This document shows, in pieces, positions 1 to 64,000 of a DNA stretch of 64,000 nucleotides. Source of the stretch: Rhodococcus sp. KBS0724 (GTDB taxonomy: Bacteria; Actinomycetota; Actinomycetes; Mycobacteriales; Mycobacteriaceae); NCBI RefSeq assembly GCF_005938745.2, contig NZ_VCBX02000001.1:434001-498000 (forward strand), in the 5' to 3' direction. A program made the position numbers and the translations under genes. The number at the start of each line of letters is the position of its first letter. The first letter of the stretch is position 1. Below the pieces are notes generated by a model. It searched no databases. It was given only the letters and a program-made list of their open reading frames with translations, and was not told the DNA's origin.

Positions 1-14
1 CCACAGAAAGTCAA

Positions 15-836
15 TTACCCGGTTGTCAGGTACGCCTGCACGCCATTCGAGATCGCCGACGCATAGTCGGCTTGTCCGGTGGGGCTGCTCATCCGGGCGG
101 CTTCGTCGGCGTTACGCATGTTTCCCAGTTCCACGAGAATCGACGGGCGCTGCGCCAGATTGAGTCCGGTGAGGTCTGCGCGTGGTGACAGGCCGTTCTC
201 GCCGATGTACGTCGACGGTGTGAGTCCGGCGCCGGTCAAGGCGTCGCGCATGGTTTCGGCCAGCGTCACGGAAGGTCCGGCCTGAACGGGGTTGAGGGGC
301 GGCGCGGAGTAGCAGACGTGAAAGCCTTCGGCGCTCGCGTCGGCGCCGTCGGCGTGAATGCTGACCACGATGTCGGCGCCGGAGGCGTTGGCTGCCTCGG
401 CTCGGGCATCGACGCAGGATCCGACGCTCGTGTCGTCGGGCCGGCTCAGCAGGACTGTGGCGCCTTCGGCTTCGAGTTCACTTTTGACCAGGCTCGTGAC
501 TTCCCAGTTGAAGGTGTGTTCGGGAAATCCGGCGTCGGTGTTGGTGCCGGTGGTCTGGCAGTTCTTGGTGCCGCCGCGGCCGGTGGGGACCTGAGTGTTG
601 ATGGTGTCGTCGTTTGCGCCGTTGTGTCCGGGATCGAGGAAGACGACTTTGCCTGCGAGTGGTTCGACGGCGGGCGCAGATGCCGGCGCAGCCGCGGGTG
701 TGACGGCAGCGGCGCTCTCGGTGGTGCCTGTCGGGATAGTGCATCCAGCCGTGATCAAGGCAGCTGCGAAAGCCACACCGAGCGTGAGGCTACGGCGATT
801 AGGCAGTTTTGTGATCTCTGACGGGTTTCGGCGCAC
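15..836 (-). CDS. N-acetylmuramoyl-L-alanine amidase, lipoprotein
   Basis: A 273-residue zinc amidase (Amidase_3 family) that cleaves the lactoyl amide between MurNAc and the stem peptide. The N-terminus has a basic region and a hydrophobic stretch ending in the lipobox ITAGC (residues 28-32), so it is probably lipid-anchored outside the membrane. An Ala/Pro-rich linker follows. The catalytic domain starts with LDPGHNG (zinc His about residue 71), then a PEHTFNWEV segment with the second ligand Glu, VVSIHADG with the third ligand His, and ELGNMRN with the catalytic Glu near the C-terminus. It lies divergent from ybaB-recR, as Rv3717 does in M. tuberculosis (from memory). Function is well supported; the lipoprotein call rests on the lipobox alone. 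Confidence 0.9.
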   Translation of the reverse strand: MRRNPSEITKLPNRRSLTLGVAFAAALITAGCTIPTGTTESAAAVTPAAAPASAPAVEPLAGKVVFLDPGHNGANDDTINTQVPTGRGGTKNCQTTGTNTDAGFPEHTFNWEVTSLVKSELEAEGATVLLSRPDDTSVGSCVDARAEAANASGADIVVSIHADGADASAEGFHVCYSAPPLNPVQAGPSVTLAETMRDALTGAGLTPSTYIGENGLSPRADLTGLNLAQRPSILVELGNMRNADEAARMSSPTGQADYASAISNGVQAYLTTG

Positions 837-897
837 CCGCTCACGGTAGCGCGCACCGACTACGCTGGTGGGGATAACTCTGGAGAAAGGACCGCAC

Positions 898-1236
898 GTG
901 CAACCAGGTGGAGCACCCGATATGTCGGCATTGCTGGCTCAGGCTCAGCAAATGCAGCAGCAATTGATGGCTGCGCAGCAGGAAATGGCACAGGCGGAGG
1001 TGACCGGCCAGGCCGGTGGCGGACTGGTCATTGCCACGGTCAAGGGCACCGGTGAGGTGGTCGGTCTGCAGATCGATCCCAAGGTCGTAGACCCCGACGA
1101 CGTCGAAACCTTGCAGGATCTTGTGATCGGCGCCATTGAAGACGCGTCGCGCAAGGCTCAGGACGTCGCAGCAGAGAAGCTCGGCCCCTTGGCCGGCGGA
1201 CTCGGCGGAGGCCTTCCCGGTCTCCCCGGTTTCTAG
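898..1236 (+). CDS. ybaB: YbaB/EbfC nucleoid-associated protein
   Basis: A 112-residue YbaB/EbfC protein, a dimeric DNA-binding nucleoid-associated protein usually encoded just upstream of recR. The GTG at 898 is chosen because GAGAAAGGA lies 6 bases before it; a longer reading from 868 has no ribosome site. A Gln-rich helix ([19 protein letters not shown]) near residues 13-31 leads to the family core [27 protein letters not shown]. The C-terminus is Gly-rich ([13 protein letters not shown]). Spacing to recR is 12 bases, so the two are co-transcribed. In other bacteria the family is linked to recombinational repair and nucleoid structure. Confidence 0.93.
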
Positions 1237-1248
1237 AAAAGAGCCCGC

Positions 1249-1869
1249 GTGTACGAAGGTCCCGTTCAGGATCTGATCGACGAACTCGGGAAACTTCCCG
1301 GGGTCGGTCCCAAGAGCGCTCAGCGCATCGCCTTTCATCTTCTCTCGGTTGAACCGCCGGAGATCGACAGGTTGAAGAATGCGCTGCAGCGCATCCGCGA
1401 CGGCGTTCAGTTCTGCACGGTGTGCGGAACTGTGTCCGATCAGGAGAAGTGCAGGATCTGCGCGGATTCTCGTCGCGACCGAACGGTGATCTGCGTCGTA
1501 GAAGAGCCGAAAGACGTTCAGGCGGTGGAGCGGACAAGGGAGTTCAAGGGGCGCTACCACGTTCTCGGCGGGGCGCTCAATCCGTTGTCCGGCGTCGGGC
1601 CGGATCAGCTCCGCATTCGGGAGTTGTTGGCTCGCATCGCAAACCAAGAGGACGGCGTGGACGTGTCCGAGGTGATCATCGCGACCGATCCCAACACCGA
1701 GGGTGAGGCAACGGCGACGTATCTGGTTCGGATGATGCGCGATATTCCAGGTTTGACGGTGTCGCGCTTGGCTTCCGGTCTGCCGATGGGTGGCGATCTC
1801 GAATTCGCGGACGAGTTGACCTTGGGTAGGGCATTGTCCGGACGCCGCGAATTGTCCAGGAACGCCTGA
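1249..1869 (+). CDS. recR: Recombination mediator protein RecR
   Basis: A 206-residue RecR that acts with RecO (and RecF) to load RecA on gapped DNA. Visible in order: helix-hairpin-helix ([20 protein letters not shown]), a four-cysteine zinc finger (C56, C59, C68, C71), and a Toprim domain ([10 protein letters not shown], then [21 protein letters not shown]). The C-terminal [21 protein letters not shown] is the family signature. The start is GTG. The stop overlaps the next gene's ATG by one base (1869), which suggests translational coupling to the TetR gene downstream. Length matches the family. Confidence 0.97.
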
Positions 1870-2429
1870 TGACAAGCACGCGGTCGGGGCGTCGTAGTTC
1901 GGAGGAGACGCGCACGCAGATCTTGGCGTCCGCTGGCAAGGCCTTCGCTACGCGTCCTTATCGAGAGATCACGCTCAAGGACATCGCCGAAGATGTCGGA
2001 GTCAGCGCGCCGCTCATCATCAAGTACTTCGGTTCGAAAGAGCAGTTGTACGACGAGTTGGTCGACTTCCGGGCGGCAGCGCTCGCGGTTTTCGATGCGC
2101 CCAACGAGGAACTCGGCGAGCGGATGGTATCGCTGTTCACCAAACCGCAGGAGCCGTACAAGCCACTGTCGGTGAGCCTGCTCTTCATGAGTGGGGTGAG
2201 TGAGGAAAGCAACCGCAAACTGCGCGAGAACTATTCGACGCAGATGATCGACGCTCTGGCAGCGCGGTTGCCTGGCCCGGATGCGCGACTGCGTGCTGAA
2301 TTGGCGATGTCGATGGTGGCCGGGGTGGCCGTCATGCGTCGACGGATGTTGGCCGGTCATGCGACGGGCACGCAGGCCGAGGTTGTCGCGATGTATGCGC
2401 CGTTGGTGCAGAAGCTTCTCGACGGGTGA
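1869..2429 (+). CDS. TetR family repressor, probable regulator of the downstream MFS exporter
   Basis: A 186-residue TetR-type regulator. The N-terminal HTH covers about residues 15-62 (TLKDIAEDVGVSAPLIIKYFGSKEQLYDELVDF). The C-terminal ligand domain resembles TetR_C domains found beside efflux pumps. It is coupled to recR by a one-base overlap, an unusual partner, so basal expression probably comes from the ybaB-recR transcript. Immediately downstream lies a 41-bp near-perfect palindrome and then an MFS exporter on the same strand, which makes this the likely repressor of that exporter. The ligand cannot be read from the sequence. Confidence 0.88.
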   Translation: MTSTRSGRRSSEETRTQILASAGKAFATRPYREITLKDIAEDVGVSAPLIIKYFGSKEQLYDELVDFRAAALAVFDAPNEELGERMVSLFTKPQEPYKPLSVSLLFMSGVSEESNRKLRENYSTQMIDALAARLPGPDARLRAELAMSMVAGVAVMRRRMLAGHATGTQAEVVAMYAPLVQKLLDG

Positions 2430-2451
2430 TAGTGGCCACTGCACTTGCGTG

Positions 2452-2492
2452 GTAAATATCCGTTCACCTAATGTAGGTGAACGGATATTTAC
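2452..2492. promoter_or_regulatory. Perfect 19-bp-arm inverted repeat, probable TetR operator
   Basis: Left arm GTAAATATCCGTTCACCTA (2452-2470), 3-base spacer ATG, and an exactly complementary right arm (2474-2492). It lies in the 85-base gap between the TetR gene and the MFS exporter. It is AT-rich at its ends and has no following T tract, so it reads as an operator rather than a terminator. A possible promoter overlaps it (TTGCGT at 2445, TAATGT at 2469, 18-base spacing), which would let a bound repressor block RNA polymerase. The assignment to the upstream TetR is inferred from position. Confidence 0.75.
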
Positions 2493-2514
2493 TACTCAGA
2501 ACAGGTGGCGCAGG

Positions 2515-3957
2515 TTGACGACGCTCGACCGTGCACCAGTAGTCCCACCGGTTGTCGAGCGCTCGCGTTTCCTGTTCCCCATTGTTTCCGCGGCCGCTGT
2601 GTTTCAGGCAGTGCTGCAAACCGTCATCGTTCCGCTGCTTCCCGAACTCCCGCACTTCACCGGAGCGAGTCGTACCGCGGTGTCCTGGCTTGTCACGGTG
2701 ACGCTTCTGGTCGGCGCCGTCGTCACGCCCATTTTCGGGCGTCTGGCCGACATGTTCGGCAAGAAGAAAATGCTGCTGGTCGCATTCTTCTTGATGACGC
2801 TCGGATCCTTGCTGTGCGCGGTGTCCTCGAATATCTCCGTGCTCATCTTCGCGCGAGCTCTCCAAGGCGCAGGCGCCGCTGTCATCCCCATCGGAATTTC
2901 TCTGCTCCGCGACGAACTACCGCGGAACAAGGTCAACGGCGCTGTCGCCATGATGAGTTCGACGCTCGGAGTTGGCACTGCCCTGGGCATTCCGTTCTCG
3001 GCGATGATCGCTCAATACTCGAATTGGCATGTGCTGTTCTGGATCACGACGGCAATCGGGTTGTCGGTCACGCTTGCCGCCGTGTTGTTCATCCGTGAGT
3101 CGGAAGCCAGTCCGACGGGCCGCTTCGACGGGGTCGGTGCGGTAGGACTCAGCGCCGCGCTCGTCTTGTTGCTTGTCCCGATGACGCAGGGCAGCAGTTG
3201 GGGATGGGCGAGCGGTTCGGTGATCTCGATGCTGTCGGCGTCGGCGGTTCTCTTCACGCTCTGGGTATTCCAGCAACGGCGCAACGTCAATCCTCTGGTG
3301 GATGTTCGGGCCCTGGTCAAGCGCGCGGTGCTGATCCCGCACATCGCAGCGCTTCTTGTCGGCTTCGCGTTCTTCGGCAACACGCTGATCACGACTCAGC
3401 TGTTGCAGGGCACAAAGGGTCCTGGAGCCGGATATGGATTGACCATCATCTCCGCGGCACTGTGTCAGATTCCCGCCAGTGTCGCGATGGTTCTGTTCTC
3501 ACCGGTAGCGGTGCGCATCACCGATCGATTCGGTTCGCGTACGGCGATGTTGACCGGTGCTGCCTTTCTTGCCGGCGGTTACGGAATTCACGCTGTTGCG
3601 GGTAAACCCCTGTGGGGAGTGGTTGTCGCATTGGGTATTACGGCTATCGGAACCGCGATTGTCTACAGCACGCTCTCGCTGCTCATTCTCGTAGCGGTGC
3701 CGCGGCAGCGCCTTGCGGCGGCAAACGGGGTCAACTCGTTGTTGCGCACGTCCGGCAGCACCCTCTGCAGTGCGACGGTGGCAACCATTCTGGCTGCGTT
3801 TGTTGTCGCCGGCAGTGAACATTCGACGTCGTGGGCAGGTTTTGCCGTCGCCTATCTGGTGTGCGCTGCGTGCGCGGTGGTTGTCTTCGCAGTGTCTTTC
3901 CTACTCCCGCAAGGCCGCACCCCGAGAGACCTCGAACTGCCGGAACTCAAGATTTAG
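2515..3957 (+). CDS. MFS drug exporter (DHA2-type, EmrB/QacA-like)
   Basis: A 480-residue major facilitator with about 14 predicted membrane segments, the length and layout of proton-driven DHA2 exporters. The loop 2-3 motif A is clear (GRLADMFGKKKML), followed by the motif ARALQGAGAAVIPIG of this exporter group. The start is read as TTG at 2515, downstream of GGTGG and of the operator; the frame is open further upstream, but that part overlaps the TetR gene in another frame and the operator. Its 3' end overlaps the convergent KstR2-like gene by 11 bases. Substrate unknown; drug, dye or fatty-acid-like export is typical. Confidence 0.88.
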   Translation: MTTLDRAPVVPPVVERSRFLFPIVSAAAVFQAVLQTVIVPLLPELPHFTGASRTAVSWLVTVTLLVGAVVTPIFGRLADMFGKKKMLLVAFFLMTLGSLLCAVSSNISVLIFARALQGAGAAVIPIGISLLRDELPRNKVNGAVAMMSSTLGVGTALGIPFSAMIAQYSNWHVLFWITTAIGLSVTLAAVLFIRESEASPTGRFDGVGAVGLSAALVLLLVPMTQGSSWGWASGSVISMLSASAVLFTLWVFQQRRNVNPLVDVRALVKRAVLIPHIAALLVGFAFFGNTLITTQLLQGTKGPGAGYGLTIISAALCQIPASVAMVLFSPVAVRITDRFGSRTAMLTGAAFLAGGYGIHAVAGKPLWGVVVALGITAIGTAIVYSTLSLLILVAVPRQRLAAANGVNSLLRTSGSTLCSATVATILAAFVVAGSEHSTSWAGFAVAYLVCAACAVVVFAVSFLLPQGRTPRDLELPELKI

Positions 3958-4537
3958 GCGGGATTCGGAAACCGGAGAGGAAGAGCGTGATCATGAGATC
4001 GGCAAACTCTTCGGTGGTGTACTTCTGGCGGTCCGGCCAATGGTTTGTCGACCACAAGGTGTCGCGTACCGACCGATAGAAGATCTCGGGGGCGATGTCC
4101 TTGCGGAAGATCCCCTGTTCTACGCCTTCCGCAATGGCCTTGAGCCAATGCTCGCGGACTTCACGTGACGGGCCGTCGACGGACTGCAGAAGATCGTTGT
4201 CGCGAAGGTACGTCCGCTCGTTCTGGTAGATCGCGGTCGGGTGTGGGTGAAGTTCGATCACGATCAACGTCTCCCGGATGAGGCCGCGCAATACGTCCTC
4301 GGGCCCGTCGGCGGAGCGCTCGACCTGGTTGAACCGCTCCTGAATATCCGTCATGAAGACACGGAGCAGTTCCGCGACAATCGCGTTCTTGGATTTGAAG
4401 TAGTGGTACAGGCTGCCGGAGAACACGCCGGCTGATTCGCCGATGTCGCGGACCGTCGTGGATGCGACGCCTTTCTTCGCGAACAGTTCGGCCGAGCTTT
4501 CCAAGATTGTGTCTCGACGATCGGGTGTGGCTGCCAC
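3947..4537 (-). CDS. KstR2-like TetR repressor of the adjacent acyl-CoA catabolic operon
   Basis: A TetR regulator of 196 residues from GTG 4537, which has GGAG 5 bases upstream; a longer reading from TTG 4591 has a poorly placed ribosome site. The HTH (TTVRDIGESAGVFSGSLYHYFKSKNAIVAELLRVF) and C-terminal domain resemble mycobacterial KstR2, the repressor of late cholesterol catabolism that responds to a CoA thioester. It is divergent from the 4717-18859 operon, and the intergenic region carries an exact KstR2-consensus operator. It may be KstR2 itself or a paralogue with the same DNA specificity; the controlled genes differ from the classical HIP-degradation regulon, so I leave the symbol blank. 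Confidence 0.85.
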   Translation of the reverse strand: MAATPDRRDTILESSAELFAKKGVASTTVRDIGESAGVFSGSLYHYFKSKNAIVAELLRVFMTDIQERFNQVERSADGPEDVLRGLIRETLIVIELHPHPTAIYQNERTYLRDNDLLQSVDGPSREVREHWLKAIAEGVEQGIFRKDIAPEIFYRSVRDTLWSTNHWPDRQKYTTEEFADLMITLFLSGFRIPPKS

Positions 4538-4661
4538 ATGCTCTCCGCTGCTGATCTGTCCCGTTTCGGGCAGGTGTTCTCTTTCGATCAATCCTGCCTG
4601 ACGGCCTGAGTTCGAACCCGATCAGGTGTGATCCGGCGCCGTATTTCAACTTTCCGACTCC

Positions 4662-4667
4662 TATGCT
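4662..4667 (+). promoter_or_regulatory. Putative -10 element of the catabolic operon
   Basis: TATGCT, followed after 8 bases by the KstR2-type operator, so a repressor would sit at the transcription start. No convincing -35 element is seen. Position and spacing only. Confidence 0.35.
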
Positions 4668-4675
4668 AACTTCAG

Positions 4676-4691
4676 GATCAAGCGCTTGATC
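4676..4691. promoter_or_regulatory. KstR2-type operator
   Basis: A perfect 16-bp palindrome, GATCAAGCGCTTGATC. Its inner 14 bases (4677-4690) match the published mycobacterial KstR2 consensus AnCAAGnnCTTGnT at every fixed position. It lies between the divergent KstR2-like gene and the first operon gene, 25 bases before the GTG at 4717. Binding is inferred from the motif and the adjacent repressor. Confidence 0.85.
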
Positions 4692-4716
4692 AACTCTAAC
4701 CCTACTGGAGGTTTCA

Positions 4717-5271
4717 GTGCAGAGCTTGGAGGCACAGTTCCCGCAATTCATCGGGACGGAGGCCGAACCGCCGCGCGTCGCGCGGTACGCCGTCAACGAG
4801 GCGATGATTCGCAACTGGGTGGAAGCACACGAGGACGACAACCCGGTCTACGTCGACGCGGACGCGGCGCGCGCGAGCGGCCGACGCGACGTCATCTGCC
4901 CGCCCGCGATGATCTCGACCTGGGTGATGGCCGGGTATCGCCGCTATCGCGAGGTTCAGCAGCTTCGCGCCGACGGCGTCACCGAGGACTTTTCCTACTC
5001 ACGACTCCTCTCGCTGCTCGACGCGGCCGGCTACACCTCGGTTGTTGCGACCAACGTGGAGCAGGAGTATTTCGCGGAACTGTATCCGGGCGATCACGTC
5101 ACCGCTCACTTCACGATCGAGTCCATTTCACCGTTCAAGCAGACCGGACTCGGGCACGGCTGTTTCATCACGTTGTTCAAGAACTACGTCAACGGTAACG
5201 GGAAGACCTTGGTGGAAGAGCGATTTCGGATATTGAGGTTCAACCCCGACACGCAGGAGGTGCCCGCATGA
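4717..5271 (+). CDS. MaoC-like hydratase subunit (ChsH2 N-domain-like)
   Basis: A 184-residue hot-dog protein of the MaoC N-terminal / FAS1-like dehydratase type. Start GTG 4717 has GGAGG 5 bases upstream (4707-4711). Recognisable features are VARYAVNEAMIRNWVEAHEDDNPVY, the family's N-terminal segment, and ICPPAMISTWVM. In mycobacterial ChsH2 this domain is fused to a DUF35 domain; here the two are separate genes overlapping by 4 bases. With the MaoC protein at 5735 it probably forms a heteromeric enoyl-CoA hydratase acting on a bulky steroid-like acyl-CoA, feeding the aldolase at 6142. First gene of the KstR2-box operon. Confidence 0.82.
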   Translation: MQSLEAQFPQFIGTEAEPPRVARYAVNEAMIRNWVEAHEDDNPVYVDADAARASGRRDVICPPAMISTWVMAGYRRYREVQQLRADGVTEDFSYSRLLSLLDAAGYTSVVATNVEQEYFAELYPGDHVTAHFTIESISPFKQTGLGHGCFITLFKNYVNGNGKTLVEERFRILRFNPDTQEVPA

Positions 5272-5732
5272 GCGCGGCTGAAACATCGACCAACACCGAA
5301 ACATCGACCAACGCAGTACCGGTTCCGCGGACCTCGGTGCCGGGACTGACCGTCACCGGCGACAACGACTTCTTCTTCGAGGCAGCCAAGGAAGGCCGCC
5401 TCGAGATTCAGCGTTGCGCCGACTGCAAGACGCTACGCCACCCACCTGCGCCCGCCTGCCCGTCGTGCCGCTCGTTCAGTTGGGACACAGTCGAATCCAC
5501 GCGCCGCTGCACCCTGCACAGTTTCACGGTTATTCACCACCCCAAGGACCCCGCGTTCGAGTACCCGCTGGCCGTCGGGTTGGTCGATCTGGAAGAAGGT
5601 ACCCGTCTGGTTGCGGATATCGCCGGAATCGACCACGACGACTTGGCATTCGGTATGGAACTCGAAGTCGGTTTCTCCGAGCACGCTCATGGTGAGATCC
5701 TGCCGCAGCTTCGTCGCCGCGGGGAGGCGTAG
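5268..5732 (+). CDS. DUF35 OB-fold zinc-ribbon protein, aldolase/hydratase partner
   Basis: A 154-residue DUF35 protein: a rubredoxin-like zinc ribbon (CADC about 20 residues before CPSC, near residues 50-70) followed by an OB-fold. In ChsH2 the equivalent domain is fused to a MaoC domain and binds the Ltp2 aldolase. Separate genes here suggest an obligate complex with the proteins at 4717, 5735 and 6142. The start overlaps the previous stop (ATGA) and has AGGAGG 8 bases upstream. The N-terminus contains a 15-base sequence repeated at an 18-base interval, giving a duplicated ETSTN segment, probably a disordered tail. Confidence 0.85.
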   Translation: MSAAETSTNTETSTNAVPVPRTSVPGLTVTGDNDFFFEAAKEGRLEIQRCADCKTLRHPPAPACPSCRSFSWDTVESTRRCTLHSFTVIHHPKDPAFEYPLAVGLVDLEEGTRLVADIAGIDHDDLAFGMELEVGFSEHAHGEILPQLRRRGEA

Positions 5733-5734
5733 AC

Positions 5735-6145
5735 ATGACCTTCCCCCAGGTAGAAGTGGGCTCGAATCTTCCCACGCTCGAACTGCCGTTGGACCGGACA
5801 CTCATTGTCGCAGCGGCAGTCTCGTCGCAGGATTTCGAGGACGTGCACCACGATCCGGGCAAGGCCCAGGAACGTGGCACCCCGGACATTTTCATGAGTA
5901 TCAACTCCACGAACGGGTTCATCGACCGGTACATCACCGATTGGTCCGGCCCGAGCTCGAGAATCGTCAAAACATCACTGAGGCTGGGTGTTCCCAACTT
6001 TCCCGGTGACACGATGACCTTCACCGGCGAGGTAGTCGAAAAAGACGGCTCGGCCGTCACGGTCGCCGTGGTCGGGCGCAACGAACGAGGAACACACGTC
6101 AGTGCCAAGGTGACCGTGGCACCGGTAGAAGGAGTATCGGCATGA
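5735..6145 (+). CDS. MaoC-like hydratase subunit (ChsH1-like)
   Basis: A 136-residue single hot-dog MaoC protein. The hydratase signature lies in SSQDFEDVHHDPGKAQERGTPDIFMSI, where the Asp and His of the D-x4-5-H catalytic motif occur, as in (R)-hydratases and ChsH1. The likely partner is the MaoC-like subunit at 4717, with which it would make the alpha-beta heteromer known from ChsH1-ChsH2. It starts 2 bases after the DUF35 stop and overlaps the aldolase gene by 4 bases, so equimolar production is likely. Confidence 0.85.
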   Translation: MTFPQVEVGSNLPTLELPLDRTLIVAAAVSSQDFEDVHHDPGKAQERGTPDIFMSINSTNGFIDRYITDWSGPSSRIVKTSLRLGVPNFPGDTMTFTGEVVEKDGSAVTVAVVGRNERGTHVSAKVTVAPVEGVSA

Positions 6146-7323
6146 GTCGAGGATTTTCCGGAGCAGCAGCAATCGCCGGCATCGGAGCCACGGAGTTCTC
6201 CAAGAATTCCGGGCGCAGCGAATGGCAGTTGGCGTGCGAATCGGTGATGGCGGCGCTCGACGACGCTCAGATCGAGGCGGAAGAGGTGAACGGTTTTGCC
6301 CTGTTCACCATGGAGAACAACCCCGAGATCGCCGTTGCACGTGCACTCGGTATCCCCGAACTGACCTTCTTCAGCCGGATTCCTCACGGCGGCGGTGGTG
6401 CGTGTGCACCCGTTCAGCAGGCGGCGCTTGCCGTCTCCAGTGGTGTTGCCGACGTTGTGGTCGTCTACCGCGCCTTCAACGAACGGTCGGGTCACCGATT
6501 CGGCGCCGGCCCACCACCTTTTGCGTACAACCAGTCGACGGATCAGGAATACCGGAACTGGATCAACCCGTACGGATTGCTGACTCCCGCTCAGCAGGAA
6601 GCGTTCCTGGCCAAGCTGTACATGCACAAGTACGGTGCAACCAGTGCGGATTTCGGGCAGATCTCGGTTCTCTCACGCAAGCACGCTGCCAACAACCCCA
6701 AAGCCTGGTTCTACGAGCGTCCCATCACCATCGAGGATCATCAGAACTCGCGCATGATCGCCGATCCGATCCGTCTGCTGGACTGCTGCCAGGAAAGCGA
6801 CGGCGGGCAGGCGTTGGTCATCGTCAGTGCGGAGCGGGCCCGCGATCTGCCGCACAAGCCGGCCATCATCACCGGAGCGGCACAAGGTGTTGGTCCACAA
6901 CAGATTTCGATGAGCAGCTACTACCGTGACGACATCGACAGCATGCCAGAGGTCGACCTGGTCGCTCGTCAGTTGTGGAACCAGGCCGGTATCGGCCCCG
7001 ACGACATCGACGCCGCGATTCTCTACGACGCCTTCACTCCGATGGTGCTGCTGCAGCTCGAGGAGTACGGCTTCTGTGGACGCGGTGAGGCCAAGGATTT
7101 CATCGCGGACGGCAATCTCGAGCTGGGCGGCCGACTCCCGATCAACACACACGGTGGCCAGCTCGGCGAGGGATACATCCACGGGGTCAACGGCATTGCC
7201 GAAGGCGTTCGCCTGATCCGGGGAACCTCCACGAACCAACCTACGAAAACTCTGGACAACGTACTCGTGACCGGCGGTTCGCCCGTCCCGCACAGTGCGC
7301 TCGTCCTCTCCGCGGATCGCTGA
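6142..7323 (+). CDS. Thiolase-fold lipid-transfer-type aldolase (Ltp2-like)
   Basis: A 393-residue SCP-x/thiolase-like protein without the usual nucleophilic cysteine of thiolases. The segment DIDAAILYDAFTPMVL carries the Tyr typical of Ltp2 retro-aldolases, and INTHGGQLGEGYIHG holds the conserved His and Gly-rich loop. Ltp2 proteins perform the retro-aldol cleavage that releases a short CoA ester from a steroid side chain after hydration. The preceding MaoC/DUF35/MaoC genes are its normal partners, so a hydration plus retro-aldol step is a confident reading; the substrate is not. Confidence 0.85.
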   Translation: MSRGFSGAAAIAGIGATEFSKNSGRSEWQLACESVMAALDDAQIEAEEVNGFALFTMENNPEIAVARALGIPELTFFSRIPHGGGGACAPVQQAALAVSSGVADVVVVYRAFNERSGHRFGAGPPPFAYNQSTDQEYRNWINPYGLLTPAQQEAFLAKLYMHKYGATSADFGQISVLSRKHAANNPKAWFYERPITIEDHQNSRMIADPIRLLDCCQESDGGQALVIVSAERARDLPHKPAIITGAAQGVGPQQISMSSYYRDDIDSMPEVDLVARQLWNQAGIGPDDIDAAILYDAFTPMVLLQLEEYGFCGRGEAKDFIADGNLELGGRLPINTHGGQLGEGYIHGVNGIAEGVRLIRGTSTNQPTKTLDNVLVTGGSPVPHSALVLSADR

Positions 7324-7355
7324 ATCCGCAGACCACTTTACGAAAGCAGGAACAC

Positions 7356-8564
7356 ATGAGTGATCGGATCACCTACGCGCGGGCTACCCACGGTGAAGAG
7401 GAAATCCAGGCAGTAGTCGACGTCTTGCGAAGCGGCCACCAGGGCTTGCGTATCGGCAAGAACGTCTTCGAGATGGAAGAACGCATTGCAGCCCTGGCGG
7501 GCAAGAAGTTCGGCGTCATGTGCAACTCGGGCTCCTCGGGTCTGTACTTGGCAGTCGAGCTGCTCGGACTCCCCGCCGGTAGCGAGGTCATCACATCGCC
7601 GTTGACGTTCTCCACCGACATCGCCCCGATCGTGCGAGCCGGCCTCGTGCCGGTGTTCGTGGACGTCGAACCCAACACCTTCAACGTCGACGTCACCAAG
7701 ATCGAGGCCATGGTCACCGAGAAGACCGGTGCCATCCTGATCCCGAACCTGGCAGGCAACTGCCCGGACTGGGATGTCATTCGTGACATCGCAGACCGCC
7801 ACGGACTCAAGGTGATCGAAGATTCGTGTGACGCGATCGGCGCCACGCTCCGCGGCACTCCGACGGGCTCGCGCGCGGACATCGTCGTCACCAGTTTTTC
7901 GATGGCACACATCATCACGTGTGCGGGAACCGGCGGGATGGTGTGCGTCGACGACGAAGCCAGCCGCGACAAGGCTCTGCTGCTCCGTCGCTGGGGCCGT
8001 CGTAGCGAGCCGAACCTGTTCGGCAGCAACAAGTCCGGCCGGGTCTTTCGTGAAGAACTCGACGGGGTCGACTACGACAACGATTTCATCTTCGAGCTCA
8101 TGTCGTGGAACTTCGAGCCCTCCGAGCTCGGCGCAGCCTACGGCGTCGTCCAGCTCGACAAGCTGGAAGACAACTACAAGACACGTAAGGCCACGTTTGC
8201 GGCCTTCACCGCGGCATACGGCGCGCACCCCGAATTCTTCACGACACCCGTGGAACTCGACGGGCTCGACACCGCCTGGCTGTGCTACCCGGTGATGATC
8301 AACGAAGACGCACCCTTCACGCGCAGCGACATGCAGGAAGCCATCGAGGCCGACGGCATCGACACACGAACCGTGTGGAGCGGCAACGTCACTCGTCACC
8401 CGATGATGAACAACATCGAGTACCGTCAGCCGGCCGAAGGACTGCCGGAAGCCGACGCGGTTTTCGCCCGCGGCATGACGCTCGGCATGAGCCATGGCCT
8501 GCGCGACGACGAAGTTGTTCGGATTGCGGAGAGCATCAATCGTTTTGCCTCGAAGTGGAAGTAG
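7356..8564 (+). CDS. DegT/DnrJ/EryC1 PLP-fold enzyme, ColD/RfbH-like (His in place of Lys)
   Basis: A 402-residue fold-type I PLP protein. The N-terminal core NSGSSGLYLAVELLG and the PLP-Asp motif KVIEDSCDAIGATL are intact. At the position that normally holds the Schiff-base lysine (SF..xK) the sequence reads TSFSMAHIITCAGTGG, so His185 replaces it. That substitution marks the 3-dehydratases ColD and RfbH/E1, as do RRWGRR and TRTVWSGNVTRHP. The cysteines that hold the [2Fe-2S] cluster of RfbH/E1 are absent, as in ColD. Such enzymes normally act on nucleotide sugars; finding one inside an acyl-CoA operon is unexpected and its substrate is unknown. AGGAACAC precedes ATG 7356. Confidence 0.8.
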   Translation: MSDRITYARATHGEEEIQAVVDVLRSGHQGLRIGKNVFEMEERIAALAGKKFGVMCNSGSSGLYLAVELLGLPAGSEVITSPLTFSTDIAPIVRAGLVPVFVDVEPNTFNVDVTKIEAMVTEKTGAILIPNLAGNCPDWDVIRDIADRHGLKVIEDSCDAIGATLRGTPTGSRADIVVTSFSMAHIITCAGTGGMVCVDDEASRDKALLLRRWGRRSEPNLFGSNKSGRVFREELDGVDYDNDFIFELMSWNFEPSELGAAYGVVQLDKLEDNYKTRKATFAAFTAAYGAHPEFFTTPVELDGLDTAWLCYPVMINEDAPFTRSDMQEAIEADGIDTRTVWSGNVTRHPMMNNIEYRQPAEGLPEADAVFARGMTLGMSHGLRDDEVVRIAESINRFASKWK

Positions 8565-8565
8565 C

Positions 8566-9420
8566 ATGACCGATCGCTTCGAAGGACGCCGAGCGCTTGT
8601 CACCGGTTCCAGCCGCGGAATCGGTGCAGGCGTTGCAGAGAGGCTGGCAGCGGAAGGCGCTGACGTCGCTCTCGTGGCCCGGACGCTCGGTGCACACGCA
8701 ACCCTGCCTGGCAGTCTCGAGGAAACGGCCGCTCGAATTGCGAAGTACGGAAACAAGGTCGAGATCATTGTTGCGGATCTGACGGACGAGCAGCAGCGCG
8801 ACACCGTTGTGCCGGCGGCAATCGAGAAGCTCGGCGGGACGATCGACATCCTGGTGAACAACGCGGCAGCAGCGATCTATCAACCGCTGTCGGATTACCC
8901 ACTGCGTCGGCGACGTCTGATGTTCGAGGCTAATGTCCACGCACCGCTGGATCTGATGCAAGCCGTGGTGCCGGGGATGGTGGCAAACGGATACGGCTGG
9001 ATCGTGAACGTGTCCAGTGGCACCGTCAAACCGTGGCAGGGCCCGCCGTTCACGTGGGTCGAACCGGGAACTGCCATGACCGTGTACGGCGCGTCCAAAG
9101 CAGCGCTCAACAGGATGAGCAATGGCATGGGCGTGGAACTCTACGGCCAGGGGGTGCGCGTCAACACGGTTCAACCGCGGGCAGCGGTGCTCAGTGAGGG
9201 CGCAAGAGTCCTGGTCGGTGAGACTATCCGGCCGGATCAGGTCGAATCTATGGAAGAAATGGTGGAAGCGGTCACCGCGCTGTGTGATTGCGACACCGAG
9301 TTCACTGCTCGCTCGTGCGTCAGCTTGAACCTGATCGACGAATGGGCCCTGACCGTGCGTGGTCTGGACGGCACAGCATTACCGGAGACAGCAGCATTAC
9401 GAACCGAGGAGTTGGCATGA
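8566..9420 (+). CDS. Short-chain dehydrogenase/reductase
   Basis: A 284-residue classical SDR. Start ATG 8566 lies one base after the previous stop. TGSSRGIG (residues 13-20) is the nucleotide-binding loop, NNAAA near 98-102, Ser about 149, and the catalytic Tyr174-x3-Lys178 (VYGASK). A loop with GSLEETAARI after strand beta-2 is shared with the SDR at 16267, so the two are paralogues within the operon. Likely 3-hydroxyacyl-CoA dehydrogenase or hydroxy-ring dehydrogenase; cofactor and substrate are not determined. It overlaps the thiolase gene by 4 bases. Confidence 0.85.
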   Translation: MTDRFEGRRALVTGSSRGIGAGVAERLAAEGADVALVARTLGAHATLPGSLEETAARIAKYGNKVEIIVADLTDEQQRDTVVPAAIEKLGGTIDILVNNAAAAIYQPLSDYPLRRRRLMFEANVHAPLDLMQAVVPGMVANGYGWIVNVSSGTVKPWQGPPFTWVEPGTAMTVYGASKAALNRMSNGMGVELYGQGVRVNTVQPRAAVLSEGARVLVGETIRPDQVESMEEMVEAVTALCDCDTEFTARSCVSLNLIDEWALTVRGLDGTALPETAALRTEELA

Positions 9421-10547
9421 AGCCCGTCATCGTGGACGCAGCACGAACGCCGTTCGGTAAGCGTGAGGGTTGGCTGTCCGGAGTCCATGCGGCCGAACTG
9501 TTGGGATATGCGCAGTCCGGTGTCCTGGATCGGGTGGGAGTCGATCCGAATGCGGTTGACCAGGTCATCGGCGGCTGTGTCACGCCGCTCGGCGAACAGT
9601 TCGGCAATATCGTTCGCACATCCTGGATGCATGCCGGCCTTCCCCTGAAGGCGGGTTGCACCACGATCGACGCTCAGTGCGGAACAGCGCAGCAGTCGGT
9701 GCAGTTGATGGCGGGTCAGATCGCCATCGGCGCCGTCGACGTGGGCGTTGCCTGCGGTGTGGAACTGATGTCGCGGGCACCGCTCACCTACAAGGTGGGT
9801 ACCGGCCTCGGAACGCCGCGGCCGGAGTCGTGGTCACTCGATACCGTCGATCAGTACACCGCAGCAGACCGTATTGCCGTCAAACGTGGTTTCAGCCGCG
9901 AGGATCTTGATGCCTTCGGGTTGCGCTCGCAGCAGCGGGCCGCGGCAGCGTGGGACGCCGGCCGATTCGACTCGCACATCATCGACGTGTCGACCCCGGA
10001 CTCGGATGTGGTGGTTCACCGAGATCAGGGACTTCGTGAGTCGAGCCTGGAAGGTCTCGCGAAACTGCGCACCGTTCAAGAGGGTGGACTACACACCGCT
10101 GGAACGTCTTCGCAGGTCTCGGACGGTGCGAGTGCGGCACTGCTGATGTCGGCAACTCGCGCTGAGGCGCTGGGCGTGCGCCCGCGGGCGCGGATTCTGG
10201 CGCAGTGCGTCATCGGCGGCGACACCGAGTTCATGCTCGACGGTCCCGTGGACGCAGCGTCCATCGTGTTGGAACGCACAGGCTTGACGATCGCCGATAT
10301 CGATCTCTTCGAGGTCAACGAAGCGTTTGCCTCCGTGCCCATGTCCTTTGCACAAGTACACGGCGTCGACCCCGACTTGCTGAACGTCAACGGTGGAGCC
10401 ATTGCGCTCGGTCACCCGGCCGGGGCAACCGGTATTCGTCTGCTGGCCAATGCGATCGACGAATTGGAACGACGCGACAAGTCCATCGCTCTCATTGCGA
10501 TCTGCGCGTCGGCCGCCACCACCTGCCTGATTCTCGAACGTATCTGA
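9417..10547 (+). CDS. Acetyl-CoA acetyltransferase (thiolase, FadA5/FadA6-like)
   Basis: A 376-residue degradative thiolase. The acylated nucleophile is Cys88 in IDAQCGTAQQS, the His of the ALGHPAGATG motif is in the C-terminal half, and the second catalytic Cys is in AICASAATTC near the end. The last motif departs from the usual C-x-G-G-G form, as in some steroid thiolases. It would perform the terminal thiolysis of the 3-ketoacyl-CoA produced by operon dehydrogenases. Start ATG 9417 overlaps the SDR stop; a longer reading upstream has no support. Confidence 0.88.
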   Translation: MKPVIVDAARTPFGKREGWLSGVHAAELLGYAQSGVLDRVGVDPNAVDQVIGGCVTPLGEQFGNIVRTSWMHAGLPLKAGCTTIDAQCGTAQQSVQLMAGQIAIGAVDVGVACGVELMSRAPLTYKVGTGLGTPRPESWSLDTVDQYTAADRIAVKRGFSREDLDAFGLRSQQRAAAAWDAGRFDSHIIDVSTPDSDVVVHRDQGLRESSLEGLAKLRTVQEGGLHTAGTSSQVSDGASAALLMSATRAEALGVRPRARILAQCVIGGDTEFMLDGPVDAASIVLERTGLTIADIDLFEVNEAFASVPMSFAQVHGVDPDLLNVNGGAIALGHPAGATGIRLLANAIDELERRDKSIALIAICASAATTCLILERI

Positions 10548-10582
10548 CGCCTAAGTAGAAACCGAAGATTGAGGAACCCGTC

Positions 10583-12790
10583 ATGGCACTGTCCCTGCTC
10601 GAAGACCACCGTGATCTCGCCGAAGCGGTAGCCGCATTTGCGGCCCGCAACAGCGGAATTTCTGATACCCGAGCCAATTTCGCGCGCTATGCCGCCGGTG
10701 AACAGCCGGATTCCTGGAAGGCGTTGGTCAGCCAGGGTTTGCATGCGGTGCATCTGCCGGAGGAATACGGTGGTGACGGCGCGGGGCTCGCAGAACTTGC
10801 GGTGGTAGTCGAGCAATTGGGAATGGCGCTCTATCCCGGATCGTATGTTCCGACTGTCGTCGCAGGCGGAATCCTGGCAACCGGTTCCGGCAGCGCGGCG
10901 GCAACGATGCTGGGCGAGTTGGGAAATGGTGCAACCGGTGCCGTCTGCAGCGGTTCGCTGGTTGCGGAGCGCTCGGCCGCCGGGTGGACTGTCAGTGGTA
11001 CAGCCGACCCCGCCCTGGGTCTGCCAGGTGCAGATGTTGTTCTCGTACAGGCTCGTAGCAGCGAAGGCCCACTGTGGTTTCGGCTTGCGCCGGCAGCCAC
11101 CGCGGCAGTCGCGGTCGAGGACGGAATCGACCTGACACGCTCCGTCGGCACGCTGACGCTGACCGAGCATCAGGTGCCGGACGCGGAGATCGTGGAATCT
11201 CTGTTGCCGCATCGGGTCGAGTTGATCGTCAATACCGTGTACGCCGCGGAGGCCAGTGGACTGGCCGCGTGGGCGCTGCGCACAGCGGTCGAGTACGTCA
11301 AGACTCGTGTTCAGTTCGGTAGCCCGGTCGGTAGCTTCCAGGCAGTGCAGCACAAAGCGGCCATGATGCTGGTTCGTTCCGAAATTGCTTGTGCAGCAGC
11401 ATGGGACGCAGCACGGTCCGAAGACCACGACGTAAATCAGCAGACGCTTGTTTCCGCCCAGGCGGCGCTGGCGGCATTGCCGATCGGGATCGAGAACGCG
11501 CTCGAATGTGTCACGCTGCTCGGCGGCGTCGGCTTCACCTGGGAGCACGACGCGCATCTGTACTGGCGTCGCGCACTCAGCATCGCGGCTGTGGTCGGAG
11601 CTGAGGAGAGGTGGGCACACACACTGGGTGAGCGCTCGGCGGACTCGGTTCGCGACTTCTCGTTCGTCGATCCCGACATGCTGCCGGAATTGCGGGCGGA
11701 AGTACGTCGGGTATTTGCCGACGTCGAACTGCTGCCGGACGACGGAACCACCAACGCGAGTTGGGCTCCGGCCAAGGGAAGTGCCAGGCGTGCTCGTTTT
11801 GCCGAGGCAAAACTGGTTGCCCCGCATTACCGCGAACCCTACGGTTTGGGCGCAGGTCCCCAGGAACAGGCAGTCATCGCCCACGAGTTCGCCACGCGTG
11901 GATGGGCGCAACCGTCCACAGTGATCGGCGAATGGGTGCTTCCGACAATTCTCGAGCACGGCAACGCCGAGCAGCAGGACAGGTTCGTCGATCCGACTCT
12001 GCGCGCAGACATCATCTGGTGCCAACTCTTCAGCGAGCCCGGAGCCGGCTCCGACCTGGCCGGACTGAGCACCAAGGCACGCAAGGTCGACGGCGGCTGG
12101 GTCATTTCAGGGCAGAAGGTATGGAACTCGGGTGCGCACGAGGCGGATTGGGGCGTCTGCCTCGCTCGTACCGACGCGGATGCTCCGAAACACCGCGGGT
12201 TGTCGTACTTCCTGGTCGACATGACATCGGCGGGCATCGACGTTCGGCCGCTCAAGCAGTCAACGGGTAAGTCGGAGTTCAACGAGGTGTTCCTGGACGA
12301 CGTGTTCGTCCCGGACGAGTGCCTGGTTGCCGAACCGGGACAGGGCTGGAAGCTTGCAGCGACCACACTGTCGAACGAACGTCTGAGCATGGGTTCCCAT
12401 CTGCATCACGGTTCGAGTGATCAGTTCCGCCAGGTTATCGCCGATGGCAGCCACGACTGCTCACGCGAGGATGCCGTGGAAGGGCTGGGACGCAGTATTT
12501 CTCGCGAACTGGCACTCTCCGCCATGAACTTGCGCGGTGTTTCTGCTCGGCTGGCCGGTCAAGAACCCGGAGCCGAGATCAGCGTCTCCAAGGTGTACAA
12601 CGCACTGGCCCAGCGCGAGGGTTCGCGAGATCTGCTCCGTCTGTTGGGACCACGTGCGGCAGTGGTCGATCCCCGCGCCGATTACGGCATCGACCACATC
12701 GGTCTGCCATCGATTCTGTTCGGCGGCGGAACCGTCGAAATTCAACTCAATGTCATCGCGCAGCGCGTTCTCGGCCTGCCGCGCTCTTAG
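10583..12790 (+). CDS. Fused (double) acyl-CoA dehydrogenase, FadE34-like
   Basis: A 735-residue protein made of two acyl-CoA dehydrogenase modules. The N-terminal half (to about residue 340) ends in LLGGVGFTWEHDAHLYWRRA, the second half begins near VAPHYREPYGLG and carries LFSEPGAGSDLAGL (FAD/substrate loop) and GGGTVEIQLNVIAQRVLG at its end. In FadE34-type enzymes the fusion replaces the alpha-beta pair of steroid dehydrogenases, one half contributing the catalytic base. GAGGAA lies before ATG 10583. A second fused enzyme is encoded at 19839-21986, so the pathway likely dehydrogenates more than one intermediate. Confidence 0.87.
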   Translation: MALSLLEDHRDLAEAVAAFAARNSGISDTRANFARYAAGEQPDSWKALVSQGLHAVHLPEEYGGDGAGLAELAVVVEQLGMALYPGSYVPTVVAGGILATGSGSAAATMLGELGNGATGAVCSGSLVAERSAAGWTVSGTADPALGLPGADVVLVQARSSEGPLWFRLAPAATAAVAVEDGIDLTRSVGTLTLTEHQVPDAEIVESLLPHRVELIVNTVYAAEASGLAAWALRTAVEYVKTRVQFGSPVGSFQAVQHKAAMMLVRSEIACAAAWDAARSEDHDVNQQTLVSAQAALAALPIGIENALECVTLLGGVGFTWEHDAHLYWRRALSIAAVVGAEERWAHTLGERSADSVRDFSFVDPDMLPELRAEVRRVFADVELLPDDGTTNASWAPAKGSARRARFAEAKLVAPHYREPYGLGAGPQEQAVIAHEFATRGWAQPSTVIGEWVLPTILEHGNAEQQDRFVDPTLRADIIWCQLFSEPGAGSDLAGLSTKARKVDGGWVISGQKVWNSGAHEADWGVCLARTDADAPKHRGLSYFLVDMTSAGIDVRPLKQSTGKSEFNEVFLDDVFVPDECLVAEPGQGWKLAATTLSNERLSMGSHLHHGSSDQFRQVIADGSHDCSREDAVEGLGRSISRELALSAMNLRGVSARLAGQEPGAEISVSKVYNALAQREGSRDLLRLLGPRAAVVDPRADYGIDHIGLPSILFGGGTVEIQLNVIAQRVLGLPRS

Positions 12791-12813
12791 CTTCCTTCTC
12801 GAGGAGTTTCACC

Positions 12814-14019
12814 ATGTACCTGGATTTGTCAGAGGAGTCGAAGACTCTGCGCAAGGAATTGCGCACGTACTTCGCGGAAATCATCAACGACGAGGATCGC
12901 CGCGCGCTGGTCGACCAGACCGAGGGCGGTCCCGTCTTCGATCGCATCCTGCGCCAGATGGGCAAGGACGGCTGGTTGGGCCTGGGGTGGCCGGAGGAAT
13001 TCGGCGGCCGGGGTGAGAACCCCGAAGCTCTGTACGTGTTCTACGACGAGGTGATTCGCGCCAATGCGCCGCTGTCACTGGTCACACTGAACACCGTTGG
13101 TCCCGCGCTGATCAAGCACGGAACGCAGGCGCAGAAGGACTTCTTCCTGCGTCCGATTCTGGCCGGCGAGTTGATCTTTGCCATCGGCTACACCGAGCCC
13201 AACGCCGGTACCGACCTCGCTGCTCTCGAAACGCGAGCTCGCATCGAGGGCGACGAGCTTGTCATCAACGGCAACAAGATCTTCACGAGCGCCGGCGTCT
13301 TTGCCGACTGGGTCTGGCTGGCCGTGCGCACCGATCCGGATGCACCGACGCATCAGGGCATTTCGGTGGTACTGGTACCGACTAGCGCACCCGGATTCTC
13401 CGTGACCGAAATTCACACCGTGGGCGGAATCAGCACCTCGGCAACCTATTACGAAGATGTGCGGGTGCCGCTCACCAACGTTGTCGGTGAACTCAATCAG
13501 GGTTGGAAGCTCATCACCAACCAGCTCAACCACGAGCGGGTTGCCTTGGCAGCCCGCGGTGGTATCGCCAACGAGCTCTTCGCCGAGGTGGTCGAGTGGG
13601 CAAAGGCAGAACCTGCCGGTGACGGCCACGTCTACGACATTCCGTGGGTTCGCGAGAAGCTCGCAGAGATCTACGCGCTGCTCAGTGCGGCCGATCTGAT
13701 GAACCTGCGACTGGTTGCCGACGTTGCCGCGAACACCCTGGGCGGCGGTGATTCCGCTGCCGCCAAGATCTTCGGCACCGAAGCCGTCGTGAACACGTAC
13801 GGAATGCTGCAGGAAGTGCTCGGTGCCAAGGGATTGTTGCGTCCGGGAACGCCAGGTGCGGTGCTCGAGGGCCGCGTCGAGAACCTGGGCCGACGCGCTC
13901 AGAACAACACCTTCGGTGGTGGCACCAACGAAGTCATGCGTGAAATTGTCGCAGCGAAGTGCCTGGGTATGGCGCTTGCTGCCCGCCGCCGGCCCGCTGC
14001 ACAGAACGAGAAGAGCTGA
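12814..14019 (+). CDS. Acyl-CoA dehydrogenase (FadE28-like subunit)
   Basis: A 401-residue acyl-CoA dehydrogenase. GWPEEFGGRG near residue 65, the FAD-contact loop AIGYTEPNAGTDLAAL, and the C-terminal NTFGGGTNEVMREIVA are the family landmarks. The next gene encodes a shorter dehydrogenase-like protein lacking the C-terminal FAD signature, one gene pair per heterotetramer as in FadE28-FadE29 (ChsE1-ChsE2) of cholesterol degradation. Start ATG follows CGAGGAG. Probable role: desaturation of a bulky acyl-CoA. Confidence 0.88.
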   Translation: MYLDLSEESKTLRKELRTYFAEIINDEDRRALVDQTEGGPVFDRILRQMGKDGWLGLGWPEEFGGRGENPEALYVFYDEVIRANAPLSLVTLNTVGPALIKHGTQAQKDFFLRPILAGELIFAIGYTEPNAGTDLAALETRARIEGDELVINGNKIFTSAGVFADWVWLAVRTDPDAPTHQGISVVLVPTSAPGFSVTEIHTVGGISTSATYYEDVRVPLTNVVGELNQGWKLITNQLNHERVALAARGGIANELFAEVVEWAKAEPAGDGHVYDIPWVREKLAEIYALLSAADLMNLRLVADVAANTLGGGDSAAAKIFGTEAVVNTYGMLQEVLGAKGLLRPGTPGAVLEGRVENLGRRAQNNTFGGGTNEVMREIVAAKCLGMALAARRRPAAQNEKS

Positions 14020-14020
14020 C

Positions 14021-15142
14021 ATGGAATTCGAATTCGACGACAACCTGTCCGCAGTGCGGGATCTGAGTGAATCGATCTTCGCTGCAAAATCCGGGGTCGA
14101 CCGACTACGTGAGGTCGAGAGCGCCGGCGGTTTCGACGCGGACTTGTGGAAGCTGTTGGCCGACTCCGATGTTCTCGGAATCGCCCTCCCCGAAGAGGTG
14201 GGTGGAGCAGGTCTCGGAATGCTCGGGCTCGCTGCCGTTCTCGAGCAGCAGGGCCGACGCGTCGCGCAGGTGCCGTTGTGGTCGGTCGTCGCGACAGCGG
14301 CGCTGCCGATAGCCGAGTTCGGCAGTGCGGAGCAGAAAGCGTCGTGGCTTCCCGGCCTGCTCGACGGTTCCGTGATTGTCGCGGGCGCATTCGACATCGG
14401 CCACGGAACCAACCTGCCCGTGCGGGCCGAGGCAACGGGTGACGGATGGACTCTGCGCGGAACCGTCGATTCGGTGTCCGCTGCTGATGTTGCCGACGCA
14501 CTGGTTGTTCCGGTGGCCATGCCGGACGGCGGAACGAACGTGATGATCGTCCCGACCGAACGACTCGTGCGCACCACCCTGAATGTGACGAACCGTGAAA
14601 GTAACAGCGCGGTGCAGTTCGACGGCGCTACCGTCAGTGCCGGGGACGTTCTGCCCGGCGACGGCACTGCCGTTTACGAGTGGACGCTGCGCCGAGCGCG
14701 GGTTGCTCTGGCAGCCTTGGCTGTTGGTGTGTGCGAAGAGGCGCTGGCCATGACAGCGAAGTACACGTCGGAGCGCATCCAGTTCGGTCGACCGATCTCC
14801 ACCAACCAGGCCGTCTCCGTCCGGGCCGCCGACGCGTATCTCGACACGGAGAGCATCCGGCTGACCACGCACCGTGCAGCCTGGCTGATGGACACCGGAG
14901 TGGAGAGCGAAGCGGAAGCCGCTGCGCTGGTTGCCAAGTGGTGGGCATCGCGCGGCGGACTTCGGGTAGTTCAGGCAACTCAGCATCTGCACGGCGGAAT
15001 CGGCGCAGATGTCGACTACCCGATCCATCGCTACTTCCTGTGGGGGCGTCAGATCGCCTTCTCTCTGGGGAGCGCAGGCACGATCGGGATGGAACTGGGC
15101 AATGTCCTGGAGAAGGGTGCTTCGATCGGCGCACCTGTATGA
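14021..15142 (+). CDS. Acyl-CoA dehydrogenase-like partner subunit (FadE29-like)
   Basis: A 373-residue acyl-CoA dehydrogenase homologue. ALPEEVGGAGLGMLGL is a normal N-domain motif, but the C-terminus reads QHLHGGIGADVDYPIHRYFLWGRQ rather than the GGT-E-I form, like the partner subunits of steroid dehydrogenase heterotetramers. It begins one base after the stop of the 12814 gene and overlaps the next gene by 4 bases. I infer a complex with the preceding protein. ATG 14021 is chosen over an upstream in-frame reading that runs inside the previous gene. Confidence 0.86.
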   Translation: MEFEFDDNLSAVRDLSESIFAAKSGVDRLREVESAGGFDADLWKLLADSDVLGIALPEEVGGAGLGMLGLAAVLEQQGRRVAQVPLWSVVATAALPIAEFGSAEQKASWLPGLLDGSVIVAGAFDIGHGTNLPVRAEATGDGWTLRGTVDSVSAADVADALVVPVAMPDGGTNVMIVPTERLVRTTLNVTNRESNSAVQFDGATVSAGDVLPGDGTAVYEWTLRRARVALAALAVGVCEEALAMTAKYTSERIQFGRPISTNQAVSVRAADAYLDTESIRLTTHRAAWLMDTGVESEAEAAALVAKWWASRGGLRVVQATQHLHGGIGADVDYPIHRYFLWGRQIAFSLGSAGTIGMELGNVLEKGASIGAPV

Positions 15143-16209
15143 GCATGCGGGAGAACCTGGCGGTGCGCGTGCTGCGCGCACCGCAGGGACTTCCACAGGC
15201 AGAGGACTTTTCGGTCGAGAAGGTTTCGGTTCGGCAGCCGCGAGACGGTGAAGTGCTGTTCCGGGCTTGCTACCTGGCTATCGACCCCAGCGCCCGTCGG
15301 CGGCTACCCGCCGCCGACGGGCGGCCTGGTCCGCTCGGCGCGGTGGCCGGGATCGGCGACATCGTGCTGGCGGGCGTGAGTCCGCCTCAGGCCGGACTCG
15401 ACGGTGCGTTGGTGGGTGAGGTTGTCGCGTCGCGTCACCCGGATTTTGCGCCGGGCGACTTGGTCCGTGGCGGAAATACGTGGCAGATTTTTCACACGGT
15501 TCGAGGCGAGTTTCTGGACTTGTTGGAGCCGCGTTCGGGATTTCGCTTGGAAGCGGAACTGGGGGTACTCGGTAGGCCGGGATTCGTGGCGTACTGCGGA
15601 CTGCACTTCGCGTCGACGCTCGAAGCCGGTATGACGGTGGTGATCTCGGCCGCCGGCGGCGCCGTCGGGATGGTGGCCGGACAACTGGCCGCGCTGGCCG
15701 GCGCTCGCGTCGTCGGAATAGCAAGTGGTGACAAGGTCGCCTATGTCGTGAACGAGCTCGGGTTTTCCGAGTGCATCGATCGGACGAACGAGACGATCGC
15801 GGCGGGATTGGCGAGGACCTGCCCGAATGGTGTCGACCTGTACTTCGACAACGTCGGCGGTGAGACGCTGGCCGCAGTGTTCGAGCAGCTCAACAACTTC
15901 GGGCAGGTTGTCGTGTGCGGCATGGCAAGTGAGTACAACGGTGCCGAAGCCGACTTCGGCCCACCACTGCGCCCCGTTCTTCGTAAACGCCTGAAAATTC
16001 AAGGCTTTGTGGTGTATGACCATTACGAGCATTATCCGCGCTACCGCGAGTGGGCAATCGAACAACTCGACGCACAGCGGTTGCGCTACCGCGAAGACGT
16101 CGTAGACGGGTTGGCAAATGCTCCGCAGGCGTTGGCCAACGTTCTGACGGGCCGCAGCCGTGGCCGTCAACTCGTGCAACTCGGTCCGGCGCCACACATT
16201 CTGCGGTAG
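15139..16209 (+). CDS. MDR-family NADP-dependent oxidoreductase (COG2130, curcumin/prostaglandin reductase type)
   Basis: A 356-residue zinc-free medium-chain reductase. The N-terminus has YLAIDPSARRR, the segment typical of the PTGR/curcumin reductase group, and the Rossmann fold begins VVISAAGGAVGMVAGQLAALAG with VVGIAS. NVGGETLAAVFEQLNNFGQVVVCGM is also family-typical. These enzymes reduce alpha,beta-unsaturated ketones or acyl-CoAs with NADPH, so a double-bond reductase for a ring or side-chain enone is plausible. The start overlaps the previous stop by 4 bases. Confidence 0.85.
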   Translation: MSMRENLAVRVLRAPQGLPQAEDFSVEKVSVRQPRDGEVLFRACYLAIDPSARRRLPAADGRPGPLGAVAGIGDIVLAGVSPPQAGLDGALVGEVVASRHPDFAPGDLVRGGNTWQIFHTVRGEFLDLLEPRSGFRLEAELGVLGRPGFVAYCGLHFASTLEAGMTVVISAAGGAVGMVAGQLAALAGARVVGIASGDKVAYVVNELGFSECIDRTNETIAAGLARTCPNGVDLYFDNVGGETLAAVFEQLNNFGQVVVCGMASEYNGAEADFGPPLRPVLRKRLKIQGFVVYDHYEHYPRYREWAIEQLDAQRLRYREDVVDGLANAPQALANVLTGRSRGRQLVQLGPAPHILR

Positions 16210-16229
16210 CGGCGCGTCAAGGAACCCAG

Positions 16230-16247
16230 CCCGACACGGTGGTCGGG
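16230..16247 (+). other. Small intra-operon hairpin
   Basis: CCCGAC, 6-base loop, GTCGGG in the only gap over 40 bases in this operon (16210-16266). Without a T tract it is more likely an mRNA-stability or partial-attenuation element than a full terminator; function unproven. Confidence 0.3.
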
Positions 16248-16266
16248 GAAATGGAAGGTGTATCGC

Positions 16267-17190
16267 ATGACAAATGACAGCACCACGTCGACAGGCCTCG
16301 CGGTTGTCACGGGAGCCAGCCGAGGAATCGGCCGGGCGATCGCGAGACGCATTGCAGCAGAGGGAATACCCGTTGCAGCGGTCTCGCGCACATTGCGGGC
16401 GGGCGACGGAAGCCTCCAAGGCTCGCTCGAGGAAACCGTCGAATTGATCACTGCGGCAGGGGGAACGGCACAGAGCTTTGCTGTCGATCTGGGGGATCCC
16501 GAACTCGATCGCGCCGCCCTGATCGCCAGGATCGAGGACAGCTTCGGACGACCGGTGAGCATCCTCGTCAACAACGTGGCTGCGTCTCGGCGCTACGAGA
16601 CACTTTTTGCGGACATGCCGCGCGAGTGGTTCTACGACTCCGTCGAAACGAACGTGTGGAACACCTGGGACCTGATGAAGGCGGTCATCCCGAGCATGCG
16701 CGCGAACGGCGCTGGGTGGATCGTCAACATCTCGTCCCGGCAGGCCGGGCCACGCGTCGGGCCGCCTTTTGCGCCGCATCCACTGGCCGGTTCGGTCTTG
16801 TACGGCGGAACGAAGGCGATGCTCGACCGCATCAGCACGGGATCCGCGATGGAGTTGCACGCCGACAATATCGCCGTGAATTCCCTTGCCCCCAATCGCG
16901 GCGTCGCAACCGAGCACGCTGCCGCGGCGGTTCCGGGATGGCCGTCCGAACCCGAGGACACGATGGCCGAAGCGGCACTGCTGCTCTGTACGGCCGATCC
17001 GTCCGAGGTAACCGGCCGAGTGGCGTTCAGCCTGCCGCTGCTGAAGGAATTCGGACGCTCGGTTCGCGCACTCGACGGCAGCGGACTGCTGGACGGTTGG
17101 CAGCCGGATGATCTCGACGCGGACGGTTTCCCGGGGCACTACCTCACCTTCAACCCACCGGCCGCCGTGCCGGCCGAACTGCTGAAGTAA
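16267..17190 (+). CDS. Short-chain dehydrogenase/reductase
   Basis: A 307-residue classical SDR. TGASRGIG lies at about residues 15-22, LVNNVAAS near 100-107, the Ser in NISSRQA near 155, and the catalytic Tyr179-x3-Lys183 (LYGGTK). It shares the GSLEET insertion with the SDR at 8566, so the pair arose by duplication and probably act on related hydroxy intermediates. ATG 16267 is preferred to GTG 16258 because GGAAGG ends only at 16257. The adenylate-forming ligase starts 10 bases downstream. Confidence 0.85.
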   Translation: MTNDSTTSTGLAVVTGASRGIGRAIARRIAAEGIPVAAVSRTLRAGDGSLQGSLEETVELITAAGGTAQSFAVDLGDPELDRAALIARIEDSFGRPVSILVNNVAASRRYETLFADMPREWFYDSVETNVWNTWDLMKAVIPSMRANGAGWIVNISSRQAGPRVGPPFAPHPLAGSVLYGGTKAMLDRISTGSAMELHADNIAVNSLAPNRGVATEHAAAAVPGWPSEPEDTMAEAALLLCTADPSEVTGRVAFSLPLLKEFGRSVRALDGSGLLDGWQPDDLDADGFPGHYLTFNPPAAVPAELLK

Positions 17191-17200
17191 GGAGCTTGAC

Positions 17201-18859
17201 GTGGACACGTACGCAGAAATCATTCGAATCCGCGCCGAGGACGACAAGATTGGTCTTCGGTACGAGGATAATTCGTGGTCGTGGCGTGAGGTCGTGCAGG
17301 AAAGTGCCGATCGCGCAGCGGCATTGACGTCCCTGGTACCGCGGCCGAACGACCGCCAGATTCATGTTGGCGTCTTGCTCGAGAATGTCCCGGACTTCGT
17401 ATTCTGGCTCGGCGCCGGACCTTTGGCGGGTGCGGCCGTAGTCGGTATCAACGCCAGTCGAAGTGGCGCGGAGCTGGCACACGACATCAGACACGGGGAC
17501 GTGGACATCGTCATCACCGAGAATGCCTTGGCACATCTTGTCGACGGTACGGGCCACGGTCTGCCGCCCGAGCGCATCCTGAACATCGACAGCCCCGACT
17601 ATGCCGAGTTCCTGGCACCGTTCCGCGGAGCACCACTGCCGGAGACTGTGCCGGCACCGGAAGAAAAAGCGTTGCTGCTCTTCAGCTCCGGTTCGACGGG
17701 AGCCCCGAAGGCCGTGATCGTCGGGCAGGGTCGGTTGGCGCGGTTGACCGCAGCCATGGTCGATCGGGTGTCGATGCGGCGAGATTCGGTGACGTACCTG
17801 TGCATGCCGCTCTTCCACGGCAACGCGGTGATGCTCAACCTGGCTCCGGCGATGTGCGTCGGCGCGACGGTTGCGATGACAAGGAAGTTCTCGGCCAGCA
17901 AGTTCGGTCCGGACATTCATCGCTACGGTGTCACGTACGTCAACTACGTCGGCCGGGCGCTGTCGTACACGTTGAGCAGCCCCGAAGATCCGCGGGATGC
18001 GCACAGCACGCTGGAGTTGGCCTTCGGGACCGAAGCGTCGGAAACCGACGTCCGGAAATTCTCCGAGCGGTACGGGTGCACGGTGATGGAGGGCTACGGG
18101 CTCAGTGAAGGGGTGTTCCGGATCGGGCGCACACCACAGACGCCCAAGGACTCTCTCGGTGTTCCGCAGAATGGCCTTGACATCCGGGTCCTCGACGAAG
18201 CAACCGGCGTCGAATGCCCGCCGGCGGAATTCGACAGAGACGGTCGTCTGATCAATGCCGAAGCGATCGGTGAGATGGTGGCAATCGGCCTGGCCCACAC
18301 GTTCGAGGGGTACTACAAGAACCCCGGGGCGATGGCTGATCGTGTCAAGGGCGCCGATTTCTGGTCCGGCGACCTGGCCTACCGCGATGCGGACGGCTAC
18401 TTCTACTTTGCCGGACGGTCTTCCGACTGGTTGCGCGTGGACAGCGAGAACTTCTCGGCCGCACCGGTTGAGCGTGTCTTGCAGCGGGTTCCGGGAGTGT
18501 CTGCCGCCCCGATCTTTGCGGTGCCGGATCCGCGGACCGGCGATCAGGTCATGGTTGTGGTGGAGATGGAAGACGGCGTGAACTTCGACCCGAAGAGCTT
18601 CGGCGATTTCCTCGGCGAACAGCCCGACATGGGCGCAAAGTGGTGGCCACGGTTCGTTCGCGTCATCGATCGGATGCCCCTGACCGGAAGCAACAAGGTC
18701 AACAAGACTCCGTTGCGTCGCACCGCCTGGGCCACAGACGATTCCGTGTACACCAGGGTGGGAAGAACCCGTGAGTACGTCCTACTCGACGATGCCGGGC
18801 GCGACGCCATCGAGGCGGAATTTCGCACACACGGCCGGTTGGCGATGTTACCGAGCTAG
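17201..18859 (+). CDS. Acyl-CoA ligase (AMP-forming; FadD-type)
   Basis: A 552-residue ANL ligase, which adenylates a carboxylic acid and transfers it to CoA. Landmarks: the phosphate loop LLLFSSGSTGAPKAV, the A5 segment MEGYGLSEGVF, the A7 segment SGDLAYRDADGYFYFAGRS, and the C-terminal LTGSNKVNKTPLRR with the A10 Lys. It is the last gene of the operon, and is probably the entry enzyme that activates the free acid substrate. Start GTG 17201 follows AAGGAG. Substrate inferred only from context: a steroid or polycyclic acid. Confidence 0.87.
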   Translation: MDTYAEIIRIRAEDDKIGLRYEDNSWSWREVVQESADRAAALTSLVPRPNDRQIHVGVLLENVPDFVFWLGAGPLAGAAVVGINASRSGAELAHDIRHGDVDIVITENALAHLVDGTGHGLPPERILNIDSPDYAEFLAPFRGAPLPETVPAPEEKALLLFSSGSTGAPKAVIVGQGRLARLTAAMVDRVSMRRDSVTYLCMPLFHGNAVMLNLAPAMCVGATVAMTRKFSASKFGPDIHRYGVTYVNYVGRALSYTLSSPEDPRDAHSTLELAFGTEASETDVRKFSERYGCTVMEGYGLSEGVFRIGRTPQTPKDSLGVPQNGLDIRVLDEATGVECPPAEFDRDGRLINAEAIGEMVAIGLAHTFEGYYKNPGAMADRVKGADFWSGDLAYRDADGYFYFAGRSSDWLRVDSENFSAAPVERVLQRVPGVSAAPIFAVPDPRTGDQVMVVVEMEDGVNFDPKSFGDFLGEQPDMGAKWWPRFVRVIDRMPLTGSNKVNKTPLRRTAWATDDSVYTRVGRTREYVLLDDAGRDAIEAEFRTHGRLAMLPS

Positions 18860-18865
18860 CGTGCT

Positions 18866-18905
18866 GTGCGCCTTTATCAACCGCGGGCGGTTGATAAAGG
18901 CGCAC
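18866..18905. terminator. Bidirectional hairpin between convergent catabolic operons
   Basis: Two perfectly complementary 19-base arms separated by GG (left arm GTGCGCCTTTATCAACCGC). It fills almost the whole 51-base gap between the ligase stop and the stop of the convergent SDR, the position of a shared terminator. There is no U tract, which is common in actinobacteria. An operator is less likely because no promoter points outwards from it. Confidence 0.75.
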
Positions 18906-18910
18906 TGTCA

Positions 18911-19846
18911 TTAGGTGCCGGTTGTGTCCAGTTCGATGATGCTGCTTGCTGAGTAGCTCTGCCCCGCAGGTAGTTCGGCGACATACGGCACCAACTGATC
19001 CGCGAATTCCTCCACCGTGAAGACCCCGTCTGCGGCGACAAACTTCTGTTGCACCGTGGGCGGGGCCATCAACGCCACCATGTCGCCGTAGACGACAAAC
19101 ACCTGGCCGTTGATCGTCTGCGCCGCCGGAGTGGCCAGGAACGCCACGAAGGTGGCAACGCGTTCGGGTGCCATGATGTCGAGCCCTGTATCCGGTTCAC
19201 CGTCGGCAAAGACGCCGGCCGTCATCTCGGTGCGGGCACGCGGGCAGATCGCATTCGCGGTGACACCGTACTTCGCCAGGCCACGTGAGGTGGAGAGGGT
19301 CAGCGCAACGATGCCGGCCTTGGCCGCAGCGTAATTCGCTTGACCGGCGCCGCCGAGAAGAAATGCTTCGGACGCTGTGTTGATGACGCGCCCGTACACC
19401 GGGCCACCGGCAGCCTTGCCCGCTGCCCGCCAATGCACTGCAGCCGAGCGAGACAGCGCCGCATGGCCTTTGAGGTGAATCGAAATGACGTCGTCCCACT
19501 GCTTCTCGCTCATGTTGAACAGCATCGCGTCGCGGGTGATGCCCGCGTTGTTGACCACGATATCGAGGCTGCCGAAGGTATCGACCGCTGCTTCGACAAG
19601 GCGATCTCCCAGCGACCAGTCGCTGACGTCGCCGGTCACCGCAATAGCCCGGGATCCGAGAGCCTCGATTTCGCGCACGACATCGTCTGCGGCAGAACCG
19701 ATGTCGTTCACCACGACGCTGGCGCCCCGCGAGGCCAGTGCGAGGGCCTCGGTGCGGCCCAAGCCGGCCCCGGCGCCGGTGACGATCGCGGTGCGGCCGG
19801 TGAGATCGGTGAGTTCGGTGGGCGAGGTGTTGAATGTGTCAGGCAA
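18911..19846 (-). CDS. Short-chain dehydrogenase/reductase (17-beta-HSD4/Rv3548c-like)
   Basis: A 311-residue SDR from TTG 19846, which has GGGAG 8-9 bases upstream; longer readings run into the upstream gene. TGAGAGLG is the cofactor loop near residue 23, VVNNAG near 97-102, and Tyr172-x3-Lys176 (NYAAAK) the catalytic pair. The VVVNDIG segment after beta-2 contains the Asp that favours NAD. It overlaps the stop of the fused dehydrogenase gene by 8 bases and is co-transcribed with it. Similar SDRs occur in KstR2 regulons; I infer a 3-hydroxyacyl-CoA dehydrogenase role. Confidence 0.82.
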   Translation of the reverse strand: MPDTFNTSPTELTDLTGRTAIVTGAGAGLGRTEALALASRGASVVVNDIGSAADDVVREIEALGSRAIAVTGDVSDWSLGDRLVEAAVDTFGSLDIVVNNAGITRDAMLFNMSEKQWDDVISIHLKGHAALSRSAAVHWRAAGKAAGGPVYGRVINTASEAFLLGGAGQANYAAAKAGIVALTLSTSRGLAKYGVTANAICPRARTEMTAGVFADGEPDTGLDIMAPERVATFVAFLATPAAQTINGQVFVVYGDMVALMAPPTVQQKFVAADGVFTVEEFADQLVPYVAELPAGQSYSASSIIELDTTGT

Positions 19847-21986
19847 GAGCTGGCTCCCTGGGTAGTCCGAGAATGAGTTCGCCGATCTGATTGCGGAGGA
19901 TTTCCGACGTACCACCGGCGATGGTCTGGAAGCGCACTTCCAGAAGACTGTGATGGACAGGTGTTTTCAGCTCGCAGCCGGCCGGTAAGAACCCGGAGAG
20001 CAGCAGTCCGGCGTCGGCAAGTCGCTGTCCGTGCTCGCTGCCGACCAGTTTCAGAACTGCGCCCTCGGGGCCAGGTCCGGCGCCGAGGACCGCGAGTTCC
20101 GCGATACGGGTGGTCAGCGCGCGTAGGGAAAGATCCTCCGCCACCAGATCGGCCACCGTGGCGTCCATGCCGGAGTTCTCTGCGCGCACCACGATGAACA
20201 GATCGTGGATGCTGTACGTGACGCCCAGCCCGAGCCTGTCCCGGCCGATGGTGACACGTTCGTTTCCGAGAGCGGATCGCGCAACTCCCCAGCCGCCGTT
20301 GACTTCACCGAGCACATCGGCGTCCGGAACAAACACGTCGTCGAGGAAAACCTCGGAGAAATGCGAATCGCCCGTGATCTGCTTGATCGGGCGTACCTGC
20401 ACTCCATCCGCAGACATGTCGATCAGCATCATGGTGATGCCCTTGTGCTTTCGCGCCTCCGGGTCGGTGCGAACAGTTGCCATACCGTGCGTGGAGGTCA
20501 CTCCGCCGCTGGTCCAGGTCTTCTGGCCGTTGACAATCCAGCCGCCGTCGACGCGCCGCGCTTTGGTCGTGATGCCCGCCGCATCGGAACCGGCGCCGGG
20601 TTCGCTGAACAGCTGGCACCATTTCACGGTGCCCATGAGGCTGGCGTCGACAAAGCGTTCGTGTTGCTCCGCGGTGCCGTGTCCGACAACGGTGAGGAGC
20701 ACCCATTCGCCGATTCCATACTGCGGCAACTCGAGTGCCGACAGTTCCTCTTCCAGAACCAATTGCTCGACGGCGCCGGCCCCACGGCCCCACGGCTTCG
20801 GCCAATGGGGAACCGCGTAACCCGAGTCGACGAGTAGGCGGCGCAGTTGATCAGCGGGAGCGGCGAGGGCTTCCTTCACGAATGCACGTGCCTGCGTGCG
20901 GTACTCGTCGGCCTCGGCGGGCAGTTCGATGCTCGATTCGCGTCGGACCCCGGCGGCGGTGGCGTCGGCGATGTCGGCGCGGGCGACAACGGGGGAGAAG
21001 ACAGCGTTCACTGCGCCGGCGCGACGCAGGTACAGGTGAGCGTCGTGCTCCCACGTGTACCCGATTCCACCGTGCACCTGGATGCACTTCTGGGCAACTC
21101 GCATGGCCGCGGGGAGTGCGGTCACCACGGCAACAGCCGCTGCGAGGGCGCTTTGATCCTCGTTATCGGATGCTGCCTGGGCGGCATCCCACGCAGCAGC
21201 GGTGGACATTTCGCGGTCCACGAGCATATTGGCGAGGATGTGCTTGACCGACTGGAACGAACCGATTGCGCGACCGAAAGCAAAGCGGGCCTTGGCATAC
21301 TCGACAGCCAGGTTAGTGGCTGCGGTGATCACGCCCGCGGCTTCGGCAGCGGCCAGGGTGCGCCCGATCGACACTGCGAGCACTCTCGCGCCGGGCAGAA
21401 CCGCGACGGCGTCGACGCTGCCGTCGGTCGTTACCGCCGCGAGGGGACGCGTCGGATCGAGCGTCGGCGCGTCGGTGATCTGTACCTGCTCGCGTCGTAG
21501 TACGACAACGTCTTCGCCGATCAAGACCAGAAGAATGTCGGCTATTGCCGCGCAGAGAATCTCGACGGGTTCCGCGATGTCGACGCTGGAACCCGAGAGT
21601 GCGGCAGTCGTGGCTATTCCGACTGCTCCGACGACCGTTCCGTCGATCAGACCGGGAAGGAGCGCCGCTTGTTGTTCGGCGGTGCCCGCTGCCGCGATCA
21701 CAGCGGATGCCCACACCGTCGGAAGCAGCGGTCCGGGAGTGACGGCGGCCCCCAATTCCTCCACCACTACCGACAATTCAGGCAAGCCGAAGCCGGCGCC
21801 ACCGTATTCTTCCGGCAGGTGGACGCTTAACCAGCCAAGTTCGGCGAAAGTCGACCACCCCGACGGCAATTCGTGCGTCGGATTGTCGAGACTCTCGCGA
21901 GCCTCGGCGAGTGGGTTCGCTCGGGAGATGTAACTGCGAACCGATTGCGCAAGAGCGCGCTGGTCTTCGGAAAGTGCAATAGACAT
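19839..21986 (-). CDS. Fused (double) acyl-CoA dehydrogenase
   Basis: A 715-residue tandem acyl-CoA dehydrogenase. The first half runs to HGGIGYTWEHDAHLYLRRAG, the second holds LFSEPGAGSDAAGITTKARR, a VNGQKTWTSGG core and the terminal AGGTSEILRNQIGELILGL, which is a complete FAD signature. It resembles the 735-residue enzyme at 10583 in domain order but is encoded on the opposite strand in a two-gene operon with an SDR. ATG 21986. No KstR2-type box was found by eye upstream of it, so its control may be separate. Confidence 0.87.
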   Translation of the reverse strand: MSIALSEDQRALAQSVRSYISRANPLAEARESLDNPTHELPSGWSTFAELGWLSVHLPEEYGGAGFGLPELSVVVEELGAAVTPGPLLPTVWASAVIAAAGTAEQQAALLPGLIDGTVVGAVGIATTAALSGSSVDIAEPVEILCAAIADILLVLIGEDVVVLRREQVQITDAPTLDPTRPLAAVTTDGSVDAVAVLPGARVLAVSIGRTLAAAEAAGVITAATNLAVEYAKARFAFGRAIGSFQSVKHILANMLVDREMSTAAAWDAAQAASDNEDQSALAAAVAVVTALPAAMRVAQKCIQVHGGIGYTWEHDAHLYLRRAGAVNAVFSPVVARADIADATAAGVRRESSIELPAEADEYRTQARAFVKEALAAPADQLRRLLVDSGYAVPHWPKPWGRGAGAVEQLVLEEELSALELPQYGIGEWVLLTVVGHGTAEQHERFVDASLMGTVKWCQLFSEPGAGSDAAGITTKARRVDGGWIVNGQKTWTSGGVTSTHGMATVRTDPEARKHKGITMMLIDMSADGVQVRPIKQITGDSHFSEVFLDDVFVPDADVLGEVNGGWGVARSALGNERVTIGRDRLGLGVTYSIHDLFIVVRAENSGMDATVADLVAEDLSLRALTTRIAELAVLGAGPGPEGAVLKLVGSEHGQRLADAGLLLSGFLPAGCELKTPVHHSLLEVRFQTIAGGTSEILRNQIGELILGLPREPALA

Positions 21987-22156
21987 GGAGAACTACCTCG
22001 TTACGCGACTGAGCCCGCAGGCTGATTGTCACTGCCGCGGGACCACCGCAGGCAGGAGTTGTTCCCTCTACACGTATCACGACAAACCCAGCCGTAGCGG
22101 GCAATCTCGCTCAGTGGGTCCAGCGCGTCCGCGATCGGAGCGCTACTCTGCCAACC

Positions 22157-23320
22157 GTGAGTCGTATCAATTCGTTCATCCGGCCGTTGGTTCCCCGTGA
22201 TCCGCACGAGGCGCATCGAGTAGCCACACCACTCGAACTACTGACGGACCTGTGCTTTGTCGTGGCAGTGGCCCAGGCCGCCACGGGCCTTCACCATGCG
22301 ATCAGTGAGGGGCACGCGGCCTCGGGCGTCGGGCACTTCGCGATGGCGTTCTTCGCGATCTGGTGGACGTGGCTGAACTTCACGTGGTTCACCTCGGCGT
22401 ACGACAACGACGACGGAATTGCCCGGCTGCTGACGATCTTCCAGATCCTCGGTTCGCTGGTCCTTGCCGCCGGTGTCGTCCGCTTCTTCAACGACGACGC
22501 CCTACTCATCATCGTCGGCTACGTCATCATGCGAATAGCCTTGGTGATCCAATGGCTCAGGGTCTCGCGCAACGACCCCGAACACGCGCTGACGGCCCGT
22601 CGATACGCTCTCGGAATCGTGTTGGTCCAGATCGGTTGGATCGGTTTCTACTTCGTGCCGTCCGCCATCTACGTTCCGACGTTCCTCGTGTTGGTACTGT
22701 GCGAGTTCGCAGTGCCGGTCTGGTCCGAGAAGCCGGGGATGACGCCGTGGCATCCGCATCACATCGCCGAGCGGTACTCGTTGTTCTTCATCATCGTTCT
22801 CGGCGAGACGATCCTCTCGACCACTCTCGCAATTCAGGATGCAGTGGACGGCGAGCATCCGGCAGCGCAGGTCACCTACGTCGTCATCGGCGGAATCCTG
22901 ATCGTTTTCAGCCTGTGGTGGCTGTACTTCCAACGCAGCGCTGGCGATGTCATCGGCAACGGCGACGCCTCACCCTTCGTGTGGGGATTCGGGCACTACT
23001 TCATCTTCGCGGCCGCTGCCGCCATCGGTGCGGGATTGGCGTCCCGCGTCGACTTCTGGACGCACCACGGCGACGGCAGTGCGTTGGTGACGGGCGCCGC
23101 CGTAACCGTTCCGGTCGCGGTCATCCTCGCGGCGCTGTGGTTCATCCACATCAGGCTCCACGATTCCTCGCTTCGCACGTTGGCGCCGTTCTCGGTCGCG
23201 ATAGTCGCAGTTCTCGCGGGCACCTACACCCCGGTGCCCGAGTTGGTGGCCGGTCTGGTCTGCGCAGCGCTGCTGGCAGTGGAATTGGTCCTCACCGAGG
23301 GTAAAACCGAAGCCGTCTGA
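22157..23320 (+). CDS. Low-temperature-requirement A (LtrA) family membrane protein
   Basis: A 387-residue integral membrane protein. The N-terminal EAHRVATPLELLTDLCFVVAVAQ and the mid-protein HHIAERYSLFFIIVLGETIL are the two hallmark segments of the LtrA family; about ten hydrophobic segments are spread over the length. The family name comes from a Listeria cold-growth mutant, and no biochemical function is established. The gene is divergent from the fused dehydrogenase and convergent with gatD. Start GTG 22157. Confidence 0.87.
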   Translation: MSRINSFIRPLVPRDPHEAHRVATPLELLTDLCFVVAVAQAATGLHHAISEGHAASGVGHFAMAFFAIWWTWLNFTWFTSAYDNDDGIARLLTIFQILGSLVLAAGVVRFFNDDALLIIVGYVIMRIALVIQWLRVSRNDPEHALTARRYALGIVLVQIGWIGFYFVPSAIYVPTFLVLVLCEFAVPVWSEKPGMTPWHPHHIAERYSLFFIIVLGETILSTTLAIQDAVDGEHPAAQVTYVVIGGILIVFSLWWLYFQRSAGDVIGNGDASPFVWGFGHYFIFAAAAAIGAGLASRVDFWTHHGDGSALVTGAAVTVPVAVILAALWFIHIRLHDSSLRTLAPFSVAIVAVLAGTYTPVPELVAGLVCAALLAVELVLTEGKTEAV

Positions 23321-23341
23321 ACCGAAGCTGCCTGAGCCGAA

Positions 23342-24055
23342 TCAGCGAACCGCGAGCCGTTCCTTGCGGAGCTTGTCGACCTCGGGCAGGTGCAGCGGCT
23401 CGAGTTCGGTCACACCCAGTGCCCGCATGATCAGCAGGTCTGCGAGTTCCGGGTTACGCGCCAAGGCAGGTCCGTGCATGTACGTCCCGATCACCGAACC
23501 CTGTACGACGCCTTCGAACCCGTCGCCGACGCCGTTGCCGACGCCATGGGTGACCCTGGCGAATCCTGAGGCTGCGCTGCCCAGAGTTGTTCCGCCGCGG
23601 TGATTCTCGAACCCGGAAAGGGGTGCGGTGAGTCCGTCGATCAGCGGCTTCGTGATGACTTCACCGATCGAGCGCTTCTCTTGCGGCGAGGTGGTGACGT
23701 CGAGCATCGAGACGCCGTCGACTCTTTCGCCGCTTGACGTCTCGTACCAGTTACCCAGAACCTGGATGGCCGCGCAGATTGCGAGGACGGGTGCGCCGCG
23801 TTCGGCTGCGCGCTGCAAGCCGGGGTATTTCGCGAGATGTCGGGTAGCGAGGCGCTGCGCGGAATCCTCCGCGCCGCCAAGGGTGTAGACCTCGAGTGAA
23901 TCCGGCACCGGGTCGTTGAGCGTGATGTCGACGATCTCGGCGTCGTAGCCGCGCATGCGCAGGCGCTGACGCAGGATCAGGGCGTTACCACCGTCGCCGT
24001 AGGTTCCCATGACGTCGGGGAGGACAAGCCCGATGCGCACTGTCGAATCAGACAT
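23342..24055 (-). CDS. gatD: Lipid II isoglutaminyl synthase, glutamine amidotransferase subunit GatD
   Basis: A 237-residue class I glutaminase of the CobB/CobQ-like group. It supplies ammonia to MurT for amidation of the alpha-carboxyl of D-Glu in lipid II. The nucleophile is Cys94 (LAICAAIQVLG) and the catalytic His about 193 (TYMHGPAL). DVMGTYGDGGNALIL is the family N-terminus. It overlaps murT by 8 bases and follows it, the order seen in other Gram-positive bacteria. Length is normal. Function is confident. Confidence 0.94.
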   Translation of the reverse strand: MSDSTVRIGLVLPDVMGTYGDGGNALILRQRLRMRGYDAEIVDITLNDPVPDSLEVYTLGGAEDSAQRLATRHLAKYPGLQRAAERGAPVLAICAAIQVLGNWYETSSGERVDGVSMLDVTTSPQEKRSIGEVITKPLIDGLTAPLSGFENHRGGTTLGSAASGFARVTHGVGNGVGDGFEGVVQGSVIGTYMHGPALARNPELADLLIMRALGVTELEPLHLPEVDKLRKERLAVR

Positions 24056-25301
24056 CGCGGGTCTCCTTGGCGATTGCGGTGTTCAGATCGCGAAATGCCG
24101 TGTAGTTGGCAAGAACTTCGACGCGACCGGGCGGGCAGGAAGCGATGGCGCGCAAGGGATCCGGCTCCAGGGTGTGCTCGACGCCGGCGTAGGTGAGGCG
24201 CACGGCGAGGTCGGTTCCCCGCTCACCGGCAGCGACTACTTTGACGCCTTCGAAGTGTTCGAACTTCACGTCCCACAGCCAGGAGAGATCCTCGCCGTCG
24301 GGGACCTGCCCATTCACTGCAATGACCAGACCGTCGACGGACGGATCGATCATCGACAGAGCTTCCTGCCAGCCGGCGGGATTCTTCGCGAGAAGCATGT
24401 GGACGGAATGCGAGCCCACCTGGACAGTGCTGTAGCGCCCGGCAACTTCCTGGACCGTCGACGCGGCGGCAACCGCGCCGACCGGATCTGCGCCCAGGGC
24501 AACTGCAGCAGCGACGGCCTGAGCTGCGTTGCCGCGGTTGGCTTTTCCGGGAAGTGTCAACGTCATCGGGATTTTCAGGCCGTCAGGGCCGTAGAGGTTG
24601 TCGTCGTCGAGCCACCAGGACGGCTCGGGTCGCGCGAAGTCCGAACCGGTACTGCGCCAGTGCTTTCCCTCCCAGACGATGGGTTCGCCGGTACGTGGGC
24701 AGCTGACGGAATCGCCGGCCCACCCGCCGCCGGCGGCAACCCACACGACGTTGGGGGCGTCGTAGGCCACGGAGGTGACCAGTACGTCGTCGCAGTTGGC
24801 GACGATGACCGCATTCGGGTGCGCGTTGACGCAGGCTCGCAGTTTGCGTTCGATCATGTTGATCTCGCCGACCCGGTCGAGTTGGTCGCGGCTCAGATTC
24901 AGGAGCACGATCACTTCCGGGTTCACGGCGTCGGCCACGTGGGGAACGTGGAGTTCGTCGACTTCGAGCGCCGCGACCGGCGCGTTCATCCGGTTTGCCA
25001 GTGCCGCGACGATTCCGGCGTCCATGTTGGCGCCGTCGGCCTGCGTTGCCACGTCACCGAGCGTCGCGAGTGCCGCTGCCGTCATGCGCGTTGTTGTCGA
25101 CTTGCCGTTGGTGCCGGTGACAACAACGGTTCGTTTTCCGCGCCCGAGTTGGGTCATCAGCGTCGGGTCGATCTTGAGGGCGATGAGCCCACCGATCATG
25201 GAGCCCTTGCCGCGGCCGGCTTTCTGCGATGCCCAGGAGGCCGTGGCGGCAGCGCGCAGGGCGAGCTTTCCGCGTGTCGTGATCGATAGTCCAGTTCCCA
25301 C
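24048..25301 (-). CDS. murT: Lipid II isoglutaminyl synthase, Mur ligase subunit MurT
   Basis: A 417-residue Mur-ligase-like ATPase, counted from GTG 25301; a longer reading to 25412 runs into the EamA gene and is not family-like. The P-loop is TGTNGKSTTTRM near residue 62. A Mur-ligase ADGANMD segment and a C-terminal MurT domain (EHFEGVKVVAAGERGTDLAVRL) follow. The insertion that in staphylococcal and streptococcal MurT is a four-cysteine zinc ribbon here reads SCPRTGEPIVWEG...STGSDFARP, keeping only one cysteine. With GatD it converts D-isoglutamate to D-isoglutamine in lipid II. Confidence 0.93.
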   Translation of the reverse strand: MGTGLSITTRGKLALRAAATASWASQKAGRGKGSMIGGLIALKIDPTLMTQLGRGKRTVVVTGTNGKSTTTRMTAAALATLGDVATQADGANMDAGIVAALANRMNAPVAALEVDELHVPHVADAVNPEVIVLLNLSRDQLDRVGEINMIERKLRACVNAHPNAVIVANCDDVLVTSVAYDAPNVVWVAAGGGWAGDSVSCPRTGEPIVWEGKHWRSTGSDFARPEPSWWLDDDNLYGPDGLKIPMTLTLPGKANRGNAAQAVAAAVALGADPVGAVAAASTVQEVAGRYSTVQVGSHSVHMLLAKNPAGWQEALSMIDPSVDGLVIAVNGQVPDGEDLSWLWDVKFEHFEGVKVVAAGERGTDLAVRLTYAGVEHTLEPDPLRAIASCPPGRVEVLANYTAFRDLNTAIAKETRDV

Positions 25302-25326
25302 GGCCCGAGTTTGGCACAGCGCGCGG

Positions 25327-26268
25327 TCAGACTTCGAGTCGTGCAGGTGCTTGCCACGCCGGTGTGTTCGACGGAACAGCAGCCTTGGGGGTGCGTCGTA
25401 TCTGGGCGGCACTTGCCCCGACGATCACGATGACGGCTCCCACCAGTGACAACGCGCTGGGATTCTCGTGCAGGAACAGCCAGGATGCGCCGATTCCCAC
25501 CACCGGGACGAGCAGGGAGAGCGGTGCAACGGTGCCCGCGGGATAGCGTCCCATCAGGATGGTCCAGATTCCCGATCCGGCGATGGTGCCGATCAACACG
25601 ATGTACGCGAGTCCGATCAGTGCCGGCCACCCGTCAGCGCTGAATGAGCTTCCGAGGGCATTCCAGCCCGCGCTCGGACCTTCGACGGCGGCGGACAGGG
25701 CAAGCATCGGCAGTGGGGGAATGACGCACATCCACAACATCAGGCGCATCGGATTTGGGTTGCCGACGGTACCGGCCGCGGCAAGGCGGCTGCCGAGGTT
25801 GCCAAAAGCCCAGGACAGACCGGCCAACAGCGTCAGGATCACCGGTAGCAAGGCAGCCTGGTGCGAGCGGTCCCAGCCGATCAGAGCCATGCCAGCCACG
25901 GCAACGCCGATGCCGGACACCTGCCACACGCTGAGCTTCTCGCGGAGCAGGAACGCGCCCAGTAGAACAGTGAAGGGAGCCGACGACTGCAGGACCAACG
26001 ATGCGAGACCGGTTGGCATGCCCGTGTGCATTGCCCAGTACAGGAACACGAACTGACCGAAGCCGAAACCGAAGCCGTAGAGCAACAGCCATCGCGTCGG
26101 AACCTGAGGGCGCGGCACGAAGATCACCACGGGAATCGCGATCAGCAGAAAGCGCAGCGCGGCGAAGAAGTAGGGCGGGAAGTGGTCGAGTCCGACGCGG
26201 ATCGCCAGGAAGTTCAATCCCCACATGATCGCGACGGTCAATCCGAGTAGGCGGTCGCGAGGAGTCAT
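25327..26268 (-). CDS. EamA-family (DMT) transporter
   Basis: A 313-residue drug/metabolite transporter with ten predicted membrane segments in two EamA repeats: the first begins LLGLTVAIMWGLNFLAIRVGL, the second around LLAGLSWAFGNLGSRLAAAG. LLVPVVGIGASWLFLHENPS is the C-terminal signature. Exporters of amino acids or metabolites are common in this family; the substrate here is unknown. It is divergent from a LysR gene 72 bases away, the usual sign of local regulation. It ends 26 bases before the murT start. Confidence 0.88.
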   Translation of the reverse strand: MTPRDRLLGLTVAIMWGLNFLAIRVGLDHFPPYFFAALRFLLIAIPVVIFVPRPQVPTRWLLLYGFGFGFGQFVFLYWAMHTGMPTGLASLVLQSSAPFTVLLGAFLLREKLSVWQVSGIGVAVAGMALIGWDRSHQAALLPVILTLLAGLSWAFGNLGSRLAAAGTVGNPNPMRLMLWMCVIPPLPMLALSAAVEGPSAGWNALGSSFSADGWPALIGLAYIVLIGTIAGSGIWTILMGRYPAGTVAPLSLLVPVVGIGASWLFLHENPSALSLVGAVIVIVGASAAQIRRTPKAAVPSNTPAWQAPARLEV

Positions 26269-26340
26269 GGTGTCAATCGTGAGCTGTGCAAAGCATCAGG
26301 ACAAGCGAATAAAGATGGACTATTAATGTAGTTTTTCTAC

Positions 26341-27234
26341 ATGGATGCAACCCGGTTGCGAGTGCTGCGCGAGCTGGCTGACAGAGGAACGGTGGGCGCC
26401 ACCGCCGAGGCACTCTCCATGACGCCGTCCGCGGTCTCCCAACAACTCAAGATCCTCGCCCGCGAGGCGGGTGTGCCGCTCCTGGAACCGGACGGCCGAA
26501 AACTCAGGCTCACCGACGCCGGCCGGGCTTTGGTTCTGCGCGCCGACGACGTGGTGGCCGCTCTCGAACGCGCCGATGCCGAGATGGCGTCGTACCGCGG
26601 TTCGCCGCGCGGCAAGGTGCGGGTGGCGTTCTTCCCGTCCGGGGCTGCACTACTGCTGCCCCGGGTCTTGACGGCACTCGAGGGGTCAGGTGTCGACATC
26701 GATGCGTGCGACGTGGATCAGCCGGCGTCAGCGGTGCCGGGCCTTCTGGCCGATCACGACGTGATCCTCACCCATCGCGACGAACGCGCTGCGGAGACGT
26801 CGTTTCCGCGGGTGAGTGTGCGGTCCTTGATGCGTGAACCCATCGACTTGGTTCTGCGGCCGGATCATCCTCTGGCAAAGCAGGATTCGGTTCGGTTGGA
26901 TCAGCTGGTGGACGAGAACTGGATCAGTGTGCGCGGTGGATTTCCCGTCGACGACGTGCTGATGTCAGTCGCGGCTGTTACCGGTGTGCAACCTCGCGTC
27001 GCGCATCGGATAAACGATTTCCGGGTTATCGAGGAACTGGTTGCCGCGGGGCACGGAGTTGCGTTGATGCCGCGACACGCGATCACGCATCCTGCGGTAT
27101 CGAGGAAACCGATAGCCGGTGTGCGTGCTGCCCGGGTCTATGAATTGGCAACGCGATTGCACGGCGATCGAAGTCCGGCGATCTCGACGGTACTTGCGGC
27201 GTTCCGAGACGCCCAGCGGGCCGTCGGAGAATAA
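26341..27234 (+). CDS. LysR family transcriptional regulator
   Basis: A 297-residue LysR protein. The winged HTH occupies about residues 3-62 (LRVLRELADRGTVGATAEALSMTPSAVSQQLKILAREAGVPLLE), then a periplasmic-binding-protein-like effector domain. ATG 26341 has no clear ribosome site and sits close to a TTAATGTAG -10-like stretch, so the mRNA may be short-leadered. Its position, divergent from the EamA transporter gene, makes that transporter its likely target. The effector is not known. A strong hairpin follows the stop. Confidence 0.87.
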   Translation: MDATRLRVLRELADRGTVGATAEALSMTPSAVSQQLKILAREAGVPLLEPDGRKLRLTDAGRALVLRADDVVAALERADAEMASYRGSPRGKVRVAFFPSGAALLLPRVLTALEGSGVDIDACDVDQPASAVPGLLADHDVILTHRDERAAETSFPRVSVRSLMREPIDLVLRPDHPLAKQDSVRLDQLVDENWISVRGGFPVDDVLMSVAAVTGVQPRVAHRINDFRVIEELVAAGHGVALMPRHAITHPAVSRKPIAGVRAARVYELATRLHGDRSPAISTVLAAFRDAQRAVGE

Positions 27235-27237
27235 ACA

Positions 27238-27272
27238 AAGCGGGAGCGACACGATTAGTGTCGCTCCCGCTT
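27238..27272 (+). terminator. Rho-independent-type terminator after the LysR gene
   Basis: A 15-base perfect stem (AAGCGGGAGCGACAC with complement) and a 5-base loop GATTA, starting 4 bases after the LysR stop. It also lies downstream of the convergent SHOCT gene, so it may serve both. Confidence 0.8.
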
Positions 27273-27306
27273 CGGTGGTGCAACCTGCAATTGAACCGAA
27301 GATGAA

Positions 27307-27687
27307 TCAGGCTGCCAGAGCCTTGGCCTTCAGAGAGGCGAATTCTTCTTCGTTGATCGTGCCGGCATCGAGAAGTGCCTTCGCATCTGCGATTGCCTCG
27401 GCGGGAGACTTACCCGCAACCTCGCGAATGTAGCTGTCCTGTGCCTGCTTGACCTGCTGCGCTGCTTCCATCGAGCGCTGAGCCATACCGTCGCTCTTCA
27501 CGATCAGGTAGATGAGCGCGGTGAGCCACGGAATGACGAAGAGGAAGAATACCCAGATGGCCTTCTTCCAACCTGAAGTCTTGTGGTCGCGGAAGAGGTC
27601 CGTAATGATCGAGAACAGCAGGATCAGGTATGCGATGAACGCAAAACTGACGATTATCACCCAGAGGAAATCCCAGAAGGAATCCAT
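27307..27687 (-). CDS. Small membrane protein with PLDc_N and SHOCT domains
   Basis: A 126-residue protein. Two membrane segments (FWVIIVSFAFIAYLILLFSII region and VFFLFVIPWLTALIYLIV) with the intervening TDLFRDHKTSGWKKAIW match the phospholipase-D N-terminal (PLDc_N) membrane domain. The C-terminal ADAKALLDAGTINEEEFASLKAKAL is a SHOCT oligomerisation motif. The start is ATG 27687, since the in-frame extension to 27765 is not family-like. Function of such proteins is unknown; they are commonly envelope-associated. Confidence 0.82.
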   Translation of the reverse strand: MDSFWDFLWVIIVSFAFIAYLILLFSIITDLFRDHKTSGWKKAIWVFFLFVIPWLTALIYLIVKSDGMAQRSMEAAQQVKQAQDSYIREVAGKSPAEAIADAKALLDAGTINEEEFASLKAKALAA

Positions 27688-27849
27688 TGTCGAGCCCCAT
27701 TTCACAGGTCGGATTTGTCTGAGATGAACTATCTCATGCGATGACCTCTTCCGCATCATCCCCAACGGATGAAAAGAACTGTAATGAATTCTTTAATATC
27801 CGGTTCAGGACGTTCGTCGTTCACGCGAATTCGATAGGCAGTTCAGACA

Positions 27850-27886
27850 AGTGTGGCTCCTATCCGAATCGGATAGGAGCCACACT
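27850..27886 (-). terminator. leuA terminator
   Basis: Perfect 17-base arms (AGTGTGGCTCCTATCCG and complement) with a 3-base loop, 11 bases beyond the leuA stop codon. Its position and stem strength fit termination of the leuA transcript. Confidence 0.85.
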
Positions 27887-27897
27887 CGACAGGTGTC

Positions 27898-29751
<1,854 letters not shown>

Positions 29752-29799
29752 TCATGACCGAAAGTCCGGAAGGCTTGGTCGACCGGCGCACACAAAACC

Positions 29800-29838
29800 C
29801 CGCGACGGGAGGCCAGTCTGGATCAGACCCCGTCGCGG
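29800..29838 (-). promoter_or_regulatory. leuA attenuator terminator hairpin
   Basis: On the leuA strand, CCGCGACGGG pairs with CCCGTCGCGG (29829-29838 and 29800-29809) around an inner 5-bp stem, followed by GGGTTTTG. It begins just after the three Leu codons of the leader peptide, whose stop lies in the hairpin loop. This is the arrangement of a ribosome-mediated attenuator. Confidence 0.78.
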
Positions 29839-29864
29839 CAACCAAGAAGGAGTGCGCGCTGCAT
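29823..29864 (-). CDS. leuA leader peptide
   Basis: A 13-residue peptide, MQRALLLGCRDGV, with three successive Leu codons (CTC CTT CTT, 29844-29852). AGGAG lies 13 bases upstream of the ATG. Stalling at the Leu codons when charged tRNA-Leu is scarce would leave the ribosome just upstream of the terminator's 5' arm (29838) and favour read-through into leuA. Leader peptides for leuA are described in actinobacteria; this specific one is read directly from sequence. Confidence 0.75.
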   Translation of the reverse strand: MQRALLLGCRDGV

Positions 29865-29976
29865 GCTCTGCACTCTACTCCTGGAACGTCGGCGATCGAG
29901 GTGGGGTTCGGCGACATTCCGAAATTGTCGTTGTTCGGTGCTGTTGTTTCGTGCTCCGAAGTGATCGACTGATCGC

Positions 29977-30345
29977 ATGGATGATCCTCGAATAGCCGTG
30001 GCGCGCGCGTACCTCGATGCGCTTCTCAGTCATGACGGCAGTTCAGTTCCGTTGGCTCCGGATGCAGTGCGGCACGAGGCGGGGATCAAAACCGGATTCT
30101 CGGGAAATCACTTGCGGCGCAGCCTGTCCGGTGGTCCACAGTTCCGTTTGGTGCGCGCGATTCGAGATGTGGAGTGGACTGTTGACGGCGAGAATGTCGT
30201 GGCTGCGTACCTCCTCGACGCGGGCCTGTTCGGCAAGAATTTGATGACGGTGCACGTGCACGAGACCTTTCGGATACCTACCGACGACCTCCGCATCCAT
30301 CGCATCACCGCGAAGATCCGGCCCACCCGCGGCAAGCGCTCGTGA
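29977..30345 (+). CDS. Conserved hypothetical protein (SnoaL/NTF2-like appearance)
   Basis: A 122-residue protein starting DPRIAVARAYLDALLSHDGSSVPLAPDAVRHEAG, which is the look of an NTF2-like cone domain. Beta-rich segments follow (DVEWTVDGENVVAAYLLDAG, NLMTVHVHETFRI). No catalytic motif is recognised. It overlaps the next membrane-protein gene by 4 bases, so the two are translated together; a shared envelope or stress role is possible but unproven. It is divergent from leuA. Confidence 0.7.
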   Translation: MDDPRIAVARAYLDALLSHDGSSVPLAPDAVRHEAGIKTGFSGNHLRRSLSGGPQFRLVRAIRDVEWTVDGENVVAAYLLDAGLFGKNLMTVHVHETFRIPTDDLRIHRITAKIRPTRGKRS

Positions 30346-31310
30346 CACGAGTGTTGCGCTGGATACTCTGCTGTGTCCTGATCGTGACCGGAGCGTTGAG
30401 CACCGCGGCGTCGGTGTTGGCGCTGTTCGTCCACACTCAGGTGAATGACACCGACAGTTATGTCGACACGGTCGCGCCGTTGGCGTCGGACCCCGCGGTG
30501 CAGTCTGCGGTGGCCGATCGACTGACGGAGGAGTTGACGCGGCGGCTGGACGGATTGCCGCAGATACTGACCGGCCCGACCGAAAGTGTCGTTCGGGAGG
30601 CGGCACTCGCACTGGTTTCGAGTGATCAGTTCGCGACACTGTGGACCGAGGCCAACCGTGGGGCGCACGCACAACTTGCCGCGGCGGTCACCGGCCAGGC
30701 AACGGACGGCATCGTGCGAGCCGACGAATACGGAACCGTCACCCTGTCTCTCGAGCCGGTCATGACGGAAGTGCGGACTCGTGTGTCCGACCGCGGATTC
30801 ACCGTCGTCGATCGCCTCCCGGCATTTGATCCGCAGTTCGAGATCCTGCAATCCGACGAACTGGTGGCGGCACAGCGCTACTCGAACGCCCTCGATCGCG
30901 CTGCTTTGTGGTTGCCGTGGGTGGCCGCGCTCTGCGCCGTGATTGCCGTCGCTAGTGCGCCGAAACGAATGCGCGCACTCTCGCTGGTCGGGCTGGCAAC
31001 GGCGGTCGCCATGATTGCCCTGCTCGTGGCGTTGACCGTCGTGCGTCGGGTTTATTTACACAATCAAGACATCGTGTCCCCGGATGCGGCAGTCGCGGTG
31101 TTCGACACCGTCGCGACTTCACTGGTCAGCAGTATCCGCATCCTCCTTGCCTGCGGAGTTGCCGTCGCAGTACTGGGTTACGTTGCCGGTGGTTCACGTT
31201 CCGCGACATCAATGCGAAAGGCGATCTCACAACAGTTCGGGCGTGAATCCGAGCCCGAGGTGAGGGCCGAGGTCAGTACGCGTCGGGAAGTCCCAGGACC
31301 ACGTCGGTAA
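30342..31310 (+). CDS. Conserved actinobacterial membrane protein
   Basis: A 322-residue membrane protein. An N-terminal signal-anchor (WILCCVLIVTGALSTAASVLALFV) is followed by a roughly 170-residue extracytoplasmic domain (DTDSYVDTVAPLASDPAVQSAVADRL) and then three membrane segments (LWLPWVAALCAVIAVA; LATAVAMIALLVALTVV; ILLACGVAVAVLGYVAG). The C-terminal tail is charged. Similar proteins of unknown role are widespread in mycolic-acid bacteria. Start GTG 30342 overlaps the upstream stop. Confidence 0.75.
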   Translation: MTRVLRWILCCVLIVTGALSTAASVLALFVHTQVNDTDSYVDTVAPLASDPAVQSAVADRLTEELTRRLDGLPQILTGPTESVVREAALALVSSDQFATLWTEANRGAHAQLAAAVTGQATDGIVRADEYGTVTLSLEPVMTEVRTRVSDRGFTVVDRLPAFDPQFEILQSDELVAAQRYSNALDRAALWLPWVAALCAVIAVASAPKRMRALSLVGLATAVAMIALLVALTVVRRVYLHNQDIVSPDAAVAVFDTVATSLVSSIRILLACGVAVAVLGYVAGGSRSATSMRKAISQQFGRESEPEVRAEVSTRREVPGPRR

Positions 31311-31359
31311 GCTCGACCTCTGGTATCTGTAAACAATTTCGACCTGGAGGTAGAAACGC

Positions 31360-33666
<2,307 letters not shown>

Positions 33667-33695
33667 GCATCCTTTTTGTCGGTGACCCCGCTTGT

Positions 33696-33729
33696 CAGTG
33701 ACCCCGTGCCTTCCGGTGCGGGGTCACTG
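33696..33729. terminator. Terminator between asd and the Imm51-like gene
   Basis: 11-base arms CAGTGACCCCG and complement, 12-base loop, 30 bases after the asd stop. It lies between convergent genes and may act in both directions. Confidence 0.7.
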
Positions 33730-33745
33730 TCGTTTGTCGGGAGTT

Positions 33746-34087
33746 CTAGTCGAGTTCGGAGATCGCGACCAGCCCGCCGAGGTAGTCGGCATCCGAATAC
33801 GCTTTGGCGAGAAGCACTCCGAGTTCGCCGAGAGCTTCGTTGTCGCCGCCGTAGGCAACAAACATGCCGGCCTCGGGGTCGGTGCCGAATCGGCCTTCCA
33901 GATGTGGTGCATCGCGGCCTACCACTGCGTGGGCGACCGAAGCCCAGTCGTAGCCGGAGCCTTCGAAGCCCTCTACCTGCTCGAATACTGCTGCCACCTT
34001 GCCGAAATGCTGGTCGGTGAGCATCAGTGACCAGTTGCCGGGAGATGTTTCGAAAAGCTGCAGCGGTTCGATCGATGGTGATGTCAT
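33746..34087 (-). CDS. Imm51-like protein (putative immunity protein)
   Basis: A 113-residue acidic protein (pI clearly low) from ATG 34087. WSLMLTDQHFGKVAAVFEQVEGFEGSGYDWASVA resembles the Imm51 immunity family, in which similar Gly-Tyr-x-Trp segments occur. No toxin gene is adjacent, so it is either an orphan immunity gene or a domain-family member with another role. The upstream in-frame extension to 34234 lacks a ribosome site and overlaps the neighbouring TetR gene. Confidence 0.55.
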   Translation of the reverse strand: MTSPSIEPLQLFETSPGNWSLMLTDQHFGKVAAVFEQVEGFEGSGYDWASVAHAVVGRDAPHLEGRFGTDPEAGMFVAYGGDNEALGELGVLLAKAYSDADYLGGLVAISELD

Positions 34088-34130
34088 GTGTGTATTGAAG
34101 CAGATCCGACCGACAGGTTTCAGTCGTGTG

Positions 34131-34778
34131 CTAACGCCCGACCGATTGTGCGAGAGCCACGGCAAAACTGGAAAGTCGTTCTCGGGTATAGGTTTCGGGG
34201 TCGCTGACGGCCAACCGCCCGAGCATTTCGGCAAACGACATCATGGTGTGTGCGAGGAGAACCGGGTCCAGCCCTTCGAGTTTCGGTTCGAGGGCAATCC
34301 CGGCGCGGGCCAGTTCTTCGGCGCGGGCGAAAACAGCTCCGCGAGAGAGCTTCAACAGGTCGTGATACTCGCTGGGCGCGTTCTCGACAGACGTGAGAAT
34401 CAGGCGCCACCGCGTCGGGTTCTCGAGTACGGCGTCGACAAAGGCGCCGACGGTTCCGGCGTACGACGCCGCGGGGCCGAGTTCGCTCAGATCTGTCGGC
34501 ATGGTTTCGAGCACCTGGGCGATGGCCCGCTCGTGCTCGCGGCGCAGGAGTGCGGCGACGAGATCAGTTCTGGTGTCGAAAACTGTGTAGAGGACAGGCT
34601 TGCCGACGCCGGCTTCAGCGGCCACTGCTTCCATGCTGAGGTTGTGCAGACCAACGCGGCCGGTGATCTGGAAAGCAGCGTCGAGTAGCTGTTCGCATCG
34701 TTGCTCAGGTGCCATGCGAGGGGCGTACTTGCGTCGCGGAGCGCCTGTCTGTGATTCGTCTGCCTGTGACCTGGTCAT
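34131..34778 (-). CDS. TetR family regulator, divergent from MpaB-like oxygenase
   Basis: A 215-residue TetR protein, read from ATG 34778 with GGAGGTGAGG upstream rather than from GTG 34802. The HTH is LSMEAVAAEAGVGKPVLYTVFDTRTDLVAALL, preceded by a basic tail (RRKYAPRMAPEQR). It is divergent from the oxygenase at 34934; the intergenic region carries two copies of CGTTGTATTCG 33 bases apart, which are candidate operator sequences. Effector unknown. Confidence 0.85.
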   Translation of the reverse strand: MTRSQADESQTGAPRRKYAPRMAPEQRCEQLLDAAFQITGRVGLHNLSMEAVAAEAGVGKPVLYTVFDTRTDLVAALLRREHERAIAQVLETMPTDLSELGPAASYAGTVGAFVDAVLENPTRWRLILTSVENAPSEYHDLLKLSRGAVFARAEELARAGIALEPKLEGLDPVLLAHTMMSFAEMLGRLAVSDPETYTRERLSSFAVALAQSVGR

Positions 34779-34841
34779 CGTGTGCCTCACCTCCGCTCCC
34801 ACCCTAAGCTGCCAGCCACTTCGTTATGAATAATACGCAAC

Positions 34842-34885
34842 CGTTGTATTCGTTGAGGTTGATTGCTACGGTGGCGTTGTATTCG
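34842..34885. repeat. Direct repeats in the TetR/oxygenase promoter region
   Basis: CGTTGTATTCG at 34842-34852 and again at 34875-34885, 33 bases apart (about three helical turns). A partly inverted copy (GAATAATACGCAAC) lies just before the first. Candidate TetR or activator sites for the divergent promoters. Confidence 0.5.
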
Positions 34886-34933
34886 AATGGGTAGGCCTGA
34901 ACTGTGCATATGACATGAACGGGGAACCTCACA

Positions 34934-35866
34934 ATGTCCGACCGGAACATGGATCGACCGCGCGAGGATTACGGCTTTTTCGGCCCAGGGTCACCCAGTT
35001 GGAAGATCTGGGCAGCCCCAACAGCACTGATCGGGTTCCAGCGGTCGGTGGTGCTCGAGCACTTCGACCCCTTCCTTGCCGCCGCGGTGGCCGACATGAG
35101 TGGCATCTACAGTGATCCCGCCGGTCGACTCGACCGAACGCTGGCCTACTTCCTCACCGTTGCCACCGCCGACGGGCGGACCGCACTGGCCTTGTCCGAC
35201 CATCTCATGACTGTCCACGCCCAAGCGGCGGGAATCGAGCCGATCACCGGAACTCGTTACAGCGCAAACAACCCGGCGTCACAACTGTGGATCCACGTGA
35301 CCGGTTGGCATTCGGTGCTCAAGTGTTACGAGATGTACGGGCCGGGTCCGCTCCCTGCTGTGGAAGAGCATCGGTACTGGGAAGAATGTGTGATCGCCGC
35401 GCAGTTGCAGACATGCAAGGCGTCCGACGTTCCCCGTTCCCGCGAAGAGGTGCGTGAGTACTTCGCAGAGGTCAGGCCGAGGCTGTGTACCTCTGAGCGT
35501 GCAAACCGGGCGATGCACTATTTGCTGAGAACACCCAGGGCGCACGGGAAGACGAGGTTCGCGACGTTCAGTCGATTGGTCGCGCCGGCAACAATCGCAA
35601 CACTGCCCGGCTGGATGCGAACTATGGGTGGATTCGATCAACCGGCGTTGCTGGACAAGGCAATTGCACCGGCCGTGCGAACAGCCGTGCGCGTGGGTAG
35701 TTCGCCGAAGAATATGACCGCTGCTCTGAAAGTCATTGCGCCGATGACCGGCAAGGTGTTGGAGCGCCATCTGCGTGACGAGCGACCCCTCGTCCCGAGA
35801 GTTGTCACGCCGGCGGAAATTCGGGAGCGATTCCCGCGCGGCACCACAATGCCGCAACCAGTCTGA
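34934..35866 (+). CDS. MpaB/DUF2236-family oxygenase
   Basis: A 310-residue protein of the MpaB/DUF2236 family, heme-binding oxygenases related to rubber oxygenase Lcp and to fungal MpaB'. Characteristic are YGFFGPGSPSWKIWAAP at the N-terminus, FLTVATADGRTA, and WIHVTGWHSVLKCYEMYG, where the His is a potential heme ligand. No signal peptide is visible, so it is cytoplasmic or peripheral. It is divergent from a TetR gene and the only gene of its unit. A second member lies at 45095. Substrate unknown. Confidence 0.82.
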   Translation: MSDRNMDRPREDYGFFGPGSPSWKIWAAPTALIGFQRSVVLEHFDPFLAAAVADMSGIYSDPAGRLDRTLAYFLTVATADGRTALALSDHLMTVHAQAAGIEPITGTRYSANNPASQLWIHVTGWHSVLKCYEMYGPGPLPAVEEHRYWEECVIAAQLQTCKASDVPRSREEVREYFAEVRPRLCTSERANRAMHYLLRTPRAHGKTRFATFSRLVAPATIATLPGWMRTMGGFDQPALLDKAIAPAVRTAVRVGSSPKNMTAALKVIAPMTGKVLERHLRDERPLVPRVVTPAEIRERFPRGTTMPQPV

Positions 35867-35955
35867 TGGAATCCACTGCCTGTTGGCACCGCGTCGGGGG
35901 ATCCTTCGATGCGGTGCTAGGCCGTGTTCTGTTGTATCCGAGTGGCTTTCACCCG

Positions 35956-37272
35956 TCAGGTTCGGTAGGTGTTGTTTGCCGGTCTCGGGTGTTGCTGCGG
36001 GTCGATCGCCGGCGGCGGAATGAACCAGGGTTTGTTGTCGGCGCCGATTCGGATTTCCCATTTTCCGATGTATCCGGCTTTGCGGTGCATGAGTCGGTGG
36101 TGTGAACGGCACAGCAGGACAAGGTTGTTCATCACCGTCGGCCCGCCGTTCGCCCAGTGTTTTATGTGGTGTGCGTCGGTCCAGGCTGGTACGCAATCGC
36201 AGCCCGGGAAGGCGCAGCCTTTGTCACGGGCGATCAAGGCGACGCGTTGTTCGGCGGTGACCAATCGTTTTCCGGGTCTGGCATCGAGTGGCGCTCCGTG
36301 GTTGTCGAGCAGGATCGTGGAGAGGTAGCAGTCGCAGCCGAGGAGTCTGGTCTGCGAGAGGGATAGTGGTCCCATCCACGGCATGTGGCCTACGTCGAGA
36401 TCGGAGAGGTCCGGATCGAGTGAAGTTTCTTCTTCCGTGGCAGTTTCCTGCGCCGCGCAGTTGCGGTGTTCGGCGAGATCTCGGGCGTTGATGTGAACAT
36501 TCAGATGTGGCCGCTGGCCGCCGTCGATACCGGTTTTTGCGCAATCGAGGTGGCGGCGGATCAGTTCGGTGAATCCGTCGGCTGTGCGTTTGGCTGCCGA
36601 ACGGGCATCAGGGGTTCCGTCCGGTGCTGGGGTGGGCATGGTCAGGTTCGACAGGGCGGAGAGGAGCATTTCGCCGGTGACGGCGTCGAAATCGCCTCGG
36701 ACGACAACCCGCCCGTTCAATGTTGTGGCGATGCGTAGTTCGTTGCGGTCGACGTCTTCGGCGGGTGGAATGTTGTCGGATTCGAAGAGTCGTTCCAGTG
36801 TTGCGATCACGTAGCGGATTTTGGTGGTGGTGGCTTCGACCCCGGAGGCGGCAGCCAGCAAGAGGTCGATGCACTGCGGTAGTGCGTCTTCGGGCATTCC
36901 TTTGGGTGGTGATTCGCAGAATGACATGATCAGTGCGGCGTGGTCGAAGGAGCAGTCTCCGTCGTCGAATCGTGCCGCTACCGTGGGGAATGTCCGTAGT
37001 GCGGCGCCGAGGGCGGCGATCTTGTTGCCGGCAGGGATTTGCAGCATGGTGTGTGCTGCCAGCCAGCGGCCGGTATTGCGGTAGCAGAGCACCTGATCGT
37101 CCGGGCGTAGGGAGAGTTCGTCGACGACGGCGACGCGGATTGCTTCGAGTCGCAGGATTTCGGTGCTTGCCTCGATTGCGGCGGCACGAAGGTCAGCTGC
37201 TGGCGCTTGCCACAGCCTGGCACGTAATCCCGCGGCAGAACCGGAAACCATATCTGATGTGTCGATGCTCAT
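35956..37272 (-). CDS. HNH endonuclease, 13E12/DUF222 family
   Basis: A 438-residue 13E12-repeat family protein. The N-terminal DUF222 domain (about residues 15-300) is helical, and the C-terminal HNH nuclease is CAFPGCDCVPAWTDAHHIKHWANGG with NLVLLCRSHHRLMH, so the zinc cysteines and catalytic His are all present. In mycobacteria several members of this family are LexA controlled, and here a LexA-like box lies 49 bases upstream. Such genes are multi-copy and often recombine. The target is not known. Confidence 0.9.
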   Translation of the reverse strand: MSIDTSDMVSGSAAGLRARLWQAPAADLRAAAIEASTEILRLEAIRVAVVDELSLRPDDQVLCYRNTGRWLAAHTMLQIPAGNKIAALGAALRTFPTVAARFDDGDCSFDHAALIMSFCESPPKGMPEDALPQCIDLLLAAASGVEATTTKIRYVIATLERLFESDNIPPAEDVDRNELRIATTLNGRVVVRGDFDAVTGEMLLSALSNLTMPTPAPDGTPDARSAAKRTADGFTELIRRHLDCAKTGIDGGQRPHLNVHINARDLAEHRNCAAQETATEEETSLDPDLSDLDVGHMPWMGPLSLSQTRLLGCDCYLSTILLDNHGAPLDARPGKRLVTAEQRVALIARDKGCAFPGCDCVPAWTDAHHIKHWANGGPTVMNNLVLLCRSHHRLMHRKAGYIGKWEIRIGADNKPWFIPPPAIDPQQHPRPANNTYRT

Positions 37273-37320
37273 TGATGCCCCCCGAATGTGGATCCCCCGA
37301 TCCTCATCACCTCATTGTAG

Positions 37321-37336
37321 TCGAACAAAAATTCGA
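37321..37336 (-). promoter_or_regulatory. LexA (SOS)-like box
   Basis: TCGAACAAAAATTCGA differs from the actinobacterial consensus TCGAACnnnnGTTCGA at one base. A second imperfect copy (TCGAAC, 5 bases, ATTCGA) follows at 37350-37366. Both lie upstream of the HNH nuclease start at 37272. Confidence 0.6.
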
Positions 37337-37455
37337 GTCAATAGTTTTCTCGAACCCGCGATTCGAAATCTGTGTTTGACCTCGCCGCTGCGTGTTTGAC
37401 CTCATCGCCCCAGGGGTAACCCGGTCCGGATGCCGTCAGCGATAGGGGGCCTGTA

Positions 37456-39270
37456 GTGGATGAGCCTGTGCACAAGCCGCACAAGATCCGTCGACGCTCG
37501 GTGCTGCAGGGCTTGGGATTGATGGCAGGACTAGGAGCACTGTCGGTGGGGTCCGCTTCAGCTCGGGAATCCGCACGTACAGCTTTGCCTGATATCGATC
37601 CGCTACGGCCACTCCAATTGCCGTCACCACGCCTGGAACCTTTTCGCGAGGCGCTGGTATTTCCGCCGACGATCGGCGGTAGCAATCTCGAGCTTCGTGC
37701 CGCGTCGTCGATGCACCGGTTCCATCCCGACCTGCCGCCGTCGCCGTCGCTGGGATACGGCGGGATGGACTACCTCGGGCCGACGATCGAGGCTCATGTC
37801 GAGCAATCGTTGACGCTGCGGTACGCCAACGACATCACCACGCATCCTCTTGCCGCTGATGTGGATTCGCGTCTGCACGGCCTCAGTGATAACGATCGGA
37901 CGCAGGTTCCCACGTCGCTGCACCTGCACGGCGGCGTCACCGCGCCGCAATTCGACGGGAATCCCGAGTTGATTCAGCGTCCCGGCGAGGGGCTGGTGCA
38001 CGAGTTCGGCAATGCCCCCGGCAACGGCAATCCCAGCGGTAGCGGTAATCACTGGTATCACGACCATGCCATGGGAATGACTCGGCTGAACGTCTACGCG
38101 GGCCTGGCCGGGATGTACCTGCTTCGTGATAACGATGACACCGGGGCGGCCGGTAATCCGCTCGGCTTGCCGTCTGGCGAGTTCGAACTGCCGTTGATTT
38201 TGCAGGACAAGGTGTTCACCTCCGACGGACGGCAAAGTGTCAGGTCGACGTGGACAACACCGCAGGGCGCCTGGGATCCCGCGACGCCCGGTGACGTGGG
38301 TGTGGTGAACGGCGTCGTGTGGCCCAGAATCGAAGTGGCGCGGGGGTTGTACCGCCTGCGTGTGCTCAATGCCGCGTCGTACTCGGTGTGGAATCTGTAT
38401 TTCGGAAATCGTATGCGGTTCTGGGTGATCGGCTCGGAATCCGGATTGCTCGCGGCATCGGCGCCGACGGATCATGTGCGCTTGAGCCCGGGTGAACGAG
38501 CTGACCTCCTGGTCGACTTCGGCATGCTCGAACCCGGCACCAGTGTGGAACTGCGCAACGATGAACCGGTGCCTTTGGCTGTGGCGCAACGCGGTACGCA
38601 GGTGATGCCCCTGTTTGCCAGGTTCGACGTGAGCAGCGCGAAAGGGTTCACGGGGCCGGTGCCGCAGCAACTGAGTCCCGTCGCCTCGCCCGTGTCCGCG
38701 CCCGATGTGGTCCGCAATCTCACGATCATGCAACTGTCCCGGCCCTCGAGTTATCCGACGATCACCATGTCGCTCAACAATTTGCGGTACACCGACTCGG
38801 ATATCGAATTGCCGCGTCAGGGAACCGTCGAGCAGTGGAATCTGATCAACGTGACGACGGAACCGCATCCGATTCACCTGCATCTGGTGACGTTTCGGGT
38901 CTTGGGTAGGCAGAACATCAACACGCCTGCGTACACGGCTGCGTACCCGTTGCCGGATCTCGGGACGCGTTGGACACCGTCGGCGGATGATTTTGTGACC
39001 TCGCCGCTGCGGGCGCCGGAAGTGTGGGAGACGGGCGCCAAGGACACCGTCATCGTGGACGCCAACTCCATCACTCGCATCATCGTGCGCTTCCCGACGG
39101 CTGACGAACTGGGCTTCGATCCGGACGCGACGTTCCCGCGGAGCGCGATGGCAGATCACAGCGGGCACGGCGGCGGCGACATGGGAGACCTGCAAGGGTA
39201 CGTCTGGCACTGCCACATGCTCGATCACGAAGACCACGACATGATGTTGAGGTATCGGCTGGTGACGTAA
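37456..39270 (+). CDS. Multicopper oxidase, Tat-exported
   Basis: A 604-residue multicopper oxidase with a twin-arginine signal (KIRRRSVLQGLGLMAG, residues 10-25). The four copper segments are visible: HLHGG near 155, HWYHDHAMG near 197, HPIHLH near 475, and HCHMLDHEDHDMM near 590, which supplies the type 1 Cys, His and axial Met. This is the bilirubin-oxidase/CotA-type layout, secreted through Tat. Start GTG 37456 follows a GGGGGC. A paralogue is encoded at 41436. Substrate, metal or phenolic, is not decided. Confidence 0.88.
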   Translation: MDEPVHKPHKIRRRSVLQGLGLMAGLGALSVGSASARESARTALPDIDPLRPLQLPSPRLEPFREALVFPPTIGGSNLELRAASSMHRFHPDLPPSPSLGYGGMDYLGPTIEAHVEQSLTLRYANDITTHPLAADVDSRLHGLSDNDRTQVPTSLHLHGGVTAPQFDGNPELIQRPGEGLVHEFGNAPGNGNPSGSGNHWYHDHAMGMTRLNVYAGLAGMYLLRDNDDTGAAGNPLGLPSGEFELPLILQDKVFTSDGRQSVRSTWTTPQGAWDPATPGDVGVVNGVVWPRIEVARGLYRLRVLNAASYSVWNLYFGNRMRFWVIGSESGLLAASAPTDHVRLSPGERADLLVDFGMLEPGTSVELRNDEPVPLAVAQRGTQVMPLFARFDVSSAKGFTGPVPQQLSPVASPVSAPDVVRNLTIMQLSRPSSYPTITMSLNNLRYTDSDIELPRQGTVEQWNLINVTTEPHPIHLHLVTFRVLGRQNINTPAYTAAYPLPDLGTRWTPSADDFVTSPLRAPEVWETGAKDTVIVDANSITRIIVRFPTADELGFDPDATFPRSAMADHSGHGGGDMGDLQGYVWHCHMLDHEDHDMMLRYRLVT

Positions 39271-39308
39271 CCTTTCGTAGGGAGAGACGTTCCCACGAGG
39301 AGGCTGCT

Positions 39309-40523
39309 GTGTCGGAAGGTGTGCCCACCGGGCCCCTGGACGGATATCGGGTAATCGAGCTCGGCACGTTGATTGCCGGACCCTTCGCCGGGAAACTACT
39401 CGGTGACATGGGTGCCGACGTGATCAAGATCGAGTCGCCGGATCGTCCAGACCCGCTTCGCACCTGGGGACAGGCGGAGCAGGACGGTCACCGATTCTTC
39501 TGGACCGTCCACGCCCGCAACAAGCGGTGCGTCACGCTGGATCTGCGGGTCGACAAAGGTCGCGAACTGTTTCTGGATCTGGTCGAGCACGCGGATGTCG
39601 TCGTCGAGAACTTCCGGCCGGGCACCCTCGAAAAATGGGGTCTGGGGTTTGACGTGCTCAGCGAACGCAATCCGAAACTGGTGCTGGCCAGGGTATCCGG
39701 CTACGGGCAGACCGGTCCGAAGGCCAAGAGCGCCGGCTATGCCTCGGTGGCCGAAGCTGTCAGCGGTTTCCGGCACCTGAACGGATATCCCGGCCAGGCG
39801 CCGCCGCGTATCGCACTCTCGCTCGGAGATTCGCTCGGCGGGATGTTCGCCGTGCAAGGTGTGCTCGCGGCGCTGCTTTCCCGTGAGCGAACCGGTCGAG
39901 GTCAGGTTGTGGACGTTGCGCTCACGGAATCGTGTCTGGCAGTGCAGGAATCGACGATTCCCGACTACGATCGCGGCGGCATCATTCGCCAACCCTCGGG
40001 TACCAGGCTCGAGGGCATCGCGCCCTCCAATATCTATCAGACCTCCGAGGGGAACTGGGTGGTCATCGCGGCCAATCAGGACACGCTCTTCGTCCGGCTG
40101 TGCACCATCATGGGGCGACCGGAACTGGCGCAGGACGACCGATTCTCCAATCATGTTGCGCGCGGCAAACATCAGGACGAGCTCGACGAGTTGATCGGTG
40201 CTTGGGTCGCGCTGCAGGACCCCAGCAGTCTGGTGGAGCGTCTCACGGAGGTGGGAGTTGTTGCCGGACCGATCAATACCGTCGAAGACGTGGTCAAGGA
40301 TCCACAGTTGATCGAGCGCGGAATGCTGGTCGGACACTACGACGACCGGATCGGTGAGGACGTCTTGGGCTTGGGGGTTGTTCCTACCTTCAGCGAGACA
40401 CCCGGCACTGTGCGCAACGCGGGAGCGTCGACGCCGGGTCAGGACAATGCGTCCGTCTGGGGTGGACTCCTCGGACTTTCGGGCGACGAACAGGCAACGT
40501 TGCGCGAGAAGGGAGTGATCTGA
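39309..40523 (+). CDS. CoA transferase, CaiB/BaiF family III
   Basis: A 404-residue family III CoA transferase. The N-terminal RVIELGTLIAGPFAGKLLGDMGADVIKIE ends in the region with the acid-binding pocket, and the catalytic Asp lies in the GDSLGGMFA stretch. It begins 39 bases after the multicopper oxidase stop and is followed one base later by an HMG-CoA lyase-like gene, suggesting activation of a carboxylic acid that the lyase then cleaves. Donor and acceptor acids cannot be named. Start GTG with CGAGGAGG upstream. Confidence 0.88.
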   Translation: MSEGVPTGPLDGYRVIELGTLIAGPFAGKLLGDMGADVIKIESPDRPDPLRTWGQAEQDGHRFFWTVHARNKRCVTLDLRVDKGRELFLDLVEHADVVVENFRPGTLEKWGLGFDVLSERNPKLVLARVSGYGQTGPKAKSAGYASVAEAVSGFRHLNGYPGQAPPRIALSLGDSLGGMFAVQGVLAALLSRERTGRGQVVDVALTESCLAVQESTIPDYDRGGIIRQPSGTRLEGIAPSNIYQTSEGNWVVIAANQDTLFVRLCTIMGRPELAQDDRFSNHVARGKHQDELDELIGAWVALQDPSSLVERLTEVGVVAGPINTVEDVVKDPQLIERGMLVGHYDDRIGEDVLGLGVVPTFSETPGTVRNAGASTPGQDNASVWGGLLGLSGDEQATLREKGVI

Positions 40524-40524
40524 C

Positions 40525-41421
40525 ATGACGGTTACGGAAGTCAGCATTCGTGAGGTGGGTCCACGCGACGGTCTCCAGATCGAGGCCCCTGTGCCGTTGT
40601 CGGAGAAGCTTCGACTTGTCGAAGCTCTTGTTGCAACCGGTGTTCCGCGCATCGAAGCCACGTCCTTCGTGTCACCGCGTGCTGTTCCGGCGCTAGCCGA
40701 CGCAGAAGCGCTGGCAGCAGAACTGCACCGGTGGCCAGGGGTCGAGTTTTCTGCACTGGTCGCCGGAATCGGCGGAGCCAAACGGGCAGTAGCGGCGGGA
40801 ATGGGAACCGTCGAATATGTCGTCTCGGCTTCGAATGGTCACAGTGAAGCCAATACTCGATCAACTACCGAGCAGGCCACCGAGCGAATCGGGGAGGTGG
40901 TCAAGATTGTTCACGACGCCGGTGGCCGGGTCGAGGTCATCGTCGCAACGGCGTGGGACTGCCCGTTCGACGGACCTACCGATCCTGATCGCGTGTTGCG
41001 GATTGCGGAGCAGGCCAGGAAATTCGGTGCCGATCAGTTCTCGATCGCGGACACTATCGGCACTGCAACTCCGGGGCGCGTCGGACGGCTGATCGATGCG
41101 GTTGACGCCCGGGTCGGCGACTTCAACCTAGGCGTCCATTTTCACAACACGCGAGGCAGTGGTCTTGCCTGCGCACTGACGGCGCTCCAGCACGGAGTTC
41201 GTAACCTCGACGCGTCCACGGGTGGGCTGGGTGGATGCCCGTTTGCCCCCGGCGCGAGTGGAAACATCGCCACCGAAGAACTGGTCTACATGCTGGGGGA
41301 CATGGGAATAACGACGGGCATCGATCTGGACGCGTCCATCCGCGCGGCGGCCGTCGCGGAGGAGATTGTGGGTCATGGCGTTCCGAGCAACCTCCTGCGA
41401 GCGGGTGACCGCATCAGGTAG
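40525..41421 (+). CDS. Hydroxymethylglutaryl-CoA lyase-type enzyme
   Basis: A 298-residue DRE-TIM lyase. The metal site begins with EVGPRDGLQIE (Asp of the DGLQ motif) and continues with the FHNTRGSGLACALTAL motif; the active-site Cys is in GGLGGCPFAPGASGN near residue 235. HMG-CoA lyases cleave HMG-CoA to acetyl-CoA and acetoacetate in leucine catabolism; the paired family III CoA transferase upstream points instead to a (hydroxy)methylglutarate-like acid activated in situ. One base separates it from the transferase gene. Convergent with the second multicopper oxidase. Confidence 0.88.
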   Translation: MTVTEVSIREVGPRDGLQIEAPVPLSEKLRLVEALVATGVPRIEATSFVSPRAVPALADAEALAAELHRWPGVEFSALVAGIGGAKRAVAAGMGTVEYVVSASNGHSEANTRSTTEQATERIGEVVKIVHDAGGRVEVIVATAWDCPFDGPTDPDRVLRIAEQARKFGADQFSIADTIGTATPGRVGRLIDAVDARVGDFNLGVHFHNTRGSGLACALTALQHGVRNLDASTGGLGGCPFAPGASGNIATEELVYMLGDMGITTGIDLDASIRAAAVAEEIVGHGVPSNLLRAGDRIR

Positions 41422-41435
41422 CGGGGGAGTCGAGG

Positions 41436-43211
41436 TCATCGGACCGTACGATATTTCAGCATCATGTCGTGGTCCTCGTGGTCGAGAATGTGGCAATGCC
41501 ACACGTAACCCTGGATCTGTTGTGCCGCAGGGTGATGATCAGCATGGGCCATGGTGGGTAGATAGTCATCCGGGCTGAACAATGCATCCGGATCGAATCC
41601 GAGTTCCTCGGCGGTGGGAAATCGGACGATGATTCGGGTGACGGTGCCGCCGTCGACCCGCACGGTGTCCTTCCAGCCGGACTCCCAGGGCGCCGGCGCG
41701 ATCATGGGGCCCCCGAGAAACCCGTCGACAGCAGGCGTCCACTTGGAACCGATCGGCGGTTGAGGATGTGCCGCTTGATATTCGAATGTCTTCAGAGGTA
41801 CTCGTCCGAGAATGCGGAACATCACAAGGTGCAGGTGAATCGGATGTGGGTCTGGCGTGATGTTGACGATGTCCCATTGTTCTACGGTGCCCTGGCGGGG
41901 CAGTTCGATGTCGGTACTGTCGAAGCGCAGATTGTTGAGAGACATGATTGCGGGTGGTACGCGGACTGCGTACGGCTGCGAGACGGTCACGGTTCGGACC
42001 TGGGTGGGAACCTCGAGCGGCGGAAGCGCCGACGGTTGCCGTGCGCCACCGCGAAGCGAGTTCGGCACACTGCCGGTGAACCCGCGACGGGAATCGGCGA
42101 CGAAACGGCAGAAGGCCGGCATTGTCACCTCGCCGAGCATCGCAGCTTGAAAGGGCGGTTGCTCGTCGTTGATCAATTCGACGGCATCACCTTCGCGGAA
42201 GCCGGAGAAGTCCACGAGCACGTCGATGCGTTCGCCGGGTGAGAGCCGAAAGCTCGCCGCACGCACCGGAGCGTCGAGCAGGCCATGTTCGTTGCCGATA
42301 ACCGCGAAGTGCATTCCGTTGCTGAAGTGGAGGTTCCACACGCTGTACGACCCGGCGTTGATGATGCGGAAGCGGTACAGCCCCCGCGCGACATTCATTC
42401 GCGGCCAGACCTTGCCGTTGACCACACCGACGTCTCCGACGGCGCCGCCCTCCCAGGAACCTTGCGGGACGATCGGAGTCGAACGGATGGATTGATACCC
42501 GTCGGCTGTGAAGATCTTTTCCTGGAGAATCAGGGGCATCTCGTAGTCTTCGGCGGGTAGTCTCAGAGGGTTGCCGCGCCGGCCGGTGTCGAATTCGTCG
42601 CGCAGGAAATACTGACCGGCCAACCCGGCGTAGACATTCAATCGAGTGATGCCCATGGCGTGGTCGTGATACCACAAATGGCCCGCGTGCTGTTCGTTCG
42701 GAAAATGGTGTGTGATGCTGCGTCCGGGAGCAATGGCTCGTAGTGGATGCCCGTCGCTGCCGGGTGGTGTGACGCCGCCATGTAGGTGCAGCGACGACGG
42801 CGGCGCACGTCGGTGATCTTCGGTGACTCCGTGGATGCTGGTGTCCATGTCGAGCGCCAGTGGATGGTTTTCGAGTCGGTTGGTGAAATTCAGTGTGAGT
42901 GCCTCTCCGGCATGACATTCGATGGTGGGGCCCAGGTAGTTGTCACCGCCGAAGCCCAGCGATGGCACGGCGTCGAAATCTCGGTGGAATTGGTGGCGGT
43001 GTACCGCGGCGTCGAGCGAGAGTGTGGTTCCCGAAATAACACGCGGCCGCGGGAGTTCGTCGACGAAGGGCGTCATGGGAGGAGAGTGAAAGATCAGTGG
43101 ACTGCGCAGTTCGCTCCGGGGTGGCGTACGGGTGGCCGACACCAAAGCTGCACTGGTTCCAGCGAGGCCGATTGCACGGAGCAATGCACGCCGCGTGAAC
43201 TCGTGGCTCAC
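41436..43211 (-). CDS. Multicopper oxidase, Tat-exported (second copy)
   Basis: A 591-residue paralogue of the oxidase at 37456, with a twin-arginine leader (FTRRALLRAIGLAGTSAAL). Copper motifs are intact: HLHGG, HLWYHDHAMG, HPIHLH and HCHILDHEDHDMM. GVVNGKVWPRMNVARGLYRFRI is also shared. The start is GTG 43211 with GGGAGGAGG upstream. A 21-bp palindrome lies 29 bases upstream, the same distance as a near-identical palindrome before the MpaB/Lcp-like gene at 45095, so the two genes may be co-regulated. Confidence 0.88.
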   Translation of the reverse strand: MSHEFTRRALLRAIGLAGTSAALVSATRTPPRSELRSPLIFHSPPMTPFVDELPRPRVISGTTLSLDAAVHRHQFHRDFDAVPSLGFGGDNYLGPTIECHAGEALTLNFTNRLENHPLALDMDTSIHGVTEDHRRAPPSSLHLHGGVTPPGSDGHPLRAIAPGRSITHHFPNEQHAGHLWYHDHAMGITRLNVYAGLAGQYFLRDEFDTGRRGNPLRLPAEDYEMPLILQEKIFTADGYQSIRSTPIVPQGSWEGGAVGDVGVVNGKVWPRMNVARGLYRFRIINAGSYSVWNLHFSNGMHFAVIGNEHGLLDAPVRAASFRLSPGERIDVLVDFSGFREGDAVELINDEQPPFQAAMLGEVTMPAFCRFVADSRRGFTGSVPNSLRGGARQPSALPPLEVPTQVRTVTVSQPYAVRVPPAIMSLNNLRFDSTDIELPRQGTVEQWDIVNITPDPHPIHLHLVMFRILGRVPLKTFEYQAAHPQPPIGSKWTPAVDGFLGGPMIAPAPWESGWKDTVRVDGGTVTRIIVRFPTAEELGFDPDALFSPDDYLPTMAHADHHPAAQQIQGYVWHCHILDHEDHDMMLKYRTVR

Positions 43212-43239
43212 CGTTCACGCCTCCTCCCAGAATGTATTA

Positions 43240-43260
43240 CATACCACACCGTATGGTATG
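43240..43260. promoter_or_regulatory. 21-bp palindromic operator, copy 1
   Basis: Core CATACCACACCGTATGGTA, a palindrome with one mismatched pair around a single central base. It is upstream of the second multicopper oxidase (29 bases from its start). A copy differing at only four positions lies at 46377-46397. Consistent with a TetR operator; the TetR gene at 43466 is the nearest candidate regulator. Confidence 0.65.
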
Positions 43261-43465
43261 GACAGCGATGTTGCCTGCGGATCGATGAAATACACTTCGA
43301 TGCAGCAGGATTCGAAACATGCGTGACTCTGGGGTGGTGGACACGGTGACCTACGGAGCGGGTTCATTGTCGAACGATCCGGTGATGCGATCGAACAACC
43401 GTAGGCATCTATGATCGACGTGTGAGAGTGAGAACTGAACGCGCCCGCGAGAACGAGCTGCTCTG

Positions 43466-44017
43466 ATGGCGCGGGCCAACCGTCTGAGTGTCGAGAGTTG
43501 GCTCGACGCGGCCTTTGATCTCCTCGTGCGAGAGGGGGTTTCCGGGGTCAAGATCTCCACGCTGTGTGACGAACTCGGAGTCACCAAAGGTAGCTTCTAC
43601 TGGCATTTCGACGATATCGGCGCACTGATGGAAGCGATGGCCGACTATTGGTGCGGCACACAGAACGACGCCGTGCGAGGGCTCGCGGCAATCGAATCCA
43701 TTCCCGTAGAGCAGCGATTCGAGATGATGGCCCAACTACTGATCGACGAGCGCAATTGGTCGGTCGAGATCGCGGTACGCGAATGGGCGCGAAGCGACGA
43801 GAAGGTTGCAGAGGCTGTACGTCAGCTCGATCAACGGATCTTCGACATCATCCAGGAAGCACTGTTGGAGTTGAATTTCGACGCTGAAGGTGCGCGCCTG
43901 CGGGCGGGTGCTCTGGTGTATGCCGGAATCGGGTTTGTGCACGGCCGCGGCAGTCTCCCGACGCCAACCAGCGCTGAGCTCCGAAAGATCTTCACTCTGT
44001 TGACGCAGAAAAACTGA
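43466..44017 (+). CDS. TetR family regulator
   Basis: A 183-residue TetR protein. The HTH is VKISTLCDELGVTKGSFYWHFDDIGALMEAMADYW, residues about 28-62. It is divergent from the multicopper oxidase at 43211 and lies next to operator copy 1. A TetR gene at 46469 is next to copy 2, so either protein could recognise both sites. A second candidate role is control of the convergent AttH-like gene. Start ATG 43466. Confidence 0.85.
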   Translation: MARANRLSVESWLDAAFDLLVREGVSGVKISTLCDELGVTKGSFYWHFDDIGALMEAMADYWCGTQNDAVRGLAAIESIPVEQRFEMMAQLLIDERNWSVEIAVREWARSDEKVAEAVRQLDQRIFDIIQEALLELNFDAEGARLRAGALVYAGIGFVHGRGSLPTPTSAELRKIFTLLTQKN

Positions 44018-44028
44018 CTATGTTGCCC

Positions 44029-45084
44029 TCACTTGAGCGCAACCATCTCGTGCAGAGTTGATCCCGTCCGCTCGATCGTTTCCCCGTCGATCGTCACCTT
44101 CAGTAAGAAGTCGGAACGGAAGCGGAAGTATCCGGGGCGGCCGAGAAGTCGATTCAGTATGGGCTTGACCAGTCGGGTTCGGGCTACCGGAACGTCAGCC
44201 AGGAAGTCGTGCGCATGAACTACCTCGCGCACCGTCAGCGTGAGATCCACCGAACCCGGAATGTGCAGACGCAGCGTCGACGGAAACGATCGATTCGCAA
44301 CGTCGTGGAAAACCGCCGGCCCCTCGGTCATCTCCAGTTCACCGTTGCTCAGGACGACATCGTCACCGCGGGCCAACATCAGTGGCAGGGACCAATGCTC
44401 GCCGTATTTCTTCTGGGTGTGCACGGTGGCGTACACCAGTGAGAAATCGTCGACATACAACCGGCCCCAGTACCAGCGATCGATGATCCGCTTCATGTCC
44501 CCGACGCCCCAGTTGTGGTCGTGATAGCCGCGACCACGGGCATCGAGTGTGGCTGCGCCGATAGTGACGGTGCCCGTCACCGAGGCGCGCGGAGCGCCGA
44601 CAACCCAGGCGAAGAACTCGGTGTCGCCGTAGGTGGTCTGTCCCCGGCCGGGCATCCAACTCGGTACCTCGTTGCGAAATTCGAGATCGAACACGATGTC
44701 CTCTTCTTCGAGATGCACTCTGTGCACCGGCAGGTCACCCGAATCGAATTCTGCTACAGCGGTGTTCGGGCCAATCCGAACGTCGCATCGTTCCGTTGAC
44801 GCGCTGACGTCGGCGGCGGAATACGGTGTGACGACTTCCCGGCGCGTACCGTCCGGGGAGTAGACATGGATTTCGATTCCGGGTTTGCGATTGACGAGTT
44901 CACGCAGTTGAAGCATCGCAACCACGATGTGCCCACTGTCGAGATGCGCGTCGAAGTACCAGTGCTCGAAAGCAAATTTGTTGTCGGACGGGTGCGCACC
45001 GTTGTCGCTCGGGCGCGTTCGAGTGATCTCACCGTCCTTGCGTCCGGGTCCGTTCCACGCTTCCACGATATTCATGGTGGTCAT
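44029..45084 (-). CDS. AttH/CrtC-like (lipocalin-like) protein, putative hydratase
   Basis: A 351-residue AttH/hydroxyneurosporene-synthase-like protein. The N-domain has FAFEHWYFDAHLDSGHIVVAML, and GRGYHDHNWGVGDMKRIIDRWYWGRL carries the His/Asp-rich motif of the family (carotenoid 1,2-hydratases, AttH). Start ATG 45084 follows TAGGAG, and lies 10 bases after the stop of the MpaB/Lcp-like gene. If the catalytic residues work as in CrtC, it would hydrate a terpenoid double bond. Partner oxygenase upstream suggests isoprenoid metabolism. Confidence 0.75.
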   Translation of the reverse strand: MTTMNIVEAWNGPGRKDGEITRTRPSDNGAHPSDNKFAFEHWYFDAHLDSGHIVVAMLQLRELVNRKPGIEIHVYSPDGTRREVVTPYSAADVSASTERCDVRIGPNTAVAEFDSGDLPVHRVHLEEEDIVFDLEFRNEVPSWMPGRGQTTYGDTEFFAWVVGAPRASVTGTVTIGAATLDARGRGYHDHNWGVGDMKRIIDRWYWGRLYVDDFSLVYATVHTQKKYGEHWSLPLMLARGDDVVLSNGELEMTEGPAVFHDVANRSFPSTLRLHIPGSVDLTLTVREVVHAHDFLADVPVARTRLVKPILNRLLGRPGYFRFRSDFLLKVTIDGETIERTGSTLHEMVALK

Positions 45085-45094
45085 CGAGCGACTC

Positions 45095-46345
45095 CTATCG
45101 GCGTAGTGCGCCGCTTGCATCGAATGCGGCCTCGCGGCCATTCATTTGGGCGTGGTACCAGTTTTCGCGATGCCTGACCATCGTCTTTTCCACGATTTTG
45201 CCGGCGCCGGGAACAAAGCGTCTGACCAATTCCATTGCGGTGATGAGCGGGAATCTCAGTAGGGGAATGAGTAGCCAGGGAATGACACCGGGCATCCGGT
45301 ACTTCCGCCGTGTGCCCGGCGCCATGAACATCGCGGCGTACACCGAATTGATGCGAAAGTTATACGCCTCCCGTAACCGAGTGAGCCCGCGATGGCCGTC
45401 GCGCGGAGCAAAGGCTTTCGGGTAACTCTCGATCAGTTCGCTACCGTGCTTGCCGGAGTCGTACGACCTCGACACAATCGTCATGGCAAGAGCGCGTAGG
45501 GAATCCGTCGCGGTTTCCGGGTACCACGTGACGCGCACCCCCAGAAGGTGTCCCATGTACTTCTGGAAGTGGATCAGAGCCCGGACCTCGGATGGTGTGG
45601 TGTGGTAGCCGAGTGTCCATAGTGCGAGTCCCGGGGTGACGCTTCCGGCGATCAAGGTCAGGAGCATGTAGCTCTGACTGATCGGAAGCCCCCACTTCGA
45701 AGTATCCCATTCCGGGTGATTGGCTACTCGTGACCGCACGGACACGTGCATCACACGAACCTTGAGAGCGGTTGCGCGACCACCGGATCCAGGTTGGAGC
45801 AGTGCTCCCGGTTGCGACACGTCGATCCAGAATCGGCAGGTCTCGAGGAACCGTCGTAGTGCGTTGTCGCCCGCATAACCACCGGCGAGAGAGAGTGGGG
45901 TGGCAACTGCCGATTCGGTGTAGATCTCCAGTGTTTCCGCTCCCGCGAAACTGAACAGCATTGTGCCCCAGCGCCGCCAGATTGCCGCTCCCTGCTCGAC
46001 CAGTGCCGGATCAACCCAGTCCGGTACCGTTTCGAATTCCTCGAACAGCACGCGCATGGATTCCGGAGCGTCAGGCAGGGCGTCGATACCGTGGGTGAGG
46101 GCGGTTTCGAGCATGGCGCGGCCGGCTTTCGCCCCGATCTCACCGTGGAAGACTTCTTCGACAAATCGTTCGGCGACGGGGTCTCCCGCGAAGAGGTCGT
46201 TGCAGAAGTGTTGTGCCTGTTCCGTGGTGGGGAAGATGTCACTGCCGGTCAGTTTTCTGACGATCGTGCGGGCGCGGGCGATTCCGGGTTTGCGTATGCC
46301 TTCCCAGTAGGGAAACGCGGTCGGTGTTCGATCACGTGCCGTCAT
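45095..46345 (-). CDS. MpaB/Lcp-like (DUF2236) oxygenase
   Basis: A 416-residue DUF2236 protein, longer than the one at 34934 and closer in length to latex clearing protein. Family segments are ATALKVRVMHVSVRSRV, where the His is the candidate axial heme ligand and Arg residues surround it, VTWYPETATDSLRALAMTI and HFQKYMGHLLGVRV. No signal peptide is visible, so a secreted rubber oxygenase is unlikely. It forms an operon with the AttH-like gene and is divergent from TetR/monooxygenase/GMC genes. Operator copy 2 lies 32 bases upstream. Confidence 0.8.
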   Translation of the reverse strand: MTARDRTPTAFPYWEGIRKPGIARARTIVRKLTGSDIFPTTEQAQHFCNDLFAGDPVAERFVEEVFHGEIGAKAGRAMLETALTHGIDALPDAPESMRVLFEEFETVPDWVDPALVEQGAAIWRRWGTMLFSFAGAETLEIYTESAVATPLSLAGGYAGDNALRRFLETCRFWIDVSQPGALLQPGSGGRATALKVRVMHVSVRSRVANHPEWDTSKWGLPISQSYMLLTLIAGSVTPGLALWTLGYHTTPSEVRALIHFQKYMGHLLGVRVTWYPETATDSLRALAMTIVSRSYDSGKHGSELIESYPKAFAPRDGHRGLTRLREAYNFRINSVYAAMFMAPGTRRKYRMPGVIPWLLIPLLRFPLITAMELVRRFVPGAGKIVEKTMVRHRENWYHAQMNGREAAFDASGALRR

Positions 46346-46376
46346 GTCACCGCCTCGAAGCAGAGTCAGGATTGAA

Positions 46377-46397
46377 CATACCCTACCGTATGGTACT
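46377..46397. promoter_or_regulatory. 21-bp palindromic operator, copy 2
   Basis: CATACCCTACCGTATGGTAC core; 17 of 21 positions match copy 1 at 43240. It lies between the MpaB/Lcp-like gene and the TetR gene at 46469, at nearly the same distance from the minus-strand start as copy 1. Confidence 0.65.
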
Positions 46398-46468
46398 GAG
46401 TGGGAACTCCGAAAGAATTATTTGAAGTCAGCCTGGACTGTTTTCTCTTTTCGATCTACAGTCATTGT

Positions 46469-47053
46469 GTGACCGAGACCACTTCCGATCTGAAAGCAAG
46501 CCGTACGCAGGCAGAACGCACGGCCACGATGCGCGGGCGACTGCTCGATGCGGCGATCGAATCGCTGGTCGAACTGGGTTACGCACGGACGAGCACCCAG
46601 GAGATCGCTCGCCGAGCGGGTGTCTCGCGCGGCACTCAACTCCATCATTTCCCGACCAAGGAATCGCTGGTCGTCGCCGCGGTCGAATATCTGGTGGACA
46701 AACGACTGGCGGAAATCCTGTCGGCGGAGGTGGATAGCGGCCGCGGTTTGGAGGTACTTGCCGACGCATTTTCCGGTCCGCTGTTCTACGCAGCACTCGA
46801 ACTGTGGGTGGCGGCTCGCACCGACCCCGCACTGCATGCGGCGACCGTGCCGCTCGAGCGCAAGGTGAGCGAGGCTCTCGAATTCGGTAGCGCCGAAGTC
46901 TTCGGCGATCGCTTCGATTCCGAGACAGTCGAATTGACTGTCGAACTTGTCCGAGGGCTTGCGGTGTCCGCCCTGTTCCGTACCCCGGAAGCCGACGAAG
47001 CGCTGCGCGCGCGACTGCTGCCGGCCTGGCAATCCCGAGTGGAGAACAAGTGA
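46469..47053 (+). CDS. TetR family regulator
   Basis: A 194-residue TetR protein from GTG 46469; readings from 46400 add a hydrophobic N-terminus that the family lacks. The HTH is RTSTQEIARRAGVSRGTQLHHFPTKESLVVAAVEY. There is no ribosome site, and a possible leaderless start is suggested. The stop overlaps the monooxygenase start by 4 bases (GTGA), so it is the first gene of a four-gene operon. It probably autoregulates from operator copy 2. Confidence 0.83.
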   Translation: MTETTSDLKASRTQAERTATMRGRLLDAAIESLVELGYARTSTQEIARRAGVSRGTQLHHFPTKESLVVAAVEYLVDKRLAEILSAEVDSGRGLEVLADAFSGPLFYAALELWVAARTDPALHAATVPLERKVSEALEFGSAEVFGDRFDSETVELTVELVRGLAVSALFRTPEADEALRARLLPAWQSRVENK

Positions 47054-48534
47054 AACTTCCCGAACATGTCGAAACGCTGATCGTCGGCGCCGGATTTGCC
47101 GGTATGGGCCTGGCGGCCAGAGTGCTTCGCGACGACCCGGCCGCGGATATCGTGCTGATCGAGCGCGCCGCCGACGTCGGTGGCACCTGGCGAGACAACA
47201 CCTACCCGGGCTGTGCGTGCGACGTGCCGACGGCGTTGTACTCGTATTCCTTTGCGCCGAGCGCAGACTGGAGTCATACCTTTGCCCGTCAGCCGGAGAT
47301 CTTTGCCTACTTGAAGAAGGTGGCTGCTGACACCGGTATCGGAGATCGAGTGGTTCTGAACTGCGAACTCGAAGCCGCGGTCTGGGACGAGGATATGGCG
47401 TTGTGGCACGTGCAGACTTCTCGAGGGGTGTTGACGGCCAAGGCTCTGGTGGCTGCGACCGGAGCACTGTCCACGCCCAGGGTTCCCGACTTTCCCGGTC
47501 TCGACCAATTCTCGGGAACCACTTTCCATTCCGCGACGTGGAACCACGAGCACGATCTGCGGGGCGAGCGCATCGCGGTGATCGGTACGGGTGCGTCGGC
47601 AGTGCAATTCGTTCCCGAAATCGTCGACAAGGCAGCTCATGTCGCCGTGTTCCAGCGGACTCCCGCCTGGGTTATTCCGCGGGCGGATAGATCACTTCCT
47701 CCACTTCAAAAGTCTTTGTACACCAAGGTTCCCGCTGCGCAGAAGGCTGTTCGCGGAACCGTCTACGGTTTTCGCGAGGCGCTGGGCGCGGCAATGTCGC
47801 ACGCCACCTGGGTGTTACCGGCTTTCGAGATGGTGGCAAAGGCACATCTGCGGCGACAGGTGAAGGACCGCGAGTTGCGCCGGAAACTGACCCCCGACTT
47901 CACCATCGGTTGCAAGCGAATGCTCCTGTCCAACGACTGGTTGCGAACCCTCGATCGCGCGGACGTGAGCCTGATCGACAGTGGGCTCGTCTCGGTCACC
48001 GAAGACGGAGTGGTCGACGGGCACGGCATAGAACACAAAGTCGACACCATCATCTTCGCAACCGGATTCACGCCGACGGAACCACCTGTTGCACACCTGA
48101 TAACGGGGAAGCACGGCGCAACGCTGGCCGAACGGTGGAACGGAAGCCCCAGCGCGTACAAGGGAACGACGGTCAGCGGCTTTCCGAATCTGTTCCTCAT
48201 GTACGGTCCCAACACCAACCTCGGCCACAGCTCGATCGTGTACATGCTCGAGTCCCAGGCCGAGTACGTCAACGACGCGTTGAACATCATGAAGCGCGAG
48301 GGGCTCGACGCACTCGACGTAGATGAGTCGGCACAGGCGCAGTACAACAAGGGAGTCCAGCACGAGCTGAAGCACACGGTGTGGAACAAAGGCGGCTGCT
48401 CGAGCTGGTACATCGATGCCGAGGGGCGTAACTCGGTGCAGTGGCCGACGTTTACCTTCACATTTCGTTCCCTCCTCGGGAAATTCGATCGGGAGAACTA
48501 CTCGGCCCGGAAGATCGAAAGCGTCGACGCATGA
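47050..48534 (+). CDS. FAD/NADPH monooxygenase (Baeyer-Villiger type)
   Basis: A 494-residue flavoprotein monooxygenase. Two Rossmann motifs are present: LIVGAGFAGMGLAARVL near the start and IAVIGTGASAVQFVPEI mid-protein. Between them lies FSGTTFHSATWN, the Baeyer-Villiger fingerprint F-x-G-x3-H-x3-W except that the last residue is Asn rather than Pro or Asp. Such enzymes insert oxygen into ketones, including steroid and terpenoid ketones. Start GTG 47050. It lies between a TetR and a ChoD-like oxidase gene, hence likely acts on the same substrate class. Confidence 0.88.
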   Translation: MKLPEHVETLIVGAGFAGMGLAARVLRDDPAADIVLIERAADVGGTWRDNTYPGCACDVPTALYSYSFAPSADWSHTFARQPEIFAYLKKVAADTGIGDRVVLNCELEAAVWDEDMALWHVQTSRGVLTAKALVAATGALSTPRVPDFPGLDQFSGTTFHSATWNHEHDLRGERIAVIGTGASAVQFVPEIVDKAAHVAVFQRTPAWVIPRADRSLPPLQKSLYTKVPAAQKAVRGTVYGFREALGAAMSHATWVLPAFEMVAKAHLRRQVKDRELRRKLTPDFTIGCKRMLLSNDWLRTLDRADVSLIDSGLVSVTEDGVVDGHGIEHKVDTIIFATGFTPTEPPVAHLITGKHGATLAERWNGSPSAYKGTTVSGFPNLFLMYGPNTNLGHSSIVYMLESQAEYVNDALNIMKREGLDALDVDESAQAQYNKGVQHELKHTVWNKGGCSSWYIDAEGRNSVQWPTFTFTFRSLLGKFDRENYSARKIESVDA

Positions 48535-50246
48535 GCGCAACGCACTACGACGTCGTAGTCATCGGATCGGGGTTCGGCGGTAGCGTCGCCGCTCTTCGTC
48601 TGACGGAGAAAGGCTATCGCGTCGGAGTGCTCGAGTCAGGTCGCAGATTCTCCGACGACGAGCTCCCCGAAACCAGTTGGCGACTGCGAAAGTACCTGTG
48701 GGCGCCGTGGATCGGGTGTTACGGGGTTCAACGCATTCACCTTCTCCCGGATGTTCTGGTCATGGCAGGTTCCGGAGTTGGCGGCGGATCACTCAATTAC
48801 GCCAACACCCTGTATCAGCCACCCAAGCGATTCTTCGAGGACCGGCAGTGGGCACACATCACCGACTGGCGAGACGAGTTGGAGCCGTACTACGACCAGG
48901 CAAAACGAATGTTGGGTGTGCGAACCAACCCGTCGTTCACTCCGGCCGACGCGGTGATGAAGGAAGTGGCCGAGGAAATGGGCGTGGGCGAGACATTCAC
49001 GTCCACACCAGTTGGCGTCTTCTTCGGGGATGCCGGAGTGTCCGTGCCCGATCCGTTCTTCGGCGGGAAAGGGCCGGAGAGAACGGGGTGTACCGAATGC
49101 GGTGGCTGCATGACGGGGTGCCGCGTCGGCGCGAAGAACACATTGGTCAAGAATTATCTGCACTTGGCTGAAAATGCTGGGGCGCAAGTTCATCCGCTGA
49201 CAACCGTCACCGATCTCCGGCCGCGTGATGCCGGTGGGTACCAACTGCTCGCTCGGCGGACGGACGGTATCCGAAAGCGCGAACAGGTTTTCACTGCTGA
49301 TCAGGTAGTGGTGGCTGCCGGCACGTATGGAACAGCACGGCTGTTGCTCGGGATGAAGGAGTCCGGCGCGCTGCCGCGTCTGTCGAATGCGCTGGGCACT
49401 GTGGTTCGCACCAATTCCGAAGCGGTGCTTGCCGCAACCTCGAAGTCGCGTCGACGCGACTTCACGCAGGGTGTTGCCATCACGTCGTCGTTCCATCCGG
49501 ACGATCACACGCACATCGAACCCGTGCGATACGGAAAGGGCAGCAATGCAATCGGCCTCCTGCAAACTGTTCTCAGCGACGGTGGTGGGAAGGTGCCGCG
49601 GATTTTGAAGACGCTGGCCGTGGCTGCGCGCCATCCGGGCGCCTTTGCTCGGTCACTGTCGGTGCGGAACTGGTCCGAGCGGACCGTCATTGCTCTGGTG
49701 ATGCAGACGGACGACAATTCTCTCGAGCTGTCCAAGAACAAAAGAAGGTTCGGACGCTCGCTTACCAGTCGCCCTGGTCCCGGTGATCCGCCACCGACGT
49801 GGATTCCGCAAGGCCACACCGCTATTCGTAAAGTGGCGCAGAAGATCGACGGTGATCCGGGTGGTTCCATCGCCGAGATCGTGAATATTCCGATGACGGC
49901 ACACTTCCTCGGCGGGTGCGCGATAGGCGACTCACCGTCTGCGGGCGTCGTCGATCCGTATCTGCGTGTGTACGGGTACAACGGGCTGCACGTGATGGAC
50001 GGTTCGGTGGTGAGTGCCAATCTTGGTGTGAATCCCTCGTTGACCATCACCGCGCAAGCTGAGCGTGCATGCGCGCTGTGGCCCAACGCCGGCACCGATG
50101 ACGCTCGGCCGGCGGTAGGGGCTCCGTATGTTCGCCTCGATCCGACGTTGCCGTCCAGCCCGGTGGTGCCCGAGCATGCTCCGGGAGCCCTGCGACTTCC
50201 CCTGATTCTCCGAACCGAGAAGGTGCCAGATGTGGAGCGTCCCTGA
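48531..50246 (+). CDS. choD: GMC oxidoreductase, ChoD-like (putative cholesterol oxidase)
   Basis: A 571-residue GMC-family flavoenzyme closely resembling mycobacterial ChoD. The FAD motif is VVVIGSGFGGSVAALRLTEKGYRVGVLESGRRFSD (about residues 8-40); GSGVGGGSLNYANTLYQPP, TGCTECGGCMTGCRVGAKNT and HFLGGCAIG follow. ChoD-type proteins were named as 3-beta-hydroxysterol oxidases, though their real substrate is disputed. No signal peptide is seen, unlike the secreted oxidase at 58117. ATG 48531 overlaps the monooxygenase stop by 4 bases. Confidence 0.85.
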   Translation: MSATHYDVVVIGSGFGGSVAALRLTEKGYRVGVLESGRRFSDDELPETSWRLRKYLWAPWIGCYGVQRIHLLPDVLVMAGSGVGGGSLNYANTLYQPPKRFFEDRQWAHITDWRDELEPYYDQAKRMLGVRTNPSFTPADAVMKEVAEEMGVGETFTSTPVGVFFGDAGVSVPDPFFGGKGPERTGCTECGGCMTGCRVGAKNTLVKNYLHLAENAGAQVHPLTTVTDLRPRDAGGYQLLARRTDGIRKREQVFTADQVVVAAGTYGTARLLLGMKESGALPRLSNALGTVVRTNSEAVLAATSKSRRRDFTQGVAITSSFHPDDHTHIEPVRYGKGSNAIGLLQTVLSDGGGKVPRILKTLAVAARHPGAFARSLSVRNWSERTVIALVMQTDDNSLELSKNKRRFGRSLTSRPGPGDPPPTWIPQGHTAIRKVAQKIDGDPGGSIAEIVNIPMTAHFLGGCAIGDSPSAGVVDPYLRVYGYNGLHVMDGSVVSANLGVNPSLTITAQAERACALWPNAGTDDARPAVGAPYVRLDPTLPSSPVVPEHAPGALRLPLILRTEKVPDVERP

Positions 50247-50877
50247 ATCGACAAGCCAAGCCGCCGACTGGCCGGTGAGTGATCCGCCGCCGTGGCCCGC
50301 GCGTGTCCGGGCCACGTTGTGGTGGCATCGGAGCACGTCGGCGGCCCGTGAGCTCGGGCAAGGCGGCCGAACTATCCCGATGACCTTGGCGATGATGGTC
50401 GATTACTTGGACTCTCCGGTGGGGCCGTACCGAGAGATCCTGGCCAGTCCGGTGCTGCGGATGCCGGGTAGGCGGATCGGGCCGATGCCTCGGATGGGGG
50501 TGCCCTTCATCGCGGTGGATTCGGAAGCTTCGGTGCACGGTGGCCGCACTCATTGGGAACTGCCGAAGGTTCTTGCGCAGTTCGACGGGGATGTCCTCGG
50601 AAGTACGGCTGCGCAGGGGGACGGGTGGAAGGTGAACACCGCCGCCCGGGCAAAGGGGCCAACTCTGCCCATCGTGGGAGCTCTGGGTTTTGCGCAACCC
50701 ACCGATGACGGGCGGTTGGCTCTCGCGTCGGCGCGGCTCGCCGGTCGGTTCCGCTACGCACGTGTCGACGTTGATTCCGTGGGGCCGACGTTGCCGAATT
50801 GGCTGGTAGCAGGCTCACATCATGGAATTGTCATCACGGAAGGAAAGATGAGGACCGGCCCCGCCAAGCGAAAATAG
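50230..50877 (+). CDS. Acetoacetate decarboxylase-like protein
   Basis: A 215-residue protein of the acetoacetate-decarboxylase fold. HGGRTHWELPKVLAQFDG is equivalent to the family segment with the Schiff-base Lys and its neighbour; here the Lys before Val is kept. Enzymes of this fold perform decarboxylations or aldol-type steps by imine chemistry. The start ATG 50230 lies inside the choD 3' end (17-base overlap) with a weak ribosome site, so expression depends on choD translation. A hairpin terminator follows. Confidence 0.8.
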   Translation: MWSVPESTSQAADWPVSDPPPWPARVRATLWWHRSTSAARELGQGGRTIPMTLAMMVDYLDSPVGPYREILASPVLRMPGRRIGPMPRMGVPFIAVDSEASVHGGRTHWELPKVLAQFDGDVLGSTAAQGDGWKVNTAARAKGPTLPIVGALGFAQPTDDGRLALASARLAGRFRYARVDVDSVGPTLPNWLVAGSHHGIVITEGKMRTGPAKRK

Positions 50878-50890
50878 ACCGAAAGAAGAT

Positions 50891-50924
50891 GAAGGCCGCT
50901 CAGTGCAATGACTGGGCGGCCTTC
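50891..50924 (+). terminator. Terminator after the TetR-monooxygenase-choD operon
   Basis: GAAGGCCGC and its complement GCGGCCTTC form 9-bp arms, with an inner CAGT/ACTG stem, 13 bases after the stop codon of the acetoacetate-decarboxylase-like gene. Confidence 0.75.
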
Positions 50925-51077
50925 GGCGTCGACGCCCCACAGGCGCCTCTCGGCGGTAGGTCGCTCGCAGCGACAATGGGGTGGGGCCCGGGGCTTGTTC
51001 GGGCGCCGACGAAGTGATCAACGGACTCGCGAGCCGTTTTGTTCCCGGACGCGGGCTGTGACCCGAGTCACGAATAT

Positions 51078-51123
51078 GGTTAGGTAACCCTTTTCTTGAC
51101 TAATTCCAGAAAAGGCGCATACT
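51078..51123 (+). promoter_or_regulatory. furA: furA promoter and FurA-like operator
   Basis: TTGACT (51096-51101) and CATACT (51118-51123), 16 bases apart, place the start of transcription at about the furA ATG at 51131, so the mRNA is probably leaderless. An inverted repeat CCTTTTCT / AGAAAAGG (51089-51115) spans the -35 region, and an upstream GGTTAGGTAACC (51078-51089) is also palindromic. This fits autoregulation by FurA. Confidence 0.65.
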
Positions 51124-51130
51124 GGGAACC

Positions 51131-51619
51131 ATGCATGACGACGGGCAGGATCTCGACCTCCGGGCGCAACTGCGTGCGGCCGGGTTGCGAGTCACTGCAC
51201 CTCGTCTTGCAGTTCTGAATGCGGTTACAGCCCAACCGCATTCAGACGCAGATTCTGTTGCAGCGCAGGTGCGGCAACAGTTGGGATCCGTATCCACCCA
51301 GGCTGTTTACGACGTGCTGAAGGCATGCGTGAACGCAGGGTTGCTACGACGCATCGAGCCCGCGGGTTCGCCCGCACGGTTCGAGACGAGAACTGGGGAC
51401 AACCATCACCATCTCGTGTGTCGTAGCTGCGGCAAGGTCGTCGACGTCGATTGTGTTGTCGGCCAAGCTCCCTGCCTGGAACCGTCCGATTATCACGGCT
51501 TCGAGATCGATGAAGCCGAGGTCGTGTTCTGGGGCCGTTGCAACGATTGCCTGACGAGTTCTGCCGAGTCGAACAATGTCTCCGACGCGGTTTCACAGAA
51601 TCACGAAGCAGCCCGCTAA
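51131..51619 (+). CDS. furA: Ferric uptake regulator family protein FurA
   Basis: A 162-residue Fur-family repressor. The winged HTH is [25 protein letters not shown] with the recognition helix near [13 protein letters not shown]. The metal sites are the [11 protein letters not shown] segment (Cys97, Cys100) and GRCNDC (Cys137, Cys140). FurA in mycobacteria and streptomycetes represses the adjacent catalase gene and is relieved by peroxide or iron loss. It is 50 bases upstream of katA on the same strand. Confidence 0.92.
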
Positions 51620-51669
51620 CAGTACGGCCCTTTTGCCGCACAACCCCTTTGACTTTAGGAGGCTTTGCC

Positions 51670-53121
51670 ATGACCAAGCCCACCACGAACAACTTCGGTA
51701 TCCCGGTAGCCAGCGACGACGAGTCGTTGACCGCAGGTATTCAGGGACCGGTCCTGCTTCACGACCACTACCTGATCGAGAAGCTGGCCCAGTTCAACCG
51801 CGAGCGCGTCCCGGAGCGCGTCGTGCACGCCAAGGGCGGCGGCGCTTTCGGTGAACTTGTCATCACGAACGACGTCAGCAAGTACACCAAGGCCAATTTC
51901 TTGCAGCCCGGCAAGAAGACCGAATCGCTGGTGCGTTTCTCGACCGTCGCCGGTGAGCAGGGTTCTCCGGACACGTGGCGCGACCCGCGCGGGTTTGCCA
52001 TGAAGTTCTACACCGAAGAGGGCAACTACGACCTCGTCGGCAACAACACCCCCGTGTTCTTCATCAAGGACGCCATCAAGTTCCCCGACTTCATCCGTTC
52101 GCAGAAGCGTCTACCGGGTTCGGGTCTGCGCGATCACGACATGCAGTGGGATTTCTGGACTCTGCGTCCCGAATCCGCTCATCAGGTGACGTGGCTGATG
52201 GGTGACCGCGGCATTCCGAAGACGTGGCGCAACATGGACGGCTTCGGCTCGCACACGTATCAGTGGGTCAACGCTGCCGGTGAGCGTTTCTGGGTGAAGT
52301 ACCACTTCAAGACCGATCAGGGCATCGAGTTCCTGACGCAGGCAGAAGCTGACAGCCTCGCGGGCAGCGATCCCGATTACCACCGCGCGGATCTGTACAA
52401 CGCCATCGAAGCCGGCAACTTCCCGAGCTGGACCATGAACGTCCAGATCATGCCGGTCGACGAGGCCGAGGGCTACCGCTTCAACCCGTTCGACCTCACG
52501 AAGGTGTGGTCCCAGAAGGACTACCCGCTCATCGAGGTCGGCAAGTGGACCCTCAACCGCAACCCGGAGAACTTCTTCGCGCAGATCGAGCAAGCGTCGT
52601 TCGAGCCGTCGAACGTGGTGCCTGGCATCGGATTCAGCCCGGACAAGATGCTCCTCGGCCGGGTGTTCTCCTACGCCGACGCCCATCGCTACCGCATCGG
52701 CACCAACTACGCCGATCTGCCGGTCAATGCGCCGAAGAACGAGGTGAACTCCTACTCCAAGGAGGGCGCCATGCGGTACAGCTTCAACTCGCCGTCGACA
52801 CCGGTGTACGCGCCCAACTCGTACGGCGGACCGCACGCCGATCCGTCGGTTGCCGGTGACGAGGGCCTGTGGTCGTTCGACGGTGAAGCAGTACGCGCCG
52901 GATACATCGAACACGCTGAGGACGGCGATTTCACTCAGGCCGGAACCTTGGTCCGCGAGGTCCTCGATGACGCTGCGCGTGAGCGCCTCGTGAGCAACAT
53001 CGTCGGCCATGCATCGGACGGAGTGAGCGAAGCAGTTCTGCTGCGCGTCTTCGAGTACTGGAAGAACGTGGACGCCGATCTGGGCAAGCGCGTCGAAGAA
53101 GGTGTGCGCGCCGGTCAGTAA
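51670..53121 (+). CDS. katA: Monofunctional heme catalase KatA
   Basis: A 483-residue small-subunit catalase that disproportionates hydrogen peroxide. The catalytic His is in [14 protein letters not shown] near residue 57, the Asn in GNNTPVFFI near 130, and the heme Tyr in [12 protein letters not shown] near 340. AGGAGG lies 7 bases before ATG 51670. It is the second gene of the FurA operon and is expected to be induced by oxidative stress. Length is normal for the clade 3 catalases; no signal peptide. Confidence 0.95.
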
Positions 53122-53141
53122 CGGGCGACCTCGCACGTAAG

Positions 53142-53189
53142 AATGCGGGCCGCTGCAAGGGAATCCAACTCCTTGCAGCGGCCCGCATT
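53142..53189. terminator. katA terminator (bidirectional)
   Basis: A perfect 19-base stem (AATGCGGGCCGCTGCAAGG and complement) with a 10-base loop, followed by TTCTTGTTTTA. It ends the katA transcript 20 bases after the stop and would also stop the small gene on the other strand. Confidence 0.9.
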
Positions 53190-53197
53190 TTCTTGTT

Positions 53198-53257
53198 TTA
53201 CAGCAGCCCCCACCAGTAGAACAACGTTGCAAGAATGAATTCGACGACAAAATCCAC
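53198..53257 (-). CDS. Small membrane peptide (19 residues), unannotated-type gene
   Basis: MDFVVEFILATLFYWWGLL, starting at GTG 53257, with AAGGAG (53265-53270) 7 bases upstream. The whole peptide is hydrophobic with an aromatic Tyr-Trp-Trp cluster, as expected for a single membrane helix. The strong ribosome site and the terminator just beyond its stop argue that it is real although very short. It lies between katA and the LLM oxidoreductase gene. Role unknown; detection of translation would be decisive. Confidence 0.55.
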   Translation of the reverse strand: MDFVVEFILATLFYWWGLL

Positions 53258-53397
53258 GACGATTCTCCTTCACTTCGACGTACATTCCATGATCCGCGCG
53301 TGCCGGCACTGTTTCGACTGAGGCTTCGGCGGGCAGTCGAGTCGTAGGACTGTCTGTGCGGTCCCTTGTGACACCTGGGTTCAGGAGAGGATCGGCC

Positions 53398-54387
53398 ATG
53401 ATGCGTATCGGCTGCACGTTGATGACGGAGCAGGCTGGGCCCAAGGACCTGATCCGGCATGCGGTTCGGGCCGAGCAGGCCGGGTTCGACTTCGAGGTGA
53501 TGAGTGATCACTACTCGCCGTGGCTGACCGAACAGGGTCACGCCCCGTACGCTTGGTCGGTTCTCGGCGCGATTGCGCACGCCACCGGATCGGTTGATCT
53601 GATGACCTATGTGACGTGTCCGAGCATTCGATATCACCCGGTGGTGATCGCGCAGAAGGCGGCAACGATGCAGATACTCGCAGACGGGCGGTTCACGCTC
53701 GGATTAGGCACCGGCGAGTGTCTCAACGAGCACGTGGTCGGTGACGGATGGCCGTCGATCGATGCCAGGATGGACATGCTGGAAGAAGCAGTGGCCATCA
53801 TTCGGGCTCTGCATTCCGGTGATCTGGTGAGCTGGAAGGGCGAGTACTTCGACGTTCAGTCGGCTCGTATCTGGGATCTGCCCGAAATTCCCGTCCCGCT
53901 CGCAATCGCGATGTCCGGGGACAAGTCCGTCGAGCGATTCGGGCCGATGGCAGACGATCTGATCGGTGTCGCACCGGATTCGCGGCTCGTTCATCAATGG
54001 AAACATGTGCATGGTCGCGCGTTCGGGCTTCCCCCGGCGCGCAAGGCCGTCGGCCAGATTCCGATTTCCTGGGATGACGATCGGGACGTCGCTGTTGCCC
54101 GTGCGCATCAGCAGTTCCGGTGGTTCGGCCTCGGTTGGCCGGTGAATTCCGAACTGCCGACCCCGGCCGGGTTTGCTGCGGCGTCGCAGTTCGTCCGCAA
54201 AGAAGATGTGGCAGAAAATATCCCGTGCGGTCCCGATCTCGATGCGATCGTCGAAGCCGTCAAGGCATACAAGGATGCGGGTTTCACCGATGTGGCGCTG
54301 ATACAGATCGGCGGCGATACGCAAGACCGCTTTTTCGACGAGGCTGCAAAACCGCTGCTGGAGGCGCTGCACGTCGAATTGGGTTGA
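53398..54387 (+). CDS. LLM-class F420-dependent oxidoreductase
   Basis: A 329-residue luciferase-like protein of the F420-dependent group. Starting at ATG 53398 (AGGAGAGG upstream; ATG 53401 also possible), it has RIGCTLMTEQAGPKDLIRHAVRAEQAGFDF, SDHYSPWLTEQGHAPYAWSVLGAIA and RFTLGLGTGECLNEHVVGDGWP, characteristic segments of this family. The last 104 bases overlap the 3' end of the convergent sensor kinase gene prrB. The substrate is unknown; glucose-6-phosphate dehydrogenase-like or reductase activities occur in relatives. Confidence 0.87.
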   Translation: MMRIGCTLMTEQAGPKDLIRHAVRAEQAGFDFEVMSDHYSPWLTEQGHAPYAWSVLGAIAHATGSVDLMTYVTCPSIRYHPVVIAQKAATMQILADGRFTLGLGTGECLNEHVVGDGWPSIDARMDMLEEAVAIIRALHSGDLVSWKGEYFDVQSARIWDLPEIPVPLAIAMSGDKSVERFGPMADDLIGVAPDSRLVHQWKHVHGRAFGLPPARKAVGQIPISWDDDRDVAVARAHQQFRWFGLGWPVNSELPTPAGFAAASQFVRKEDVAENIPCGPDLDAIVEAVKAYKDAGFTDVALIQIGGDTQDRFFDEAAKPLLEALHVELG

Positions 54388-55663
54388 TCGAGAAGGTCAA
54401 TCGGGTTCCGCCGAGTGGGCTTGCGTCGAGTCGTGCGCTGCCACCGTGCAATTGAGCCTGTTGAGCGACAAGGGCGAGTCCCAGACCGCTTCCGGACTCG
54501 CCTGCGCCGGTTCCGCGAACAAAGCGTTCGAACATCGCTTCCCTCTCGGTTGGGTCTATCACGGCGCCGTTGTCGTCGACGAAGATCGTGGCGGACCCTC
54601 TGCTTGCCCCTGCTCGGACGGTGATCTCGACCGTGTCGGCGTGACCGTGCCGGACGGAATTGGTGACGGCGTTGGTCAAGACCAAACGGATTCCGGCCGG
54701 AAAGGCGTGGACTGAAAGCTCGTCCGGTGCAGTCAAACGAAAATCGAGCTGAGGGTGCAGCCGAGCGGCATCCGCGACGGCGCGATCGGCAACCTCCACC
54801 AGATCGACGTCGTCACAATCCTCGGGATCGGCCACGTCGCCCAGTGCCAGTGTCTCCAAATCGGTGAGGGTGCACTCGATCTGCCGTTGAGCGGCCAACA
54901 GCTCGCCCGCCAACTCGCGACGCTGGTCTTCCGTGAGTTCCAAAGTCGCGAGGACTTCCAGATCGGTGCGCATCGATGTCAGCGGTGTGCGTAGTTCATG
55001 GGCTGAGACTCGGGCGAAATCGCGAGCCGATTCCAATGCCTGCTCGGTGCGGCTGCGATCGAGTTCGATTCGACTGAGCATGCTGTGGATTGCTTCCGAC
55101 AGTTCTTCGGCCTCGCGAGTCCCACGCACTGACGGTGCCCGGAGGGACAGCCCTTCGACGTCGAGATCATTACCGATCGCGCTGGTGGTTTCGGTCAACT
55201 CCGCAAGAGGCCGGACGGCTCGGCCGGTGAGGAACCAGCCGAGCCCGGCTGCGGCAAGAATCGCGATTACTGCCGCAGCCGCCACCTTGACCTGCTGCTC
55301 GCGGATCGCCTGGGTCAGTGGGTCTTCCGGGATACTGACAGCCAGTGCCGTGCCACTGTCGCCGGGCACGAGAACATCCCGACTGCGGACGTCGGTGGTG
55401 GCCAACGCGCTGATGGTCGTGGAATTGAATCCAGGGTCGACTACGAACGGTTCTGTTGTTGCGGACGGTGTTTCGATGAAGACCGGGCTCGGCGCACTCG
55501 CCGCGACTCCGAGGGTGAGGGAATCGAGGGTGCGTTCCAGTTGTTCGGAGCCGTTGACACGCAAGAAGACCGCGAACGCAATTCCGATCGTGGCAATCAC
55601 GATTCCGGCGGCCAGACCCGAGGCGATAGCCACTCGAGTCTGTAGGGAGAACGGCCGCTTCAT
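54284..55663 (-). CDS. prrB: Sensor histidine kinase PrrB-like
   Basis: A 459-residue membrane sensor kinase. Two membrane segments ([24 protein letters not shown] near residues 11-34 and [23 protein letters not shown] near 126-148) flank a periplasmic domain of about 90 residues. A HAMP segment follows, then the phospho-acceptor His222 in [15 protein letters not shown], and ATPase boxes N ([12 protein letters not shown]), G1 and G2 (GSGLGLALV). The C-terminus runs about 34 residues past the usual end of the ATPase domain, antisense to the LLM gene. It overlaps prrA by 4 bases. Confidence 0.9.
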
Positions 55664-56364
55664 CGTTCGGCCCGCAGGACAAAGCCGACTCCACGGACAG
55701 TATGGAGCACCCGTGGGGCGCCGTCGATTTCGAGTTTCTTGCGTAGGTAGGTGACAAATACATCGACAACATTGGTATCGGCGGCAAAATCGTAACCCCA
55801 GACGAGGCGCAGAAGCTGGGACCGACTCAGCACCACACCGGCATGTTCGGCGAGGACGGAGAGTAAGTCGAATTCTCGTTTGGTCAGCTCGATTCTCCGG
55901 CCGTCGACGTGGGCGCGATGGCCGCGCAGGTCAACCGTCAGAGGTCCCACGACGATCGGGTGATCAAGAGTTGGGGCGCTTCGCGTCGTGCGTCGTAGCA
56001 AGGCGCGCAGTCTGGCAACAAGTTCCGCCAGTTCGAAAGGCTTGGTGAGGTAGTCGTCGGCGCCCGCCTCCAACCCGGCAATGCGGTCACCCACGGAGCT
56101 TCGGGCGCTGAGTACACAAATCGGGACGTCGTTGCCGATCGCCCGCAAGGCTGTCACCACCCCAACGCCGTCGAGGCCGGGCATGTTGACATCGAGAACG
56201 AGGGCAGACGGACACTGTTTGCTCACCGAGGCCAAGGCAGATCGGCCGTCGACCGCTGTTGCCGTGTCGAAGCCAGACAGTCGCAATCCACGTTCGAGCG
56301 AGTTCAGTACCTTTGCGTCGTCGTCAACGATCAGAATGCGCTCGCGTGTACTCACCCCAGCCAT
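55660..56364 (-). CDS. prrA: OmpR-family response regulator PrrA-like
   Basis: A 234-residue two-domain regulator. The receiver has the Asp cluster at residues 14-16, the phospho-acceptor Asp58 (VLDVNMPG) and Lys108 (YLTKPF). The C-terminal winged helix is [37 protein letters not shown], and the ending [34 protein letters not shown] is nearly identical in form to mycobacterial PrrA. PrrA-PrrB is essential in M. tuberculosis; here it is divergent from a secreted protein gene. Function inferred from homology. Confidence 0.92.
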
Positions 56365-56531
56365 AGTGCCACCGGATTTCGGCCTGGGGCTTCACACCGA
56401 GCGAGGGCCACCGCATTCTCATCAACTCCTAAGAAACCGACAACAGATCTGCAGTGTTGGCTTCATAACCTCGGGTTTCTCGGCCGCGACCGCGCCGAGA
56501 ATTCCAGAACGTCCGATCAGGGAGAACAACG

Positions 56532-56993
56532 ATGACGCGATTGACAGTGAACGGCAAGCGGGCCCGCCGGACCGGTGTGGTGGTGGCGTCCGTGGCGGTA
56601 CTCGGCATGGCCGCGGCGCCGGGAATTGCCTGGGCTTCCAACCCGATTTCCGACGGGTCGCCGGTGGCTGTGCGATCCATCGCGACCGCTCCGGCCGAGC
56701 TCGGTGGGGCGCCCGTAGCGTGTGGCGCCATGACTCCGATTTCCGACGAGGAGCTGCAGAAGCTCATCGACGAGGGCAAGGTTGTGCGCGCGGAAGAAAC
56801 CGGTACAGCTGCAATCACGATCGAAGTACCGAGCGAAGCTGCGACATTCATTGCGAGTGAAGGGGTGCCGGCGCTGCCGACCGTCGAGTGGGCTCCGACA
56901 ATCGAGGGTGCTCCGGCAGCGGTGCTCGACGTGGCCGGCGTCGCTCCGCTGGTAGAAGGGGTTGCTCTGTCTTGCACGGTCGCCGCGGGGTGA
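56532..56993 (+). CDS. Small secreted protein of unknown function
   Basis: A 153-residue protein with a clear signal peptide: basic RARRTG, hydrophobic VVVASVAVLGMAAAPGIA, cleavage probably after AWA (about residue 35). The mature part is acidic, with single Cys residues in VACGAM and ALSCTV that could form a disulfide. GGGAGAACAACG precedes ATG 56532. No domain is recognised. It is divergent from prrA and followed by a very short reading frame with a strong ribosome site. Confidence 0.75.
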   Translation: MTRLTVNGKRARRTGVVVASVAVLGMAAAPGIAWASNPISDGSPVAVRSIATAPAELGGAPVACGAMTPISDEELQKLIDEGKVVRAEETGTAAITIEVPSEAATFIASEGVPALPTVEWAPTIEGAPAAVLDVAGVAPLVEGVALSCTVAAG

Positions 56994-57035
56994 CACGCGA
57001 ATAAGCAGCAGGCTGACGAGCGAAAGGAGCTCCGC

Positions 57036-57107
57036 ATGAACCTCTTTGACCTGGAACGGTACGACCGTACTGAACTCGAGATTCACGGCGGGGAAGTCTG
57101 TCGGTAG
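57036..57107 (+). CDS. Possible 23-residue peptide gene
   Basis: A short frame beginning MNLFDLERYDRTELEIHGG, with AAGGAG 6 bases before its ATG. The composition is charged, not hydrophobic. It may be a regulatory or remnant peptide in the gap after the secreted-protein gene; no homologue is recognised. Confidence is low and rests on the ribosome site alone. Confidence 0.35.
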   Translation: MNLFDLERYDRTELEIHGGEVCR

Positions 57108-57235
57108 CCCTTGCTACGTTCGTGGCGGTCTCGGCGAGCATGCCGGGGCCGTCGCCGACGGCGTCATGTGTGTGGTGTCTTGTGTCGAGTTCTGCCGGCT
57201 CGATGTAAGGCGCGTTTCGAAAGGTGTTGTGTTTC

Positions 57236-58036
57236 ATGGTCATGGGCCCCACCCACGCGATGTCCGGTGCTGCTGTGGGTCTGGTGGTTGCCGAACTCTT
57301 GCCGCTCGACTGGGGTGGGCCCACCTCCACTGCCGAAACGCTGACGTTTGCCGGGGTGTGCGCGGGTGCTGCGTTGCTTCCGGATCTCGACACGAGCCAG
57401 TCGACGGTTTCCCGGTCGTTCGGGCCGCTGAGCAAGGCGCTGGCGCAGGGTGTTGACGCGGTGTCGGTTGCCTTCTACCGGATCACCAAAGGCAAGAAGG
57501 ACGGTAAGCGGCGCGGTGGCCACCGGACGCTGACCCATACGGCGTTGTTCGCGGCCGGGCTGGGCACCGGAGTTTCCGCGCTGGTTGTCCAGTTCGGAAA
57601 GCCGGCAATCATCATCACGTTGTTCTTCTGTTTGGGCTTGGCTATTCGCGGTCTGGCGGGGGACTTCGCGAAAGACAAGGGCTGGCTGGTCGTCTCCGCG
57701 TTGGCACTGGCCCTGTCTGCCGTGACGTGGCAGCAGTATCCCAGCGAAGCGGGATCCACCGGATTGGGCGTCGCGGTTGCGTTGGGATGTGCGACGCACT
57801 GTCTGGGCGATGCCATCACCAAGGAAGGCGTGCCATTTCTTGCGCCGCTCATTCCCCTGGGCGGTAAACGGTGGTGGGAACAGCGACTTCCGTCGTTCCT
57901 GTCGATACGCGCGGGCGGCAACCTCGAAAAGGTGTTGATCGGCCCGGCGCTCACGCTCCTCACGGTCTGGCTGATCGTGGGTGCGTTCGACGGTGCGACT
58001 GACGCCGTCTATGCGGTGTTCTCACCGACTCCGTAA
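57236..58036 (+). CDS. Membrane metal-dependent hydrolase, YdjM/DUF457-like
   Basis: A 266-residue membrane protein. MGPTHAMSGAAVGLVVAELL and GVCAGAALLPDLDTSQSTVSR carry the His and Asp metal-ligand motif of the YdjM/LexA-binding inner-membrane hydrolase family; HRTLTHTALF supplies the HRT..H part. Several membrane segments follow. Start ATG 57236 has AAAGG about 12 bases upstream; the frame opens slightly earlier at 57224. Its physiological role is unknown; E. coli YdjM is SOS-induced. Confidence 0.8.
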   Translation: MVMGPTHAMSGAAVGLVVAELLPLDWGGPTSTAETLTFAGVCAGAALLPDLDTSQSTVSRSFGPLSKALAQGVDAVSVAFYRITKGKKDGKRRGGHRTLTHTALFAAGLGTGVSALVVQFGKPAIIITLFFCLGLAIRGLAGDFAKDKGWLVVSALALALSAVTWQQYPSEAGSTGLGVAVALGCATHCLGDAITKEGVPFLAPLIPLGGKRWWEQRLPSFLSIRAGGNLEKVLIGPALTLLTVWLIVGAFDGATDAVYAVFSPTP

Positions 58037-58065
58037 CTATTATTACGGAACCACTGGCATCGTAA

Positions 58066-58079
58066 TGGAACTTGTTCTA
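58066..58079. promoter_or_regulatory. KstR-type operator upstream of the class II cholesterol oxidase
   Basis: TGGAACTTGTTCTA matches the published mycobacterial KstR consensus TnnAACnnGTTnnA at every fixed position. It lies 38 bases before the oxidase start. No kstR gene is in this window, so control would be in trans by the genomic cholesterol repressor. Confidence 0.75.
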
Positions 58080-58116
58080 GGTTCATCTCTACGTAAGTCC
58101 GATTCGGCAGAGACGA

Positions 58117-59901
58117 GTGCTCGTGGAACACAACGGTTCAGTGGAACAAAGTGCTGGGGATCGAACATCTCATGCCAGTTCGGTCAGTAGGCGAGGGTTC
58201 ATGGCGGCCGGTGTCGGCGCCGCAGCGCTCGCCGGTCTGACCTGGTCACCGGCCGGAGCTGTGCCGTGGGGCCCACAATCCACGCTCGCTCCGCCGCCCG
58301 AGTTCCCGGCCGGTATCCCGCTGTCCCAGCAGGCCTACGCCAACTGGTCCAAGGAGATCATTCTCGATCAGGTGTGGACGGCAACGGCTCGGAACTCGGA
58401 CGACGTGGTTACCCTTGCCAACTGGGCACACCGCAACGGGTACACGGTCCGCGCTCGCGGCACGATGCACGGCTGGAGCCCCCTGACTGTTGTCCCAGGT
58501 GCGCCGGTAGATCGAGTGCTGTTGGTGGACACGATGGTTCACCTCAATTCTGTCGACGTGCACAGCGATGGTGATCGCTCCCTCGTGACCGCTGGGGCGG
58601 GCGCCAGCATCGAGGCGATCCTCACGGCGCTGCAGAACCACGGCCTGGGTTGGGCCAACTCACCGGCCATCGGTGATCTGTCCATTGCCGGTGCGCTCGC
58701 CATCGGAGCCCACGGTGCGACCTACCCCGCTGCGGGAGAAACCATCACCCCCGGCCAGTCGTTCGGGTCACTGAGCAACCTGGTCACGGCCATCACCGTC
58801 GTGGCGTGGGACAGCAGTTCGAGTAGTTACACGCTCCGTGAATTCGATCGGTCCGACGTCGAGAGCACGGCATACCTGACCCACCTCGGGCGCACATTCG
58901 TCACTTCCGTCACCCTGCAAGCCGGTGAGAACTACCGGTTGCGATGCCAGAGTTTCACCGATATCCCGTGGCAGGAACTCTTTGCACCTCCGGGATCGCC
59001 GGGGCGCACCTACGAGAGTTTTGTCGAAGCCTCCGGACGCGTCGAAGCAATCTGGTTCCCTTTCACTGCAACTCCGTGGCTGAAAATCTGGACACCGACG
59101 CCCGTCAAACCGCCCCAGTCGAGGGAAGTGTTCGGGCCGTACAACTACTTCTTCTCCGACGCGCTCCCCGAGGCAGTCACCACCCCATTGGGGATGGTGG
59201 CCAAGGGATTACAAGCGGCCACGCCATTGTTCGGTGCTTCGCAATTCGGTGCCGTCGCTGCCGGATTGGTGCTCACCGACACCGACGACCTGTGGGGCTG
59301 GTCCAAGGACGTGCTGTTCTATCTGCGGCACACCACGGTGCGCGTCGTTGCGGGCGGCGGGGCGGTGATCACCAAGCGTTCCAACATCGCTCGTGTCATC
59401 CACGAGATGACAACCTGGCTGAACGAGCGGATGACGCACCTCGCATCGATGGGGCAATACCCCGTGAACATGCCTTTCGAAGTGCGACTGTGCGGCGTCG
59501 ACGACAACGGCGAAGTCCTGGTGGACAGTGCCGGCGTGCCGGATCTGTCTGCGGTGCGGCCTCGATCGGATCGCGACGACTGGGACACCGCAATCTGGAT
59601 GAATGTGGTCTCCATCCCTGGCACTCCGGGGCTGTCGGCATTCCTTCGGGACATGGAAAGGTGGATGGTCGCGAACTACTCCGGCGATTACGCCACCTTC
59701 CGGCCCGAATGGTCGAAGGGATGGGCATTCACCAACGACGCCGCTTATCAGGATGACGAATTCCTCACGCGCACAATCCCTGCGACCTTCCGGGCCGGCG
59801 GTGACGGAAATTGGGACTTCGCCCTTGCCACCTACGACAAATACGATCCGCACCGAGTCTTCAGCAACACCTTCATCGACCAGTTCATGCCGCCCGCCTG
59901 A
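58117..59901 (+). CDS. Cholesterol oxidase class II (VAO/covalent-FAD type), Tat-exported
   Basis: A 594-residue FAD enzyme of the vanillyl-alcohol-oxidase fold with a cholesterol oxidase substrate-binding domain. The twin-arginine leader is SRRGFMAAGVGAAALAG (residues 24-40). RARGTMHGWSPLTV contains the His that carries covalent FAD in Brevibacterium-type enzymes, and IGDLSIAGALAIGAHGATYP is the FAD-domain loop. Class II oxidases convert cholesterol to cholest-4-en-3-one outside the cell. A KstR-type operator precedes it. Start read as GTG 58117 (GTG 58123 is an alternative). Confidence 0.88.
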   Translation: MLVEHNGSVEQSAGDRTSHASSVSRRGFMAAGVGAAALAGLTWSPAGAVPWGPQSTLAPPPEFPAGIPLSQQAYANWSKEIILDQVWTATARNSDDVVTLANWAHRNGYTVRARGTMHGWSPLTVVPGAPVDRVLLVDTMVHLNSVDVHSDGDRSLVTAGAGASIEAILTALQNHGLGWANSPAIGDLSIAGALAIGAHGATYPAAGETITPGQSFGSLSNLVTAITVVAWDSSSSSYTLREFDRSDVESTAYLTHLGRTFVTSVTLQAGENYRLRCQSFTDIPWQELFAPPGSPGRTYESFVEASGRVEAIWFPFTATPWLKIWTPTPVKPPQSREVFGPYNYFFSDALPEAVTTPLGMVAKGLQAATPLFGASQFGAVAAGLVLTDTDDLWGWSKDVLFYLRHTTVRVVAGGGAVITKRSNIARVIHEMTTWLNERMTHLASMGQYPVNMPFEVRLCGVDDNGEVLVDSAGVPDLSAVRPRSDRDDWDTAIWMNVVSIPGTPGLSAFLRDMERWMVANYSGDYATFRPEWSKGWAFTNDAAYQDDEFLTRTIPATFRAGGDGNWDFALATYDKYDPHRVFSNTFIDQFMPPA

Positions 59902-59947
59902 ATCTCACGGCGCCCGCCTAAATCTCACGGCGCCCGCTGTTTCTGTG

Positions 59948-61564
59948 TCAGCCGACGTCCGCGGCAGTCTTCGGTTCCTCCTCGGGTGAGGAGAGCGGCT
60001 TGTTCGGGATGAGCGCCGTGGCGATCAGACCCACCACGACAAATCCGGCCGCAAGGTATCCGCCGAGCGTGATGCCGTGAGTCATTGCAGACTGGGCAGC
60101 GTCGGCAACGAAGGCCGTGTTCGGTGAACCGGCCAGCGAGTCGATGGCGGCGCCGGCGCTGTCGGTGACTGCCCGCGTCAGCTGATCGGCCTGAGCTTGG
60201 TCGACACCGGATTCGGTGAGGTCGTTGTTCAAAGTGGAATTGAGCGTGCTGAAGAACACCGTGGTGAGGACGGCGATGCCCAGTGCGGATCCGAGTTGGC
60301 GGAACGCACTCTGAATGCCGGAGCCTTGACCGGCGCTCTGCTCGGGAATCTCTTCGAGCACGACGTTGGTGACCTGCGCCGTCGCAAAACCGACGCCGAT
60401 GCCGTAGAAGAACAGCACTGCGGCGATGGTCCACCAAGGACTGTCCGTTGCAGCGATGAATCCGAGGCCGGCAAGGCCGAGCGCTTCGAGAGCCAGACCG
60501 AGACGAACCAAGCCCAACGGCGAGACCTTCGACGCCATCCCGAAGCTCGCACCACTGGCGACAAAGCTGCCGATGGCAATGGGAACCAGTGCGAGTCCGG
60601 CCTGGAGGGCGCTGTATCCGAGCGTGAACTGAAGCCAGAGAGGAAGCACCGCAACGATTCCGAACTCGCCGAGACCGATGATCAGTGTCGCGATGTTGCC
60701 GTTGCGGAACGACGAGATGGAGAACAACCGCACGTCCATCAAAGCCCGTGACGGATCGTCACTGCGGGTGAGCACGGTTTGACGGTAGGCGAATGCGCCG
60801 AGCGAGATGACGGCGAGAACTAGCGCGATCAGAACCGGCGACGGTCCGCTTGACCAGGACAGTCCGAACAGTTCGAAGGGTTCCTTCGTGGTCAGCCACC
60901 CGTACGTACGTCCCTCGACGAGGCCGAAGGCCAGCAGGCCCAGGCCGGCGATGGACAGTGCCGCTCCGGTGGCGTCGACGCGCCCAGCGGTGCAGGGCGA
61001 CGGTGCGATGAACAGCACTGCGCCGACGAGAATGACCGCGACAAGTGGAATGTTGATGCCGAATGCCCAACGCCACGAAGCATGTTCGGCAAGCCAGCCG
61101 CCGAGCAAGGGGCCGAGAGCGGAGGCAGCGCCGATGGTGGAACCCCAGACCGCGAAGGCCTGGCCTCGGGCTTTGCCGGTGAACATCGCGTTCAGGAGCG
61201 ACAGTGAGGTGGGCAGAATCATGGCGGCGCCTGCGCCCTGCAGGAATCGCGCCAGGATGAGCAGACCGCCGTTCGGTGCCAGGCCGGCCAGCAGGCTCGT
61301 TGCGCCGAACACGACGACTCCGGCTATGAAGATGCGACGGGCGCCGACCAGGTCGGCAACTCTGCCGACCAGAAGTAGGAGCGCCGCGAACACGATGGCA
61401 TAGGACTCTTGGATCCATTGAGCCTGAACGGAATTGATTCCGAGATCCTCGATGATCGAGGGGACTATGACGTTGACGATGGTGGTGTCGACGACGATCA
61501 GTGCCACGCCGAGTGCAATGGCAATCAGGCCCAACCACTTGCGGGTGGTGGGTGAGATGTTCAC
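59948..61564 (-). CDS. MFS drug exporter (DHA2, EmrB/QacA family)
   Basis: A 538-residue 14-segment exporter. Motif C and the Asp-containing VVDTTIVNVIVPSI of the first segment are typical, followed by motif A (LVGRVADLVGARRI) and ARFLQGAGAAMILPTSLSLL. The GTG at 61564 is taken as start since GGAGG lies 7 bases upstream; the frame is open further but runs through the MarR promoter. It is divergent from a MarR gene that is the likely regulator. Export of drugs or lipophilic compounds is typical of the family. Confidence 0.88.
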   Translation of the reverse strand: MNISPTTRKWLGLIAIALGVALIVVDTTIVNVIVPSIIEDLGINSVQAQWIQESYAIVFAALLLLVGRVADLVGARRIFIAGVVVFGATSLLAGLAPNGGLLILARFLQGAGAAMILPTSLSLLNAMFTGKARGQAFAVWGSTIGAASALGPLLGGWLAEHASWRWAFGINIPLVAVILVGAVLFIAPSPCTAGRVDATGAALSIAGLGLLAFGLVEGRTYGWLTTKEPFELFGLSWSSGPSPVLIALVLAVISLGAFAYRQTVLTRSDDPSRALMDVRLFSISSFRNGNIATLIIGLGEFGIVAVLPLWLQFTLGYSALQAGLALVPIAIGSFVASGASFGMASKVSPLGLVRLGLALEALGLAGLGFIAATDSPWWTIAAVLFFYGIGVGFATAQVTNVVLEEIPEQSAGQGSGIQSAFRQLGSALGIAVLTTVFFSTLNSTLNNDLTESGVDQAQADQLTRAVTDSAGAAIDSLAGSPNTAFVADAAQSAMTHGITLGGYLAAGFVVVGLIATALIPNKPLSSPEEEPKTAADVG

Positions 61565-61587
61565 GGATAAACCTCCATTGTGAAGTA

Positions 61588-61603
61588 ACTTTATGATGAA
61601 AGT
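61588..61603. promoter_or_regulatory. Putative MarR operator
   Basis: ACTTT, 6 bases, AAAGT inverted repeat between the divergent exporter and MarR genes, 24 bases upstream of the exporter start. The short arms make this tentative. Confidence 0.4.
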
Positions 61604-61684
61604 ATATTTGAGACGGTAAGTTGTCAACGTGCGCGCTGGGCTCGACCGGCCGCCGTCTGGCACAGGAAAGGTGGGATCACCGAG

Positions 61685-62161
61685 GTGGAGGCACCGCGCG
61701 ACATCGCCGTGGAGCGGGAGCGGCTGATGGACGAATTCCGTGCGTACGGTGCGACGTTCACCGAATTCAGCCATCGATTCGCGTCGTGGCTCGGCCTGCA
61801 TTCCACCGACGCAACGGCTCTGATGGAAATCACGGCTGCCGAGGAGAAGGGTGCGCCGCTCTCACCCGCACGCCTCAGCGAGCGGATCTCACTGACGTCG
61901 GGCGCCACCACCGCGTTGCTCAACCGTTTGGAGAAGGCGGGGCACATCGTCAGGACCCGCGAGAATGCGGACCGTCGCGTGGTCACGCTGCACAGCAGTG
62001 CGCATGTACAAGATCTCGCGGACGAGTTCTTCGGGCCACTTGCTGTGCGACTCGACGCCATGATGGCGAAATACCCGCCCGAATTGCTGAGTCGGTTCGA
62101 GGAATTCCTCGTCGACCTGCACTCGACGATGAACGAACACCTCGAGCAGGACACTCGCTGA
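61685..62161 (+). CDS. MarR family transcriptional regulator
   Basis: A 158-residue MarR protein. LSPARLSERISLTSGATTALLNRLEKAGHIVRTRENADRRVVTLH is the winged HTH with the beta-wing DRR. It is divergent from the EmrB-like exporter and probably represses it and itself in the absence of a small-molecule ligand. Start GTG 61685 with AAAGGTGGG upstream; the ligand is unknown. A hairpin follows the stop. Confidence 0.87.
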   Translation: MEAPRDIAVERERLMDEFRAYGATFTEFSHRFASWLGLHSTDATALMEITAAEEKGAPLSPARLSERISLTSGATTALLNRLEKAGHIVRTRENADRRVVTLHSSAHVQDLADEFFGPLAVRLDAMMAKYPPELLSRFEEFLVDLHSTMNEHLEQDTR

Positions 62162-62167
62162 ACAGAA

Positions 62168-62207
62168 AAGACCGCCGCTCGACTCCGGAGAGTCGGGCGG
62201 CGGTCTT
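62168..62207. terminator. Bidirectional terminator between marR and the siderophore-binding gene
   Basis: AAGACCGCCGC and complement GCGGCGGTCTT, 11-bp arms, with an inner five-base pair stem. It lies 6 bases after the marR stop and 14 bases before the convergent gene's stop. Confidence 0.8.
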
Positions 62208-62221
62208 GGCTTCGGTGACGG

Positions 62222-63253
62222 CTACTTGCCGAGCTTGGCTTGCAGGTCGTCGAGAACCAGGCCGGCACCTGTCGGGCCGAGACCCAGGAACCAGGTTTCG
62301 TCGCTGACCTCGCTGGCGCGACCGTCCTTGACGGCGTCCATCGTTGCCCACAACGGACCGGCGGTGACGGTGGTTTGACCGGTGTCCGCGGGGCTTCCGT
62401 AGCTCGAGTAGAAGATCTGATCGCCCTCAGCTTCGGTGATCGTCTCCGGGCTGACCTCGACGGCCAGTTCGTCGATGTCCTGGATTGCCGGGCGGGGGAG
62501 TCCGACGTCCTTCAGGATGACGCCGATGAAGGACAGGTTTCCGTACAGACGCAGCTTGCCGGACATGAAACGGACCAGCGAGATGGTCGGGGAACCGTCG
62601 ATCGACGCGCGGACCTCGTCGGCGTGGGCCTGGTAGTCGTTGAGGATCTGCTCGGCCTTCGTTTCCTCTCCCAGGGCGTCACCGGCGAGGAGGAAGTTCT
62701 CCTTCCACGGGAATCCGGGGCGGATGCTGAAGACCGTCGGCGCGATCGCCGCGAGCTGCGGGTACAGCTTGTCCTGGCGCAGCTTGCTGCCCAGGATCAG
62801 GTCGGGTTTCAGCGCGGTGATCGCCTCGAGGTTGAGGTTGTTGGTGGTGCCCACGTCGGGGACGCCCACCAACTTGTCAGCCAGGTACGACGGCTGGCCT
62901 GCGGCGCTTTCCGGGCTGGCGATGCCGACCGGGGTGATGCCGAGCGAGAGCACCTCGTCGAGTTCGCCGCTGTCCAGGACGACGACGCGGGTCGGCTTGG
63001 CCTCGAGTGTGACCTCTCCCAGTGCATGAGTAACCGTGCGCGGGAACTCGCCGGGAGCGGCATCACTACCGAGCTTGGCGGTTTCGGTATCGGCAGTGCT
63101 GAACAGCTTGCCGCCGGTAGCAACGTCGGTGTTTCCGTTGGCGTTGCTTCCGGCGTCGGAAGTTCCACAGGCCGTTGCGGCAAATACTGTCGCCAGCGCA
63201 ACCATGGCGACCCGGACCGACGTGCGGGTCCGAAATGAAGTACGAGTGAGCAT
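62222..63253 (-). CDS. Iron-siderophore ABC transporter substrate-binding lipoprotein (FecB/FepB type)
   Basis: A 343-residue type III periplasmic-binding protein. The leader is basic (TRTSFRTRTSVR) and ends in ATACG with the lipid-modified Cys29. The mature protein has PTRVVVLDSGELDEVLSLGITPVGIA, then VGTTNNLNLEAITALKPDLILGSKL, as in FecB. ATG 63253 overlaps an IdeR-like box, so the mRNA is probably leaderless and iron-repressed. No transporter subunit genes are adjacent, so the permease is encoded elsewhere. Confidence 0.9.
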   Translation of the reverse strand: MLTRTSFRTRTSVRVAMVALATVFAATACGTSDAGSNANGNTDVATGGKLFSTADTETAKLGSDAAPGEFPRTVTHALGEVTLEAKPTRVVVLDSGELDEVLSLGITPVGIASPESAAGQPSYLADKLVGVPDVGTTNNLNLEAITALKPDLILGSKLRQDKLYPQLAAIAPTVFSIRPGFPWKENFLLAGDALGEETKAEQILNDYQAHADEVRASIDGSPTISLVRFMSGKLRLYGNLSFIGVILKDVGLPRPAIQDIDELAVEVSPETITEAEGDQIFYSSYGSPADTGQTTVTAGPLWATMDAVKDGRASEVSDETWFLGLGPTGAGLVLDDLQAKLGK

Positions 63254-63271
63254 TAGGCAAGGCTACGCTTG
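63253..63271. promoter_or_regulatory. IdeR/DmdR-like iron box
   Basis: TTAGGCAAGGCTACGCTTG matches 13 of 19 positions of the IdeR consensus, with TTAGG and AGGCTA intact. It overlaps the start of the siderophore-binding gene. TAGCCT (on the minus strand, ending 6 bases before the ATG) is the putative -10. Confidence 0.5.
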
Positions 63272-63421
63272 TGATATTGGACGCTTTTAGCTGGTCTCGG
63301 GACAATCGTCGCTGATCCCGACTAACGGAACCTACTCCGCAATTCGACTTCGACGACTCGGTAAAAGTGTTAGCTTCGCGAAAGACCTGCCAATTGTGTG
63401 CGAAGACACGTGAGGAACTCG

Positions 63422-64000
63422 ATGACCCTGAACATTGCCGACCTGTTCGAGGCCGTTGCCGATGCAATTCCCGATCGAACACCGCTGATCCTCGAGGAAA
63501 AGCGCCTCACCTATCGGGAGCTCGAACTGCGGTCCAACCGATTGGCACACCACCTTCAGTCCGTCGGCGTGGAACCGGGGCAGCACGTCGGAATCCACAT
63601 GAGGAACTGCGTCGAATATGTGGAAGCGCTACTGGCCTGCCTGAAGATCAGGGCTGTTCCGATCAACGTCAACTTCCGCTACACCGACGTCGAACTCGCA
63701 TACGTCTATACCAACTCGAAGATGGTGGCATTGCTGGTCGAGGACGAATTCGCGGCAATCGCACTGCGCGTTGTACCGCAGTGCGCCGAGATCGACCACG
63801 TTCTGATCGTCGGCGACGAGTATGAAACGGCACTGGCCGCAGCGTCCGACATCCGGGATTTCGGGACTCGCTCAGACGATGACCATTTCATCATCTACAC
63901 CGGCGGCACCACAGGTATGCCCAAGGGCGTTGTCTGGCGGCACGAAGACTTCTTCTTCGCTGCCCTGTCCGGAGCAAACCTCAGCGGGCCGCCGCGTCGT
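63422..64000 (+). CDS. Fatty-acyl/steroid CoA ligase (FadD-type), partial
   Basis: The first 193 residues of an AMP-forming ligase, truncated by the window end. LNIADLFEAVADAIPDRTPLILEEKRLTYRELE and FRYTDVELAYVYTNSKMVALLVEDEF are typical of FadD19/FadD17-like enzymes, and the phosphate loop IIYTGGTTGMPKGVVWRHEDFFF is present, including the WRHED ending specific to that subgroup. GAGGA precedes ATG 63422. In mycobacteria FadD19 activates sterol side chains; here a cholesterol oxidase lies 3.5 kb upstream. Confidence 0.85.
   Translation, partial: MTLNIADLFEAVADAIPDRTPLILEEKRLTYRELELRSNRLAHHLQSVGVEPGQHVGIHMRNCVEYVEALLACLKIRAVPINVNFRYTDVELAYVYTNSKMVALLVEDEFAAIALRVVPQCAEIDHVLIVGDEYETALAAASDIRDFGTRSDDDHFIIYTGGTTGMPKGVVWRHEDFFFAALSGANLSGPPRR

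Follow-up and report, generated by a model that had tools for sequence, protein, structure and literature searches.

We conclude that the open reading frame at 7356-8564 of the window (the whole stretch of 64,000 nucleotides of Rhodococcus sp. KBS0724 DNA that was analysed) probably encodes a ColD-type, Fe-S-free, PMP-dependent dehydratase that has been recruited to steroid catabolism, where it would remove a hydroxyl alpha to a ketone. The placement of the protein as a His-type, Fe-S-free relative of E1 and ColD is sound at the level of sequence comparison, and from it we infer the form of the cofactor, the reaction and, weakly, the substrate. The features of the window that bear on this proposal are the following.

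3947..4591, minus strand: KstR2-like TetR regulator, divergent from the operon (TetR_N, TetR_C_24; PDB KstR2 4w97, 2e-33); a shorter start at 4537 is possible
4677..4690, no strand: candidate KstR2-type operator ATCAAGCGCTTGAT, 26 nt before the first operon gene, 0 mismatches
4717..5271, plus strand: MaoC-type hydratase, ChsH1/ChsH2-like (PF13452; PDB 4w78/4wnb, named Hydratase ChsH1/ChsH2, 5e-29)
5268..5732, plus strand: DUF35 / ChsH2 C-terminal OB-fold and zinc ribbon, a separate gene (PF01796, PF12172)
5735..6145, plus strand: second MaoC-like hydratase subunit (weak HadB match, far below cut-off; no Pfam match)
6142..7323, plus strand: Ltp2 steroid aldolase homologue (NF005892 lipid-transfer protein, 655 bits, cut-off 469; PDB 6ok1, 4.6e-170)
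7356..8564, plus strand: DegT-fold, His-type (Lys-less) predicted PLP/PMP enzyme, 402 aa, open ORF with ATG start
7908..7910, plus strand: His185 codon, where a Schiff-base Lys would be expected (position from the alignment, coordinates counted from the ORF start)
8566..9420, plus strand: short-chain dehydrogenase (SDR), a frequent DegT partner (PF00106; within a longer ORF 8494-9420)
9417..10547, plus strand: steroid 3-ketoacyl-CoA thiolase (NF005889, 594 bits, cut-off 515; longer ORF 9288-10547)
10583..12790, plus strand: fused two-domain acyl-CoA dehydrogenase (FadE), with Pfam N, M and C-terminal acyl-CoA dehydrogenase domains
12814..14019, plus strand: acyl-CoA dehydrogenase, one half of a ChsE1-ChsE2-type pair (PDB 6wy8_B, Tcur3483, 6e-124; 4x28_A, 2.1e-110)
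14021..15142, plus strand: acyl-CoA dehydrogenase, the other half of the pair (PDB 6wy8_A, Tcur3481, 2.3e-75; 4x28_D, 9.7e-54)
15139..16209, plus strand: medium-chain reductase, accessory (PF16884, PF00107; curcumin-reductase model below cut-off)
16267..17190, plus strand: second SDR, accessory (from annotation of the window and related loci)
17201..18859, plus strand: CasI-like acyl-CoA synthetase (steroid-22-oyl-CoA synthetase), accessory (NF052587, 641.8 bits, below the cut-off of 900)

As to the protein itself, it belongs to the DegT/DnrJ/EryC1/StrS family (Pfam, 1.1e-80), and among solved structures it is closest in sequence to 3bcx (4.3e-52), an E1 dehydrase, and 3bb8 (6.6e-51), titled E1 dehydrase H220K mutant, which backs the ColD/RfbH-type class call of an earlier, sequence-only reading of this DNA. 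His185, placed by that reading at the position of the Schiff-base Lys, lies in the segment TSFSMAHIIT; its partner in the sequence alignment is the first AHHIT His of 3bcx and a K in 3bb8, which makes it the counterpart of E1 dehydrase His220. The placement holds throughout an alignment of 99 rows (88 family rows including the window, five rows from sugar clusters, four RfbH-like rows and the paralogues L002 and L003), 97 of which have His at this position; the two with Lys are the paralogues, other DegT proteins of the source genome, both carrying a Schiff-base-type Lys. A catalytic Lys elsewhere in the protein would have spoken against the class call, and no obvious candidate for such a substitute is found among the conserved Lys of the 88 family rows: Lys50 and Lys269, each kept in 87 of the 88, both lie outside the SFxxx(K/H) motif, the former position being K in all five sugar-cluster rows and T, L, A or V in the RfbH-like rows, and the latter being K or R in all rows of both kinds. 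The Schiff-base Lys is the mark of the DegT sugar aminotransferases, as such proteins are usually named in databases, and since it is absent from the window protein, the name aminotransferase is probably wrong for this family. One relative of 68% identity bears this name in its record.

The cysteines that bind the [2Fe-2S] cluster of E1 form a motif that is missing from the window protein, as was noticed earlier, and this is general: between W213 and N252, 96 of the 99 rows have no Cys, while three RfbH rows have three to four. The residues S58, G59, S60, F85, D156, S180 and N252 of the cofactor site are invariant throughout the 88 family rows, the five sugar-cluster rows and three RfbH rows, so that a working cofactor site is likely. 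An AlphaFold2 model, built from 16 family members (mean pLDDT 81.3, pTM 0.86), has 3bcx as its best structural match (TM 0.85, rmsd 9.1 over 407 columns, 29% identity), and its fold matches include structures titled E1 H220K and ColD H188K S187N.

The gene is embedded in what is, by homology, predicted to be an igr-type steroid side-chain operon, a gene set for stripping the last three carbons of the side chain, which would act on steroid-22-oyl-CoA. The ChsE1/ChsE2-type pair, the ChsH1/ChsH2 hydratase with DUF35, and Ltp2 are all in place, MaoC and DUF35 being separate genes. The best match of the aldolase, 6ok1, is titled lipid-transfer protein, and we take it to be T. curvata Ltp2; likewise, we take 4x28 to be M. 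tuberculosis ChsE1-ChsE2, 6wy8 and 4x28 both to be heteromeric steroid acyl-CoA dehydrogenases, and the thiolase to be FadA5-like. The second hydratase subunit, for which model matches are poor, has 45-55% identity to the MaoC gene product adjoining each of the genome's two further Ltp2 genes, and the accessory medium-chain reductase gene is missing from several related loci. The window also carries an MFS transporter gene. This gene, the TetR regulator and the SDRs are exceptions to the earlier statement that all neighbours are of the acyl-CoA type, which otherwise stands as described, and the acyl-CoA operon of that reading is now sharpened to the igr type by the PDB matches and by a KstR2-type box.

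The igr operon of Mycobacterium tuberculosis is presumably chsE1-chsE2-chsH1-chsH2-ltp2, and the dehydrogenase pair, the hydratases, DUF35 and the aldolase that characterize it and the casLMNOP genes of Rhodococcus jostii are all found in the window operon, which differs from both in a ChsH2 split in two, in gene order, in its own KstR2-like regulator and in the added DegT gene. The casL-casP genes of R. jostii handle the C3 side chain of cholate, according to PMC8399759. The source genome has two other Ltp2 operons, with Ltp2 proteins 67% and 62% identical to that of the window; in both the MaoC-DUF35 gene is fused, and the DegT gene is absent from the 20 kb around each. The presence of these two rules out the window operon as the only (canonical cholesterol/cholate) igr operon of the organism, and it is therefore a third, separate system.

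How tightly the DegT gene is bound to such operons can be judged from a profile of genome contigs, covering the best 80 of 454 relatives found at E 1e-3, which were split by identity into group A (at least 74%, 27 loci), group B (66-73%, 22 loci with actual values of 67-73%) and group C (below that, 31 loci of 56-63%), with limits drawn after the gene contexts were seen. These groups are not strict clades. Group A (L063-L089, 74-98% identity to the window DegT) spans Rhodococcus, Tomitella, Geodermatophilus, Blastococcus, Nocardioides, Actinomadura, Streptosporangium, Nocardia and Nakamurella. In 27 of its 27 loci an Ltp2 match lies directly upstream, with fewer than 300 bases between its end and the DegT match; for this group, clustering with Ltp2, part of what a proposed search was to look for, is seen. 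On the same strand and within 9.5 kb, both single FadE genes are found in 26 of the 27 loci, the thiolase in 25 and the fused FadE in 25; the CasI-like gene is within this distance in seven, and in others just beyond it. Among 28 genomes of the same genus, DegT (at least 81% identity) and Ltp2 (at least 89%) occur in the same 11 and neither occurs in the other 17, 16 of which carry another Ltp2 of 62-67% identity. Four of the 28 are below the quality mark of this tally, and nine of the 11 positive genomes are close relatives (96-100% identity), so the pattern represents few independent events of co-occurrence.

Regulation by the KstR2-like protein is predicted from the divergent TetR gene and a CAAGnnCTTG box, which we take to be the core of the KstR2 operator consensus. 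In the window ATCAAGCGCTTGAT is the sole match at up to one mismatch, with 0.84 expected by chance, and genome-wide the KstR2-type motif is not enriched (13 places versus 14 for a reversed control). The match in the window alone being at chance level, the weight of this evidence comes from the conserved position of the motif across related loci: of the 25 group-A loci with the first gene, MaoC1, on the same strand, 23 carry CAAGnnCTTG no more than 120 nt upstream of it, with 0.2 expected from the density of the motif in these loci.

One further partner of the DegT gene is the SDR. Among the best 80 of 454 relatives it lies downstream of DegT in 21 of 27 group-A, six of 22 group-B and 10 of 31 group-C loci, and an orthologue (E 1e-50) is present in 11 of 17 DegT-positive genomes and in none of six DegT-negative ones. 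The six positive genomes that have no SDR at this threshold weaken the notion of an obligatory partner. These patterns bear on a variant that overlaps with our preferred explanation, in which the SDR and the DegT enzyme would form a two-step module whose target is a vicinal diol at a position other than C17, and not the product of Ltp2: the SDR would turn an alcohol into a ketone, and the DegT enzyme would then remove the neighbouring hydroxyl. Candidate diols are the 20,22-diols of ecdysteroids and the 6,7-diols of bile acids. The recurrence of the SDR behind DegT also in loci with no Ltp2, its absence from the DegT-negative genomes, and the order DegT-SDR-thiolase, which would suit a 22-keto-20-hydroxy intermediate, all speak for such a module, but the SDR is missing from those six DegT-positive genomes while Ltp2 adjoins DegT in every group-A locus, and we consider the variant unlikely, if worth keeping in view.

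Returning to the dehydratase that we propose, its relation to the enzymes of sugar metabolism needs to be considered. With E1, or RfbH (presumably DdhC and AscC by other names), the window protein shares the DegT fold, the catalytic His in place of Lys, and the RxWGR and TRxxxxGNxTRxP segments, and it differs in having no Fe-S cysteines and in an identity of only 29% to 3bcx in the fold alignment. RfbH (NCBIfam) is the best named model, with a score of 252.8 bits, below its cut-off of 423. With ColD it has in common, at the sequence level only, the His base and the lack of an Fe-S cluster, while being less similar to ColD (about 5e-34) than to E1 (4e-52). ColD acts on a GDP-sugar, for colitose (PMC8987622), whereas the window protein sits among steroid genes, and the neighbours named around it and its relatives are not colitose genes, as judged by annotation only, without a search for gmd. 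The closest sugar-linked relatives among the matches listed are alphaproteobacterial. DegT proteins of 47-51% identity from this class account for 23 of 30 listed plasmid records (of 57 in all), and five further plasmid records among the matches listed, four of them named RfbH, are of 31-33% identity. The five of the 23 that were examined (from Roseibium, Leisingera, Palleronia, Ensifer and Sinorhizobium; 47-50% identity) keep the His and lack the Fe-S cysteines; all five lie in CDP-sugar clusters with rfbF and rfbG directly upstream of DegT, and in four a methyltransferase gene comes next.

From these five the family departs in sequence, as S86, D88, N131, E218 and W341, found in 88 of 88 family rows, are replaced by A, T, S, S and F, respectively, in five of five sugar-cluster rows, and the same positions differ in three RfbH rows too; an archaeal row (L182) shares S86 and E218 with the family. 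Being private to the family, the five residues suggest a substrate other than that of the sugar-cluster relatives. The active-site loops 182-187, 216-228 and 245-250 have pLDDT below 50 in the AlphaFold2 model, so that the geometry of the pocket is not established by it, and we make no claim that the private residues line the pocket. The protein could still act on nucleotide sugars, as a 3-dehydratase supplying the deoxysugar of a glycolipid or another glycosylated product, its position in a steroid operon being incidental, as its nearest sugar-linked relatives and its best named model would have it. However, homologues of rfbF and rfbG (E 1e-15, 30% identity) are found nowhere in the DNA, in part short, around the 80 genome-contig loci (the best 80 of 454), nor are these genes in the window by its annotation; the Ltp2 neighbour of every group-A locus, the matched presence of the two genes across the 28 genomes, the private substitutions and the low RfbH score point the same way. 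This makes the sugar enzyme improbable, and the option of a conjugated-sugar substrate, raised by the sequence-only reading, is likewise disfavoured. A distribution in sugar clusters only, named beforehand as evidence against the proposal, is not what is seen: 27 loci of at least 74% identity are in Ltp2 operons, and the five relatives of 47-50% identity are those in the CDP-sugar clusters.

As to the wider family, at E 1e-60 a family sample of 201 genomes yields the DegT protein in 32 and a phylum sample of 396 in six, the source genome being counted in both. A tree built quickly places the window and 26 group-A loci on a single branch (99*), with L089 outside it and L090 adjacent, and the alphaproteobacterial and RfbH-like rows fall outside the remaining rows; the deep joins are unsure because of long branches (L182, L036 and the RfbH rows). 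The operon is absent from the 21 kb available for L090, a group-B locus of 73% identity that comes next after group A in the list, and none of the 53 loci of groups B and C (within the best 80 of 454) has Ltp2 directly upstream of DegT, so a link of the chemistry to Ltp2 does not extend across the family. One locus (L098) has an Ltp2 (67%) and a MaoC gene on the opposite strand, about 9 kb off. Amidohydro_2 genes lie near DegT in six of 22 group-B and five of 31 group-C loci; these amidohydrolases matched no named family, and no pathway was identified from them. For some genes of ten loci of the B and C type (L045, L049, L053-L055, L057, L058, L091, L119 and L129), annotation gives SDRs, amidohydrolases, luciferase-like and nitronate monooxygenases, FAD-binding enzymes, alcohol dehydrogenases, an acyl-CoA dehydrogenase and synthetase, carbonic anhydrase, regulators and transporters, and the settings of these annotated loci look mostly catabolic. 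The same groups are informative with regard to a protein that would have lost catalysis and would serve as a structural partner of an Ltp2/DUF35 complex. The gene does adjoin ltp2, and Ltp2 relatives (T. curvata) function in complex with a DUF35 hydratase, but the invariance of the cofactor-site residues in 88 rows and the lack of an adjacent Ltp2 in groups B and C make such a role very improbable.

We therefore turn to the chemistry that a dehydratase of this type would perform. E1, ColD and SpnQ start in common, with a Schiff base between PMP and a 4-keto sugar, deprotonation of the cofactor by His, and loss of the C3 hydroxyl; E1 and SpnQ then employ an Fe-S cluster and electrons from reductases, while in the cluster-free ColD the intermediate is hydrolysed, ammonia is freed and PMP is remade from glutamate (PMC8987622). 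The window protein having the His and no cluster, the route of ColD is the natural inference. The ketone of the substrate would condense with PMP, a proton would pass from C4' of the cofactor to His185, and the hydroxyl would depart from the carbon adjoining the ketone; hydrolysis of the enamine would give the deoxygenated ketone and ammonia, and transamination with glutamate would return PLP to PMP. The substrate may be a hydroxylated steroid or its CoA ester, degraded by this third, dedicated igr-type operon, with the ketone supplied either by the Ltp2 aldolase (a C17 ketone) or by the adjoining SDR. The earlier idea of a dehydration or deoxygenation thus gains support at the sequence level. 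The same type of active site may also serve another reaction, the protein then being a His-type PLP/PMP enzyme of the operon that isomerises its substrate, performs a beta-elimination or, like SpnQ, aminates a steroid ketone. SpnQ without its reductase has aminotransferase activity, and E1 H220K transaminates, whereas ColD and wild-type E1 show no transferase activity (PMC8987622). While the polar D88 and N131, specific to the family, could alter the chemistry, the annotation of the operon offers no obvious gene for the use of a steroid amine, and we regard a reaction of this kind as doubtful.

Within the dehydratase proposal, the boldest candidate for the substrate is a 16-hydroxyl on the 17-ketone made by Ltp2, because it is to Ltp2 that DegT is tied most tightly. 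We put forward tentatively, as a possibility well short of an expectation, that the protein is a 16-hydroxy-17-ketosteroid dehydratase and the first PLP/PMP-dependent enzyme of steroid catabolism. The operon would then take in steroids oxygenated at C16, such as the 16alpha-hydroxy bile acids of birds and snakes or acids derived from plant sapogenins, and Ltp2 would free propionyl-CoA from them, leaving a 16-hydroxy-17-ketone, an alpha-ketol pattern like that of the 4-keto-3-hydroxy sugars of ColD. Removal of the 16-hydroxyl by the DegT enzyme would feed the product into the ordinary 17-ketosteroid pathway. Bile acid 16alpha-hydroxylation is common in snakes and birds, according to PMC2886068. 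The distant relatives would in turn form a wider family of catabolic ketol dehydratases, derived from sugar 3-dehydratases.

Among the matches listed from the open-access literature, we found no paper that combines a DegT-type or PLP enzyme with a steroid, Ltp2 or ChsH2 setting; the word aminotransferase is absent from the text of a review of bile-acid degradation (PMC8399759), and the words aminotransferase and pyridoxal from that of a genome survey (PMC4810484). The proposal implies that hydroxylated steroids which ordinary pathways cannot finish could be handled by bacteria through a dedicated enzyme, and, if it is true, the known steps of steroid breakdown would be joined by one of a new kind, dehydroxylation on the steroid. 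Should the reaction be as proposed, the enzyme would be a biocatalyst that removes one steroid hydroxyl without metals, radicals or a reductase. To our knowledge, enzymes of the ColD/E1 type are known only from the biosynthesis of nucleotide sugars, and a mostly actinobacterial branch residing in catabolic operons would mean that their deoxygenation chemistry has been reused for breakdown.

On the strand opposite to the steroid operon that contains the DegT gene, the window encodes another fused acyl-CoA dehydrogenase together with an SDR, and a GatD-MurT pair is found on the minus strand as well:

18911-21986, minus strand: SDR and second fused acyl-CoA dehydrogenase
23342-25412, minus strand: GatD-MurT pair (lipid II amidation), matches below the model cut-offs

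The SDR and dehydrogenase genes overlap by a few bases, and the first half of the fused dehydrogenase matches the IpdE2 model, below its cut-off; the two are perhaps another steroid-type pair. The GatD-MurT pair adjoins the steroid genes, and in R. qingshengii IEGM 1359, too, such a pair borders the operon.

Second copies of the Ltp2 aldolase gene with one TGA inside the match are present in three genomes of the same genus:

G175:C1:1624958-1626127
G594:C2:2945236-2946405
G195:C5:4763237-4764406

As all three matches extend to the last residue, this TGA may be nothing but the ordinary gene end.

Some DegT relatives (L095, L098, L100-L103, L117-L119, L122, and L135) form a cluster with one or two Amidohydro_2 genes, in most cases along with an SDR gene, in Prescottella/R. 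hoagii, Nocardia, and Acidimicrobiia; none of the four Amidohydro_2 proteins scanned matched an NCBIfam family at 1e-20. Two further copies are as follows:

L058:9051-11264, minus strand: DegT with C-terminal DUF167 (YggU) domain, single 737-aa open frame
L133: DegT copy on a contig labeled as a Bifidobacterium breve MAG

The former, with approximately 220 additional N-terminal residues, is either a fusion or an artifact of assembly or start choice. The latter is nearly identical to the copy in an Acidimicrobiia MAG (L127), and its contig is probably mis-binned.

One set of relatives is plasmid-borne:

L143-L147: DegT relatives on plasmids of Roseibium, Ensifer, Sinorhizobium, Leisingera, and Palleronia

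In all five, rfbF-rfbG are located immediately 5' of the DegT gene, whose product is of the His type and Fe-S-free, and in four a class I SAM methyltransferase gene follows 3'. The enzyme is likely a CDP-4-keto-6-deoxyglucose 3-dehydratase operating without an Fe-S cluster, possibly serving the synthesis of a branched deoxysugar.
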